Shown here: positions 1 through 64,000 of the stretch, in pieces | Layout: each line of letters opens with the position of its first letter | Numbering within the stretch: position 1 is the first letter of the stretch | From: Auricularia sp. M13 | Lineage: Eukaryota > Basidiomycota > Agaricomycetes > Auriculariales > Auriculariaceae | DNA length: 64,000 bases | Reading direction: 5' to 3' | NCBI GenBank assembly: GCA_037042915.1 | Contig: CM073197.1 | Location: 4,030,001 to 4,094,000 of the forward strand | The notes under the pieces: generated by a model | Seen by the model: the letters and a program-made list of their open reading frames with translations, nothing else | Databases searched by the model: none | Told to the model about the DNA's origin: nothing | Position numbers and translations under genes: made by a program

Positions 1-20
1 AGGTAAAGGGCCGTGGAAAC

Positions 21-2414
21 GTGTCAGCTGATGAGTCAGACAGGAGAGGCAGTTCGGAGGCCACGAGAGCTGACGTGGCAGGCAATCAGGGAGATCCAAC
101 ACAAGTGGCTCTTCCGGATTCACCACTCAGCGATCTCGCTCGTTCGTCGAATACACCGTCGAATCACGGTGCTCGAGAGGTGAGTGATGAAATTGAAATC
201 GATGATGCCCGTCATCGAACGGATGCCCGCGGGAATGCGGATGCCCACATAGATGTGGATGAGGCTCGGGAAGAGAATTCCCCGACGGTCAGTACCGCGC
301 GGTTGGTTAGCGCAGGTATAGGTATGGCCGAAGAGCACATAGAGGGCAGTGTAGCTCAACTGGAGCGCAGCCCGCGTCGCGATAGATCCGCCCGTACGAG
401 TGACGGGCTGGAGGGCGGGTCGGTTGAGAACAGCACAGAGCGCTCGCTGTATGCTACGCCCGCACCTGAGCCCGTAACGCCACGTAGGCGTTATAGCGTA
501 GGACCGGGAATACACAGTCCATTCACGCATGAGGAGGCTGTGGATGCCCTGAGAAGCGGGCTGCGACTTTGGATTCTGGGAACTCGGATTCGCGCGCAAA
601 CTCCCTTTGAAGCCATTGAGCACGCGACCGAGACACGAGCGCGATATGGACTACCTGTTCGAACTCCAGTTACACCTCCAGCGTCAGTCGCAACAGCTCC
701 GAGCGAGGAGCTTAGTCCTGGATGGGTGACACAGCGAACAATTGCTGAGTTACCTCCTGTGACAAACGAGAACTCGGGAACGGCTAGCGCAACGGTTGTG
801 GAGGATTTAGAGACAACTGAGAAGGTTGACTCGTTCTGGGATTACGGGAAGATCAAGGACTGGTCGGCAGAGTTCGATTCGGACTCTTCGTCTGACTGGG
901 AAACGATGACCACGTCAACCCAGCTCGAGTATACGGATGCTGGGCGATCTTTGACGCCACTGGATGAGCTACCGCAATCCAGTCCACCTCGTCTGCCGCG
1001 CACTGTCGAGTTCGAGTTGGGGTCGGTAAAACGAGAGCCTGACGAGACCCTGATACGCGAGCACGCGCTCAAGACGCCGGTGAAGGGTATACCGATCTGG
1101 GGGTCGAGTACCGCGAGTAACAGCCGTGCGGTAATGACGAACAAAGCACTGCCGGGAGCGGTGCCAGTGCGCGCAGTCACTATTTCTAAGACCAAGGTAA
1201 AACGGGCGCGATCCAGATCCAAGTCGAAGTCGCGGAAAGCGACCAAAGATAAGGGCAAGGAAAGGGCTAAGACGCCCGAGCGAACACCATCCCCAGTGGC
1301 TGGACCGTCGACAGTACTCGAGAAAGAGACGGCGGTGCCGGTGGTGTTAGATCCAGGCGGTGACCATTCAGACGGCAGTACCGAGTCCAGCAAAAGTTCC
1401 AGAGCTCATAGACATAGCCATAAGCATCGTTCTCAGACCCAGGACCGGTCAAGTCGCCGCAGAAGCTCCCAACAGCAGTCCAGACCCATTACTCGAGCGG
1501 ATATCCCGTTGAGAGATCCCGCGGACAAGCTCAATAGACACAGCAAGCGCGCGCATACCGAGCGCGATGTACCACCTGGAGGATTATATTCGCGACGGTT
1601 GAATACACCTGGACCTGAAGAAAGAGTGCGCCGACGTAAGACGGTCGACACCGAGCCTTCGGACGATGGAAGTGGCAGTGACAGTGGCGGAACAAGTTCA
1701 TTCTCCGGTTCCGACTCGTCGAGCTCTAGTGGTAGAGAATATGGATCGTCCAGTGATGATCCTGGATCCTCTGGTAGCAGCAGTGAATCTGAGAACTCGA
1801 ATGAACTTCCTGATGAAGAAGAGTTGGAACGCCGGAAGCGTCGCGGCCGCACTGCACTTTGTAAAATGAAGATGGAAACGCCCAAGTACGACGGCAAAGC
1901 CGATTTGGATATTTTCGAAGCCTGGATATTCAAGTATGATACGTATTGCAGAGCTAAAGAACTGTATGGTTCATATGCTGTTGAAGCAATGGCCTACGCA
2001 CTCGAGGGAGAAGCGATGGCTTGGTATATGCGGCATGTTGCTCTAACCAAGCTAAAGAAATGGACAGTAGACCGAGTATACCGAAAACTGTACGAGCATT
2101 GCTTTCCCGTGCAGTTTCGTGATGATCTCCGCCGGAAGTTGCTTAAATCGAAGCAGAAAGGACGGGCAGTCAAGGACTATGCAAAGGACATCGAGAACCT
2201 CGCCGTACGTTATGCTGAGATTGATGGTTACACACGAAAGCGTATATTCTGGGATGGTGTCGATAATTATATTCGGATGTTTTGGCTCGAGAAGGGCCGC
2301 AGCGTGGATCGTGATAGTTATCGCACCTTGGTGCATTATGCTCAACGGGCAGAACTGCGCGAGCTGGAACGGAGACGAGGAGAAAGGGCCCAGCGGGAGG
2401 AGCCTGCTGAGTGA
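21..2414 (+). CDS. Retrotransposon Gag polyprotein
   Basis: A 797-residue frame at the left of the element. The first ~620 residues are low-complexity, rich in Ser, Glu, Arg and Pro, with RS-rich stretches around residues 395-420 and 460-480 and a Ser/Gly/Asp tract around 550-600. The last ~170 residues are the capsid-like Gag domain of fungal gypsy elements, recognisable from the YDGKADLDIFEAWIFKYD start and an alpha-helical remainder ending in charged residues. The CCHC zinc knuckle is not here; it begins the next frame. The long disordered N-terminus is unusual in length for the family. Assigned from family resemblance and from position directly before pol. Confidence 0.85.
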   Translation: MSADESDRRGSSEATRADVAGNQGDPTQVALPDSPLSDLARSSNTPSNHGAREVSDEIEIDDARHRTDARGNADAHIDVDEAREENSPTVSTARLVSAGIGMAEEHIEGSVAQLERSPRRDRSARTSDGLEGGSVENSTERSLYATPAPEPVTPRRRYSVGPGIHSPFTHEEAVDALRSGLRLWILGTRIRAQTPFEAIEHATETRARYGLPVRTPVTPPASVATAPSEELSPGWVTQRTIAELPPVTNENSGTASATVVEDLETTEKVDSFWDYGKIKDWSAEFDSDSSSDWETMTTSTQLEYTDAGRSLTPLDELPQSSPPRLPRTVEFELGSVKREPDETLIREHALKTPVKGIPIWGSSTASNSRAVMTNKALPGAVPVRAVTISKTKVKRARSRSKSKSRKATKDKGKERAKTPERTPSPVAGPSTVLEKETAVPVVLDPGGDHSDGSTESSKSSRAHRHSHKHRSQTQDRSSRRRSSQQQSRPITRADIPLRDPADKLNRHSKRAHTERDVPPGGLYSRRLNTPGPEERVRRRKTVDTEPSDDGSGSDSGGTSSFSGSDSSSSSGREYGSSSDDPGSSGSSSESENSNELPDEEELERRKRRGRTALCKMKMETPKYDGKADLDIFEAWIFKYDTYCRAKELYGSYAVEAMAYALEGEAMAWYMRHVALTKLKKWTVDRVYRKLYEHCFPVQFRDDLRRKLLKSKQKGRAVKDYAKDIENLAVRYAEIDGYTRKRIFWDGVDNYIRMFWLEKGRSVDRDSYRTLVHYAQRAELRELERRRGERAQREEPAE

Positions 2415-2549
2415 CCCAGTCGTGAGAAACCGGGGAGCGATTCCCGCAAACGGGCAGGACCCCGGACACGCTTCCGGAGTCGGCCCAAGGAGTCACATGA
2501 GACCCACGCCGGTCAATCCCGAAGTGCGGGGAACGCGTCTGTTCACGCG

Positions 2550-5500
2550 ATGGGTGTCAATCGTCGTGATAAGCCCAAACGCGGAGCCGGTGGAGAGCGT
2601 GGTCGTCAATCATCTCGATTGACACCAGAAGAATATGCCGAGCACCGAGCCAAGAAACTGTGTTTTACGTGTCACCAACCCAACCACGACGCCAGATCGT
2701 GTCCATTGAATAGAGAGGCCGAACCACGAGGTGCAAGAATTGCGGCAGTTGTGCCGAGTCGTAATCCAACGGTTGGGGACTCTGATAAACCCCGGGTTCG
2801 ACGCAAGAATCGCCCAGTGCCCGCGAGACTCGTGCGGCTCATGATGGCGATGCCCTCTGCCAACATCCCCATCTTCGACATCTCTCGAGCCAGCTCTGAG
2901 ACCATCACCTTGCTCATTAGGGCCGCGTTCGCCGATTGGCACCACGAGGGAACCGCGCGTCGCGCCGGCTACGACTCGCCGCTCGACCGTTGGTCGGTTG
3001 CCAGTCACGAGGCCCCGCAGGGCGAGTTCGTACCACTCGACACGTGGAACGTCTGGGATGAGCTGCATCACGGCTCTTATCTCATCCGCCGCGACGAGCT
3101 GGTGGTCGGACAGAGCGGTCTCGATGTGACGTCCTTCCTGCTGGCCGGACTTTCAATCCATCCCTCCGACGCCCACCGCGTCTTCGTAGCCAACCTTACA
3201 CCACTTCCGTGGGTGGACGACAGCGTGCCATACGAACAGGCGCACACCCTCATTCGCGGCTCCTTCCACCTCGTCACCGATTATGTCCACGCGCATTGGC
3301 TCGGACTGTCGCAGAGCGAGCGCTGGGTTGTCCAGTGCGATGCAATCGACATCTGGGTTCTGGACATCGCAACCAATCGCTGCTACCAGACGTCCGTCGA
3401 GCTACTGCGTAACGGGATTACGTTGTACGAGGTGCTCAAGTCGCCTGAATTCTTTAATAAGACGGGCGCGCTGGTGCGCAACAAAAGTTATCGTGGACCT
3501 GGAGATGACTCCCTCTACAGGTGCGCACCCATCTTCTCGCGTCAGCGCCTCAGCCCGGAGCTAACTGGCTCGTGCCAGACTCCCCTCCGCCTGAGCGCTA
3601 TCGTGCGATCGCTAGGCACTACGGTTGGAAACATCGGCAATCGGTTTTGCGCTTTGAGGACGACTACTTCCTATACCAGCACTCTTCCTTCCTTCAATCT
3701 CCTGAAAGGTCTCCTGGGCGTCGCTGCCACTACCTTGGACCCGACCTCGATGCTGCGGCTGCCGCTCTTCAGCTCTGGCTGGCGGATGGCGCTGTCCGCG
3801 CCGAGTACTCGGTTCCTGTGGAGCGCGGCGGTACACCCGTTCCAGCGGATCCGGTGCGGGCTAACAGCGATTCTCCCCCGCCTCTACTTTCCGTTTCAGA
3901 TTCCTCCGCATCTCAAGCTGGATCTGATGCGCGCGTCCCCGTCGGGGAAACGACTCAGATGCCCTACAAGATCTACTACAGCCAGCAAGAGTTCATCGAC
4001 GACATCATTGGCCAAGAAGCATCTTCGGACGCCGCTAGTAGCGTCGGCACGATCTCGCGCTGGACTTGGGCGGGCGAGCCTGCCTGCATTCGCAGCGGGC
4101 CCGGCGAGATCGGCACCCCTGCCGAAGAGACTTACGCGGCTTCTATCTGATGAGCGCGTCGATCACCCAACGCGGGTAGCTATGCGTGTAAAGAACGAGT
4201 CGAGAATGTTACCTATGCCTGTCGCTGTATCAGTTCTGATTAACGGCCAGGAATGTTCAGCCTTGATTGATTCTGGTTCCCTCACGGATTTCATGTCCAC
4301 GACCTTAGCGGATCAACTGAAGATCCCGCTGAGACGTAAGCGTGAACCGTTGGAGCTACAATTGGCAATTATCGGATCCCATTCAAAGGTACACGTGGAA
4401 TGTGATACTCGGTTTGAGTATCAAGGAATTAATGAGGTCCGAACTTGGGACGTAGCCAACGTCGATACGTATGACATTGTATTGGGAACACCGTTTATCT
4501 ATCAGCACTCTGTGATGATCGGACTCAATCCCACACGAGTATACATCGGGTCAAGGAAATCATTACCTCTGGAAGGGAAATCTATGTTGGTACTCCGTTC
4601 AGGATTGACCATGGTCGAACAGCTAGACATAGATGAGATGCGTCAGCAAATACATCGGGAAGCAAGTGATCTATTTTTATCGGCGGCCAATACCCCGTTA
4701 CCACCATTGCGAGCCATCAACCACGAAATACCCTTGAAGGATGAAAATAAAACTTATCCTTATAGGCAGTCTTTGTGCCCAGAGCCATGCAGGAAGCAAT
4801 GGATAGAGAAAAAGACGGCCTATTTGAATACTGGCAGATGGAAATACTCCGCGGGCGGAAACTGTTGCCCGCTCATGATCATTCCGAAGCCGAAAACCAA
4901 AGAAGGTGAATTGAGAATACGGACCGTCATAGATACTCGGCCACGAAACGCGAACACCATCAAGGTGGCGGCCCCTTTACCCGATATAGAAGAGATTCTC
5001 AGGGCCGTTGTCAAACGGAAGTATCGAAGTTTGATCGACGGAACGGATGCATATGAGCAAATTCGGGTGAAGCCTGAACACGTACCACGTACGTTGTTCA
5101 ATACTCCAGATGGAACTATGGTCAGCTTGGTCATGCAAATTGGGGATTGCAATGCGCCAGCTACCTACCAAACCTTGATGAATCATATCTTTGCTCCGTA
5201 TATCGGTGTGTTCATGGCCGTGTATTTGGATGACATCATCGTTTATTCGGACACCGCTGAGGAACATCTCAATCACCTCCGCACTATTCTTGATGTCTTG
5301 AGGAAAGAGAAATTTTACCTCAATCCCAAGAAGATGCAGTTATTTGCTGAAGAGCTCGACATTCTGGGTCACGTTATTGACGATCGCGGGATCAAGATGG
5401 ATCCGCGGAAGGTCGAAAGCGTGATTGCTTGGCCAGCGCCTACGAGTAAGGGAGCGCTTATGTCATTCCTCGGTTCGGTGGGGTTTTTGGCACCGAACTG

Positions 5501-8500
5501 CAAGGGAATCCGGATACCGATGGGGGTGCTCTCAGGCTTAACAGGCAGCACCAAAACGTTCAAGTGGACACCTACAACACAAAGAGCGTTTGACGAAGTG
5601 AAGCGAATTGTTCACGAATACCGGGATCGCCGACGGCATGCTCTCGACTACACGATGAAAGCTGGCGCGATCAATCTGGTCATTGATGCCTCATTAACTG
5701 GAGCTAGCGGATATATTTGCCAAGGGGATGACTTGAAAACCGCAAAAGTTATTACCTTTTGGAGCGGAAAATTCAATAGCGCACAACGGAATTATGCGAC
5801 TCACGAAAGGGAGTTGCTTGCGATAGTTGAATCACTGAAACGTTTTCGCTCACTACTGTTTGGTACGAAGTTTCGCATCTGCACGGATAACAAGAGCTTG
5901 GTTAGCTTCATGCAACAATCGGAAATGTCGCATCGGCAAGCACGCTGGTACGAGCTGATCAGCTCGTTTGATTTCAGCATCGAATACATCCCCGGGCCCG
6001 AGAATGTGCTCGCAGACGGGTTATCACGGATCTACGAGCGAGATCAAAAGGGAACCGTAAGGGATCAGGTTGAGTATGTACAAGAGAAACGGCATATACC
6101 ACCACCAGTTAGCGAGGACGAGACACCTCTGTCTAGCCAAGTATTCGTCGGACGGGCGGTGCTGATGAACGTGATGGCCGCACGTACTTTACGATCTCGT
6201 AAGACAATCCGGCAAGCCGAGATTTACGTAGCCAGTAGTTCGGCAAGCGACTCGGAGGGCGAAAACAGGATCATTCGCCGGTCGGCGCGTCTGAAGGGCG
6301 AGACCGCTCCGCCAGCACCAGAATTGCGTCTGAGACGTCCCAATCGGGTTACGGCCAGGACCGAAACGTCCACCGCGCAATCTGACTTGGAGGGCGAGGT
6401 GGTCACAAGGTCAGAGCCGCGTGGAGTGCTGGTCGAAAAGGGGTCAATGCCAGATGGAGAAAATGGCGGAACAACGGAAGCTGCGCAACGCACGATCGGT
6501 GGACCATCTGAGCAATCTGTGGCTGAATCGGGAGACAAGAGTTCCAACACTCGTCAACCCCAATCCGCCACTAAAAGTCAGCTTGAGAGTGAACAAACCG
6601 ACGATGTGCAAGAAGGCTTACCGGAACGGTCAGCAAACGATTCTATCGCGTACATCGCCGCGGAAAAGCCAGGGTTAGCCAAAATCATCGCTCAGAGCGT
6701 ACCGGAAATTGTACTAGAGCGCGATCTGGCGGGTCGATATGATCATGACAAGATGTTCCAGAAAATTTTGAAAGAACCGGCGGCGTACCGGAACTTCCGG
6801 GTGGAGGGCGAGGCAGGGCACCAACTTATTTTTCTGATTAGTGAACCTGGGCCTTTGCTGTGTATACCCGAAGTTACGGTTCGTGGCGTAAGAATTCGTG
6901 AGCATCTGATCGAGCAAGCACACTCGCTATTGGCACACCTTGGTGCCGAGAAGACTTTGACGTACCTGCGCAACGAGGTCTGGTGGAAAGAGATGACGAG
7001 AGACGTCAAGGATTACGTAGCGTCCTGTCAGACGTGTCAGACGACCAAGGATCGCACACAGCGCGTGTTTGGACAGCTGAGACCGTTGCCGGTACCCCGG
7101 AGACCATGGCAGGTGATTGGAATAGATTTCGTGGGACCACTGCCTAAATCACGTTTGAAGCATGCCTGGTATGACAGAATCTGTACTATTATTGACTTGT
7201 TCACAGCTATGGTTCACCTAGTACCAGTTCGAACTACGTACAAAGCCGCGGATATTGCGGAAGTCGTATTCGAGGCAGTTTACAAACTTCACGGCATGCC
7301 TGAAGCTATCGTTAGTGATCGGGATACGTTGTTTACCAGTTTGTTCTGGCAGCGACTCACCGAGCTCACCGGTACTCAACTGCGAATGTCGACGTCCTAT
7401 CATCCACAAACGGACGGTGCGACAGAAAGAGCAAACCGTACCCTGGGACAGATGATTAGGCAACGTGTGGCGACGGACCAGAAGAACTGGGCCGAGAAAC
7501 TCGCCTCGATTGAGTTCGCAATGAATAGCGCTACTAGCGCTACAACGGGGTTTAGTCCATTTTACCTGAACTACGGTCAGCATCCGCGAAGCGTGACCTG
7601 GGATCGGGACAGCGAATATCCCGGCGTCCAGAGGTTTATTGAGAGCACCCGTGAGGCGGCGATGGCGGCCCATGATGCCATTATCGCAGCACGAGTTTCG
7701 CAAACATACCATGCCAATAAACTGCGCCGGGATGCACCGTTCGAGAAGGGCCACTGGGTGTATCTGGATACCAAGAACCTTAGTATTCCGAAATACCACG
7801 CGCGGAAGCTCGTACCAAAATTTATTGGGCCATTTTTGATAACCAGAGTCACTGAACCTGGTAACGCGTACGAGCTGGAATTGCCGCGAGACATGAGGAA
7901 GCGCGGGATCCATCCGGTGTTCCACGCGGACCTGCTGCGCATGCACGTACCTAGCGATGACTCGCGGTTCCCAAATCGGAACTGGCAAGATGTTGTACTG
8001 TTACCCTATGAAAACAAACGCAAAGTTGCGGCTGAAATCGTTGGGATAATGGGAAAAGGACACGACTCACTTATTGCCGTTAAGTGGGGGGATGGGACCG
8101 TCACGCAAGAAAAGGCGTCCGATGTGGCGCACTTGCAGATATTCATTGACTACTGCGAAGCGCATGGAATCAACATGCGGCAACGGTTCGGAATTGAACA
8201 GGACACGGTACCGCAAAACCGTGCGGTACGGTTAGGCATGACTATGGTTCGAATGGGAATGCATGAGACGTGGCCGATCCTGCAAGAACGTGTTCAGAAA
8301 TCGCGGAACCAGTTGGCAGAATGGAAATATAAAAGGACGCACCCAGTTCGTGGAGATTCCTCATCGCACTTTCGAGTGCCTTCATGGACATCCTGGCGAC
8401 GCAGACGGTCAACATTCGCATCGTTCTCAATGCCGCATATCCGCCCACCCGGTTTCAGCGAGGAGGAGCACTACCTGTGCATCCGATGGGCGACTATAGC

Positions 8501-9551
8501 CCGCCACGCCCTGCTCGGACTACGTCCTCCCTCGACGACTCCGGCTCCAGCTCGGTATCGCGAATGGCAGGCGGTCAACCCGAGTTGCGAGGAGCAGGAC
8601 CGCGCTACGACGCTCATGCGCGAGATGGCCGAGGAGGACCACGAGCTCCAGCGCGCGCCGCGTCACTACGGACTGACAGCCGCCGCGCCTCCCGCTCCTC
8701 CGGGAACGTCCGCGTCGAACGACACCATTCGACTGTTCCTGGAGCACGCGGAGCGACTGCAGGAAACGCAGGCAGCGAGCGTGGTGAGGCCGACCAGACC
8801 CATGGAGGGACGCCTCGCGTTCCGACGGCCAGCCCGTCGTCCCGAGTATCGTACATCGACTTCCCACAGCGTCCACCGCGCGCATCCTCACCAGAGACTC
8901 ATAGCCGCCGCCCGGCGCAGCAGGGGAGGATCGTGGCGCAGGCCCGAACGGCCAGCTCGCGGCTCGCCTGGAATCGCGCGGGCAATTGAGCAGCTGCTTG
9001 AGGACTGTATCGCTGCGTCCCGGGAGCGCTCTGCTACCCCTCAGTACGATCCTATGACGCTGCGCACAAGCCAGCCGATGGGCGAAGGAGGGAGCAGCGG
9101 TCTCGGAGGGAGCAGCGGTTTCGCAGATGGGGCGCCGCAGTCAGCAACGACGGGCGAGGATCTGAACCGCGTACTCACTACTGCGCGCGAGAATTTTGAG
9201 GAACTACAGGTCATCAAACCCGAAGATCTTCGCTCAGTGCGCGTTGGCAATCGCGACGTACTCGTCTACATGCCTGCGCAGTGGAACCAGCAGAACGTGA
9301 GCCACGTGCTGGCACCGTTTATGATGCCTACTCACGTCATTGGGGATCAGCCCGTTCCCGCTACCCTTCCGTCCGAGGATGTGGCGATGGAATTTGCAGG
9401 TACAGGCACGGAGGGCGCGCCAACTGACTCGCGCGTGCGCCAAGTAAGCGGACCGGAAACGGAGGACGCCGCGCGCTCGGTTACTGAAGGCATCTTCGGA
9501 ATCAACCTCGGAGGAATTGGACCGGGAAATATGGTTACGCTTGGCAGCTAG
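2550..9551 (+). CDS. Retrotransposon Pol polyprotein (PR-RT-RNaseH-IN)
   Basis: A 2,333-residue frame. Visible parts in order: CCHC zinc knuckle (CFTCHQPNHDARSC, ~residue 38), an unrecognised segment (~90-530), aspartic protease (ALIDSGSLTDF, ~560), reverse transcriptase with YLDDIIVYS (~890), RNase H (~1040-1170), integrase H2C2 zinc domain (~1450), D,D-35-E core with HPQTDGATERANRT (~1520-1650), and a chromo-like tail near 1830. The final ~400 residues, after the chromo-like part, are Arg/Pro/Ser-rich and unrecognised. Together with Gag it would supply replication and integration of the element. Confidence 0.88.
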   Translation: MGVNRRDKPKRGAGGERGRQSSRLTPEEYAEHRAKKLCFTCHQPNHDARSCPLNREAEPRGARIAAVVPSRNPTVGDSDKPRVRRKNRPVPARLVRLMMAMPSANIPIFDISRASSETITLLIRAAFADWHHEGTARRAGYDSPLDRWSVASHEAPQGEFVPLDTWNVWDELHHGSYLIRRDELVVGQSGLDVTSFLLAGLSIHPSDAHRVFVANLTPLPWVDDSVPYEQAHTLIRGSFHLVTDYVHAHWLGLSQSERWVVQCDAIDIWVLDIATNRCYQTSVELLRNGITLYEVLKSPEFFNKTGALVRNKSYRGPGDDSLYRCAPIFSRQRLSPELTGSCQTPLRLSAIVRSLGTTVGNIGNRFCALRTTTSYTSTLPSFNLLKGLLGVAATTLDPTSMLRLPLFSSGWRMALSAPSTRFLWSAAVHPFQRIRCGLTAILPRLYFPFQIPPHLKLDLMRASPSGKRLRCPTRSTTASKSSSTTSLAKKHLRTPLVASARSRAGLGRASLPAFAAGPARSAPLPKRLTRLLSDERVDHPTRVAMRVKNESRMLPMPVAVSVLINGQECSALIDSGSLTDFMSTTLADQLKIPLRRKREPLELQLAIIGSHSKVHVECDTRFEYQGINEVRTWDVANVDTYDIVLGTPFIYQHSVMIGLNPTRVYIGSRKSLPLEGKSMLVLRSGLTMVEQLDIDEMRQQIHREASDLFLSAANTPLPPLRAINHEIPLKDENKTYPYRQSLCPEPCRKQWIEKKTAYLNTGRWKYSAGGNCCPLMIIPKPKTKEGELRIRTVIDTRPRNANTIKVAAPLPDIEEILRAVVKRKYRSLIDGTDAYEQIRVKPEHVPRTLFNTPDGTMVSLVMQIGDCNAPATYQTLMNHIFAPYIGVFMAVYLDDIIVYSDTAEEHLNHLRTILDVLRKEKFYLNPKKMQLFAEELDILGHVIDDRGIKMDPRKVESVIAWPAPTSKGALMSFLGSVGFLAPNCKGIRIPMGVLSGLTGSTKTFKWTPTTQRAFDEVKRIVHEYRDRRRHALDYTMKAGAINLVIDASLTGASGYICQGDDLKTAKVITFWSGKFNSAQRNYATHERELLAIVESLKRFRSLLFGTKFRICTDNKSLVSFMQQSEMSHRQARWYELISSFDFSIEYIPGPENVLADGLSRIYERDQKGTVRDQVEYVQEKRHIPPPVSEDETPLSSQVFVGRAVLMNVMAARTLRSRKTIRQAEIYVASSSASDSEGENRIIRRSARLKGETAPPAPELRLRRPNRVTARTETSTAQSDLEGEVVTRSEPRGVLVEKGSMPDGENGGTTEAAQRTIGGPSEQSVAESGDKSSNTRQPQSATKSQLESEQTDDVQEGLPERSANDSIAYIAAEKPGLAKIIAQSVPEIVLERDLAGRYDHDKMFQKILKEPAAYRNFRVEGEAGHQLIFLISEPGPLLCIPEVTVRGVRIREHLIEQAHSLLAHLGAEKTLTYLRNEVWWKEMTRDVKDYVASCQTCQTTKDRTQRVFGQLRPLPVPRRPWQVIGIDFVGPLPKSRLKHAWYDRICTIIDLFTAMVHLVPVRTTYKAADIAEVVFEAVYKLHGMPEAIVSDRDTLFTSLFWQRLTELTGTQLRMSTSYHPQTDGATERANRTLGQMIRQRVATDQKNWAEKLASIEFAMNSATSATTGFSPFYLNYGQHPRSVTWDRDSEYPGVQRFIESTREAAMAAHDAIIAARVSQTYHANKLRRDAPFEKGHWVYLDTKNLSIPKYHARKLVPKFIGPFLITRVTEPGNAYELELPRDMRKRGIHPVFHADLLRMHVPSDDSRFPNRNWQDVVLLPYENKRKVAAEIVGIMGKGHDSLIAVKWGDGTVTQEKASDVAHLQIFIDYCEAHGINMRQRFGIEQDTVPQNRAVRLGMTMVRMGMHETWPILQERVQKSRNQLAEWKYKRTHPVRGDSSSHFRVPSWTSWRRRRSTFASFSMPHIRPPGFSEEEHYLCIRWATIARHALLGLRPPSTTPAPARYREWQAVNPSCEEQDRATTLMREMAEEDHELQRAPRHYGLTAAAPPAPPGTSASNDTIRLFLEHAERLQETQAASVVRPTRPMEGRLAFRRPARRPEYRTSTSHSVHRAHPHQRLIAAARRSRGGSWRRPERPARGSPGIARAIEQLLEDCIAASRERSATPQYDPMTLRTSQPMGEGGSSGLGGSSGFADGAPQSATTGEDLNRVLTTARENFEELQVIKPEDLRSVRVGNRDVLVYMPAQWNQQNVSHVLAPFMMPTHVIGDQPVPATLPSEDVAMEFAGTGTEGAPTDSRVRQVSGPETEDAARSVTEGIFGINLGGIGPGNMVTLGS

Positions 9552-10480
9552 GCGAACCGATACCCCGATTACTCCATCTTCCGTACAAGTTTTTATCTGT
9601 GGCGGCTTGCAGTACAAGCCGCGGAGGGCGTGTGTAAGGACCGTAGCTTCCTTGTACGGTCGCAGGCCTCCTATTCGCGCAGTCCCGACTTCTTGTATTT
9701 AGCTTTCTTTCTTACTGATACACATCCTGATAGTCGGGCAAAGAAGCACATGAGAGAATGAGTAAGCACTAACGTGGAGTTTGCAGCGCGTCGTGTAGCT
9801 ACGTGGTTTGCTTAGATAATGCAGAGAGAGCACATGTATTTAAAGGAGGCTCGTCTGAACGACGAGCCTCAGTCTTATATTACTGGAGCACTTGTGCCAC
9901 TCAGTTTCTACGAGTGATACGCGAGCCGGTAAACTTAAGATTCGAAGCGCAAGTCTAACTTACAAAGCTAAGACTTACATCAACGTGACCTAAAACAGTA
10001 TCCACTACAAGGCATACCTCCGCGATGCTCCGGTCCCATTTGCCCTCCCTAGTCACCCCTTCCTTACCCTTTTGACGGGCACTCTCATGATTCATTTAGC
10101 TCAACCGGAAGCTCAACACTACGGCATGCAAGGAAGATCTTCCTGCCTTCCAATCTTCTTACTCCCCACAGTGCATGGTCAACACAAATCCTTCTTCTGA
10201 GGTACTTAATGCTTCGAGAGAGCCTGGCTCCTCTACCGCTCTATCTATCCCCGCAAATTCAAAAGAGCGGCGAGCGTCACGGTCCCACTTTACACTACGG
10301 CAACGGCATTGAACGACTACCTCTAATTTCGGAAATCGGAAGCAGAACGGTGCAATGTTTCAGACAGCGGCAGCCACAGTCGTGGATGTGGCATGGCCAG
10401 GCCCATCGAACACACAACACGCAGCCAGTAACAAAGGGCAGGCAGCAGGGCAGAAACCTCCGGTTTAAGTACTTTGAACG
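9552..10480 (+). other. 3' untranslated DNA of the retrotransposon
   Basis: There is no coding frame of note between the pol stop and the LTR-like region. It holds a perfect 10-bp hairpin (9846-9855 with 9861-9870, 5-nt loop) and a second imperfect one near 9,640. Nothing else is recognisable. Confidence 0.5.
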
Positions 10481-11060
10481 AAAATGACGTCACAGACAGT
10501 CGTCATACGCAGCGCCGACAGCAAGAGCATGGCCCAAATGGCCAATCAAGTAGAATTTACCTGCTCAGATGTTAAAATCGACAGTGAGGACGCGGACAAA
10601 GCGGCAATGATGCGGACTTGACAGTGATGTCACGGTAATGATGCGGAGCTGTGGGGCATAACTCCAGCGTCATAACAGTAAATCCGACCGTCTGCGCGAG
10701 CTCTCCCGCGTCAGGGGAAATACGTCATTGCGCAGGAAAAGGGCGAGCAGAAAAGCAAGTGATAAAGCCTGGGTTTTGCAGCGTCATCGCTATGACACGG
10801 GCAGAGCTGCAGGTATAAAAGCCAGAGGAGCGTGAGGTGATTTCCCCGTCTCTAAAAGGAGATTGCATCCGGTTTTGACAGCTAAGGCAAGTTTTGGTAA
10901 CTATACGAATATATAGCGTAGTCGTTAGTACCTGTGAACATTTTAAATCCACGCGAAGTCGCCAGTTCGAATCCGCGTGCTCCTGTAGTTAACCAGCTGT
11001 CTTATGTATAGTAACGTGTGTAGATGCTAATGTAAGAGAGGTAAGTGAATAGGTATTTAG
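10480..11060 (+). repeat. LTR-like right end of the retrotransposon
   Basis: Follows the pol region. Contains short repeated TGATGCGGA/TGACAGTGATG-type words, a TATA box (TATAAAAG, 10814-10821) and a short downstream A/T-rich stretch, as expected of an LTR promoter. Candidate LTR starts are TGTCACGG (near 10,629) and TGTGGGGCATAAC (near 10,650). Without the left LTR the ends cannot be fixed, so this is placement by content only. Confidence 0.35.
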
Positions 11061-11963
11061 GAGTAGGTAATTAAGGCAGTATCTAAAACTGAGTGCAGTG
11101 GTAGTAATTAAAGCTCTGGGTATACGGAGGCAGCAGGGTACAGAGGCAGCAGCGTCTGTACCCAGTGATGGCTTTTATTTTCGAGCTTTCCAGTGGGTTC
11201 TTGGGTCAGCTCAGTCAGAGCCACACAGCCTGGCAGGATAAGCCAAGACTCTGACAGAACTGAGCTGCCCGAGCAACTCTGGTCGGTCTGATCGGCTCTG
11301 ACCGTGCTGGCCAAGCTGTTCAGCCGCGTCAGGCTTATCGTCGTTGACAGAACCTTGGCTTATGCTGTCAAGGTATCGGGCCTCTGGCCGGCTGACCGAC
11401 TCTGACCGGGTATGATGCTGCCCGATCGGGGGCTTGCAACTTTTGCGACATCTGTCGGTGCGCGCATATGTCCGGCCAAACATTGGCAAACACGAGGTAC
11501 GAGTGTCTGCCAGTGGCCGCGCGCACCGTACGAGGGCCTGATCATCCAGGCTAACACTGTATTAGTTATTCGAGACAATTTATCCAGCTCGGTGTTTGGT
11601 CCGTATTTGGCCGATCCTTGTGCTGCTTCCACCACTAGCGGATTCATACAGTATCCTAAGAGCTTGGCCACTGTAGCCCTCCGATCCCTTGCTGTCTCAG
11701 ATGAACTGCACGGTCTGGCGGCGATGCTGTCTGCGCAGTCGAGCCTGTCACCGGAGCTGTCAACGACGAAAGTCTGCCAGAGGTCCGATTAACTCGCGAC
11801 TGACAGCCATCTGGGTCCGCTACAGACGGAAATTGGATTGCTGCGTGGAGCTGCAGGCGCGTATGTAATAATCGCAGCCCAGCTTCGTACACGTCCAGTC
11901 GATGATCCAAGTCCCAGCACTCTGCACCGATAAATACAGTATACCCAGACCCAGACCGCGTCT
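11061..11963. other. Intergenic, no gene seen
   Basis: About 900 bases with only short overlapping frames on both strands and no domain or splice pattern I could support. Rich in CTGACC/TCTGACCG words but not organised into a clear repeat. Confidence 0.5.
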
Positions 11964-12518
11964 TCAATGCGAGCCATCGCAGAGACTGCGGACCCCCGAT
12001 CTCTCCTTCCGCTCCTGCCGCTTACGCGCCCTCCTCCGGTTCTCCAGCATTTCGTTGTAGTCGACCACGGCGGGTGTGCCCTGGATGGCCTCCGCATGGC
12101 GACGCTCGCAGTCCTCGGACGCCGCCCAATGTATCTCGCGGCCGTCCCGCCGCTTGAAGGTGCGGTTGCATCCCAAGCATATCGCGCGCTGCCGCCGCCC
12201 GCCGGACTCGATCCACCTGCTCGCTGCGCTCGCGATATCCAAGGGTGCGGACACCACTTGCGACCCGGTGACTCCTGGTCGACGGTGCTTGCGCTTTGGG
12301 CGAGACTCTCCTGGCGTTGGTACGCTAGGCGTTGCCTCGGCAGTCGGAGGCGCCAGAAGCGAGCTGAACGGCGGCAGGCGGGGGTAGACGGCGCATATGC
12401 CCGCCTCTGTCGTCTCAGACTTGGGCGCCGGCGCGGGTTCCTCGCCGAGTCCCTGGCGTCCCCCGAACACGGCAGCGAAGGAGGGGAGAGCGAGCTCTGG
12501 CCGCCGTGTGACGAACAT
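11964..12518 (-). CDS. Small C2HC/C2H2-like zinc-finger protein
   Basis: Single-exon frame of 184 residues from the chosen start (Met at 12518); the frame stays open to another Met at 12599. The inner start is preferred because a TATA-like TTAAAAAG lies near 12,627, leaving a short leader, and because it opens on MFVTRRPELALPSFAAVFG, a usual N-terminus for such proteins. The middle is Pro/Ser-rich with a basic patch (RPKRKHRR). The C-terminal third carries CLGCNRTFKRRDGREIH followed by WAASEDC, a CX2CX12HX6C finger like the C-terminal fingers of small basidiomycete zinc-finger proteins, then a strongly basic helix (NRRRARKRQERKERS). A nuclear, DNA-binding role is inferred. Confidence 0.6.
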   Translation of the reverse strand: MFVTRRPELALPSFAAVFGGRQGLGEEPAPAPKSETTEAGICAVYPRLPPFSSLLAPPTAEATPSVPTPGESRPKRKHRRPGVTGSQVVSAPLDIASAASRWIESGGRRQRAICLGCNRTFKRRDGREIHWAASEDCERRHAEAIQGTPAVVDYNEMLENRRRARKRQERKERSGVRSLCDGSH

Positions 12519-12599
12519 TCTCGAGTTGGCAGCCTGATGCAGCAACGTTCGCGGGGCACCGTGACCGTGCTGCATCTGGCCGGGGAGAAAGTTGCGCAA

Positions 12600-13427
12600 C
12601 GGCCAAAACCGAGGCGCGAGCCCTTTTTAACTCTTCTCCGCTATGCGACGATCCTTGACTTCTGCAGGTGGCGAATTTGGGGACGTCATAGGATCTTCGG
12701 CATTCGATCTGGCTCCGAACAGCATACATGAAGTGTACATGGTGGTGAGCAAGATTACTCTTAGGCACGGATACACAATCTTAATTCTCTCAGAGCCGCC
12801 AAATATACCCCATGCCATATGCCAACTGCGTAATCGCGTGCGCCATGTTCGCGGTGTCGGTCGTGTAGGTTAGAAATGGTCGTTCGCCGTACCGCTGAAC
12901 GTCCTATATAGCGGGACGGCGCCGCATCCTGGCTGCGCGATGATGTACCCAGCGATGCCCTAACCGACCCGGCGAGCCTGCGGTCTGAGCCGTCCTCGTG
13001 AGCACACCTCAGCCTGAGGGCCAACAGCGACACACGAGGCTGTCCGACCCGAGAGCGAGAATGACATTGAGGAGGAGGCGAAGCATTGCTGGTGTAGCTA
13101 GTTCGATGCTTTTCTGGCGTCCTTCCAAGCAATATTTATGCAAACTGGCAAGTGCTCCCGTCAAAGCGCCTGCTAAGATGGTCTCGGTCCATCTCGTTCA
13201 TTGAGACCTTGGTCAGGTCCTGTTACATCTCTACGTACATGAGCGTCTACATCATGAGACCAGATACCACATTCGGCACAAGTAACAGTAGTTACAGTAC
13301 TCGTCGGGGGTTAGCGGACAGCGGATGTACAGCCCCTAGCCAATATCAATTGCGACTACGAATCCATGCTTCACCTCTCCGTAAGTCCTCAAAAACCCAG
13401 TACTTCATGAAGATTCGCACGCACGCC
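12600..13427. other. Intergenic, no gene seen
   Basis: Shared upstream region of the zinc-finger gene and downstream region of the first DUF5648 gene. Overlapping frames of 60-125 residues occur on both strands but none has a domain, signal peptide or consistent codon use. Confidence 0.45.
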
Positions 13428-14090
13428 TCACGGGCTGCACGGCTGAATGTCGCACGTCGGCCACACCCACGCAGCGATGCCCTCATACACATACTTCCCC
13501 GAAGCAATGGCACTATCGCGCTCCGCCTCGTCGATCGTGTAGAAATGGTCGACCGTGCTGAACGCTCCGCCGTGGTAGAGTCGGAACAGCGGCCAGCTCG
13601 CGCAATCCGGTGCCGCCTGGACCCATCCGAGGATGTCCTGGTCGTCGTACGCCCCGGTCGCCAGCGCCGCATCGCGCTCCGCGACGTCTATGGTGTAGAA
13701 ATGGTCCCCGCTGGCCCTGTTCAAGAGTCGGTAGAAGCGGACGAGCGTCGTGTTGGACTGGCGCGGGCCCGCGAAGACGCGGCAGCAGTCCTTCTCGCGC
13801 TTGTAGTTCACGCGGGAGTTGCTGATTTCGTCGAGGCTGCGGGTGTAGAAGTGGTCCGTGTTGTACGTCTCGCTGGCCACCGCGCGGTAGACCACCGCGG
13901 GGTTTCCGGTGCAGAAGCCTATGTTGCGCTTGGCCGTTGCAGGCTGTCAAAGCGCGTCGGGCGTCTCAGTCGATCGTGAATTCTGCGGTTACACCGAGAG
14001 GCGTACCAATTCTCCGACTGCCCCACGGAAGGCAAGGGCGGCTGCGGCGTGAGCAGCTGCGAGAGTAGCGATGAGCTGGAAGAAAAGCAT
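13428..14090 (-). CDS. Secreted DUF5648 repeat protein, copy A
   Basis: Two exons, 14090-14007 and 13943-13428, joined by a 63-nt GTACGC...CAG intron in phase 0, give 199 residues. Exon 1 is the signal peptide (MLFFQLIATLAAAHAAAALA). The mature part has three repeats with the DUF5648 signature: Y(R)xY...TDHFYT, FYRL..GDHFYTID.AERDAA, and LFRLYHGG...DHFYTIDEAERD, each followed by an aromatic-rich YEGIAAWV-like strand. The function of the family is unknown; it occurs in bacteria and fungi, often extracellular. Copy B lies 0.56 kb upstream in the same orientation with the same exon structure, so the pair arose by tandem duplication that included promoter DNA. Confidence 0.85.
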
Positions 14091-14091
14091 C

Positions 14092-14116
14092 GTTGGTGGT
14101 GGTGGTGGTGGTGGGG
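14092..14116 (-). repeat. (ACC)n microsatellite in the 5' leader of copy A
   Basis: A GGT/ACC trinucleotide run lies between the TATA box and the start codon of DUF5648 copy A. It is absent from the leader of copy B. Confidence 0.75.
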
Positions 14117-14148
14117 GACGAATCCTGGAGTGTGGATATGATTACCCT

Positions 14149-14191
14149 CTTTTTATGTTTCATAACGATGATATCTGTGCCTTGAGGCACA
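14149..14191 (-). promoter_or_regulatory. Promoter of DUF5648 copy A: TATA box and palindromic site
   Basis: On the minus strand an ATAAAAAG TATA box (14156-14149) lies ~60 nt before the start codon. Twenty bases further upstream is TGTGCCTTGAGGCACA (14176-14191), two 7-nt inverted arms around TG. The identical site precedes copy B, so it is a candidate activator site. Confidence 0.6.
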
Positions 14192-14377
14192 ATGAAATCC
14201 TTCGCTGCGCATCGTCGAGCGATCTCCACGTGCAGGCGTGGCCGTTACAGTGGCCGTCGTGGGCGCGAGTGCGGCTTTAACAAGTTGTAGAGCCCACAGA
14301 ACCGTATCTGATCTCTGAATCGGGGCGTGCACCGTGCTGTCGGGCATGAATCGTTAGAGAAATCCAGAGACAGCGCA

Positions 14378-14455
14378 AGACGCGAAAGACAAGCGCAAAC
14401 TCCGCTACTGCGGCTTGTCCTCTTAACAATTTTCGCTTTGAGCCGCCGTTCGGTT
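14378..14455. repeat. Dispersed repeat, copy 1
   Basis: A stretch starting GACGCGAAAGAC and running through AATTTTCGCTTTGAGC is recognisably related (roughly 70 percent by eye) to 16,063-16,129. Nature unknown. Confidence 0.4.
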
Positions 14456-14651
14456 GAGCCGTAGAGCCCACCCGCCGTTTCCCATCACACCCGAGCATGC
14501 CACTTCCGTAGACTCAGCGAGTATTCTACAGTAGCTACTTCCTGGTCGTCGTCTCCGGTGTTGACTTGCATTGGTTGCACACTGCCTCACGCCCGCCTGA
14601 AAGTTGGGGAGTAAATTGGGATGCGGCAGGCAACAATGACGTTCATGAATC

Positions 14652-15309
14652 TCAGCACGGCTGAATGTCGCACGTTGGCCACACCCATGCCGCAATGCCC
14701 TCGTACGTGTACCTCCCCGTCGCAATCGCGGTATCCCTCTCCGCGGCGTCGATCGTGTAGAAATGATCGAACGTCGTGAACGCGTCGCCACGGTACAGCC
14801 GAAAGAGCGGCCAGCTCACGCACCCCGGCTCCGTCATGACATATCCGAGGATGCCCTCGTCTCTGAACTGCCCCGTCGCTAGAGCCGCGTCGCGCTCCGC
14901 CTCGTCTATGGTGTAGAAGTGGTCCCAATGCACCTTGTTGTACAGGCGGTAGAACTTGACGACGGGCGCGTCGGTCTGGCGCGGTCCACCGAAAACGCGG
15001 CAGCAGTCCTTTTCGCGGTGGTACTGGGGTCGTGCGTCGTCGATCTCGTACGGGCTGGTGGTGTAGAGGTGGTCGGTGTTGTAGGTTTCGTTGCTGTACG
15101 CGCGGTAGACGAGCTGTGGGGTTCCGATGCAGAAGCCGACCTGCTCGACGGTCACCGGCTAAGGTAGGCAGTGGTAGTCTCAGCTAGGGGTGAAGCACGC
15201 TATTGAGGGAGAGCTGTGGGCGTACCAGTTCGCCAACAGCTCCGCGGAATGCGAGGGCGGCAACGACGTGGGCAGCAGCGAGCGTCGCGGCTAGCTTGAA
15301 GAAAAGCAT
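14652..15309 (-). CDS. Secreted DUF5648 repeat protein, copy B
   Basis: Two exons, 15309-15226 and 15158-14652, with a GTACGC...TTAG intron of 67 nt in phase 0; 196 residues. The signal peptide MLFFKLAATLAAAHVVAALA matches copy A almost residue for residue. The mature chain has the same three HxYT repeats (TDHLYT, WDHFYTIDEAERDAA, FDHFYTIDAAERDTA) and ends CDIQPC. Conserved cysteines (GFCIG, KDCC, PGC, TCDIQPC) occur in both copies and fit an extracellular, disulphide-bonded protein. Identical intron position and phase support tandem duplication. Function unknown. Confidence 0.85.
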
Positions 15310-15350
15310 CTCCGGTGGAGGCACGCGAATTCCTGAGTGGTAATCGTACA

Positions 15351-15386
15351 CTTCTTATACAGGTAATATCTGTGCCTTGAGGCACA
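15351..15386 (-). promoter_or_regulatory. Promoter of DUF5648 copy B: TATA box and palindromic site
   Basis: Minus-strand TATAAGAAG (15359-15351) lies ~45 nt before the start codon, with the same TGTGCCTTGAGGCACA palindrome directly upstream (15371-15386). Similarity to copy A continues for another ~170 nt upstream but is much weaker than in this block. Confidence 0.6.
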
Positions 15387-15389
15387 ATC

Positions 15390-16185
15390 CCCCGCTGCGC
15401 ATCAAGCGGTCTTCAGCTGCGGGCGCCGTTACGGCGGCCTTTGGCGGCGTGGGTGCGGACGACTCTGCAGAGTCACAAGAGACATCATTTTCAAGCGCAA
15501 GGCGTGCTCCGTGCTCAGCGTGGAAAATTCAAAGCCGGTATATGAGGACTGTGAGGCCAAGAACGCGAAGCAGGCCGAGAGAGGGACATGTTAGGTAGGA
15601 CACATCCGTCAGGGATATCGGACACTCAGCCCTACAATTAAAGGGTTTCGAGTACAGTCGGGGCTGCCAATAGTCTAATCCAGGATACATGGGGGGAAGG
15701 CACCTGGCGTCGAATAGACAGTGGTCGTGGAGTGAAAGCGCGTATTTTAACCCGGATCAAGTCGTCAGGTAGGAGATGGCCTGGAGCATATGCGAGCTCG
15801 CATTTTTCACCATGTGTTCGTCATAAAGAGTGCATTTCTGAAGCAGTAAGAGCAGAAAAGCGGCTTGAGCGAAGCTCGGTGTGTGCCTGCGGCGCTGCGC
15901 CATGGCGCCGAGCCACGAGCGCCCGGCAAGCAAAGGAAAGAGCGAACGAGAAATGGAGCGAATGCAAATTTATCAAGCGTAGGATAGCCTCTATCAACGG
16001 TTTGGAGGAGAGCCAGCCTGAGCGCCGTGACAAGGTTAGAACTGGAATGATCATGAAGTTTGAAGACGCGAGAGCAAACTCCGACTCCGCAACTTGGCCT
16101 CTTGACATTTTTCGCTCTCAGTCTTCGGTCCATTGTACCGCAGGGACCGCCGTCGGTCCTTTCACATCACTATTTCATGCCCATG
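15390..16185. other. Intergenic with a dispersed repeat
   Basis: No supportable gene. A 164-residue plus-strand frame at 15,732-16,226 has no domain and runs into the snoRNA-host region. Bases 16,063-16,129 are the second copy of the repeat at 14,378. The promoter of the snoRNA host gene should lie here, but no convincing TATA box was seen. Confidence 0.4.
16063..16129. repeat. Dispersed repeat, copy 2
   Basis: Related to 14,378-14,455 in the order GACGCGAGAGCAAACTCCG ... CCTCTTGACATTTTTCGCTC. Same orientation, about 1.7 kb apart. Confidence 0.4.
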
Positions 16186-16384
16186 GTGAGTTTATTAGCC
16201 GCTTTCCGGCTGGTTTTAAGTCCTGACTCGCCTGAAGTCGTGATCTCAAGAGTGCGCAGCTCCTTGCTGACCATAACGTTACCGACATATCGCTCCCGCC
16301 ATAGTGGTCACTGAGGAGTCAGGATAATAAGATAATGTGAGTATATTATCTGCTATTCTTTTTTTTTCCCACTTCATGTCCCCT

Positions 16385-16464
16385 ACACGATGAGAAAAAT
16401 TTCACAACTCAGCTCACTACGACGCCGAAAGCGAAATGAATGGAATGATACTATTTTCTGACCT
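16385..16464 (+). ncRNA. Box C/D snoRNA 1
   Basis: Intron 1 of the array. Box C variant ACGATGA (16387-16393) and box D CTGA (16458-16461), 80 nt. The stretch before box D (ACTATTTT) resembles snoRNAs 3, 5 and 8, but the rest has diverged. Internal boxes are unclear and no rRNA target was recognised. Confidence 0.55.
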
Positions 16465-16647
16465 CCTTTCCTCCCTAAACCCCTTCCATCCTTATTTGAA
16501 CGCTTTCTAAAGCTCATATTTCTACAGACAGCTGGTCACGACGTTCCACAATTCGCCAGTGCACTTCCAAACCGTCTGGATATCTACCGTACGGAGCGTT
16601 GTACTCAGTTCGCCGATACCTGTGAGTATCTTCACTGTTTATCCCTT

Positions 16648-16736
16648 TACACGATGAACACCATATCACATTCACTAATATCGTTCTGAACATGCACTGC
16701 GCACTGTTGTTGAGTATTCTTCTGCAATTCTGACCC
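16648..16736 (+). ncRNA. Box C/D snoRNA 2, U96-like (5.8S rRNA guide)
   Basis: Box C ACGATGA (16651-16657), D' CTGA (16686-16689), C' TGTTGA, box D CTGA (16730-16733). The element before box D, TTCTGCAATT plus the C of box D, is complementary over 11 nt to 5.8S rRNA GAATTGCAGAA. By the D+5 rule the paired base is the G that equals human 5.8S G75, the known U96 target. The D' element was not matched. Confidence 0.75.
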
Positions 16737-16882
16737 TCCACTTTCCACTCGTACTCTTCGTCTCCCGCATGATACTAATCTTCGTCCGGATTCGTTGTCA
16801 ATAGTGGGCAAGTGTTAATACTCGTCTCCGGAAGCCATTGCGCCTTTGTGAGTCGTCACTCTTTGCATTCCACTTCATACCT

Positions 16883-16973
16883 TCCATGATGAGCACTTTT
16901 TATTCAAGCTCAACAATCTGAGGCGCGCTCGACGCCGCCGGTGTTGATCCATTCTTCTTCTATTTTCTGACCT
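16883..16973 (+). ncRNA. Box C/D snoRNA 3 (25S rRNA guide, type A)
   Basis: Consensus box C ATGATGA (16886-16892), D' CTGA (16918-16921), C' TGTTGAT, box D CTGA (16967-16970). The D' guide TCAAGCTCAACA (16904-16915) is the exact complement of TGTTGAGCTTGA, a universally conserved 25S/28S segment just 3' of the peptidyl-transferase entrance sequence GACCC. Predicted target: the second U of that segment, by the D'+5 rule. The D guide was not matched. Confidence 0.75.
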
Positions 16974-17122
16974 TCCATATCATCCTGTCCGATATCTCCG
17001 CTCATGCTGACGCTGTCCTAGGCCAAAGTGCAAGCCACAGCTCGAGGCGCAACCGAACCTTGGCTTTGCTCGCTCCAGTGAGTCTTTGGTTTCCGTATCC
17101 CAGCGTGGCCTGCGCGCCCCTT

Positions 17123-17201
17123 CGAGTGATGTATACACGTATTCAGAATCGCTCTGAAAGCGCCTCGCGCACAGCTGTGGAATCATTTACAATTCTGACC
17201 C
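17123..17201 (+). ncRNA. Box C/D snoRNA 4 (decayed U96-like, type B)
   Basis: Box C variant GTGATGT (17126-17132), D' CTGA (17153-17156), box D CTGA (17195-17198). The D' element TATTCAGAATCGCT is identical to that of snoRNA 6. The D element reads ATTTACAATT instead of CTTCTGCAATT, so the 5.8S pairing seen in snoRNAs 2 and 6 is lost. Confidence 0.6.
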
Positions 17202-17333
17202 TCCCATTTCCCAACGCCGTGCTCGTTGTCACTTTCCGGACCTTACTGATACGAGTTCAGCAGAGCCTGATCATCGATTGGCCTTCGCCGTCTGACATTT
17301 CAGCCCTGTGAGTATCCCTGCCAGTTCCCACTT

Positions 17334-17424
17334 TCTACGATGAGCACTCTTCATTCAAGCTCAACAATCTGAGGCGCGCTCGTCGCACCGCTGTTGATCC
17401 ACTCTTCTTCTATTTTTCTGATCT
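17334..17424 (+). ncRNA. Box C/D snoRNA 5 (25S rRNA guide, type A)
   Basis: Box C ACGATGA (17337-17343), D' CTGA (17369-17372), C' TGTTGAT, box D CTGA (17418-17421). Guide TCAAGCTCAACA is unchanged from snoRNA 3, while flanking bases differ. Confidence 0.75.
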
Positions 17425-17632
17425 TTTTAGCTTGCGTCCATCCGCTCGTTGCTGACGTCGTTGTCTTCATCCAGACCCGTCTAATCGTCGCGACCGCGCG
17501 TCGCGTGGCCGAAACTCTTCGTACATAAATTCTGCGAAGGAGACTGGCAGAAAGTGGGCTCGCTCACATGTAAGCATCTATCTAGTAGACTTCCCCGTCC
17601 AGCTTCCTCGCAGCACTCTTGTAAAAGAGTCT

Positions 17633-17719
17633 TGAGTGATGAATACCATATCACATATTCAGAATCGCTCTGAACGTGCCCCGCGCACAGTGTAGATTCT
17701 TCTTCTGCAATTCTGATCC
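17633..17719 (+). ncRNA. Box C/D snoRNA 6, U96-like (5.8S rRNA guide, type B)
   Basis: Perfect box C GTGATGA (17636-17642), D' CTGA (17670-17673), box D CTGA (17713-17716). The D guide TTCTGCAATT (17703-17712) repeats the 5.8S complementarity of snoRNA 2. Best-preserved B-type member. Confidence 0.78.
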
Positions 17720-17858
17720 CATGCGTCCTTTACCGCTCCTAATCTCTCTCTTGCGAATGGCTAGTTGCTCACGCGAACGCAGTACATGGCAGTGAAGACA
17801 AGCAAATGCAGTTGTGGCACAATTTAACACTGTGAGTAGGCCAGCCTTGACGTTTTTT

Positions 17859-17947
17859 TTTGTGATGTGCATGCATATCGTCTCGTGTCTTATGAGGGGC
17901 GCGCTCTGCGCTGACGTTGATTCATTCATTTCCTATGCATCTGATCC
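17859..17947 (+). ncRNA. Box C/D snoRNA 7 (divergent)
   Basis: Box C variant GTGATGT (17862-17868) and box D CTGA (17941-17944). The middle keeps GAGGGGCGCGCTC and GTTGATTC remnants of type A, but the D' box and 25S guide are gone. A possible new guide CATTTCCTATGCAT was not matched. Confidence 0.5.
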
Positions 17948-18128
17948 TTTGCTTGCCCTCGTACGTTCTTTCGCTGACTTTGTCTTCCTCCTGCAGGCAT
18001 GACTGATAATTGAGCCCGGCGAGCCGCGGTCAAGAGGACTGAAACCTGCGGAAATAAGCCGCTATCCACTTGCTTTCATGTGGCCCATTTGCTATCCGCG
18101 ACGTGAGTGTCGTAGCCCTGTCTGTCGT

Positions 18129-18217
18129 TTCGTGATGAGCCCTCTCATTCAAGCTCAACAATCTGAGGCGCGGTCCGCTTGTCGACGTTGAATTACTCTT
18201 CTTCTATTTTCTCACTT
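18129..18217 (+). ncRNA. Box C/D snoRNA 8 (25S rRNA guide, type A)
   Basis: Perfect box C GTGATGA (18132-18138), D' CTGA (18163-18166), guide TCAAGCTCAACA (18149-18160) identical to snoRNAs 3 and 5. The terminal box reads CTCA (18211-18214) rather than CTGA, so accumulation may be impaired. Confidence 0.65.
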
Positions 18218-18410
18218 CCACTTTTGTATCGAGTTCCGCGACATTTCCGTGCTGACGTCCTGTCCAGAGACTCGAAGCCACGTCCCTGGATAACGAGGCA
18301 CTTGGACGCGATCAAACGCGACGTCGTTGTCCACCCGTTATACATCGCGGGCCGCCGACTGGCTCACGACAACGTCCCCATCCGCTCCCCCCCTTTCTGT
18401 GCAAACGCCC

Positions 18411-18419
18411 TATATAAAC
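18411..18419 (+). promoter_or_regulatory. TATA box of the HAM1-like gene
   Basis: TATATAAAC lies 109 nt before the start codon, followed by a pyrimidine-rich leader. It separates this gene from the snoRNA host upstream. Confidence 0.7.
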
Positions 18420-18519
18420 CTCCCGCCCGTCCTCCCCTGTCTCCTGTTTCTTCATACCAGTCCACCCTAGACGCAACACACCGCGCAGTACCACGCTACC
18501 ACACCCACCCGCAACGACG

Positions 18520-21027
18520 ATGTCGAACCTCATGGACTTCCTCTCGAGCATTATGGCCGCGTCCAGCGCAGGCAAGCTGCCGTCGACGAAGCAGGCGAAC
18601 GCGATGGCCGACTGGCTCCTCGCGTCGCCCCTGATCCAACTCGAGTCGCCCCATGGCGGCAAGCTCAGCGAGCACGGCACGGCGGTTGTGCGCGATCTGC
18701 GCGAGCTCGTACAGGCGTACCAGGCCGCCGCGGCCGCGAAGAACGGCGACGACGTCCTGCAGGACGCGCTTTTCGAGCTCGCGCAATCCGATACCGGCGC
18801 TCAGACAGGAGAGGCGAAGGGCGAGGCGAAGGATTTCGCGGGCGCGGTCAGGCTCATGTTCGACACGGCGCTCAGCCACTTTGCGCGTGGCGACGAGTGG
18901 GCGAGTCTTGCGAGGTTGACCATAGCGGACGTCGCAGAGGTCGTCGAGGGCCAGGCAGGCGCGGCCAAGCAACACCTCCGCAGCACCGAGCGCGACGTTC
19001 AGGAGGGCACGCGTGATGCGATGGGGCGCACGAGCAGCGAGAAGGCGCAGGCGGGCGACGACAAGAGGCAGAAGTTCGAGAAGCGCATGGAGGCCGTCAA
19101 GACTGTCGGCGGGCAGGCGATCGGCGCAGGCCAGGATATCAAAGACGAGACGCGCCGTGTGGCGGACAACGCGTCTAGGCGGTTTGACGATGCGGTCTTT
19201 GGCGTGCGTCGTCTGCGCGTCTTGTCGTCTGTCTCCTGACGGCTTTGTCTGCGTGCAGATTGCGGAACGCGCCCAGAGCGACCCCGAGTACCGCCGCGCA
19301 GTCGACACGTGCTTCTCGCTCTACCACAAGTACATGGAACGCGCGCTCGACAAGGCCAAAGGCGTCGAGAACGGCGGCGTGTCCGACTTCGAGCGCCAGA
19401 TGGCCGACATCATGCAGGACCCGCGCGTTGCGGTTGCTCTGGGCAAGCTGCGCGTGCTTATCGAGCGCTTCGCCGGCGGTAAAAGCCTCGACGACCTCCT
19501 CACCGCGGCCGCGGCGTGCGCGACGGATATTCGCGAGGACGCCGATGTTCGCGCGTGGTTTGACGAGGCTGAACAGTTCGTGCGGCGCTCGATGGATGAG
19601 CCGGGCTTCTTGCGCTCGGAGGAGCGCGACAGGGACCGCGAGAATCTTATGGAGCGCTGGCGAGAACTGAAGAGCTCCGATACGGACGCCGGAAGGAAGT
19701 GGGCGGCGGATGTGCAGCTGCTGGAGAAGGAGTGCGAGATCTTCTCGGAGGCCATGCAGAGGGACGGGAATCTGCAGCGTCTCAAGGAGGCGCATGTTGC
19801 TCTCGGGAAGATGGCTGTCAACGCCGCGCCCACTGCAGGCAAGCTCCTCATCGGGCAGGCGGGGGGGTCATGAGCGACCTTACCGAGGTTCTTTTGCCGC
19901 GCTTGTTCTCGATGCTCAAGGAGATCCCTCTGCCTCGGTGCGTTTTGTCTTCATCGATGCTAGAGAGTTTGCAGGCTGACGCTGCGCGTGAACAGTACCG
20001 AATTCGTCGACGACGGTACTGAGGTCGTACTCCAGGACCTGACGTTCGAGAGCCTCAACCTCCTCCCCGGCCACGTTACGATCACGAACACGACGAGTGT
20101 CAACATCGACGCGCCGGCGGTAGGCCAAACCCAGCGCAACGTGTCGACCCGCACGCGCCTGCAGTTCACGGGCGTACAGATGCAGCTTAAGCAGGTGTCG
20201 TTCTTCTTCCACGACAAGTCGCTGCCCGCCGTCAAGACTGTCACCGGCCTCATGGACGTGACCATTCCCGAAAAGGGCGTGGATATGGATCTGACACTCG
20301 TTATGCTCCCTACTGCGACCGGCGCCGATGAGAGGCGCAAGCGCCACGGGTTCCATCGCGTCGAGAACGTCAAGGTCCATTTGGACGGCGTCAAGATTGG
20401 GATCAAGGAGAGCAATCACCAAGTTAGTACTCGCGTGCTGCTTCTCGTATCGATTTCGAGCGTCTGGCTGACTGCCCGCTCGGCGTATAGGTGCTGCTCA
20501 GCATGCTGAAGCCTATCATGCGTACCCGCCTTTCTGCAGTGCTTAGCGAGACGCTCGAGCAGTACACGCGCATCACGATGGAGGCACTGGACGGCATGGC
20601 GTGGGACGTGCACACGCGTGCGCAGGTCTTCGCCGACGCTGGTGCCCCTAGCATCCCGGCGTACATCAGCGGGCTGGTCAGCTTCTTCGGGCGTTCCACC
20701 GAGGGCAAGAGTGCGCTGGCGGACTTGACGACGACGAACGTCGGCGTCGTCAAGGAGCTCGAGGGCAAGAATAAGGCATTCGCGATCGGCGCGGGTCCGC
20801 AACTTGTTTCGGGCGAAAAGCACGGGCCTGTGGCGACGAGCTCGCGCGCGGCGTTGACTGCTACGGACGCGCACAATAAGGCTGCGCTCGCCGCGCCCGC
20901 GCCGAAGATCGAGGGGTTCACTGAGGCGTTGACGCGGAAGAGGGATGCGGAGAAGGGCGTGTCGGGATGGAGGACCTCCGCGTACGACTTGCCTGCGTAT
21001 GCGCACCTGAGCATGAAGAAGGTTTAG
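18520..21027 (+). CDS. HAM1-like protein (HAM1_N/HAM1_C family)
   Basis: Four exons: 18520-19203, 19259-19937, 19996-20422, 20491-21027, with introns of 55, 58 and 68 nt and CTGAC branch sites; about 775 residues. The N-terminal two thirds is alpha-helical, with LEA-like amphipathic repeats around residues 150-230. The junction EIPLPR|TEFVDDGTEVVLQDL and the following beta-rich segment match fungal HAM1-like proteins, whose C-terminal half resembles BPI/SMP lipid-binding folds. Role inferred: membrane-lipid association; named after hyphal anastomosis genes. Odd point: exon 2 needs one extra base at a run of seven G (19861-19867); with eight G the frame runs on as GVMSDLTEVLLPRLF. Either an assembly error or a real frameshift. 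Confidence 0.8.
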
Positions 21028-21253
21028 ATTGCTGTGTTTTCTTGTAGTGATAGTTTCGTAGAGCAGATAAAAAATATTGGGTTTGCGTTTCTTGTCGGCT
21101 TGTGCGGGTTCGTTGTTTGAGGTGCTGCTGCTGCAAGCGATCGCGCAAGAAAGCTCTGTTGCAGATGCTAATCTATTACGACGCTGCCGCCAGTATCGCG
21201 ACTCCTTCAGAGAAATATACATGCGAAGAGGGAGAGGAAAACCGCCAGATACC

Positions 21254-22102
21254 CTATCTCCTGCCTGAAAGCGCCGTTGGGCGGTCTGCACTGGCTGTTA
21301 ATTTAGCGTAGAACGATGGGTACTTCACGTACGACGCGCTGCCTGGTAGAAATGGTGAAGTCCCTAGGGCCGAATCTGGCTGTGGTTGAGGCTCGGGTGC
21401 CGTAGACTTGTCTGTAGTGCATGCAGTTGTATCTTTGGTGGAAGATTGTATTTCCACAGGGAGTGGGGTGATGGAAAAGTACGGCTGCACAGATTCATCA
21501 ATCCTAGTGTGGCAGCTTCAAGGGATTACAACACGAACTTTGCCCTGGTATTCGGAAACCTCGTAGAATGTTAACTGGGTGGAAGTGAGTCATTAGATAT
21601 TAAGCGAAGAGGTATACGACTCCATGGCTTCTCACGTTGTAGGATCCCGCTGGGACGCAATCTGAGACGTTGAAGTCCAGGTGCTTGACTGTGCTGCCTT
21701 CCTCGCCGGATAGGAATGTTGCGTTTGCGACGACCGAGAAGTTTGTGTTCGTCTGAGCGGAGACGAGGAATATTGTGAGGTTTCTGATTGAAGAGTCTGC
21801 GTGGGCTGAGAGTTGGCCGTTGCCGGAGACCTGTTCGTCGCGTGTAAGCAATGAGGCGCAAAGACGTTGCCATCGAACGCACGTCTACGGCTATAGGCAT
21901 GTTGGATCCGGCATGGTAAGGACTGCAGCATCGTGCGTGTCATCGAGACGGTCTGCAGCGGCGAGGAAACCTCGCATTTATCTGTAACGGACCTCCCAGG
22001 GTTTGGAGCGTCGATGATGGACAGCCCGCGGGTGAAGTACTGGCCGTTATACAGCTGCGCTGCTGCGATTGAACATAGAGAAAGGACAGGAAGAGTGCGC
22101 AT
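21254..22102 (-). CDS. Small secreted protein, five exons
   Basis: Exons 22102-21993, 21922-21883, 21830-21636, 21574-21539, 21484-21254 join in frame to 203 residues. The signal peptide is MRTLPVLSLCSIAAA; the mature chain starts QLYNGQYFTRGLSIIDAPNPG. The body keeps the pattern of an Agaricomycete secreted family: HAGSNMPIAVDVSGNG, then NLTIFLVSAQTNTNFSVV, GSTVKHLDFNVSDCVPAGSYNLTFYE and PYFSITPLPVEIQ, suggesting a beta-sandwich. Several N-glycosylation sequons (NLT, NFS, NAT, NVS) fit secretion. The last ~60 residues are a Thr/Pro/Ser-rich tail. The function of the family is not known to me. Each junction restores a family motif, which supports the model. Confidence 0.75.
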
Positions 22103-22301
22103 TGCAAGTCGCAAAAGCTCACGGCGGTGATGGTGGTCCGAAAGATAGGCGCGTCGCGAGCCGCGCGGACGCAGTTGAGTGATAGTCAGGAACATGCACG
22201 GGCCTGCGTCCGAAATATCGCCGCGCGGAAATTTGAAGAACTATGTATAAACAGACAGTGTACTGTATTGAACGAGCACGGGAACTTGATAAGGAAAGGT
22301 A

Positions 22302-23909
22302 TTATGACACCGCCCGGCGCGGCAAGTTCGACTTGGCCTTGTTCTTGATGACCACCCCGCGAGTTATAATCTTCGGCATGGTACCACCGTCCTTCGAAAT
22401 GGAGAGCCCCAACCTGGTCTTCAAGACGCGTGCTAGGTCGGTCGCAAAGACAAAGGGGAGATCTTGAAGGGAACGCGACGCGAAATATTCCTCGTCCTTC
22501 TCCAGGACGACCGCGTCGAGTCTCAGTGTAGATGCTCCAGGCAGTGAAGCAACAGCCGGCGAGTCCAAAGGGGTGAGCATTCTCCGCGATCCGCTACTAG
22601 ATACGAGGAACTTGAGTTGCGTGACTGCAGGGAGGGTCGCAAGGAGCGGCCAGAAAATCTCCGGGAAGCACTGGTCGGAGACGACGACAGCGGTTACTAT
22701 GGGAAAGGGTATGTCCGCCAGCACGCGGCGCAGGTCCTTCTCCACCAGCGCGCATTCGCGGGAGAACCCACGGTCAGCATCGCTGAGCACCAGTCGATAT
22801 CCCTGCCAGCCCGCTGCGAGAAGCGACAATGTGCGCGGGCGCATGGCCGCGACCTCCGCCAGGACGTCCTTGGCAATGTGCTTGGTGGGCCACATCAGCC
22901 GCACGCGCGGAATCGCGTGCAGCTCGTAGGGCGGGAGCTGCATGATTCTGTCGTCGGGCGACTCGTGGCCGAAGGTGAAGGACTGCAGACAATGGGACAG
23001 GCCGTGACTCGGAACCTCTGGACAGTATTCCAGAGAACCATAATTCGGGATATGGAGGTACTCGAGGCTGGGAAATAGGGTGAATATGCGCGGTGTCCAG
23101 ATTGTTGAAGGATCGATATTGAATTGGTGTCCCACCACGAGCTTTACGACGGAGGTGAGCGGGTCCATATTCTCAGGTAGGACTGGGAGGGCTCCCTCTA
23201 GAGAGAGGGACTTCAGTCCCGGAACTCTGAATCCATCGTTAAGAGAAAGGCCTTGATGGTTCGTGCGATTGAGGAGTGCCAGATCCTCCAGGAGCGGGGC
23301 AGGACTGCTGATAACCCTGCCAAGCCGTTCTAGCTGTTCGGTACGCGGCATAAATTCTAGGTCAAGTGAACGCAAGCGGCCGACTATGGTCGGATAGACG
23401 CTACAGAATGCATCCAGGTACATGCCGTATGCGCCGTAGACTTTGAGGTCTACTGGATGGTCGCCGGACCAGCTCAGGATTTGTTGTAGGAACCCCGGAT
23501 TCGACCAATAAAGAGCATCAGGATCGTCTCTAGCTTTATAGTTGTGCTTAGATACGAGTTTTAGACGGACCCAGAGGCGATGGTCCGACGTTGCTGCGGT
23601 ACGCCAGTAGCGACAGACGCGCGCAAACTGCACGCGGTCCTTGCATGGAAGGTGCAGAAATATATCAGAAAGAACCGTTTGAGGAAGTAGGTTCGCTTGA
23701 ACAGTAGCATTCCACCGCTGCGCGGCATGGGCGAGAACGGCGTGGACTGCGGCGGCCGCGTGCCCTACGGTTTCAACTGCATCGATTCTACAACCATAAG
23801 CCGCGCAGAACAGCCGCAATAGACAAGGCTTACTCTTTTCGCCCTTTGAATGCGGCGTTGCAGAATAGCTGCAGATATCGTTCGAGTTCGGCCTCACGTG
23901 CGGGAGCAA
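22302..23909 (-). CDS. F-box/LRR-type protein
   Basis: An open frame of 535 residues. The F-box lies at ~72-115 (LLPQTVLSDIFLHLPCKDRVQFARVCRYWR...HRLWVRL), followed by ~400 residues of irregular leucine-rich strands (RLRSLDLEFMP, LEDLALLN, LKSLSLEGALPVLP, LEYLHIPNYG). Such proteins bind Skp1 through the F-box and present targets to an SCF ubiquitin ligase. The start is uncertain: no Met lies between residue 1 and the F-box, so the first ~60 residues may be leader or an unrecognised first exon. Agaricomycetes carry many members of this class and the target cannot be inferred. Confidence 0.75.
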   Translation of the reverse strand: MLPHVRPNSNDICSYSATPHSKGEKSKPCLLRLFCAAYGCRIDAVETVGHAAAAVHAVLAHAAQRWNATVQANLLPQTVLSDIFLHLPCKDRVQFARVCRYWRTAATSDHRLWVRLKLVSKHNYKARDDPDALYWSNPGFLQQILSWSGDHPVDLKVYGAYGMYLDAFCSVYPTIVGRLRSLDLEFMPRTEQLERLGRVISSPAPLLEDLALLNRTNHQGLSLNDGFRVPGLKSLSLEGALPVLPENMDPLTSVVKLVVGHQFNIDPSTIWTPRIFTLFPSLEYLHIPNYGSLEYCPEVPSHGLSHCLQSFTFGHESPDDRIMQLPPYELHAIPRVRLMWPTKHIAKDVLAEVAAMRPRTLSLLAAGWQGYRLVLSDADRGFSRECALVEKDLRRVLADIPFPIVTAVVVSDQCFPEIFWPLLATLPAVTQLKFLVSSSGSRRMLTPLDSPAVASLPGASTLRLDAVVLEKDEEYFASRSLQDLPFVFATDLARVLKTRLGLSISKDGGTMPKIITRGVVIKNKAKSNLPRRAVS

Positions 23910-24730
23910 GCATCAAAAGCACAATCTAACTCCGATGCAACCCCTTTCTCAGCCACTGCACAGTCCGAGAGTGCACCAAACTCATACACCTTGTAGGATT
24001 TTCGACAAGAATGCGAGCCGCAGAGGATCCGGAAACGCCCACCGGATTTGCTGAAAACCGTCAGATAGATAGCGTGCATTAGCGATTCGCGTTTGCACAA
24101 ATACAATGCAGGCAACCAAGCTCGCTTTGAGGACTTGAAGCGGACGAAAAATATAATTTCACTCATCTGGGTCGGCTGGTGGTGCTTTGAGGCCCATATT
24201 TCCTCTCAAATTATGCCCGTGAGTGCCTTTGTAGCGGTTGCGAGGCTCCTGGTTGCTCCTTACGTAAGCAGTCGGAAGGCAGGGACCGCGACGCGCTCCA
24301 AACTCCGCGTGAATACTGTACTGGTTCGTTCCACAGCTTCTGACGAATCCTCCGAAATACCTCTGCTCGCGATTTTAATTATTAGATGCCGGTGCTTCAG
24401 CCCCATAGAACTCTTCCTCGCCGCGTACGCCATGGGTCCAAACTGCAGCAAGAGATTGAGCTCTCCTCGCCAGGTACACCGCGCTGAAGTTAAATGTTTG
24501 AATAATGCCTGATGCAGCGCAGAAGCAGCTATCTCCTGTGGAAACCTGATTGTACAGGACGTTTCGCACTTACTAGTTCACACTGCAATTGTGTCTTCAG
24601 CAGGTTTGCTATGCATGAGATGACTCAGTGACTTTCTGCGCCGGGGAATAGGATGCAGGTACCTGAGTCAGACTGGTCTGTCGGGTATTCTTATACATAA
24701 CCGCTAGTCGGGAGTCGCCGCAACGCTGCT
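23910..24730. other. Intergenic, no gene seen
   Basis: Divergent upstream region between the F-box gene (-) and the acyl-CoA ligase (+). Only short shadow frames; no clear TATA box. Confidence 0.45.
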
Positions 24731-27273
24731 ATGTTCGCTCCCACATCGTCGTCTCTGCCGCCGGCCGACGCTGTCCTTCGACAACCCGTCCCAGCGTCAC
24801 TTCCAGTCAACCAGACGCCTCTGGTACGCTTGCGGCTGGATATTTGGCTTTCAGAACCTGACAAATGGCTTAGAACCCGTTAAACTTCCTGCTTCGTGCT
24901 GCGTCCATATATCCCGACAAGCTCGCACTCGCCCATCCCGACGTCCCGCATCCAGTGCAGTACACATATGCCGTATGGGCCCAGCGCGTGCAGAACCTGG
25001 CCTACGCCTTGCTGGACGCTGGTTTGCGGCCACGGGATCGCGTTGCGGTTATCGCGCCGAATTGGTCAGCCTCATGATACCCCAGATTGCTGTGCTGACA
25101 ATCCCGTCCTGCAGTCCCCTCATAGCAGGTCTGCATTGCGTCGCTTGTTCTACATAAGGAATGCTAAGAGAAACCCAGATGCACATTTCGGGGCCCTGGC
25201 GGCACGGACGGTTGTCACAACTATCAAGTGCGTGCAATTCTGCTCTCATTGTATGGCCTTCATTCACGCGCGGCAACGCTGGCAGCTACCGCCTGACGAA
25301 GCATGAGGTCGACTACATACTTGAGCACAGCGGCGCGAAGATCATTCTGGCCGACCACGAGTGGGCGCATCTCGTCGAAGGCCACAACATCCCGGTCGTT
25401 ATAAGCCATGACACCGGCCGGAAAGGCTGCCCGTACGAAGCGTTCCTCGACCGCGGGAGACGGGCCAGTCGCGAGCGCGGCTGGGCGGGACTCGAGATTG
25501 AAACGGACGAGAACGCCGCCGCGACGCTCTGCTACACGTAGGCTTTCATCCAGCGTATGCCCTGCTCTGACGCGTATGGACAGGTCTGGAACGACGGGTC
25601 GTGTGCGCATTCCGCGTCTTCCGCTTTAATCACATTCTGACCTGGTGCCGATAGCCGAAAGGTGTCATTGGGACCTTGCGCGGTGGGTAATTGTCCGGTT
25701 GAATCGCCTGTAACATTAAACTAATAATACTTCTTAAGGCTCCTACCTCGCCGCCATTGCCAATGCATACGAGTCGCGTCTGACGCGAGAGTCCACGTAC
25801 CTCTGGTACGAATCTGCCCTCTTGCACTTCCGAGCGACTCATGCGGGCTTCCAGGGTTCTTCCATGTTTCATGCGGCGGGTTGGACATTTCCGTGGGCCA
25901 ATGTCTTTGCCTTCGACACGCAGGTCCGCCAACCATTTAATCCCCGCGCCACGACTTGACGTGTCGATCTGCAGATCACACTTCGGACGGTGAACAATAC
26001 GCTGATCTGGAACCACCTTCTGCGTAACGGCGTCACGCACTATTGCGGCGCACCGACCGTGCAGGTATGCGCGCCAGACAGATCTTCTGGGTAGCGCGGG
26101 ATGACCTGAATTCCACTGCAGATTGGGCTCATCCACTCGCCTGAGGCGAAGCGGCTCCCGAACCCCGCAACGGCCATTATCGCTGGCAGCGCGCCTACGG
26201 CGGCGCTCATCGCCGGCCTGGAGAAGCTAAACATCGCGACTGTGCATGTATACGGGCTGACGTGCGTGCGCCTGTATGCTAAATGGCTTGTCGATGCTAA
26301 CACGCCTTCTCCAGCGAGGTTTGCATTGGCACTGGTCCATGATGCGACGCTTAGAGCACATTGCAGACATATGGCCCTATGACGCGCAACTACCCGCAGC
26401 CGGCCTGGGCCACCCTGACCGCGGACGAGCGCTCGAAGTTCATCGCGCGGCAAGGGCACGGGTTCGCGACGGCGGACGAGGTGCGCGTCGTCGAGCAGCG
26501 CGACGACGGGAAGATCGTCGACGTTCCGAGTGATGGCAAGGCTGTGGGCGAGATAGTCATGCGCGGCAACATCGTCATGCGCGAGGTACGGGCGCCCCGT
26601 CTTAGAAGCCGCTCGGTGCTGACTCTGTGCCATTAGTATTTCCGCGACGAGAAGGCCACTGCCGAGGCCTTCCGTGGCGGATACTTCCACAGCGGCGACC
26701 TCGCCGTTAGGCATCCAGACGGGACCGTTGCGATTCAGGACCGGAGCAAGGACATTATCATCTCGGGTGGCGAGGTGCGCTGATTCGTTATCTTCGATAT
26801 ATAGCTTGCTGAATGTTGCACCAGAATGCGTCAAGTCTAGCCATCGAGCAGGGTGAGTTGTCTGCTTGCAATAGCAGTATGCGCGCCGTTTATTTACTCG
26901 TCTTCCGGCAGAACTCGCCGCGCACTCCGACGTGCTCGAAGTCTCCGTTGTAGCCCGACCGCACCCGCGCTGGGGCGAGCGCCCGATGGCGTTCGTCGTT
27001 CTGCGCCCTGGGAAGTCGGCGGATGCATTCGAGGAGCGCCTGAAGAAGTTCGCAAGGGAGCGATTACCCGGCTTCGCGTGCCCCGAATGGGTACGCGTGG
27101 TAGACTCTTTGCCTGTGAGTGTTCCATCCCATTTCGCCAGGCGTGCGGACAGCTTATGGATGATGAATGACGTGCAGAAAACATCGACGGGCAAGATCCT
27201 AAAGGTGGAGTTGCGCAAGATCGCGAAGCAGCTGGGTCAGGAGGAAGAACGCAACGTTCCTGCCAAACTCTAA
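24731..27273 (+). CDS. Peroxisomal-type acyl-CoA ligase (AMP-forming)
   Basis: Seventeen exons by splice signals and homology: 24731-24823, 24874-25064, 25115-25128, 25179-25227, 25286-25537, 25584-25602, 25655-25682, 25739-25805, 25855-25923, 25975-26064, 26122-26261, 26315-26318, 26367-26585, 26637-26774, 26825-26852, 26912-27114, 27178-27273; about 566 residues. Adenylate-forming motifs in order: [48 protein letters not shown] with the catalytic Lys. It activates a carboxylic acid to its CoA thioester using ATP; medium-chain fatty or aromatic acids are likely but unproven. The C-terminus AKL is a PTS1-type peroxisomal signal. Odd: a 4-nt exon supplies the Glu of LTET, and exons 8-9 are one base out of phase unless the 49-nt intron is retained. 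Confidence 0.85.
26315..26318 (+). other. 4-nt micro-exon of the acyl-CoA ligase
   Basis: CGAG between TTCTCCAG and GTTTGC. Exon 11 ends GGG CTG AC and exon 13 starts ACA TAT GGC, so AC+C, GAG, ACA gives Thr-Glu-Thr, the invariant motif. Both flanking introns have good ends, and GCTAAC serves as the branch site of the first. Confidence 0.7.
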
Positions 27274-28105
27274 GCGTCATAGCTGTATCGCTGATATTGA
27301 AGCTTCACTACCCTTTGTGGTCCGGAAAAAACGGCGGGCCTGATGTGCTTCTAATCGTCTGCAGCGACACTTGTCTGACACAGGCAAGACGTCAGACCTC
27401 TGTCAAGGTCATGGCTCATTGCCGGTCTTTCTGAATTGCCTGGTTATGCTTTCCCCCGGTCGTGCTTTTCCCTCATGATTCGCGTCAGAGACAGACTCGA
27501 CCGTGATTGGCGCTGCTATCAGTGCGGTAGCCACTGAGCGGGCTGACCTCGCCCTGTGTACGAAAACTTCTCTCGATAAATGACGACGCTGGGCATCAAT
27601 AGGCATTGGGCGCTGCGCGCCTGTCCGAGCAGGGAGACTGCTGGAAGACTGAGAGTAAGGGGTGTGTCGCCGACAGGCGCGCAGCGAGACTGCTGGAAGA
27701 CTGAGAGTAAGGGGTGTGTCGCGTTGATTTCGGAAGTTCATCTGCGACTGGATGAGACTGCCACGCCCAGGGAGCCTTCACACGCCAGAGGAAAACATTT
27801 ATGCAGATGGCCCAGCCCGCAGAAATAACTACGATGGACCCGGTTGAGTCTCTGCGCTATTATGCACACATACTCCACGAGTCCTCGACTGACCGGCAGA
27901 GAAATCTGGCCACGCTTCGCCTCTTGAACAATGTTTCTCATGTTTGGTTTTTTCTCATGTGCTATTGCGCATGAGGTACGAGGGGTGATGTCGGTATCGT
28001 CGTGCACGTGACAGGTTATGAAGTACCTACTGTACCGCTGTACATTTATAGTAACATGGAAATATGACCCTCCTACATCGAAGGCGAGAAAAACCGTGAG
28101 TATTT
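27274..28105. other. Intergenic with a short direct/inverted repeat cluster
   Basis: No gene seen; holds the repeat at 27,613-27,722. Confidence 0.5.
27613..27722. repeat. 37-bp direct repeat with 14-bp inverted repeat
   Basis: A 37-base block starting GAGACTGCTGGAAGAC occurs at 27634-27670 and 27686-27722 (period 52) with no difference. GCTGCGCGCCTGTC (27613-27626) and its exact complement (27672-27685) flank the first copy. Confidence 0.85.
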
Positions 28106-29677
28106 CTAAGACGAACTAAACCCATACTTCCAGAATTCGTCGTAATCGCTATCGGGACACGTTCTCCCATGGAAGTCCTTGTAGAGAACCTCCGAAAATA
28201 CAGCATAGAACGAATCCAGCTGGTCAATGTCGTCCTTGCAGCGCACTCCGACCATTACAAGGCGAGCCGGTGTGCTGCGCTCGGCCTGTCCCAATAAGAG
28301 ACCGATGTCTCTCAGATCGGCACCGAGAACTTGTTCTTCGCCATCGAGAGAGAAGACAACCAATCTCTCCAACTTGGGGGATCGACAGCTGATAGAAGAA
28401 TACTGTCCCCCTTCATCGTCTTCCTGAGAGAGACGCCTAGACGAATGCCAGAGTGCGAAGCGTTCCGACAGGCGAAACCCACCGGCATTTTCTTCCCGAC
28501 TCAAGTCGATTCGCAGCTCGACGAGCACGGGCAGTTCGGCGTCAAATGCGACGAGACCGGGGATGAAGTCACTTTCGATGCGAATATGGGTGAGATGCCC
28601 CGCGAGCACGCGCAGGTCGCAGAGCGGGTGGCCCGTGGATTGGTACCAGCCGTAGTGCGCAAAAATTCGTCTCCGTCCATCATGAGTGGTCACAGTGCAG
28701 AAAGAAGCCGAATGTTCCCCGCTGGAGAGTGCGTGTAAAGACAGCGGTGCGTGCAAGTCGTCCATCATCATGTACGATATGCCGTCCCACGGCATTCCCA
28801 TCCGAATGACGGGAATGTCCTTTAGACGCAGTTGTCTTGCCAGATGCGGCATTATTGGGTTACATTGACAATCAAAGATGAATAGGTCCTTCAGCGTCAG
28901 ACCTGTGCAGTCCAAGGGCAACGCCGATATGGGCGAGGTTGCGCTACTAGTCTCCCATGAAATGCCCAGCGAGCGTAGCTTGGGGAAATAGCTCTTCAAC
29001 AAGAGCTTGGGCCACACACCCTCGTATCTGAAGCTGATGCCAGGCACGCATGAGAATACCGAGAGCGGCCCCAAGTTTTCGGCGTCGGGAGAAAGCCCGA
29101 CAAATGTCAGAGATCGTAGGAGCGGCGCAGTCCCGCCGAATACATCGCGTGGGACGCCACGAAGAGGCGGGGTATCGTAAGGCGAGGCGGCTCCTAGAGT
29201 GCACTCCCGTAGGCGGGGCGCGGGAGTACATATCGCAGCGAAGAGCATGTCGTGAAGCTGCATTGGGACGAACAGTTGCAACTTGACTAAGTGTGGCAGC
29301 GCTGCGCGTAGGGAGCTGGCGAGATCGTCGCATAGCATGTTGTCCGTCTGCGTCGGGAATGTCATGGTTGGGCTAAAATTGCCATGACACCAGACCATAA
29401 CGCTGAGCGCAAGATCGTGTAGCGCTCCATACGCGACCATCTCCTTGAGTGACGCTATATCCGATGCATAAAGCCCTTGAGAAGCCGAAAAAGTGACGGC
29501 TTGGTGCAGATAATAGCGAGGATGCCTGCGAGCGACTGCCATCCATCTGGAAGAGACAGCAGCGAGATCGTGCAGCCTGGCGTCGGCCATGTAATCGAAT
29601 ACAGATGCCAAAATCTCCGGTGCCAAGCGCTTGGTCGTATCCGCCGTTACCGCCTTCTGCGACTGCGTGACAGGCAT
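28106..29677 (-). CDS. F-box protein
   Basis: Single-exon frame. The Met at 29677 (MPVTQSQKAVTADTTK) is preferred to an upstream in-frame Met at 29734 because the F-box (RLAPEILASVFDYMADARLHDLAAVSSRWMAVARRHPRYYL) then lies ~17 residues in, as usual; 523 residues. After the F-box come leucine-rich, WD-free strands (LVKLQLFVPM, PRLRECTLGA, LLRSLTFVGL, GLTLKDLFIFDC) and acidic loops. Inferred role: substrate adaptor of an SCF ubiquitin ligase. Not closely similar by eye to the F-box genes at 22,302 or 58,278. Confidence 0.75.
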   Translation of the reverse strand: MPVTQSQKAVTADTTKRLAPEILASVFDYMADARLHDLAAVSSRWMAVARRHPRYYLHQAVTFSASQGLYASDIASLKEMVAYGALHDLALSVMVWCHGNFSPTMTFPTQTDNMLCDDLASSLRAALPHLVKLQLFVPMQLHDMLFAAICTPAPRLRECTLGAASPYDTPPLRGVPRDVFGGTAPLLRSLTFVGLSPDAENLGPLSVFSCVPGISFRYEGVWPKLLLKSYFPKLRSLGISWETSSATSPISALPLDCTGLTLKDLFIFDCQCNPIMPHLARQLRLKDIPVIRMGMPWDGISYMMMDDLHAPLSLHALSSGEHSASFCTVTTHDGRRRIFAHYGWYQSTGHPLCDLRVLAGHLTHIRIESDFIPGLVAFDAELPVLVELRIDLSREENAGGFRLSERFALWHSSRRLSQEDDEGGQYSSISCRSPKLERLVVFSLDGEEQVLGADLRDIGLLLGQAERSTPARLVMVGVRCKDDIDQLDSFYAVFSEVLYKDFHGRTCPDSDYDEFWKYGFSSS

Positions 29678-30013
29678 TGCGAGTCTGCAGTGAATGGCGA
29701 GGTGAGAGTCGCAGGGAGAGGCCCGAATCGGCACGTGCGATCAACTAGTATCGGGCTCACAACCGTAGCACCAATCATTGGTTTACGGAAACGTTGGGGA
29801 GCATCGAAAAATGTTCAAGCCTCCGGCCTACAAGCGAAAGGTTGCATTCAGCTTGCTTATGACTGTTGAGAAACACAATATAGTCTACTGCGATTACAGA
29901 GGAGAAAGGCGAAAGGTGATGAAATATCCTGAGCGAATAGATAACGCGAAAGACAGTGTAAGCGTACGTTCCATCCGATGCAAAAATAACAAAAAGTCCA
30001 GGAGGCGCAGAGG

Positions 30014-32300
30014 CTACCGCAGTAACGATTCTGCGCTCTCCCTCCGAAAAACAGTCCGTGCAGTACCGCTACTGCTCGCATTCGACCCGCGCCGCTCGGG
30101 CACGGGCGGGACGGCGTACGGCAGGCCGGGCGCCGTATACACGCTCGGAGCCGCGCGCAGCCCTGGCCGCGCATCGCTCGCCGCGGCGGGGCCAGAGGAG
30201 GCGCTCATCCCGCTCACGCTGCCGCGCCGCCACACCTCGACGGGCGGTGGCTGCCCACTGATGCTCGCGGCATCGGTGAACGGGTTCGCATTCGCCCAGA
30301 GCACGGCGCGCGCGGGCGTGCTGGACATCGTCACGACGCTCGGCCGCCGGCTCAGCGCGCCGCCGCCGTGCGGGTGGTGTGTCGTTGACGTCGCCGCCGA
30401 GAAGACGGAGTTGGTCGAGAAGGACACCGCGCGACCCCATGGCGTCTGCTTGGGCCGCGGCGGGCCCGTCGGCGCGTCCAGCGTGTCGGGCACGCCCCAG
30501 CCGAGCAGGGCCGGCTCACGCAGGATCGCCTCGCGCTCGTGCCGCGATACAACCTGCGAGAATGATTGGATGACGAGCAGTGAAGTCAGGGTCCCTGAAG
30601 ATACACATTAGCACAAGCAATGAGAAGGCGCAGGGAGAAGGGTCAACGGTCTGGCTTCGCCAACGCAACGCCGTCATATAGACTGAAGCAATTAGGTCCA
30701 CCGCCCGACAGTAGCCGGGCATGCACAGCGTAACAGAGTGAAATTGCACTCACAACTCAATCCAATCCAGAATACAGGCGGCCAGATATGCTCTTTCTTG
30801 GCAGAGATGGGCACCATGATCATGGCGAGCGTATGGCAAAGCAGGATGAGGCTCGTGTAATACAACTTGGACCGTTCGCGTCAGGACGATATGCATGGCC
30901 GCGAGGCTAGCGACACACCTCGTTGCGGACGGCATCATTGAGCAGGACCATACGCGCGAACTTGGGGCTTGCACCGCTGCCGTTTGTCCAGCCCGTCAGC
31001 GGACGGTGCGGATGCTCGTCGCTTTCTTCCACCTTCTCCCAGCCGTCGTCTTCGGCAGGCGTTGGTTTCCGCTGGAAGGGGAAGAGGCGCCACGCCGGAC
31101 GGCTGTCCGTCTTGTGAGCTACCGACATCGCCGTATTGACGCGTGTGGCAGTCGCGGAGCTTGCGGCCGTTTGCTGACGGGCCTTGGGCGCATAGTCCCA
31201 CCATCCGCGAAGAGGCTGCGGCTGTTGCTGGCTGGGATTTGGCGACGCCGCGCCGTTGCGCGTGGACAGGTCGAGCGAGATGCGGCCGAGCTGTGCGCTG
31301 CGTTTCGACGCGTTCCAGACCGCGTAGCCGACTGGCGGCAGTGAGCATGACATGACAGCGGCGAGCCGATATGGTACGCACAGCACATGGAGACGAATAT
31401 CAACGTCTCGATGCTGCTCATTATGAACGCCGTCGGGAGAAGACGCAGGTCGCGCTTGAAGACGCATATGTTGGCTAGGGTGCGCGCGGAGCCGAGGTGC
31501 GGAAAGTCGAATGCAGTGAGGACCCAGGCGCTGAACTGGGTGAGGAGGATGGCCGCGAGCACGGCGTTGGAGCGGTTGAGACAGCGGTACGCCTTGATAC
31601 CGAGGATGCCGGAGATGAGGATGGAATACGAGATCTGTGCACAGGCCGCGGCCACGACGTTCACGCTGGGCGGCGCATCAGCACATCAGCCTAGTGTGGA
31701 TCCGAGATTGGCATCTGCTTACGCTGTGCAATTGGCCGAGTCGCTGACGAGCGGGAGGAGGAGCGCGGCGCACGCCACGGGGCCCCATATTTGCGAGAAG
31801 AGGAGGAGGTAAAAGAGCGTCATGTCGCGGGCGGCGATGCGGCGCACGTAGCGGTACGACACGCCGATATTGCGCACGAACACGATCCCAAAGAGCGCAC
31901 ACGAGAAGATGAGCACGGCGGCATCGCGTTGCGCGTGCGAGTACAACGGCGTGAGGAGCGAGCCGTCTGCCAGTGCCGGCAGATACGACGGCGAGACCGG
32001 GAGGCCGGTGGGCTGCGAAGGGAAGTCTTGGATGACCAGGGTCGTGTCGAGCGTGTAGGCGTATTCGTCGGCGCGTCGTACAGGCGCTGGCGTGTCCGTT
32101 GCGAGGTCGCCAACCCCTCGCCCAGTGACCTCGGATTGAGTAGGAGACGACGTGGTGGAAGATGTCCCCGGTGGGGGGTTCGTGCTGACGGTGGGCGACG
32201 GTGGGCTGAAGGGTGGAGAAATGGGAGCGCTCAGAGGGCCGCGCGAGTCGTATGCAGTCCTGGTAGGTGTTGAAGATGCTGCTGTTGTGGTTGTACTCAT
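30014..32300 (-). CDS. Seven-transmembrane GPCR-like protein
   Basis: Five exons, 32300-31723, 31665-31382, 31331-30919, 30865-30754, 30594-30014, join in frame to 655 residues. The N-terminus is ~110 residues, Ser/Thr/Pro-rich. Hydrophobic segments: DAAVLIFSCALFGIVFV, MTLFYLLLFSQIWGPVACAA, VVAAACAQISYSILISGILG, NAVLAAILLTQFSAWVL, FIMSSIETLIFVSMCFGYAV, LYYTSLILLCHTLAMIMV, FWIGLSWTLTSLLVIQSF: seven in all. A ~140-residue basic/acidic loop separates helices 5 and 6 (long ICL3), and a ~190-residue Ser/Arg-rich tail with RR(G/P)S sites follows helix 7. Topology fits a fungal G-protein-coupled receptor; ligand and class unknown. The last junction uses the acceptor at 30595; a later CAG at 30554 breaks the frame. 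Confidence 0.75.
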
Positions 32301-34400
32301 TAGCGTAAAGCGAAGGCCAAGATTGTCGGCGGCCCTCGAAGTAGGTCTAGAGGCAGGCGCGAAGGTCTACTGGGTGCCAGCCATCGACCGAAGCAGCGAG
32401 CGCGCACGAGCGTAGTGGTGAGAAAGCAAGCCGGAAGCGCAGTTCCTCCAACCGGGCGAGTGATCCCGCATCACCGCTGCTGTGCATAGATGCAACTTCG
32501 GACCCGGCGCGCCAAACCCGGCCATGACTTTCGGACGCCCGGGCCTTGTCGTCAGTTGCGCTTACACTGGTCGCTCAATGTCTGGAGTTGCATGCTTGCG
32601 CACAGGCATGGACTTGAACGTCTCGCGACGTCGATGCACCTGTCGTGCCGTAAGCGTCGCTGCCGGTTGTTGCAGCTCACCCAGCCCTGAGGAAGTCATT
32701 CAGCCAGTGTATAGACGCATCGTTGACCGGGATTGAAATTGCCTAGCCAGCGGCGGTTGTCATTGAATTAGCGACGGATGCACCCGGAGCAGGCGCGCTA
32801 AAAGATCCAGGGACCGAAATTCTACCCGACGACCCAAGACGCATGACAACGGCACGGGTTCACACGGGCTCTTGCTGAATGGCTGAATGCAGATGGCTTA
32901 CTCAGTCTATAAGTCAATTCTCAGGTATCCTGCCATCACAGCGCACTCACCGAGATTGAGCGAATGACAGTCTTTTGCCTGCGCCGCTCCCATCCATGTC
33001 AATCTTCCCACAGACAAATGCTCACCGCGTCCGTTACGTCAAGATCTACCCGTGTCCAAGTAGCCAATCTGTTTGTGGCAGGACTTCTATTGCTCGAGCC
33101 CATTGCGACCGTGCTGCTAGCTAGTGACGGGCCAGACGGACCGAGCGAAGCAAGCGTGAGGGAAAAGCGTCTGCAGGACGACAACGCTGAGCGTACCCGT
33201 CCGGCCTTCCCGAGGTATTGAGTTGTCGGCGTTGATACACTGCTTGCCCTCGATGCGACTGCAAGCACTAGCAACCGACTGCCCGACGTCGAGACTGCAG
33301 GGTCACGCCTTGACGGGCTTCCGCGCCACATAGACATTGCAATGGAGATCTCAGGATCGCACGAGCCACTAGCAACAAAGTGACGCCGTCCCTGCCCGAG
33401 TAGTCAGTAGCCGGCCACCGGGGTAGCCGAGACGCGTGGTATTGTAGCCTGGCCACCAGTCAATACAAGACTGTGCGCCGTCAGGGCGTCAGCACTGATA
33501 TCATGTCCGATTGTGGACCGACGATGTCCTTAAGCATCTGAGTGCCGATGCAATCAGAGCAACTTCGCCTGAATTGTGATGACACACCAAGGCTTCACTG
33601 CGGGCTGGGTCGGAAATATAGGAGCTGCATTGTTTTCTTTTCGAGATCGTGAATGGGAGGTCTGCGAGCTCGAGCCATGAGCTGCTGACAGTCGCACAGA
33701 ACGCCTAGCGATCGTTCGACGATGAACAGTTTGTGATAGAGTCTATAGCGAAGCGCGAGGTATAGCTTGCCACGCCGTCTGTGTAGCTAGGTGCGCGTGC
33801 CTAAGCGGCAAAACTTGTGAGAGCCGAAATCATACAGAATCCATGTTATGAACGCGGTCGCAACTCCGAAACTCCGACCGACCTCTCTTTCTGCACCGTC
33901 TTTGCCGCTTCCTTACGATTGCTATCTTTTACGCGCGCACATGAAAATGATAATTGGTTTAAGATTTAAGCCAAGTCGACATTAGATTATATTATGCAGC
34001 GCGCCCTTCTGGAGCCTTCTGGATGTCTCGAGTGGACCAGCCGCCAGGACCAGGTACATGCGAGAAGCTTGGTTGGATCTTTCTATTCAATGAAAAATAG
34101 GCTTATCCATTGGTTTCCCCGTCGATAGCAGCGTCTGTATCGGCTCAAGGTGATCGATACGTGACGAACGCGCGAAAAAACTCCGCTGCTCGTTATACCT
34201 GGAGGCTTCAACGTAGAAGTTCTGCCCGATTATACCTTTGATTAGGCGTATTGGTGACATAGAGGTTCGTCGTGCATCATTTTCCCGAACGTCTGACGCA
34301 TCCAGGCTTCTCGTGCTGAATTTCTACTGACCCCTGGCGTCCTGCCCATTATCCAATGGCGTGGGCACTATAAAGTCGTCACGCATGACGACAGAGACAC
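32301..34400. other. Long intergenic region, no gene seen
   Basis: About 2.1 kb with no frame over ~110 residues, no domain, no splice ladder. Upstream region of both the 7TM gene (-) and the stress-protein gene (+). Confidence 0.55.
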
Positions 34401-34410
34401 GCTATTAACC

Positions 34411-34418
34411 TATATAAG
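34411..34418 (+). promoter_or_regulatory. TATA box of the seed-maturation-type gene
   Basis: TATATAAG, 75 nt before the start codon, followed by a C/T-rich leader. Confidence 0.7.
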
Positions 34419-34485
34419 ACCCTCGCTCGAGCGCCGAGCCCCCAGCACACTTAATCTTCACCTTTCTTCACACACGTCCTCTGCC

Positions 34486-35047
34486 ATGTCTGCGACACGC
34501 CAGAACGCCGTTATCTCGTCCTCCTCCGGTGCCGGCGCGAACGGCAACATCAACCTCGAGCAGGTCAACGCGGCCGAGGCGGCCAGGCTCATGTCCGAGG
34601 AGCACAAGATGCTGAGCTACAGGCCGCCCGCGGGAAGCCTCGCTGCGCAGGCCCAGGCCGCCGCGGCCAAGCACCCCAATGCGCCCGGTGCTGTGGGAGG
34701 AAACGTCCAGGAGCTGCGCCGTCTCGCCAAGGACGACGTCGCCCGCATCCAGGCTCAGCGCGGCAACGGGAGCTCCGTTGGCGCTCAGACCGAGGTTGGA
34801 AGCATCGGCAAAGGTGCGCCTTCAATCTCTTTGTATGTTTCTTCTTGCCTGGGATCACTATCTCGTGATAGCTCTCGCATCCAAGATCCAGTCGATCGAA
34901 CACAAAGCCCTCGGCTACCGCCCACCGACCAACTCCCTTGCCGCCAAGGCCCAGCGCGCCGCCGACAAGGACCTCCCCTTGGACTCCACGATGGTTGAGA
35001 ACGCCGCAGTCCAGGACGCCCAGCGCATTGAGAGAGAGAGTGCCTAA
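34486..35047 (+). CDS. Seed-maturation (SMP/LEA-like) stress protein
   Basis: Two exons, 34486-34813 and 34872-35047, intron 58 nt; 167 residues. Two internal repeats are plain: AARLMSEEHKMLSYRPPAGS followed by LAAQAQAAAAKH, and ASKIQSIEHKALGYRPPTNS followed by LAAKAQRAADK. The LAKDDVARIQAQRG segment and ASKIQS words are typical of the SMP (LEA group V) domain. The protein is Ala/Gln/Ser-rich, hydrophilic, without signal peptide or membrane segment. Known behaviour of the family is protection during desiccation or stationary stress; that role is inferred here. A strong TATA box suits high inducible expression. Confidence 0.7.
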
Positions 35048-35293
35048 CGAGAAGCTGTAACATCGCAAGCAGCCCGTGTATTTGTACCCATACCCATTGT
35101 ACTTTATTCGCTCGGTTTTCGCCTACGAGCAGACAAATGAATTCGAAGATTATACTTTCTTGGTGGCTGCCAAATTTCCGCAGCGCCTTTGATTGACTCA
35201 ATCACTTCATATACTAATGAGAAGAAGATCATCGCGCTGCGTAACTCGTTAATTTGCAATCGGAAACCAGGCCGCGAAGCTGGCAGCAGTAAG

Positions 35294-35300
35294 TATAAAG
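35294..35300 (+). promoter_or_regulatory. TATA box of F-box/CxxC gene 1
   Basis: TATAAAG ~85 nt before the start. The leader word AAGTCCGAGGACCGG and a later CCGCCACAAT are shared with genes 2 and 3. Confidence 0.55.
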
Positions 35301-35384
35301 AACAAAGTCCGAGGACCGGCGGAGGCAGCCGTTCGACTGCTTCTTTCCGCCGCCACAATACCGGTACTGATCTGTTTCTCAAAC

Positions 35385-36473
35385 ATGCCGCAAGACGTGT
35401 CTGCTACACCTCCAGAGGTAGTTCAACGCATCCTCAGGGAGATGTCGCCAAAGGCGCAAGTTGCCTTCATCAGCAGCTGCAAGCATTTCTATCGTGTGCA
35501 CTCGCTCGACCTTCAACTCGCCCGACTGCAAAAGCTTGCCAACAAGAAGACGCCCGTGCTGCTCGCGCTGGCGCCGCAGAAGACTCTCGTGAGGCGCCGC
35601 GTGGAGTATGGTACTTACCCCGATGGGGATACCAACGATGGCCTGACCAGCGACACCGACGATTCCGACGACGCGGTCATGGTGCCCGGCTCGGCCAAGT
35701 ACAAGACCCGCATCTTGGAGGACTGGGTGCTCGACCCGAAGGAGGAACCCGACCACGCACTCGCCAATCCGTTTGTCTTGGTCGCCGCTGCATATACCAC
35801 CGCCAAGGACGACATCCTGCTGCACGTTGCGTTCCCGGAGCATCGCGAGAACAGCGAGGGCGTCGTCGAGGTCATCGTCGAAGGACCGAAGGTGCACCTC
35901 TCCCATGACTTTCGGGAGACAGTTCGCGCGATGCGAGAGCTCGTAGAGTCTGGGGCCAATGCAGTTGAACCGGAGCCGCGCCCCGAGACATTCAGCTATG
36001 TCGAGGCCATGCAGACCGGCTGTGTCTTCGAGAGGATCACGTCTTCTGGCGCTGTGCGCCGCTGGTGGATGTACGATTGCCGGGAGTGCGGCGGCACTCG
36101 CACCATCTGTCCCGGCTGCGGCGGTGTCAGTATGCGATGGCCTGACGTATTCAGTTCGTGTGGGTGAGTGCAACGGTTTCATTTGCGCTCGAGATGAAGA
36201 CCAGCTTACAACGAATGTACAAAGATTCGACATGCCCGTGAGTACTCAAATTGAATTAAATATGCGAAAATCTGACCCGTCTTACTGCAGTGCCCGATGT
36301 GCGTGGGATACAGCGCTGCGGAGGACGCAAAGTACTACTTCGGAGAGGGAGATCAGCGCACAGTAGATGAGACACTCAACGTTGCGCCTGTTGGAGTGCG
36401 AAGGTGGTCCAAGGAAGAGTGGGAGGCTGATATTGCCCTCCAGGCAGCTCTGCCGCAGTCAAAAACTGACTGA
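35385..36473 (+). CDS. F-box-like/CxxC-cluster protein, member 1
   Basis: Three exons, 35385-36163, 36225-36237 (13 nt) and 36291-36473; 324 residues. The N-terminus is F-box-like (PPEVVQRILREMSPKAQVAFISSCKHFYRVHSLDLQL). The middle has KTLVRRRVEYG, an acidic patch, the conserved word VPGSAKYKTRI followed by EDWVLDP, then AAAYTTAKDDILLHVAFPE. The C-terminal part has EAMQTGCVFERIT followed by SSGAVRRWWMY, then C(RE)C, C(PG)C and, after the micro-exon, C(PM)CVGY: three CX2C pairs suited to zinc binding. It ends with TVDETLNVAP and WSKEEWEA. I do not recognise a named family. SCF involvement is inferred only from the F-box-like start. Tandem with member 2. Confidence 0.75.
36225..36237 (+). other. 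13-nt micro-exon of member 1
   Basis: ATTCGACATGCCC between AAAG and GTGAGT encodes the G-F-D-M-P link before CPMC. The same length and phase occur in members 2 and 3. Confidence 0.75.
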
Positions 36474-36950
36474 AACTCGTTTTATCACGAACGATCTTGA
36501 TTCAAAAATCGAAAATTTGCTGAACGAATACTGTACCTCTCGGGATGATACCTGGGATTGAGGAGCTGACTATCACACCGGCCCCGAATGAGTGTGGCTG
36601 AAACGCTAGCCCCTTGCGCAGGGCAAGGGGTGAGTGAACGACGCCGGCGGGCCGTCGGTTCCGAATGATCGATACTGCCAGCTGCAAGACGGCACGAAAG
36701 TTGCAGCTTCAAGTCAGAAGCACACATTTACTCGAGGTAATGGAACGTACCACTGGATATCAACACGTCGCAGAGAGTCTGCGGTTCTCCGAGTCTGAGG
36801 TTGCGGTTCGCTACGGACAGTTATTGCCTTCCAGTAATGTCAGTCAGCGTCACGCGCGCGAGGTGTCCAGAGGATAGCAATCTTTCAGTAATATTACGTC
36901 GATTGGCTTGTAATTTGCGATATGAGACTAGGCCAAGGAGCTGGCGGCGC
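36474..36950. other. Intergenic between members 1 and 2
   Basis: No gene. Contains a short GC hairpin near 36,611-36,631 (CCCCTTGC, 5-nt loop, GCAAGGGG). Confidence 0.5.
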
Positions 36951-36958
36951 TATAAGAA
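36951..36958 (+). promoter_or_regulatory. TATA box of F-box/CxxC gene 2
   Basis: TATAAGAA, 77 nt before the start codon; the downstream leader resembles that of member 1. Confidence 0.6.
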
Positions 36959-37027
36959 GCCAAGTCCGAGGAGCGGAGAGAACCGACACCCGCGTCTTCC
37001 TCCGCCACAATATCAACTCACTTGACC

Positions 37028-38229
37028 ATGATGCCGAAAACAATATCCACCATGCCTCCAGAGGTCATCCAAATCATGCTCAAGAACATGCATCCATGGA
37101 CGCAAGCGGCCTTCATCAGCACCTGCAAGGCGCTGTACCGCACGCACTCGCTCGACGTCCTGCTCGCCAACTTGCAACGTCTGGCAAACAAGAAGAAGCG
37201 CGTGCTGCTGGCGCTTGCGCCGAAGAAGACGCTCGTGAGGCGGCGCGTGGAGTATGCGACTTACCCCGACGCGGAGGGCGAGCCGGACGATATGTTCAGC
37301 AGCGAGGTCGACGACGACGACGACGCGCTCATGGTGCCCGGCTCGGCCAAGTACAAGACCATCATCGAGGAGGACTGGGTGATCGAGCCGAGCCACGGCC
37401 TCGCGCACGAGCTCGTCGACCCGTTCGTCCTCGTCGGCGCGGCGTACACCCCCGCGAGGGACGACATCATGCTGCAGGTCGCCTTCCCGGAGTACAAGGC
37501 GAGCAGCGCGAGGGAGGTCGAGGTCATCGTTGAAGGGCACGAGATCTTCTTCTCGCAGGACTTTGAAGAATCCGTCCAAGACCTGTGGCTGCGCCTCAAC
37601 TCGGGCCTGTCTGGCGGCTCCAGCCCTGCTGCATCCGAGTCCGAGTCGGCAGCTGCTTCAGATTCGAATTTGGACTCGGATTCAGACTCGGACGCGGACT
37701 CGGAGCGGCCGCGGCGTCTCGAGGCGTTCAGCTACAGTTACCTCACGGCCATGCAGACCGGCGGCTTCTTCGAGCGGATAACCTCCCCGGGCGTCATGCG
37801 TCGCTGGTGGATGTACAACTGCTGGGAATGCAGCGGACAGCGCACCGTTTGCCCCGGATGCGGCGGTTTCGGCGAACGATGGCCCGAGGCGAGAACCGGG
37901 TGCGGGTGAGTTTTCAAACCGCGTTCAAGTTGTGCGCGAGGCATGAACGGCTGACTGAAAGAGCCCAAGATACAACATGCCCGTGAGTACTCGACTTATC
38001 ACGCGATTCCTCCAGGATACATAATATGAGAGCTAACCTGATTGACCTGCCCGTCCGTCCACAGTGCCCGATGTGCGTGGGCTACGGCGCGGCGCAAGAC
38101 GCGAGACGGATGTTTTACGAGGACGAGCGCATGGTAGACGAGGAGCTCAATGTCGCGCCTGTTGTCATGCATCTATGGTCCAAGGAGACGTGGGAAGCAA
38201 GTGAGGCGAGCAAGGCTGCTTCCGCGTAG
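37028..38229 (+). CDS. F-box-like/CxxC-cluster protein, member 2
   Basis: Exons 37028-37905, 37970-37982 (13 nt), 38065-38229; 351 residues. ATG codons at 37028 and 37031 are adjacent and either may serve. Same layout as member 1: PPEVIQIMLKNMHPWTQAAFISTCKALYRTHS, KTLVRRRVEYATYPD, VPGSAKYKTII followed by EEDWVIEP, AAYTPARDDIMLQVAFPE. A Ser/Asp-rich linker (~residues 200-230) is longer than in member 1. Then YLTAMQTGGFFERIT, C(WE)C, C(PG)C and C(PM)CVGYGAA, ending VDEELNVAPVVMHLWSKETWEAS. Shared leader sequence and intron positions indicate duplication of the whole transcription unit. Function unknown. Confidence 0.75.
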
Positions 38230-38648
38230 CCACAAGTAGGCGGAGGAGTTCCTTTGATCCTGTAAATATCAGTCACGTAATCTACCATATGAGCTGCATA
38301 ATTCGTTGAGTCGACCACCAACTTGAACCTAAGTTAACTGTCAGAGCGGAAATTCCAGACCGGCCAAGAGGAGAGAGTTGGCAGTAGATCTTGCTCTACA
38401 TGTCATAATCGAGCAGTTGGTCGCCCGGACAGTTTGCCCTTCGCCGTACGAGAGTCAGTAGCAGTGCTAGTGAATCTTTGTGTACCTGGCGCAACGCAGC
38501 CTTCAGGTGGCTGAACGGAAAGTTTGAATGCAGTGGTAATTTTATAGTATCTGCAAATAAGCTACAGTAGTAGTACCGCAGCCAGATACATCACGTCTAA
38601 ATCACACTCACGTTTACAATGCCCGCGCGGTCCATTGCCAAGCAGGAC
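38230..38648. other. Intergenic, no gene seen
   Basis: Convergent 3' ends of member 2 (+) and the Tcd gene (-); nothing recognisable. Confidence 0.55.
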
Positions 38649-41600
38649 TCACAACGCCCACGCGAACATCGCATCAACCTCTTTCCACCGCCGCTCGACA
38701 ACCGCAACGGTCTCAAGCCCCCACGTCTCCACGAGCGTCCTGCGCACATCCATCTCCGGCTCTGCAAAGCAGCGGGGCGCTCAGCCTCATCCGTCCATAA
38801 ACCGCACACGCAGCGACAGCTACCGCCGCGCGCGCCTGCACTCACCCTTCGCCCACCCCTCCAAAACCTCGCGCACATGCCGCGCAGCCTCCTCCTTCTC
38901 CATCAACACGCAATTGCGCACGCTCGCCGGCGCGCGCGGGTCCCAGCGCACGACGGCCGGCCGCGCGGGCACGCGGTGGTGCGGCGCGACGACGGAGCGC
39001 CCGCGGTGCAGGTCGTCGAGCAGGAAGCCCACGTCGTCTTCGGAGAGCGACACGCGGCTGCGGGGGAGATATCAGCCGTCAGATTCAGCAACGTGCGATA
39101 CGAATAAAATTTGGCAACCGCAACAGTGCGCGGGGTGAAGCAGGCGAGGGTTCATTGAACGCAAGGCAAAGAACTCACACGCCCTCACTTCTCCCCGCGA
39201 CGCGCGTCTCGCACGCGACGAGCTCCTTGAGGCACTTCTCGTACAGCTTGCGGCGGTAGCGTACGGGCAGCGGGTTCGCGATCGGCCGCCGCGCGAGGTC
39301 GGCGACGATGTAGGTCGCGATGTGCAGCCCGAAGAGCGCGGGGAGCGGGCCTGCGAGATGGTCGGGGATCAGCACGGCGTGGGAGGGACGAGCAAAGGAG
39401 GAAGGCAGGGGAAGGACGAGCAAGAATTCAGCACCGGGCAGATGAGCAAATGAGGAATGCAGAGGAAGGACGACCAAAGAAGGAAGCAAAGGGGAGGACG
39501 AGATGGCAGGCGATCGAGGGACAAGCAAGACAGGCACGTCGAAGTGAAGGACGACAGATACGATCGCGGAAACTCACCGAGCACAGGCAGAATGCGCACC
39601 CTAAAATCGTCGAACGCCGCGAGCTCGTTGATCTGCCCCTTGGCGTGCTCGGCGTCGTCGAGCGGGAGCAGGCCGAGGTCGTCGCTTGGGACTTCTGTGC
39701 TGTATACCACCGGGATGCCTAATTGGGGACGAGGGGGGTCAGCGACAAGGCATGGAAGGAAAGAGGTGAGAGGTGAGAGGTGAGAGGTGAGAGGTGACAG
39801 TGAGGAAGGCAGGGGGCAGAACGGAGGCGGGGAGGAAAGCGCGGACGGGGAACACGGCGCAAGCACGGACGATCCAGCTGGTGCAGTTGCCGTCGCCACA
39901 CAAAACATCTGAGGTGAAATGCGCACCGCCATTTCGGGGCCTAGAGCTCGTATGAAGGGACCGCGCATCCATCCGGCGCGCCGAGGAGCAACGTCCAAGC
40001 GCGGCGGCACAGTCGAACACAGATGCACTGGCCACTCCCCCGCGCGCACCCGACCGCTCCACACATAAACCGGCTGCGAGAGCGTAGCGCAGACAGGACA
40101 GCTGCACCACCGAGACCAGACTGGCCAGGCACGCGCGCGAGCACAGGAGAGAAGGCACGCGCGCACGCAACACACGGCGGCCCAGCAACGTCGCGCAGGC
40201 GGACGCAAGCAACGCGCCAGACCGGCGGCCGCACGGCACCGCGGAACGCTGGGCTCGTCGGCGGCGCGTCGTCGTGTGGATTGCGGCCGCGCACGATGGC
40301 TGAGACGAGACGAGGCCGCGCGGCGTGGAACGACGAGGCAGCTAGGACGCCGTGCGCCGCACGCTTTGCGGGGCGACACGGTCGAGGCGGCGGGCTGCTC
40401 CCCAGGTAACGGCGCGTCCAGCGCGCGCGCTGCTCCTCTCGCGCGTCCAGTGAGCGCCCTGCTCCTCTGGCGCGTGGTGCCGGCACGCTGCTCCCCAGGC
40501 GAGCCGAGTCGGGTGCGCTGCGTCCGGGGGAACGGCGCGTCCAGGCGTCCAGGGAGCGCGCGCTCCCGAGGCCCGTCGAGTCGGCGCGCTGCTCCAGGAA
40601 ACGGCGCCGCCCCACGCAAGCCCAGCGCGCACTCCCCACCCCAGAAGCCGGCGAGGCGGCATGCCGACTCCCGGCGAGCCAGCCAAGCGAGCGCGCCGGT
40701 GCTCAGGCGAGTCGCCTCGGCGCGCTGCCAGGCGAGTCGGCGTGCAAGGCAAGTCGGGCACGTCGCTCCCCAGGCGGGTCGGGTAGCGCTTCAGGCGCGG
40801 CGAGTCCTCGGCGTGCGCGTCGAAGCGCGCTGCTCTTCATGTACATCGAGCCGAGCAGGCGATCGGATTCGGATGCGGACGCGCTAGCCGAGAAGACACG
40901 CTGCTCTCCAGGCGACCACACGGCGTGCGGCGTGCGCCCCCCCAAGCAAGTCGACGCGCGAGCGGAGTCGAGTCGAGTCAGCGCTCTTCTCTTCTCCTCA
41001 GACACATCGAATCCGCGCGCTGCGCTTCTCCTCAAGCACGTCAATTCGGCGCGCTGCCCCAGGCGCGTCGACTTGACCCCCCAACGAGGCACACTCCGAG
41101 TGTGAGCGCCGTTTCCCGGGCGAGGCGAGCCGGCGGGCGGCTGTCCCACTCGAGCCGACTCGGCGCGCTGCTCCTCCAGGAGCTGAGGTGGCCACGCGAA
41201 CTGAGTCGGCGCGCGCTGTACCCAGGCCGTTACTAAAGCCAGTCGAGTCGGCGAGCTGTCGTCCAGAGTCAGACGTGCCGACTGAACTACGCGAGCCGGG
41301 GCGGACGCGCTGCTCTGCTCTCCAGACGCGTCATGTGCGTCGGATCGGCACGCTGCTCCCCAGACGAGCCTAATCGGACGCGCTGCCCTTCAGGCGAGTG
41401 GGTATGCTGCTCTCCAGGCGAGCCGAGTCGGCGCGCTCTCCCCAGACGAGCCGAGTCGGCGCGCTGCTCCCCAGGCTCGACGCGCTGCTCCCCAGACTCG
41501 ACGCATGCTGCTCTCGGGCGACGCGCTGCTCCAGACTCGACGCGCTGTTCCCCAGACGCATCGAGGCGGCACGCCGCTCCCCAGCCGCTGCTCGTCGGCG

Positions 41601-43674
41601 CACGCTGATCATCAGGCGCGTCGACTCGGCGCGCTGCTCCCAGACGAGCCAGCCCGGCATAGCGAGTCGGGTCGACTAGGCAAGTCGAGTCGGTTTACTG
41701 CGGCGAGTCGTCAATCTGCTTCCCACGCGAGCCGGGTGAGCGCGTCCCCAGATGCGGCATGGCATGCTGGCGAGCTGGGATACAGCAACACGCTGCTCCC
41801 AAAGCAGCGACGTGCGGCTTCCCAGACACGCACACGCCGAGATTGCACGCGGACCAGAGCGCGCTGCTCCCCAAGCGAGGCGAGTCGGCGTGCTGCTCGC
41901 CAGAGCCGAGAAAGATGGCACGCGGCGCAGAAGTACTGTAGAAGTTGGTGCGGGGCAGCGAGCAGCAAAAACCGACATAAGCAGCACCCGACCGTGGAGA
42001 AAAACTAGACAGGTGACGCCGCAAGGTGCGGACGACGGCGCGAGCCAGCGACGGGAGCTCATGTAGCATAGCACGCCCGAGCAGCGGGCGGACGGGCGAA
42101 GGGCAGCAGTGCCGTCTACGCGTGGAAGGAAAACGAACACGGGCGGTTTGGTTTGGTGGGCCCGGCGACAAAAACTTAAACAGTCTGAGTCTGCCCCGGC
42201 GAAGAAGGGCTCATGATGCGCGACGTTGCAGGGCGGACGAGGAAAGGATCGGATGGGCGACTGACCGAGATTGCGGGAGACGGGTGATGTAGAGGCCTGC
42301 AGCTTCGCGCGAGGTGGCAGCGTCACGAGAGAGCGCGTGGAGATGTAGCACAGCACGGAAGAAGAAGGCAGACGGGACGAGCGTTGGAACTTGAGGTCGG
42401 GGTAAACGGACAGGAAAGCGGGGAGCGCGACGATAGACGGGTAAGCGGGGGTTTCCACTCGACGCGAGCGGCAGGCAAAGCGACGTTCCGTTCCCCGAAG
42501 TAAAGGGAAGGAGGACGCGGGACGGCGCGCCGCCGTACGATGAAGACGGCGCATGACGGAGTTCCTTCGCGACTGTGCGCAGGGACGCGTGGACGCGGTT
42601 GGCGCAGGAGGGGCGGAATGGTATTGGTGCCCGGAGTGTGGCCGGGGCGAAGTGATGGGATGGGACGGGAGCGAGACGAGCGGCAAGGCGTGCGGGCGAG
42701 GTGGAGTGACGTCGGAGTGGGTATGCAAGACGCACCGGACACGACAGGATGCTCCTTATCCAACCTCAAGTTCCGTCGCACAGCGCGCGCGAGGGGGTCG
42801 TACGTCGTCTGCGAGATGTCGCTACTCCATTCGTCAGAATATATGCTGCTGCAGGGACGCGGACGCACGCAATCTGGATGCGCGTGGGGTCGCTCTTTGC
42901 GCCCGCGCCCATGCTCGCGAATACCTACCAAAGAGAGGATAAGCGTAAGGGAGGAGGGGGAGGTGGGACACACCTTGATGCCGCGCTGGTGGCAGACGCG
43001 CAGGAGCTCGACCTTGGTGCCGATATTGTCGATGGCATCTACAACCCAGTCCACACCGTCCAGCAACTTCAAGCCCTCCTCGTCCCGGCGCCACAGCGCG
43101 ACATGCGGCTCGACCTGCACCCACCTATCCATCCATCCATCCCCATCCATTAACCTCCATCAAAACAAGGGAGGAATTCGAAAGCAACGCACTTGGCAAT
43201 CTGCCTGAGCGTCCGCGCGACACACAGCACCTTCGGCGTGCCCACGTCGCCCAGCACGGCCGTCGCATGCCGGTTCAAACTCGACAGCGTGACATAGTCG
43301 AAGTCCACGAGCCGGATGCGCTGCACGCCCGAGCGGCAGAGCATGACGGCCGCCCAGCTGCCCACGCCGCCGCACCCGATCACCGCCACGCGCCCCTGCC
43401 GCACGCGCTCCACGCCCGCGGCGCCGAAGAACGCGTAGTTGCGCGCGAGCTGCTCCCGGATCAGGCTTTCGTCGTACTCGGAGGAGGAGGAGGGGGGGAG
43501 CGGGGGTAGGGGGAGCGGAGGGGAGTGCGCGAGCGTGTCGAGCACGCTGTCCGTCAGCTCCTCGCGCCGCTTTTGGCGCGACAGGGTCGTGTAGAGCGTC
43601 ATGCTCCCCGCTGTAATCAGTGCTGTGGCGAGCGCGGTGATGAGCACGGCGCGGTGCGTGCGCAGGGGCTCCAT
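38649..43674 (-). CDS. tRNA N6-threonylcarbamoyladenosine dehydratase (Tcd1/Tcd2/TcdA type)
   Basis: Eight exons: 43674-43193, 43124-42974, 42924-42869, 42821-42736, 39718-39578, 39350-39179, 39057-38846, 38761-38649; 470 residues in one frame. The N-terminal membrane segment AVLITALATALITAGSM suits the mitochondrial outer-membrane location known for yeast Tcd proteins. E1-like Rossmann motifs: VAVIGCGGVGSWAAVMLCRSG, LVDFDYVTLSSLNRHA, DWVVDAIDNIGTKVELL, KVFASMGAGAKSDPTR, DISQTTYDPLARAVRRNLR, GIPVVYSTEVPSDD, FRVRILPVLG, PALFGLHIATYI. Known reaction: ATP-dependent cyclisation of t6A37 to ct6A in ANN-decoding tRNAs. Odd: intron 4 (42735-39719) is 3,017 nt and carries minisatellite DNA; intron 5 is 227 nt. 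Confidence 0.85.
39760..39800. repeat. (GAGAGGT)n microsatellite
   Basis: About five perfect heptamer units near the 3' splice site of intron 4, ending in GACAGTGAGG. Confidence 0.85.
40420..41910. repeat. Degenerate minisatellite inside the Tcd intron
   Basis: Repeated word GAGTCGGCGCGCTGCTCC followed by CCAGGCGAGC, imperfect and unevenly spaced (roughly 25-50 nt). Clear examples lie near 40575, 40730, 41155, 41207, 41424, 41450, 41624 and 41880. Composition is strongly CG-rich on one phase. Long apparent frames here are products of the repeat. Confidence 0.75.
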
Positions 43675-46630
43675 TGCAATTGGCGAAAACTTGAAGCAGG
43701 ACTCCCGGGAGGCGCGCTTCGGCTCGGGCCGGATGATATGACGTGTTGCCGCTTGTCCTCCTGCTCTCGAGGCTAGATTTCTTCTGGTGCCTTTACTGGC
43801 ATGGACGCGACGCGACGCGCGCTCGGAGTCTGCAGCATATAATGCGCCGAAATGAAGGAATTTGCGGTTGAATATACGCTCTATGCGTCTCTCGGATTGT
43901 CGTGCACGCCGGCTCGTACATTGAGTACGCCGCACGCACTGCTCATACTCGCCGCGCCATTCACGCTCTGCTCACTCCAACCCGCCGTCACACCGTCGCC
44001 GGCTCTGGCTCTTCCTCCCATTTCCGGCACATCTGCAGCCCGGGCGTCGTCCCATCTACACTGCCACGTGTATGCTGCCCAACTCGTTCTTCCGTCCTGC
44101 TCGACGCCGCGACTCTGCCCTCTGCACACTCCCATTTCGTGCGCTCGCCGCTGCTCTGATAAAGTATGTATGTCCATCTAGCTGTGTTCTCATCGTCACT
44201 TCCGCCGTCCTGCATAGTTTCATGATCAAACTCAACCTGGAGCGCGAAGGACGACGCCTCCGCCGCCGCGTCCAGCCTTCCCGCTCGCTCGACGTTCCTC
44301 CTTTCCTTTGTGGCTGCTTCGGACGTGGACTCTTGCCAGGTCTAGCAGCGAACCCCATGCTAGCAGCGAGCTCCATCTTGAAGCTCGTGCCGTATCCAGT
44401 CACGCACGCCTGCCAAGTCCAGCTACGCACGCCTGCCAGGTCCAGCAGCGAGCTCCAATCTCTTGCCATGTGCAGCAGCGATCTCCATGCTAGCAGCGAG
44501 CTCCCAGTCCAGCAGCGAGCTCCAAGCCCGTCCTCTACGCTCAGCGGTGCACGGTTCCTGCCTCACTGCGCGTCCTCCGAGCGCACTCTGACGCGTCCTC
44601 AGAGCGCAGGCTGGCGCGTCCTCCGAGCGCACTCCGGCGCGCTTGGAAGGCTTCCGCGTCGGATGGGATCGAGTGACTGCCAGTGCACGTGGGGAAGCGG
44701 CGCCCGTCCTTCCCTCTGGCTATTATGTACTTGCTACTAGCATGCGCACGAACCTCGTCCCGCACCTGTCGGCGCGCACGGCGCACATGGACCGCGTACA
44801 TTTCCGAAGCCGCAGCGCGCGAGACCTAGCACTGAGCAGCTCTCAAGTCTAGGCTCTTCTTCTCATCACACCACTGGCCCATAATTTGCTTGGCTTGTTC
44901 AACTTCGGGAAAGATCAGCGACGCAGGACGGCCGCGGGCGGGCGTGGATTCACAGAGCGGACAGTGCAGACCGTGCCACTCGGAGCGGCGTTCCGCCGCC
45001 CACCCGCAGAATAGCGCGGCGCCCGTAGAGCAGCCAGCTCTACCATCGCGCAGCACAGAATGGGGTGGTTTAATTCAGGGGGTGCATCCTGGTCCCTGGT
45101 CCCTGGTCTGTGCGTCGAGCCGCCCGTGCTCGCTGTGCGATGGAGAGCCGGCGCCTGCAACGGCTGTCGTCGGTCCGCCACAGTTCATATGTGCAGTAGT
45201 GTTCATTCCGAGTCTGCCACCGCCGTCTTATTCTGCCACCGCCGCCTTATTCCCACCAGCCGCGCGAGACCGTGACGCTCTTTTCATCATATCGTCTCCC
45301 GCAACGACGTAGATTGATGGAGGAAGCGCACCTCTTTCCTCCGCGCGCGGGTGGTGCACCTCTTTCCTCCGCGCACGGGTGGTGCGGCGATTTGCGGTCC
45401 CGCGGCGCCGTCGTGTCGTTCACGATCATATCAGTGGGGGCCGCTGTCCGCTATCCGTCTGCGCAGTGCAACGACCCTCCGTCTGCGCTTGCGCGTGGGC
45501 GACAAGACGCGTCTCCGCATCCGAGTCGGCCCATCCCGCTTCCGTTCCTCTTGCCGGAGTCGAGCGCTCCCAATCTCTCCCTTACAGTATGCTCTTGAGG
45601 CGCAGCTAACTCCTTACGGGCCCTTACCGTAGGCTCTTGAGGTGCAGCTAACCCGCGAACCTCTCCTTAGCGGTGCCAGGTCTGCTCCGCCCATCCTCTA
45701 TGTTCGATCGTTTGCTTGTCCTACAGCTCCGAGCTCGCGAGACAGCGACTTGGACCGTCTAAGTATGATCTGTGCAGGGCCTGTCTGTTTGGACATCCGC
45801 TGTTGTCAGGGGTCTTCTTTGTCCACCTACCGCGGACACTGGCACTGCTCCGAGGCTTTTATACTGTAACAGTCCGACTCGCTGATACTACTGTCTGTCA
45901 ATGATTTGTCCTGAGCGCACTTTCGAGCACTGTGCACTTGACCAGATTCCAGACGTCCCATTGACAGCGCTCGCAAGTCACGGTGCTTTCCCCACTCCCA
46001 AACGCTGGCCGATTACTATGTTACCTCTAAAAGAGGGTTTTGAAACTATCTATTTGTGCCGCTTCGTTCTTCAGGCCGCCGGATCCCTTGCGGAAAGTTG
46101 ATGCTGCTTGAACATTGCAATTGCCCCTGCCAGTGCTGAATCCTGATCGCGCCGGACGATATGAACCACGTTGCGCCCTCCGAGTCGCGCCTCGAAGCTT
46201 GAAGCGTCGCGTCACTTGCTGTTTGGGAAAGCTCTCAGAGTCCTTCTGCCCCTTGTTTCCATCGTACACTATAATCGGAGCTCGCGCCTTCGTCGATGGT
46301 AAAGCACCGGTCCAGGCAGGCTGGGATGCTCCGAGTCACAAAGGACTAGTAAGTACTCTGCGGCGGCAGGCTTTGTGTTACAGTATTTTAATTTGCGCCA
46401 GGGCGTGGGATACTGTACAACACCACGTTGCACGGACACCAGCCGCGTTGTCACTGTTTGCGTGGCTCAGCTCTCAGCTCTGGAGACTCGGATTGTTCGC
46501 CGAGGCGTGGTGCACCTGGGCCGATTGTCCCTGCCAATCGGAGCCCGCGTACAAGCGCATCTGTCGCGGCTCGGGATACAGCGTGGTTCAAGGACGTTGA
46601 AGCGGTTGCCGTGGTGGGGACCCGCCCTCG
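43675..46630. other. Long intergenic region with degenerate repeats
   Basis: No supportable gene in 3 kb. 44,340-44,530 repeats GCAGCGAGCTCCA-like words (GCTAGCAGCGAGCTCC, CAGGTCCAGCAGCGAGCTCC), and 45,310-45,380 repeats CACCTCTTTCCTCCGCGC twice. A 222-residue frame at 44,072-44,740 crosses these repeats and has no domain. Confidence 0.5.
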
Positions 46631-46631
46631 G

Positions 46632-46639
46632 TATATAAG
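46632..46639 (+). promoter_or_regulatory. TATA box of the small Cys protein gene
   Basis: TATATAAG, 91 nt before the start codon, then a C/A-rich leader with CACCCACCCAACACCC. Confidence 0.65.
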
Positions 46640-46729
46640 GCGCGTCTGCGCAGGCTGGGGACTTCACTCACCCACCCAACACCCATCTCCGTTACATCGT
46701 CCTCACCCATCCAGCCTCTCAGTCGAAAC

Positions 46730-47020
46730 ATGAGCAGCAACAACACCAACACCAACGCCTGCCGCCAGCCGTACGCGCCCAAGCCGCGCACGCCGCCCCC
46801 CACTGCCAATCGTACGCCTCATAAGTGTTTACCCCTGTACCACGTGCACTAACCATCATCTTCCTCATATAGTCGGCGAATGCGCCACGTGCAGGGGCCC
46901 GCGCAAGCTCGATGCCAACAACATCGTGAGTAACCCCTGCTAGCGCAGGATGATGCTCGAGCTGAAGGATGCTGGCAGGTCCGGTGCAAGTGCCCGAGCG
47001 CCGCCTCTGGGCGCCGCTGA
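46730..47020 (+). CDS. 58-residue Cys-containing small protein
   Basis: Exons 46730-46811, 46873-46925, 46979-47020 (introns 61 and 53 nt), closing in frame at TGA. The N-terminal half is Asn/Thr/Pro-rich and disordered (MSSNNTNTNACRQPYAPKPR). The C-terminal half has GECATCRGPRKLD and VRCKC, i.e. CX2C and CXC, a possible small metal site. No signal peptide and no recognised family. The case rests on a good TATA box, three exons with proper splice ends and a pyrimidine/adenine-rich leader. A further downstream exon cannot be excluded. Confidence 0.5.
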
Positions 47021-48765
47021 AGTTTAACGAGCGCGATGAGGCGCGCGTTATCTCTCTACTAGTAGACTGAATTTCTCTTTGGTCAATGGACTTCTACGTG
47101 CATCCTTTAATTGCTTTAGTTTCCGCAATATCTGATCATGATGTACTCTCTTGTGGCTTGTGTTTGACATAGAGTGATCTCAAATTTTCTGGGCGTCGAA
47201 CTTGCTGTGAGAGTTACATACATATTGACGGGCGGCGGTTAAGAAAATACTCGAAAGAAAGGAAGCAGATTCCCTACATGGCAGACGAGTCTGACCATGA
47301 GTGGATCCGACATCATGAAAAGGCGTAGGAACTTACTTCGTGTGACAGTAGGTTGTACTGGAAGTGGCAACTTGAAAGTCTTTATAAGTTTCTACATGAC
47401 GAGGGCAGAACTCGTCATGATGTCTGATAATTATACTCGGATTACACTCCGTATGGAACCTGGTAACGGATCGAAATCCGAGTCAAACATGGGCAGTAGA
47501 TTACCATCGATTACCGACGGCTTACTGGCTGCCTCCATGAAGCTGTGATTCTTCGGCAAGCCTTATAGATATCCTGGTCTTCCTGGGTATATGCAGGGTA
47601 GCTCAATGAGGTCGCATCCACCCGGAGCTGCTTCTGCATTTCCATTACTGTATTTATCTCATACCATTTCGATATCCTACAGCAGACAGTTTTGTCGAAC
47701 AGACGACGCCGACCAAGGCAGCTGGCTCCCAAGGACCGAAGTTACTGTACTTCGATGACGTGTTCAGGGCCGACGTCATCATGAGCGTCATGGACTGCGG
47801 AACCTTGTTCGGGCCGTGTCAACAAACAGTGCGGTGTTCGAAATGACTTTGCACTCTTTGCTCTCCCCCTTGCGCTCATCGCGCTTTTGCCAGCTTCAAG
47901 CACATCCGTACGCCCTATCGCCAGCTTCAAGGACTTCAGCGGGCCGCCCCGTTCGCAAAGCCCGCCTAGCCTTCGACTGCTAGCTTTGTCACTTGGCTGG
48001 AGCTTGCCCTGAGTTGCTCGCGCTTCGTGACCACCTGCGTTTGGTGCTCTTGTGACTCTATTGTGAATTCTGGGGCTTTATCTGATCTTGGGCTACGCTT
48101 TGCACCTCTGGGCTGGCTGGCTCTGCTCGTGCTCGTGCCTGCTCCGCTGCCTCAATATTACGGACTAACTAATCTTTTTTCAGATCCATGACATTCAACG
48201 CACGCAGCGCGCCCCGCGTTTCCCTCACTCCCTCGCCTTACACGCCTGCGCGCACATCCTCATCCGCCTCCAACCAGCTGTCGCGTCTTCCATCCTCGTT
48301 TCCGGTATATTAGATTTACACCCCCTTATGCCCGTGCTGTATCCACATGCCCAATAATATGCACGTGCTTTGCCCTGTCTCACCCGTGCTGTGAATCCAA
48401 GAATCCTAAGTAAAAGATTTCCCTGTGGCTCAGCCGTTCAAAATTGCCGAAAATGAGCAGCAAGCTATCACAATGTCGACCTCCTGGGCAATGTTTCATA
48501 ATGACAGTGGCCTGGTTGTACAGCACCGACGAGCAAGCCGCCAGGTTTGGCCAGCCTGGTCGCAAGATTACGACAGATTGCAAGAGGAGTGTTATGCTGC
48601 CGGCGCGTTTTCGGCCGGTTAGGTGGGTTACATTGCATTGTCGTGCTTCACCAAGACTACATTCAAGGTGAGACATGATATGCAAGACAGAAGATGATCA
48701 CTTGTTACATTGCCAGGTATTATGCTACAAGTTGTCGGAGGTTTTCATGATGCTCAGTTCAGTGG
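47021..48765. other. Intergenic, possible orphan 3' exon
   Basis: Mostly featureless. At 48,181 a strong acceptor (GACTAACTAATC then TTTTTTCAG) precedes a short frame ATGACATTC...TATTAG of 42 codons, Ser/Pro/Thr-rich; no matching upstream exons were found, so no gene is called. Confidence 0.4.
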
Positions 48766-49844
48766 CTAAGCGGAAGCATCCTGCACCGCGCCGTTAACAC
48801 TGGCTTCCCACTCCTCCTTCGACCACTTGTGCACGGTAATAGGCGCGACGTTGAGCGTCTCATCAATTACGCGCTGGTCCTTGCCGGCTTGAATCAAGCG
48901 TACCGCCTTGAGCGCCGCGCGGTATCCCACGCACGCCGGGCACTGAACGACCAGGTATGTATCAATGGAAAACGCAGGACTGACGAAGCCAAAGGCTCAC
49001 CGGTATATTGAAGCTTTCCAGGGTTGATGTCAGCAGCATTCTTTGAATCAGCCTGCACGTACCCGCACGAGGCGAACAGAGCGGGCCATCGCGAGCTCAT
49101 GCGGCCGCAACCAGGGCAGATCTTGCGATTGCCGCGGCACTCCCAGCATTCATACAGCAGCCAGCGGCGCATCGCGCCCGACGTCGTGATCCTCTGGAAG
49201 ATGCAGCCGGTCTGCATGGCCTCGTTATAGCTGCAACAAGTTCTCCATTCGTCCAGATTTTGCCGCTTCGCCGAGTCCGAGGTCCCTGAATGCTGCTGCA
49301 TCGCGAAGACCATCCGCTTGAAGTTCCGGGACAGGAAGACGCCCGTGCGGTCCTCGCAGTCGGCGTCCTCCGTGTCCGCCTTGCCCTCGAATTCGGCATT
49401 ATAAGCGACATCGAGCAGGATGTCGTCCCTCGCCGCGGTGTACGCGGCGGCAACCACGACGAACGGCCACGTGAGCGTGCGGTCGGGCCTGTCCTTCGGG
49501 TCGAGCACCCAGTCCTCCACGATGCGTTTCTTGTATTTCGCCGAGCCGGGCACGAGGAGCGCGTCGTCGGCGTCGTCGGTGTCGCTGGTCGCATCCGCCG
49601 GCGCACGACGATCGACTGCGTACTCCACGCGGCGCCGCACGAGCGTCCTCCGCGGCGCAAGGACAAGCAGCACGGGCGGCTGCCTGCTCGCCAGTTCGCG
49701 CAGATGGACGAGCAGGACATCGAGCGAGTGTTCGCGGTAGAAATGCTTGCAAGTGCTGATGAAGGCAATGCGCGCTTCGGGTGGCATCCACCTGAGCACC
49801 TGTTGCACTATTTCTGGTGGTATTGCGGACTGTGTTTTCTACAT
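48766..49844 (-). pseudogene. F-box-like/CxxC-cluster member 3, probable pseudogene
   Basis: Same structure as members 1 and 2 on the opposite strand: exon 1 to 49063, a 13-nt micro-exon 49013-49001 (CTTCAATATACCG), exon 3 48942-48766. Protein words: PPEIVQQVLRWMPPEARIAFISTCKHFYREHS, KTLVRRRVEYA, VPGSAKYKKRI followed by VEDWVLDP, C(WE)C, C(PG)C, C(PA)CVGYRAA, WSKEEWEAS. The leader is also homologous (GTCCGCGGACCGG ... CCGCCACAAT). Aligning to member 2, the start codon falls at 49844-49842, but codon 2 is TAG (49841-49839) where member 2 has CCG. The next in-frame ATG (49787) lies inside the F-box-like part. Either a recent pseudogene or a protein starting late. Confidence 0.7.
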
Positions 49845-50070
49845 CTTCACAGCGAGCGAGCTGGGATTGTGGCGGTGGAAGTCGGAAGCCACAGTCGAAT
49901 GCGGCTCTCTCCGGTCCGCGGACAAGGCTTCTTCTGCTGCCGACCTGTGAGTGCGTCAGCGCCTGTTGCCCGCCTCTGAGAGGTCTTAGAACAGGACAAA
50001 CAACTACTAAGTACTAGACCCAGCCACCGCCGTTGACGGACGATTACTCCGTCTGAAGTGGATGTTCATG

Positions 50071-51498
50071 TTAGCTATTATTACGGGACCATTCACGTCT
50101 GTCCTCTAGGAATTGAACAACATCGGTAAGACCGGTCGGGAGCTTATCAACCTCGCGCTCCCTTCCCAAGAAGGAAAGACGTGCCCAAGACAGTTCCTTT
50201 GCCGGAAGTTGGCATTGAAGGATGTGGAGCACGGGCGCACGGACGAAGACTTGCCCGAGCATGCCCTCGATAGCTTCCGCGATGGATGCAACCTCAGTCT
50301 CAGTCGCCGCCCTTCTGGCCGAAAGGACTAAATAACGCAGCCGGGGTAGCTGCACTGACGCGGGCATCCCATTGAGCGTGTCCGGAATACGAAAGAGAGG
50401 GTTGTCCGGGACTTCGAGGGGTCTGCGAGCGGGCCGCCAGTACCTGCCGGTGTGAGATACAGCGAAGAATTCCAGCTGGCTGCATTCAGCGAGCAGCGTG
50501 GGGAGGATCGTTACAACGTCGTCCAGCACCGCGCGAGTGTCCGCGCTAAGCTGCAGGCTCTGCAGATGGTGCCAGCTGAACGCGGCCAGGAAGTCCAGCA
50601 GGCTTGCCGGTGCGAGCTGAAGGTCCGCACGCACCTCGACGTGCAGGTGCGCGAGACGTCGTCTCCAGGGCCGCGGCCCCGCGCGGTCAGCCCTGGCAGG
50701 CTGAGGTATGGGCGATGCGACGATGCTGAGCTGGCACAGGCGCGGCAGGACGGGCGCGTCGCGGAGAATGTGCGCAGCGGCCCCTGACGCAAGTGTTCGC
50801 CGCTCTGAGACGTGGAGCGCCTCAAGATTGGGGAACACCTCCGCTGGTGCTGTCGAGCGCAGGCTGTCAAGCCGGAGTTCGGTCACGCACGGCCAGACGA
50901 CGCCGTGCGCGCGGGTCTGCAAGAACGACTCCAGATCCCAGTAGGAGTGCGTATCGAGAAACTGTAGAATGTCATGCGAGCGGAGGAGCAGGCGTTCGAG
51001 GGCGCCCAGTTCGTGGTGTCCCGGCGCGTCGACGGCCAGAGATCGGAGCGGCGGCAACCGGTCCAGCAGCCCCTCCCAGTCATACTGGTCCGTGTAGGCC
51101 GTATCAAGGGAGCTCAGCGCAGGCAAGCTAGCTATGGCGTCCAAAACAGACGGGACGTGCAGTATGATCGAGCCCAGGCGTTTGCAGCAAAAGTGTTGCA
51201 GGTTTGGCATGTTACGCAACGCTGGGAGGAAAACGGGGACAACAGCGACCGGCGCCTCGATAACGGATAAATAGTGAACGAAATACCCGAGATTGGGACT
51301 GGATGAGATGACCTTGAGGAATTGGTAGGCCGTTTCGACCTCGTCGGCTCTGAAGTCTGCGACGCGGTATAGGCGCGGCACGGCCAGGCGATGGAAGTCT
51401 CGACAGATAAGACACAAGGTCGTTCATGTGCTCCGCGGTGCCCAAGATACAATCAGAGCCAGGATGTCGTACGGCAAGGGCGCAAGAGCAAGCGACAT
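50071..51498 (-). CDS. F-box/LRR protein with an in-frame TGA
   Basis: A long frame (50071-51417, ~449 codons) of leucine-rich strands: LRNMPNLQHFCCKRLG, LPALSSLDTAY, LPPLRSLAVDAPG, VTELRLDSLRS, FPNLEALHVSE, LHLQSLQL-like and LPRLRYLVLSA. Upstream in the same frame, from ATG 51498, comes the first F-box helix (MSLALAPLPYDILALIVSWAPRST). TGA at 51426-51424 then interrupts before TTLCLICRDFHRLAVPRLYR, the remainder of the F-box. One nonsense base change or a sequencing error is the simplest reading. If real, the product loses its F-box. Inferred original role: SCF substrate adaptor. Confidence 0.65.
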
Positions 51499-52974
51499 TG
51501 GGGCAACGAAGGAAACGGTCAATTTGGCTATCGCTGTTTCGCGGACGTAAGCTTTCGGCTTCCGATCCTGGGAAACGGGTCGAAATGGCAAGATTATGGT
51601 GTGTGCGCGGGTAGGGCTGGGAAGCGCGCGCGTGCTTAATCGGCTCAGTGAGCAAAGACGAAAAGCACTGAGTCCGAGTCCGGGACCTGGCGGAGTTTGT
51701 AACCGTGATCTATTTTTTTTTTCTCACACCAACCATCACCAGCATTGCCGCTGGACCGCGCTCACTGCATTCCCGCACGCTCCATACTGCGTCGATAATA
51801 GGGAAGGTGAATGAGCAGCAGTCGGCTCATTCCGCTCTGTTCTACCGGGCTTGGCTGCGGCGAATATCTCATAAAGAGAGATTCCACGTTGAAACCGAAG
51901 GGGGTGCGTAATTTTCCCGAAAGATGTGTAATATCACGCCGGTTCATGTGTAAGGCATCTATACATCGCTTGGGTCCATATTCGGTTAACTTCTTGACGC
52001 TCTCGCGCGTCTGGTGCGCATGTGGAAGGCCAAGACGCTCGTCCACGCTGCGTCGGCAGTGCTTGAATCAGCAGTGGTAGTCGCTGCTGCCATCTTTGAC
52101 GAGAAATGGTCGTCGCGCTCGCGTATTCCGGCCGCTGGCGACCTCCACACAGTCTGCGCATCCTGAAGGACCGCGCCATGCCGTCCAACAAAACGTACCG
52201 CACACTTATTCAGGCTACTAGGGACACCTCTGACGACGATACTCCGGCGCTTGCGCAGTGGGACAACCACGCTGAGACCAGACGCTGGGCCGTACATATT
52301 TCCTCGACAACTCGATCATCCCAATGTCGGCCGAGGCGCGCCAGGTATAACACCTGCTCCTGCTCTTCCAGAATGTGACTCTCCAGTGAATTTGTCCATC
52401 CTTAATTGCGTTGCGGCGCGACCGAGATAAATTCGTTCCAAATCAACGCCCAGGAAGCCTGCGATTGCCAGTTGAACGGACTTCCTTGACGCACTATTCC
52501 AAGCGCATGCTTCCGTCATTCAGCGGCGGATTACAGTGGCAAACAACAAGACTTCTCTGTTCGCCGTGCATCGGGCACAGCGCGATCGTGCGGCCATTGA
52601 AGCCCATGTCGAAACCCGTTGACGCTGAGTTGTTTCCTGGTTTAGCATTGATGGGCGACGACTGAACAATTGGCAGGGAACAACGACCGCCTTCGTAACC
52701 TGTATCCCGGCATGCCCGAGCCACTCTCTTTCCAAACTTTCCCGTCCGTCCTTGTCTGAATAAGAGCGGTGACCAACCGAGGATCACCACACACCGCAGA
52801 ACGGAGGGGAAAACACGACATTCCTTGCCAAAGCCAGGGTGATCCAAGGTACCGCATTATATTTCTCAGCCAATCGCATTCGCTGCCTACGACATACAGC
52901 GATCCACTGAGCATTCATCCAATTCCATCACGCGCAGATGCAAACACGATCCAATATTAGATGCAGCAACCTCC
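51499..52974. other. Intergenic, no gene seen
   Basis: Short frames only, up to ~117 residues. A minus-strand stretch near 51,990-52,300 looks mildly protein-like (RSIVVRGVPSSLNKCAVRF) but no domain, start or splice ladder supports a gene. A T-run occurs at 51,713-51,722. Confidence 0.45.
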
Positions 52975-54133
52975 TCAGTTCGCGTCGCCGCCGATAGGCA
53001 GGCCGGGGAAGTCGCGCGGGTTCAAGCCCTGGCGCATGAACTCGTCGAACTGGCGCTTCGCCGTGGCGATAGCGTCAGGGGTCCACTGCCCTGCGCGCGT
53101 CAGTCCGCACTTGTCGAGGCATTGCTGCGCCCCCCACGCGATGTTGAGCGGGATCTTCGCAGCGACAGATTGGACCTCCTGCACTCCGATGTCGCCGAGG
53201 GTGGCGCTCGTGCTTATGCGAGTCAGAGATGTCAACGCCAGGATAGTGCAGAGAGCGGTGCGTACATGTCCGCAGGCAGGTCCTGGAACAGCGCCGGGGC
53301 GATGTCAAGACGACCAGGGTCGTCGGAGCCGAACGCGGCAACGAATTGCGCGGGCTGTTCGTGCGTGAGAACGGCTGAGAGGTATGGAGAGAATGAAGAC
53401 GTACTTCGCAACCAAGATTCTGTTGGAAGTGAATCGATCCGACGGGGAAGACCGTGGCTATATAATGGCGCGGGAGTACTCAGTTGGCGTACGGACACAC
53501 ATGTGAATAATGCCGCATACCCTCGTGATCCTTGAGAGTGCTCGTAACGAATGTTGCGCCGTTCTCGTTAATCGTCCCGAAGGTCATGGAGCCGTTCAAT
53601 GCGATGAGAATCTCCGAAGACCTAACATCGGTGAGCGCTTGCACGGGTCGCGGGATCTGATCACGGTGCCTGACCTCGGATGAAGGTGGGGAACGCTGAG
53701 GGAGGATCGACAAGGGTAAGCATCAAGCGCGATTACGCCATTCGGAGCCGGATGTACTCACTTCAAGCCGCATGGGCCCATGAAACCTTAGAGCTGATTA
53801 CTATACTGCGACACAGCGACTGGAGCACCCGGACTCACCCACGCCCATCGCCACGTTGTTACCGATTGTGGCGGGGAAATTAGCGGCGGTGGCGAGCACG
53901 ATGAATCCATCTTTGCCCTCCGGGTTAGGGGCAAGGCTCGGATCGAGGAAGTTGAAGATGAAGTTGTTGATCGACGCGTTGAGCAGCTTGAAGCGCCCCA
54001 AGGCGGTCGGCTCGTCGACGAGATCGTGCGAGAGGTCGTTCACCAGACGCTTGTGGAGGTTGCCTGTGGGCATCGCGGAGACACCGGCCGTGAAGGCAGC
54101 GGCCGCCAGGACGAGGGAGCGGATGGCAAACAT
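52975..54133 (-). CDS. Secreted Spherulin-1-like cupin
   Basis: Seven exons: 54133-53839, 53786-53762 (25 nt), 53695-53675 (21 nt), 53621-53521, 53457-53405, 53354-53266, 53212-52975; 273 residues, every junction in phase. Signal peptide MFAIRSLVLAAAAFTAGVSA. Germin/Spherulin pattern: NNFIFNFLDPS, ATAANFPATIGNNVAMGVGFMGPCGLN, metal site VPHLHPRSSEI (HxH...E), INENGATFVTSTL, ATVFPVGSIHFQQNLGCEPAQFVAAFGSDDPG (second His), and C-terminal CLDKCG. Cupins of this group bind a metal in an extracellular beta-barrel; some are oxalate oxidase or decarboxylase relatives, others stress or encystment proteins, and the activity here is not predictable. HxH, Glu and the late His are all present. Confidence 0.85.
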
Positions 54134-54210
54134 GACGGCTGGTGAGAAGGAGAAAACAGCGAGCGGTGAGCTACTCGAGGTCCTGAGGAATCCGTGCGAA
54201 ATGCTTGCAC

Positions 54211-54219
54211 GCTTTTATA
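54211..54219 (-). promoter_or_regulatory. TATA box of the cupin gene
   Basis: Minus-strand TATAAAAGC, ~80 nt before the start codon. Confidence 0.7.
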
Positions 54220-56086
54220 CCTTAGGATCAGGCTGAGCTTTCGCCTGCGGAAGGCGCGGTTTTCGAATACGGCCTCCCACGAGTTTCTGTTGACCGCGCG
54301 GCCTCCGGATTCAGGTTCTGACTCCTATGAGCCGTTGTATTACCTGTCAGCTGTCTGATCGCGACGTTGTCAGAGACGCGGCGTGATGGATTCGCTCCAT
54401 ATCCCCTTGGGAAGATATAACAATGCATATCTTCTGCAACCGACGTGCGCGGCAGATTGTTTGGGCCGAACTGCAGCGATACATGGGAACATGGTACGGA
54501 CACTATCGTATCCTTTGGGATGGCCGCGCCGGATGAGGAAACGGTATTCGCTGTACCGAAGAGCCGTTGGTTATTCCGGGCAAAAATCAAGAGGCCATAG
54601 TCGTCTCAGAATAGATCAATGAACTACATCTCAAGAACATGCAGCCATGTGCTTCCACGGAGTTGCTTGAATTCATTGATCATTCCCTGCAATGGTTAAG
54701 GACGGCCGACATCGGCAAGCCAATGGCACGTCGTTGTATAATAAGTCAGCGTGTCTGACGAAGACAAAAAGCGCTGGAACACCAGCAAGTACAGGGTGGC
54801 ACTGCCCTGCAAGCGGCATTGATCTAGCATGTCTCCGAGCACCGGTGCTGCTTAGTATGCGGGCGTCCGGGTTGAGAATTGTATTATGTAGCCCGCAGCC
54901 AGTGTTTTCTCTGATTTACACCTTCTTCGCCGCATGCACAATATGTGATCTCACGAAACGCCGATAAGTATTGAATAAAACCTTTATGGCATCGCGGAGT
55001 GAGGCGATGTCCTCCAGAGTTCAAAGGTCAGTATTGCGGCAGCAAGGAGATACGAAGAGAGGCATGGATCGGGTTGAATGCAATGTAACCGAACGTCATG
55101 GACTCTATCACCTAATCGACACGATCTGAGGACACGACACCCGGGGAACGTAGTGTGTGGAAGCCGGGTTGCAGAAAGTATCACCAGAGCTATCTATAGT
55201 TCGTAGTTGACCGAAAGAGGCCTGGTGACCAGTAAGAAGTCGTACATATCGAGCCAATCGTCGAGCGACCATAACGCGCAAGAACTCTGTTCAATCGGGT
55301 CAGCACGTATCTCATGACCGTCTTGCTGCGCGCGGGGGATTTCCGCCCTGCCTAGACGCCTCACGGAATGCCGGAAAAATACAACTCGGCGCGGCTTTCC
55401 GTCGGCGTCGGCGTCGTGCAACCGAGCGTACGCGCCAATGCCTGAGCACGCGAGTCGATGACGACGAGTGAAGCCGTTCCCTGCGCGGCATTTCGGCAAA
55501 CACAAAAGCTTTGCTGCCTCCGCATGGGAGTAGTGCTTATGCTGCAGTGAGCCGTTGGATCGCCGCGCGTCTCGCGGGACCAGAACCAAGATTAGATACA
55601 GTCCCGAGGTGGGCCTGGCTATTAATAGACCACGGCATGCGTGCCTGGCCGAAAGTCGAGCGCGCGCTGACTGTCCACCACTGGCAGGGTGAGGGACTGC
55701 GAATAAAACGGGACAGGGGACACGGAAGAGAAGTGACAATGCTCCTGGGCGAGCGGGTGGGGCAGATTTCGCGGCGAAGGAGATGAGGAGGACACGATGG
55801 GCGAGGCCGAAGATGGCAGCACGGCGCGCGCAACTGCTCGGCACCAACGGTAAGCCAGTAGGAAATGCGGAGAGCGCGGTCCGGCCTCGCGTGGTTCGTG
55901 AGCGCGAGGAACCGCGCGGGTCGGAGGAGGCAGCGGCGCCCGAGACGAGCCAATACTAACAGGGCGCAGGGCACAAGAAGGGAGCAAACTATGACACGGA
56001 ACGCCGAGCGAGCGGGATGACCACTGGGTATCAGCCGGAGACACAGGAAAGAACTTCGAATTTTCCGAGCAGTTTTCGCAGTCCGC

Positions 56087-56171
56087 AAAATCCTGAACGA
56101 CCTTACCTTATGGGGTATGCGGGCCGGCGGGCCTCGCGGACCGATTACTCCACAAGGTAGTTCAGGATTTT
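56087..56171. repeat. Small foldback element
   Basis: AAAATCCTGAAC (56087-56098) pairs exactly with GTTCAGGATTTT (56160-56171). Flanking bases continue imperfect pairing (TTTTCGCAGTCCG against CTCGCAAAAA). The 61-nt centre is GC-rich with its own GGCCGGCGGGCC palindrome. Confidence 0.6.
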
Positions 56172-56849
56172 CCAAATGCTCGCAAAAACCTCCGTTCTTT
56201 CCTGTGAGACGAGCGCAACACCTCGAAGTCCACGGTGCGCAAACGCCGGAGCATACGGCGCACCACCCGACATGCCAGTAAGCGCGAAGCGCTGCATAGA
56301 GAAATTGTTTGCCGCCGCGAGCACCTCCTCCGGCTACCGAGAGCGATAGCGAGTGGGCGCGGCCAGCGCGGTACACACATTGAGAGGGAAGCACCGGTGC
56401 CCACGCAGCGCACGACCGGTCTAGGCGACGGATAATACACAGACATCGAACCAGTGAGCAGAATGACCGCGAATGGAGTCACCGCGGGGATCAGACGCTG
56501 ATCGTTGAGCTAACGAGAAGCTGGAGGACAACACATGGCTGGCGCTGGACGGAAGCACGAACAAAGCCACGTGCGTGCCGCTGGACTCGCTAGACCGTGC
56601 AAGGTGAGCGCTCTAACGGCGGCTGGAGGTTGCGCAGAATAGACGCGCCAAACGGCGTGATAGCCCGCAAAGCGCATGCCGGCGCTTGCGTCGATCGGTC
56701 AGCGAGCTCGTTGCACCTTTACCCAGGGCGCCGCAGACGGCACGTCGACGAGCTGGCGGACAAAAACTCGTGATGGGCGGGAAATGGCTTGTGCTGACCA
56801 TGGCGGAGAGAGTGATAGCTGCAGGCAGCTTGACAACTACTCGACCAGC

Positions 56850-56888
56850 AGGATCCCATTTATCAAGCCGCTTGATAAATGGGATCCT
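56850..56888. repeat. Perfect 18-bp palindrome with 3-nt spacer
   Basis: AGGATCCCATTTATCAAG, spacer CCG, then its exact reverse complement. No mismatch in 18 pairs. Confidence 0.9.
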
Positions 56889-58277
56889 TCTGGATTCAAA
56901 CCAGGTCCCGTATATCGCTTGGAGATGGACACGACCGAGGTTCCAAGGGACTGCGATTAACGTAGCGAATCGCAGTGACCGCGAAGTGACGTTATCCAGG
57001 CGCGAATCCTGCCAGCTGCCTGCCAGTGCGAGCAGGATAGACAAAAACCATTCAATACGGGCGCAAGAGAGTTGTTCCAGTTCCACTTGGACGCGCCGCT
57101 TCAGATCCACGCAAACATACATCGGTTGGGCTTTTGTCGACCGGAGAGGCAAGGTGCTTGTACGGAAGCCAGTACTGCAGAAGACTCGAATGTAAGAGAA
57201 TAGATATCGACAGATGGCGTGCAACGTGATGGATGCAGGGAGAGACCTGCGGCGTGAGGCCTGAAGGGGCATCTTGCCAATGGCACATGATCTACCGAGA
57301 TGAGCTGAATGAATGAGCTGAAGCGTCCGGAAAGTCGGCAGCAACGAGGAGCATACCTATATCGAGAACATACTTCCTAAATAGCAGCTTAAACGATTAG
57401 ACGACGTGCTCGGGAGGAGACAGCTGATAGGGAGAGGAAGGCGGGATGGCGACATCACCAAGACCAGCGGATGTGTTGATGGTAGGACGTTGCCCATGGG
57501 TTCTCAAGAGCGGCGCCCTGGATGCTGCACGGTAAAGCGGCCACCAGGTTGGACCGTTTGCGAGGAGTAAGGGGATGAAAAAAACCGTTGACACGTATTC
57601 AAACCCCGCTAGGTTCCGGAATCCGCGTTTTTTGTCGCGCCAATCCCTCCAGCACGTGTGCGCTTCTCGGCCCGTCCACACACGTACACACACATAACGG
57701 TGCGACGCTGGAAATACTACACGTGTAATACGATTCTATCAGTGGCCTGTGGTCAGTTGATGGTCCCGCCGCCACCTCCCACGCCGACGGCCTTAAATCG
57801 AGTACGCACAGGCGTGCGACTCAACCACCGATCATAAGAGCCACCGTACTTGTACCCTTTACGTAACTAATTCCCTTCCCGCAGACTACCCCAAGGTTGT
57901 GCGGCCGAATCTATGTAGACGACGTCCCGAGGATGCGGACCGTTGCACAGATTGAGCCTCTTGATGATACATTCCCGCACTCCTGCACTAAGTACCTACA
58001 CAAAAAAAGACTTTACGGGCCCAGCGAAGGCTGGAAGGAGGTTGGATGACTAGCGCCAGCGTAAGTAATGATCCCACCGGTCTTTGGTCCACGCTTTCAC
58101 GCAGATGCGCGCGGCTTTTCATCAATACACGCTGCTTGATATTCTTAACGAGATTCTTCGTCTTCTTCGCCGCGTCCGAAGAACAAAGTTTAACTGTGTA
58201 ATAGGATGAGATACCGCCAAGGATGACCCAGAAAGTCACGCACCAGGACACAGAGTCTATCTTGATATCTTCCAGAA

Positions 58278-59765
58278 TCAATTTTGGTGTATCACGGTCG
58301 CTTGTGGCAGCTCAAGCTCCTCCTCCGCCTCGAACACGATGTCCGTGTCTCCATGCCGCGGGGATTCGAGCGAAACACGTTCTGCAAACTGCAACAGGGC
58401 TGCCACGTCCTGACGCAGTAAATGTGGCGGGATTTCCCCTAAGATCTGGATGTGTGCAAGAGGCTTCTCACGGTTGCGGCGGAAAAGGATGGGAAGCAAT
58501 TTGGGTGCCTCGAGCGTGAGCCAGTCCATTGGGACAACGTCAAAAAGTAACCAGAACGAGAGAGTCTGCAGCGCCGGCATTTGAATGCAAGAGATATCGC
58601 CGCCTGAGATCAGATGATGCGCTGAATCACCGGCTTCAACGTTCAGTGTCAACGAGCGAAGAGAAGGGAGTTGTCGGTCCCAGGAGTCGCCCGTCAGACG
58701 GTGCAGATCAAGGAAAAGTGCGAGGGGAAGGTCTAATGTCGAGAGCCGTCCGAAGTGCGTCGCACAGTCAGGTTCGCGCATCAGGGAGATGCCGCCATTG
58801 CACCAGATATCCCATGACCTATTGCCCGCAGCGTCATTAATAGTAAGGACGGATTTGTCCAGCTCCATGCTCCAGAGGCCATCGTACACGCGCAGGAAGT
58901 GTTTGATCATGTCAAGAAAGCACGATGCACCATCGACGCGGAGAACGCGGATTTTGCAAGGCACGCATAGGCTGCGAAAAAACTGCGAATAGTTGATGAC
59001 ATGCCCGGTCGCGCAGCTTAACACAAAACTTTGCATGGACGCCGGCAAAGGCGATAACATCGGCATCGAAGCCTGGGTGACGCAGTCGAGCATGAGATCG
59101 GCCAGATTCAGGAACACGTGGGAGAATGAGATGTCGAGAATCCCTGTGGGCGGCAATGTCGCGTATAACGTGCGCAAAGCCGGGAACGGTTGACAGTTGC
59201 GCGGTAGCAGGAATCCGTCCACTCTGAGATACTCCAGGCGCGGCGCGCTCTTTGCGCCCCAATCAGCCGGAAATAATTTTAATCCGTGGGCATTATCGTT
59301 CGAAATGCAAGTTAGGCGTTTCAGTACGGGCCAGTCCAGCTGTAAAACGCTGGAAAGCGCGTTGTCAAGCCTGAGTTCGCCCATACGATGAGCGTTTGCG
59401 GAAACGCTATCATAGATGACAGGGGGGATTTCGAATGCTGCAAGGCGGCAGTCAAGGCGGAACGGTAAGGGGTTGGACCGAGCAAGTAGCGTCGAGAGTA
59501 CGTCTGTGGCGCGAGCAGCGAACCACTGGTTATGGCCGATCCTGTAGTGGTCCCATAGTCTACGATCGTTCAAAGCAGCAGCACGCCATGCACGCGAAAC
59601 GCGGGATACCGATATGCAGTCTCGTAGGTCAAGCAGCCTGAAACACTCGGCGGTCAGTTCCGGGGGTAACGCCACCAACGGGTCGCGGCGCTCCATGTCC
59701 CATTCTGTGGACACATGCTGTATAGCGGCATCTAAGACGGTCTGGAGGGAGGTAATGTATTCCAT
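58278..59765 (-). CDS. F-box/LRR-type protein
   Basis: Single-exon frame; the start MEYITSLQTVLDAAIQ at 59765 is preferred because the 108 codons upstream in the same frame are not protein-like and the F-box (PLVALPPELTAECFRLLDLRDCISVSRVSRAWRAAALNDRRLW) then sits at ~28-70; 495 residues. It continues with leucine-rich strands (MGELRLDNALSS, PVLKRLTCIS, APRLEYLRVDG, FPALRTLYATLP, PSLRSLTLNVEAG, PALQTLSFWLLF) and a very acidic tail (IVFEAEEELELPQ). Inferred SCF adaptor. By eye closest in layout to typical Agaricomycete F-box/LRR proteins; no specific target. Confidence 0.78.
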   Translation of the reverse strand: MEYITSLQTVLDAAIQHVSTEWDMERRDPLVALPPELTAECFRLLDLRDCISVSRVSRAWRAAALNDRRLWDHYRIGHNQWFAARATDVLSTLLARSNPLPFRLDCRLAAFEIPPVIYDSVSANAHRMGELRLDNALSSVLQLDWPVLKRLTCISNDNAHGLKLFPADWGAKSAPRLEYLRVDGFLLPRNCQPFPALRTLYATLPPTGILDISFSHVFLNLADLMLDCVTQASMPMLSPLPASMQSFVLSCATGHVINYSQFFRSLCVPCKIRVLRVDGASCFLDMIKHFLRVYDGLWSMELDKSVLTINDAAGNRSWDIWCNGGISLMREPDCATHFGRLSTLDLPLALFLDLHRLTGDSWDRQLPSLRSLTLNVEAGDSAHHLISGGDISCIQMPALQTLSFWLLFDVVPMDWLTLEAPKLLPILFRRNREKPLAHIQILGEIPPHLLRQDVAALLQFAERVSLESPRHGDTDIVFEAEEELELPQATVIHQN

Positions 59766-62700
59766 GACTCTTTCGTCGGAGCTGCGTATGGGTTTGCTGC
59801 TCGTCCACGTAATTGTAAGATTGTGGTGGGGCCGGAGGGAGAGAAAATTTCTACCTTGAAGTTTCCGCAAGTCGTTCCAGCGACGCCTGCAACGCTCTAC
59901 ATGTGCAGCGGTACAGGTCCTCGTGGTGACGAGTTGGAAATGTGACCATGCTGATATGGACGAGACCAAGAGTGAGCAAACAAGTGTAAGCAAAGCTCTC
60001 ACGCTTCCACCGGATCGCCCGAGGATCGACCGTGGTCGGACCAATATGCATGTCGCCGAGGGTAATAAAATATACAGCATTTGTAACATGAGTTATACAA
60101 AGTCATTCATTTCTTTGTACAAAGGTCGTGATTAGGATGCCCCGCGGATGTCTGCTCACACCAAAGAGCAAGGTGGATAATTTACCGCATAATGTTGCGT
60201 GCCTCTCCACAAGTAGTTACACCTCTGACCCGCAATATAGTCGTGAAGCGTCCCGCTGGCCGCCGAATCGTAGGTCTTCGGCTGGCTTTGGAGGCTGCTC
60301 GTGTTGGCGCCTGCGCAAGAATTAGTAAGGACCAGGTCACGCGGACACCGGAGGCACGCAACCCTTGTTCTACGCTGTCGATCCTGTCTGTGATGACAAG
60401 AGCTGATAGAGGATACGCGATCGGCACGCGACAATTGCGCGCCCTTAGCCTGCGCTTGAATTCCAAAACACTGGAACTCAGCGTCGTGCGCTGGCTTGCA
60501 GTCCAAGTCCTTCATTTGACATTCGGTGATAACTGTCAGCGAGCCCGCACTCAACGAGATCTGAGGACATCGGACACGCACTCTGATTCGAAGTTCGCGT
60601 ATTCCATCAATTGGCTGTACATCCGCGTCGCGCATACCGTGCTGCGTGCCAAATAAGATGCCACGCGTAGAACAGCAGGTGCAGGATAGCCCGTACCTCA
60701 TTACGACTGCAGCCGGTTTCATCAGTGTCAAGTTCTTTCAGCTGATAACGAGATTCATACTTGAGGCTCCTTGCCCCATCTACGTCACTGTCAATATGAA
60801 AGGACGGAGCACTGCGAGTCATCATACCTCGCTCAATGGGTCGTTCAGATCCAATGCCAACATCGTCTAGAGAAGAGCGCGAGCGATGAGTATGAGCCTG
60901 TCTCCGGCGTAATGACTGACTGTGGAACACGAATGCGCGAATGCCACGCAGATGAACCACTGTATGCCCTGCCAAAAGTCAAGCCGCCGTCCGCAATACG
61001 ATTATATATATCTTGTCAGACCTGTTTGTGTAAAAAGCTCCACATTCCGCTGCCGTGGATTCCGCTCCTCAGCAGGTAGATTAGCGAGCCGAGACTGCAA
61101 GGTTCACAGTTTATCCACGGTCGACGCGGGGTGAGAAGCATGCGCACCAGAGAAAGTCGAACAGCGCGACAGTCACTGTGCAAATGAGGTTCGCCCGCTG
61201 AGATGATACAACGCAGGCGACGATCTCGGCGCTCCACTTGAACTTGATCTGCCCGAGAATCTTCGTTAGTGCGGGCAGTTGCGCCCTTAGAGAGAATCGT
61301 ACGTGAAAAAGCTCTGAGAATCCGTCAATGAATCACAACGCTCGAATGATGACACGCCGCACCGTAAACGAAAAGAGCAAGGTCGCAGAAATAATATGTG
61401 AGAAGCGTGAAGCGTATCCATTTGTTCCCTCGGCTGAGCGCGACACTGCGCAGTACAGTATGGGCATTGCGATAGGGCGCCGTCATGGGGAACGGCCATA
61501 CTCACACGCGAAGCAGCAAGAGCCCCGATGCGCATGCCTGGGCGATGTACCCCGCGATCTTCAACGTCATGTTATTTTCAGTTGCGTGCTCATCTCTGGG
61601 AGTGAGTCGCACTCACGTATACGGCGTTTGCCCATGACTGAAAGGAGCGGTCAGGACAGGACAAGCATCGTCAGAATGTACTAAGAGAGACAAGGCGGAC
61701 CGTGCAGTTGATCTCCTCGCGCGCTGTGCGGATGCGTATCGCAGCGGTCAGCACTATCAGCATCGTAGGCCGCGATGCGAAATACATCTGCCATGTGCGG
61801 GATCCTGTCAGAAAATCATGATGGTTTGAGACGCAACAGCACGCACAGCCCCTGACCATGAAACCGGCCGCTGTGCGACCACCGCGACGTCGAAGGGGAG
61901 AGATAGCAGCAGCTCCCACCTGTGCGCGTGGACTCCGAGTCAGTGCACCTGAGCCTGCAGTAGGTAGCGCATTCGTGCACACGTACAGAATGATAGTGGC
62001 GCCGATGCCCACGGAATACGCGCAAAGGGCTGCGAAGCAAGCTCAAGAGAATGAGATGGTGCGAGGGACCACATACTCAGCGATAATGCAACGACTTCTG
62101 GACTGTGCCAGTCGACCATGGGAACCTTGTCGAACCGGGTTTCGTCAGGACCCTGCGGCGTCTGACTTTATACCGCGACTATTACTGACGTTCGGGAGGC
62201 GTCAACTGCCGCAACATCTCCCGAGAACCCGTAGCCTGTCGGCGCGCACGGCCTGCTGTGTTTGGGCATTTCCCACGGATATAATGCGCACTGTCGCTCG
62301 AATAGTAACAGGTAGCCTTGCTCTCTTAAGAGTCGGATGTGTGTGCACATCGCATCGGGTCGCGGAACAAGATCTGCAGTTGCGCCGCATGTGAGATCTG
62401 AGATCCAGGGTGCAGGAGAACGAACAGAATGCACGAAATATTGACGTACCATCATGCTATGATTCTGCGTCAGATGTGTTTCAGACCTTGCTTCACATGC
62501 GATAATCATATTGGGTGGACCACATCGAATCGGTGTGCGCGAGGTTGGATCAATCCAGTGTTAGCGTGATGAGCCCCAAAGGCCGCAGGATGCGGACTCA
62601 GAGCTGTGAGCCATCGTATTTCCTTTCGAGTCCGCATGTCTGGAGCCGAAATTGACGAGACTCAGACCCGGCGACACTGCAAGACGGTTTCTGTGCATGT

Positions 62701-63690
62701 GGAGACGGACTGGACCAGGTCGGCCATAGACCGGAGAAGACTGCTTTCTGGGCAGCTAAATCCGCGGATTGTATTATTGCTTAGTTCATCATGGCAGTCG
62801 AGGTGCTGCACAGTTTTATCCCGATTCCCGAATGGATCTTGATTGACGTTGTTTGCGATGTGGACTCCCGAATGGCGAGGCGAGTTTCCAGGAGAGGAGA
62901 GAAGTGCGGAGGCGGTTAGAAGCCCTAGACGGAGGTAGAGGGCGAAGGTGAAGATTTAGCTCCCGGCCCGGCCGGGTCGGGTGTAGACACCGAAAGCCGT
63001 GTCGGAGTACTTTTTTGCCCCTTGGCCTCTTGCCGCCGCAAAGGCCCCACCCGCATTCTAGCGCCAGAAAAGACCTGTCTCCGGCGTTCAAAGTCACATA
63101 TTTTCTCCGCTTTTGCTTTCGGCGGCCGTGCCGGCTTGTTGGTGAACCACCGCCATTCGAGATGACTTCTGCGCCTCCCGAGGCCTCACGCCGGCAATAA
63201 AAGGACACTCAGAGCTACTAGTACTGGAAGTTATTCCTCGCTATTCTCTTCCGATCATCGTGGACGACGCGCAGTACTAGATACAGTATCGAGGCTCCTT
63301 ATGTTGGTCTCGTCGCTACTGATTTCTGGAACAATCTCCATCCTAAGTAGAACGCTCTGCTGAAAAGGCACTGTTATACTGTATCTCAGACGACCGTAGC
63401 ACTTGCAGGACTGTGGACTATCCTCTCGCCGACGGTTACGCACAAACTCGGATACGCTATTGTGCGTGGGCATTCTACTAGCGACCTTTCCCTGCCTGCT
63501 GCCATCTACGCCCTCAATAAGTCTTTTTGTATAACCTACTTTCACCGAACAGCATTCTCCTCCGTCTAAACCGTTGCACAATGACAACGATTGCATTTCC
63601 CTGGCACCTCAGCCTACCCCATCGCTCTATGAGCCCACGATCTTCCTTTTCAACTGTTTCGCTCGGAGCTAATAGCCCTCTCGCGTTACG
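59766..63690. other. Long gene-poor region
   Basis: About 3.9 kb with only short, overlapping frames, none with a domain or good splice signals. Confidence 0.5.
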
Positions 63691-64000
63691 TAATTTTTTT
63701 TTTTTTTTTTTTTTTTTTTTGGGTGGTGCTTAGTGTTACGAATTCATATATAATATGATCTTCACACATACATCAAGGTAGAGGCTCAGGACTCTTTGCC
63801 ACCGCTGGGGAAATGCTTTATGCACTTCAAACTGTGTGTGGGACTCCGGCAGTGGCTGTAGTCAAGGACTACAGTCTGGTGGGCGATCAATATTGCCGAT
63901 ACCCACTAAAACCCCAGATTCTCTGTCTGAGCATAGGTGTTTTAGATGCATGTGCAAGGGCGTGTCCTGCCAAGTTTGTAAGACTAGCTTCCGTGGCAAG
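63691..64000 (-). other. T30 run and possible 3' end of a retroposed sequence
   Basis: Thirty T in a row (63691-63720) read on the minus strand as a poly(A) tail. In the minus direction it is preceded by ~280 nt running to the window edge, whose first ~110 nt are open and end GFSGYRQY and a stop. This fits the 3' end of a LINE, a SINE or a processed copy, but the element is cut by the window edge. Confidence 0.3.

Follow-up and report, generated by a model that had tools for sequence, protein, structure and literature searches.

Animal host genes of the GAS5/UHG type have noncoding exons and carry snoRNAs in many of their introns. Fungi have genes of a similar kind. According to the available part of the Neurospora crassa study, 45 of the 55 C/D snoRNAs of that species are intronic and reside in either coding or noncoding hosts; there are six snoRNA clusters, the hosts of clusters I-V being UHG-like, with short ORFs alone, and likened to the animal GAS5/UHG hosts; and the distance between snoRNA and 3′ splice site resembles that in Drosophila (PMC2780460). 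The fungal clusters I (snR78-72), II (snR57-55-61) and III (snR41-70-51) lie in introns throughout the Basidiomycota that were studied (PMC3596301). An earlier note on the DNA analysed here had taken fungal intronic snoRNAs as known, a premise borne out by the N. crassa hosts (PMC2780460) and the Basidiomycota clusters I-III (PMC3596301).

The locus described here lies at positions 16337-18267, on the + strand, of a window that is the whole 64,000-nt stretch of Auricularia sp. M13 DNA under analysis. Re-read from the sequence, it consists of eight consecutive introns with one box C/D-like element in each. It is very probably, judging by its sequence, a spliced noncoding host gene that serves to produce the C/D snoRNAs of its introns.

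Introns, boxes and chance expectation

Nine 5′ splice sites of the form GTRAGY are present (16186, 16337, 16622, 16848, 17078, 17308, 17570, 17832 and 18103), and the last eight of the nine introns bear C/D elements, one per intron. The earlier note had described eight tandem introns of 165-195 nt, each with a single C/D element whose box D lies 48-71 nt from the 3′ splice site. Re-reading gave the same lengths, with the 3′ splice sites chosen here, and re-measuring the same range of distances (53 nt in I8); the arrangement of one element per intron is true of 8 of 8 introns on the + strand. GTRAGY and YAG are found in all eight and a CTRAY branch point in seven; in these seven the element lies 26-51 nt upstream of the branch point. 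The candidate intron 0 (16186-16304, alternative 3′ end 16322; + strand, GTGAGT, YAG candidates at 16304 and 16322) was searched for a box C or C/D element, and none was found in either version.

All introns and elements are on the + strand. Intron I1 (16337-16531, alternative 3′ end 16527) begins with GTGAGT, has no CTRAY between box D and AG, and holds an element of its own type at 16387-16461 (ACGATGA to CTGA). The same GTGAGT opens I2 (16622-16804; CTAAT at 16775, AG at 16804; element 16651-16733), I3 (16848-17021; CTGAC at 17007, AG at 17021; element 16886-16970, ATGATGA to CTGA), I4 (17078-17260, alternative 3′ end 17263; CTGAT at 17246, AG at 17260 or 17263; element 17126-17198) and I5 (17308-17474; CTGAC at 17452, AG at 17474; element 17337-17421, ACGATGA to CTGA). 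I6 (17570-17764, alternative 3′ end 17782) starts with GTAAGC, has CTAAT at 17739 and AG at 17764 or 17782, and contains its element at 17636-17716. I7 (17832-17996; GTGAGT, CTGAC at 17974, CTGCAG at 17996) carries the element 17862-17944 (GTGATGT to CTGA), and I8 (18103-18267; GTGAGT, CTGAC at 18252, CCAG at 18267) the element 18132-18214, with GTGATGA as box C. Alternative 3′ splice sites thus concern I1, I4 and I6, the last of which would then measure 213 nt.

Box C is within one mismatch of RTGATGA in all eight elements, as the earlier note had it, but the full motif is present in just three (I3, I6, I8); ACGATGA occurs in three (I1, I2, I5) and GTGATGT in two (I4, I7). The terminal box D, claimed to be CTGA throughout, is CTGA in seven elements but CTCA in I8 (18211-18214), which with this change is possibly an inactive snoRNA. 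D′ is CTGA in six of the eight (I2-I6 and I8), in agreement with the note's D′ boxes in most units, and ambiguous in I1 and I7. From box C to box D the elements span 73-85 nt.

A strict unit was defined by C/D boxes together with splice signals, the thresholds being chosen after the locus had been read. Six such units occur on the + strand of the region, that is, in 6/8 introns, whereas dinucleotide shuffling of the region, repeated 500 times, gave a mean of 0.002 and a maximum of 1; none was found on the − strand of the region or on either strand elsewhere in the 64 kb. I1 fails the strict test because it has no CTRAY branch point, and I8 because it has no CTGA. When the intron conditions are dropped, nine C-D pairs are obtained, seven of them real units and two accidental; shuffled sequences then give a mean of 0.93 and a maximum of 6, with nine or more in 0/500. 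Over the whole window there are 33 loose C-D pairs on the + strand and 25 on the − strand. A sequence-only model, R1, recovered seven units, missed I1 and gave no others in the window; its seven units, like I1, came from its own rows, and the informative part is the absence of others. The search by covariance models for C/D snoRNAs, suggested in the earlier note as a check, told against the host gene: in Rfam, no match in the whole window reached the gathering score. A permissive search of 2.8 kb returned three matches with E values of 2.8-3.5, of which the single one fitting a unit, plasmodium_snoR20 on I1, was not significant (18.4 bits, E 2.8, gathering score 45).

A terminal stem closing boxes C and D is absent from all eight elements (0-2 of 5 flanking pairs), and in 0/8 does an external stem beat chance at 5%. 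Conserved D′-C′ hairpins, seen by eye, were rejected, as none of seven folds did better than its shuffles at the 5% level (z at best −1.45, 15/200). Terminal stems are common in box C/D snoRNAs and are no strict requirement; Darzacq and Kiss reportedly showed in 2000 that C/D snoRNA processing without one exists. As for vertebrate C/D snoRNAs, the available part of one study has a stable stem accompany expression (PMC10234308).

Guide families and predicted methylation sites

By sequence, six of the eight units form two families of three, type A (I3, I5, I8) and type B (I2, I4, I6), so that the eight snoRNAs of the earlier note stand as units, but not as eight independent ones. Body identity is 0.77-0.90 in five of the six same-type pairs, compared with 0.38-0.68 for flanks and 0.49 for random sequence. 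The sixth pair, I2/I4, has 0.65, no higher than the cross-type values of 0.57-0.66, and the type B grouping therefore rests on I6 and on shared guides. In type A, an invariant run of 26 nt spans the guide and the D′ box (6/20000 permutations); for type B the same test fell short of significance (858, 2665 and 3575 of 20000). The body of I7 is 0.61-0.63 identical to type A and 0.60-0.64 to type B, and a 22-nt stretch of it is 77% like I3. Perhaps I7 is a diverged type A element, an assignment that its overall identity, favouring neither family, does not uphold. Exons had been called unlike each other, and they are: over the first 60 nt after paralogous introns their identity is 0.42-0.54, random sequence giving 0.49. 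All the evidence of constraint comes from paralogues of one locus, because no fungal relative was reached; the exact type A pattern had no match in a search of genome contigs, and its one match in viral contigs, a coding-like stretch in which no snoRNA boxes were seen by eye, was put down to chance.

A guide adjoining D or D′, with at least 10 bp of rRNA pairing that covers position 5, is found in six of the eight units (I2, I3, I4, I5, I6 and I8). The guides of I1 and I7 and the D guide of type A have no match in the rRNA proxies, a set without complete Agaricomycete 18S/28S. Agaricomycete 5.8S and 5′ LSU sequences (e.g., Bjerkandera) were taken from papers, the other rRNA targets being proxies. 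At the type A site the LSU sequences compared were L001, L002, L006 and the Rfam consensus, none of them Agaricomycete. L001-L003 were retrieved by a pattern containing the type A target, and L003 is part of L006; for this reason L001, L002 and L006 are three sequences and no independent sample, and the Rfam LSU consensus was added at both LSU sites. The LSU pattern had three matches in genome contigs, all of them eukaryotic LSU inside bacterial bins, and one of these contigs also holds 18S and 5.8S. LSU, 5.8S and 18S patterns gave 0, 0 and 0 matches in viral contigs. Among plasmids, the 20 records listed out of 461 that matched all bore names of bacteria or archaea, and a record matching at 80-90% identity fell outside the listing; the 17/17 listed among phages bore names of phages or bacteria.

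The type A D′ guide (16904-16915 in I3, 17355-17366 in I5, 18149-18160 in I8) agrees at 12/12 positions with the LSU rRNA of L001, L002 and L006, and at 12/12 with the Rfam LSU consensus, which is independent of the retrieval of L001-L003. Shuffled guides reached 12 in 8/5000 cases in 28S and in 11/5000 in any of three rRNA targets. By the D+5 rule the predicted target is the U corresponding to Arabidopsis 25S U2411; L001, L002 and L006 have bases consistent with all five anchors, G2392, G2396, G2410, U2411 and U2422. Taking N. crassa Um2383 as Arabidopsis U2422, the target corresponds to Um2372, which is methylated in N. crassa LSU with CD20 (S. pombe snR88) as guide, according to the available part of PMC2780460, Table 1. 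In the accessible part of the published Arabidopsis list, both 25S U2411 and 5.8S G79 are methylated.

The type B D guide, present in I2 (TTCTGCAATT, 16720-16729) and I6 (17703-17712) and absent from I4, agrees at 10/10 positions with fungal 5.8S. Shuffles equalled this in 1/5000 and 4/5000 cases for 5.8S alone; when all rRNA is searched, such agreement is no great rarity (131 and 178 of 5000; 9 and 15 of 60). Its predicted target is 5.8S G74 (in Bjerkandera and the RF00002 consensus), 32 nt after A42, just as Arabidopsis G79 is 32 nt after A47. In humans, U96 is presumably the guide for 5.8S G75. For 5.8S, the N. crassa table, as far as available, lists Am42 alone (PMC2780460).

The type B D′ guide, present in I4 (TCAGAATCGCT, 17143-17153) and I6 (17659-17669) and absent from I2, agrees at 11/11 positions with Bjerkandera LSU (shuffles, 0/60 and 1/60), and the Rfam LSU consensus agrees. 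Of the pair of guides kept by I6, one is missing from I2 and the other from I4. The predicted target is an LSU A 32 nt upstream of the snR39b site (N. crassa Gm785), or approximately 753 in N. crassa and 782 in Arabidopsis if there are no insertions between; it is in neither methylation list in the parts available. The snR39b anchor was set by five published sites (G, +2 A, +12 A, +71 A, +103 G), leading to the G of UUUGGGUAUAGGGGCG. This five-site fit occurs at three places in the Bjerkandera stretch, of which the one in the snR39b region was taken; it fits L006, not L002. A placement of the target at ten bases upstream of the snR39b G, beside Arabidopsis U803/N. crassa C776, was discarded as resting on a wrong anchor.

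The probable host gene and alternative explanations

The host transcript would extend approximately from 16090 to 18410 on the + strand, both outer ends being guesses. Noncoding exons had been claimed, with a continuous protein frame over the spliced exons named as contrary evidence. Such a frame was looked for, and no coding signal emerged: over 24 spliced isoforms the longest ORF is 96 aa, and one as long appears in 47/200 shuffles; the codon score of the spliced exons is negative, and nothing in Pfam exceeds the cut-off. It is hence very improbable that the introns sit within a protein-coding gene, even though the 96-aa ORF crosses several junctions in some isoforms and the codon score is less negative for its frame than for the other two. 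It is unlikely that the introns are part of a long 5′ untranslated region belonging to the gene for a HAM1-like protein that follows downstream. That gene is on the same strand, and 253 nt separate the end of the last snoRNA intron from its start codon at 18520; but ahead of this gene, near 18411 and about 110 nt from the start codon, a TATATAAA motif was read by eye, which suggests that the gene has its own promoter, and the documented fungal clusters I-V, in the available part of PMC2780460, have UHG-like hosts with short ORFs alone.

An array in decay, whose once-active snoRNAs are now mostly not expressed, would account for CTCA in I8, the guides lost from I2 and I4, the lack of assigned guides in I1 and I7, and the missing terminal stems. 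Against it, guide and D′ box do not vary between I3, I5 and I8, whereas most flanks are close to random, and boxes and guides are kept in I3, I5 and I6; we give this explanation little credence. A chance clustering of short motifs is hardly credible at all: the boxes are indeed short, loose pairs are plentiful on both strands of the window and the strict thresholds are post hoc, but the excess of strict units over expectation, the paralogous bodies and the guides at listed modification sites argue against chance. The dedicated noncoding host proposed in the earlier note is, in our opinion, the best reading, because the units are genuine and in part repeats of one another, 6/8 have guides matching rRNA and the spliced exons give no sign of coding, and also because methylation in other species is already on record for two of the three predicted sites.

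In such a host gene, RNA polymerase II would make the transcript and the spliceosome would, as the splice signals suggest, remove at least eight introns. The box C/D core of each intron would bind the snoRNP proteins (Snu13, Nop56, Nop58 and fibrillarin), and exonucleases would trim the debranched intron to an RNA slightly longer than the C-to-D span. Given the branch-point distances and the lack of a terminal stem, it is probably position, not a stem, that couples snoRNP assembly to splicing. Type A (I3, I5 and perhaps I8) would guide 2′-O-methylation of the LSU U, and type B that of 5.8S G74, via I2 and I6, and of the LSU A, via I4 and I6. A B-A intron pair was probably duplicated in tandem, leaving copies that would be partly redundant, some of them decaying. 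We advance only tentatively the fuller proposal that guide families were amplified in tandem, that the double guide was lost in complementary fashion (I2 keeping the 5.8S guide, I4 the LSU guide, I6 both), and that stemless snoRNAs rely on the 26-51-nt spacing to the branch point. If these assignments are true, the locus provides a fungal guide for methylation of 5.8S G74, which the N. crassa table does not include, together with one for an LSU site not listed until now. Methylation is predicted for the ribosomes of the host fungus at 5.8S G74, at the LSU U2411 equivalent and at the LSU A before the snR39b site. The paralogues would display stepwise guide loss, and the locus would be a natural test of whether placement relative to the branch point can stand in for a terminal stem when snoRNAs are processed. 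Protein-centred annotation misses hosts of this type, and Rfam at its gathering score missed this one too.

Relation to known snoRNA hosts

The locus shares noncoding exons and many snoRNA introns with animal GAS5/UHG hosts, a likeness of arrangement. Type B has the same predicted 5.8S nucleotide as Arabidopsis SnoR39BY (G79) and, presumably, human U96 (G75), the guides being likened by target alone. By the D+5 rule, type A has the same target nucleotide as N. crassa CD20/S. pombe snR88; this too is a likeness of target alone. CD20, which is listed once, uses its D guide, and type A a D′ guide.

Like the fungal clusters I-III, the locus is intron-encoded, with poorly conserved exons that lack long ORFs (PMC3596301). 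Unlike them, it has guides whose three assigned sites (N. crassa Um2372, 5.8S G74 and the LSU A) are not those of the clusters in the available part of PMC2780460, Table 1, from which snR57 and snR70 are absent; by assigned sites it belongs to none of clusters I, II and III, though I1, I7 or the D guide of type A may conceal a member. With the noncoding hosts of N. crassa it has in common, as far as the available part of PMC2780460 goes, intronic C/D snoRNAs and short ORFs alone; the snoRNA genes of N. crassa are, in the same part, mostly singletons, whereas here two guide families are repeated in one host. Noncoding hosts with intron-encoded snoRNAs are already known in fungi, including Basidiomycota, and in animals, and the locus would be a further member; its peculiarity is that one host carries the same guides several times over, in copies that have partly degenerated.

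Intron array and proposed host transcript

Nine consensus 5′ splice sites, all in the same orientation (16186 to 18103) and accompanied by candidate 3′ splice sites, were found when the sequence was read across 16186-18300 (+ strand). Each of the last eight introns (introns 1-8) contains one box C-like and one box D-like motif, delimiting candidate elements I1-I8, which measure 73-85 nt from the start of box C to the end of box D. A strict unit had to combine a box C deviating at no more than one position, a CTGA, a 5′ splice site, a branch point and a 3′ splice site at set distances; by these thresholds, chosen after the locus had been read, the + strand of the region holds six units, against a mean of 0.002 over 500 dinucleotide shuffles. 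None occurs on the region's - strand or on either strand of the rest of the 64 kb. I1 fails because a CTRAY branch point is absent, and I8 because its box D is CTCA. The proposal in the earlier note of one C/D element in each of eight introns holds for C-like and D-like motifs in all eight, but for strict units in only six.

The same note took the exons to be noncoding, and this is borne out: the spliced exons give no sign of protein coding. The longest ORF per isoform, over 24 combinations of splice sites, ranges from 45 to 96 aa, and 47 of 200 shuffles reach 96 aa. The codon score of the longest ORF, trained on two stretches of the adjacent HAM1-like gene, is negative, yet less negative than that of the other two frames, and its best Pfam match (E 0.16) is below the cut-off.

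The HAM1-like gene is next downstream of the host (18520-21027, + strand), with HAM1_N in two ORFs and HAM1_C, below cut-off, in a third; its pieces are presumably split by introns. The snoRNA introns could belong to a 5′ leader shared with this gene. However, a TATATAAA motif, noted by eye near 18411, lies between the host and the HAM1-like gene; because it precedes the latter, a separate host gene appears more likely than a shared leader. Upstream of the host is a DUF5648-domain ORF (14652-15155, - strand). Alongside the earlier note, the HAM1-like and DUF5648 families are the basis for reading the window as fungal. Elsewhere in the window, a large retroelement (21-9551, + strand) includes a gag-like ORF; a second ORF, of 2333 aa, carries reverse transcriptase, RNase H, integrase and Tf2-1-like SH3 domains, as in Ty3-type LTR elements. 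The gag and protease matches of this retroelement are under Pfam cut-offs. Two F-box domain ORFs (22302-23909 and 58278-60089) lie on the - strand, and 13 of 15 tandem-repeat rows, with periods of 7-34, fall within 39381-45385.

Guides and predicted rRNA targets

The elements include type A (I3, I5, I8) and type B (I2, I4, I6), with I1 and I7 in neither group. The type A D′ guide is 12 nt long, stops two nt short of the D′ box and is complementary at 12/12 positions to the LSU rRNA of L001, L002 and L006, eukaryotic loci in bins filed as bacterial (L003, being part of L006, gives no separate sequence). These three were retrieved with a pattern that includes the target, which is present also in the independently retrieved Rfam LSU consensus. 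Shuffled guides equal the match in 8/5000 cases in 28S and in 11/5000 when a match to any one of three targets counts. The D+5 rule places the target at the U following G in UGUUGAGC. Since five sites in an Arabidopsis methylation list (G2392, G2396, G2410, U2411, U2422; PMC8053127) all agree with the bases of L001, L002 and L006, the predicted target is Arabidopsis U2411. It is likewise N. crassa Um2372, which CD20 targets (PMC2780460, Table 1) and which lies 11 nt upstream of the snR78 site, as in Arabidopsis. The type A D guide TTCTTCTATTTT, kept in three copies (16955-16966, 17405-17416, 18199-18210), has no convincing match in proxy rRNA, which is that of other organisms. L006, on a contig of a bin titled Thermodesulfobacteriota, is eukaryotic rDNA bearing three group I introns, and its presence in a bacterial-labelled genome is probably contamination.

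The type B D guide (I2, I6) is 10/10 complementary to 5.8S rRNA of the Agaricomycete Bjerkandera, with G74 as predicted target both there and in the Rfam 5.8S consensus (RF00002). Given the equivalence of Arabidopsis A47 (SnoR9) and N. crassa A42 (CD29), G74 corresponds to Arabidopsis G79, which is listed as methylated (PMC8053127; PMC2780460). Shuffled guides equal the match in 1 and 4 of 5000 cases for 5.8S alone, and in 131 and 178 of 5000 for any target. Human 5.8S G75 is methylated with U96 as guide. The type B D′ guide (I4, I6) is 11/11 complementary to Bjerkandera LSU (PMC12287172), the Rfam consensus agrees, and 0 and 1 of 60 shuffles do as well. Its predicted target, placed by fit to published sites, is an LSU A 32 nt upstream of the snR39b G, absent from the available parts of the Arabidopsis (PMC8053127) and N. 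crassa (PMC2780460) site lists. I6 has both guides, I2 is without the LSU guide and I4 without the 5.8S guide. For I1 and I7, no match was assigned in the proxy rRNA of other organisms.

Paralogy and processing signals

Element-body identity is 0.77-0.90 for five of the six same-type pairs; the remaining pair, I2/I4 (0.65), is not above cross-type pairs (0.57-0.66). I7 is about equally close to both types (0.60-0.64), its sole type A tie being one 22-nt stretch. With I7 counted with type A, same-type pairs show identities of 0.38-0.68 in intron flanks and 0.42-0.54 in the exons 3′ of the introns (random 0.49, sd 0.04). A 26-nt invariant run common to I3, I5 and I8 spans the D′ guide and D′ box and is matched by 6/20000 column permutations; type B runs are not in excess (I4/I6 858, I2/I6 2665, all three 3575 of 20000). 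The order I1-B-A-B-A-B-I7-A, together with spacings of 451 and 794 nt between type A copies and 465 and 518 nt between type B copies, suggests that a B-A intron pair was duplicated in tandem.

Terminal stems are absent from all eight elements (of 5 flanking positions, 0-2 pair), and in none does an external stem exceed chance expectation at the 5% level. The pyrimidine fraction is 0.73-1.00 3′ of box D in all eight elements and 0.67-0.80 5′ of box C in seven (I6, 0.33), compared with 0.59 for the region. With the branch-point A taken from the last CTRAY before the 3′ splice site, box D lies 26-51 nt from it in seven introns. According to the accessible text of a vertebrate study, expression of snoRNAs accompanies a stable terminal stem, most expressed intronic snoRNAs are separated from the branch point by >40-50 nt, and a stem can make up for such a position (PMC10234308). 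From sequence features, we infer that assembly of these stemless elements, seven of them 26-51 nt upstream of a recognisable branch point, would be set by position and not by a stem.

Relation to known fungal hosts

In N. crassa, noncoding UHG-like hosts are documented and C/D snoRNAs are intronic in 45/55 cases (PMC2780460); three fungal snoRNA clusters are described, intronic throughout the Basidiomycota studied (PMC3596301). Another source states, in its available part, that fungal snoRNAs are mostly independent units (PMC12309372). An Rfam-based survey of Pleurotus ostreatus gives seven snoRNAs (PMC5040776). Judged by its listing, our literature search, which did not take in the main fungal survey, gave nothing relevant on basidiomycete 5.8S guides. 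Noncoding intronic snoRNA hosts are already known in fungi; what distinguishes this locus is its guide set and its paralogues. Unlike N. crassa, whose snoRNAs as far as the available text describes them are mostly without paralogues (PMC2780460), the present locus has them, and its assigned guide set differs from those of the three fungal clusters as given in the accessible parts of these reports (PMC2780460, PMC3596301).
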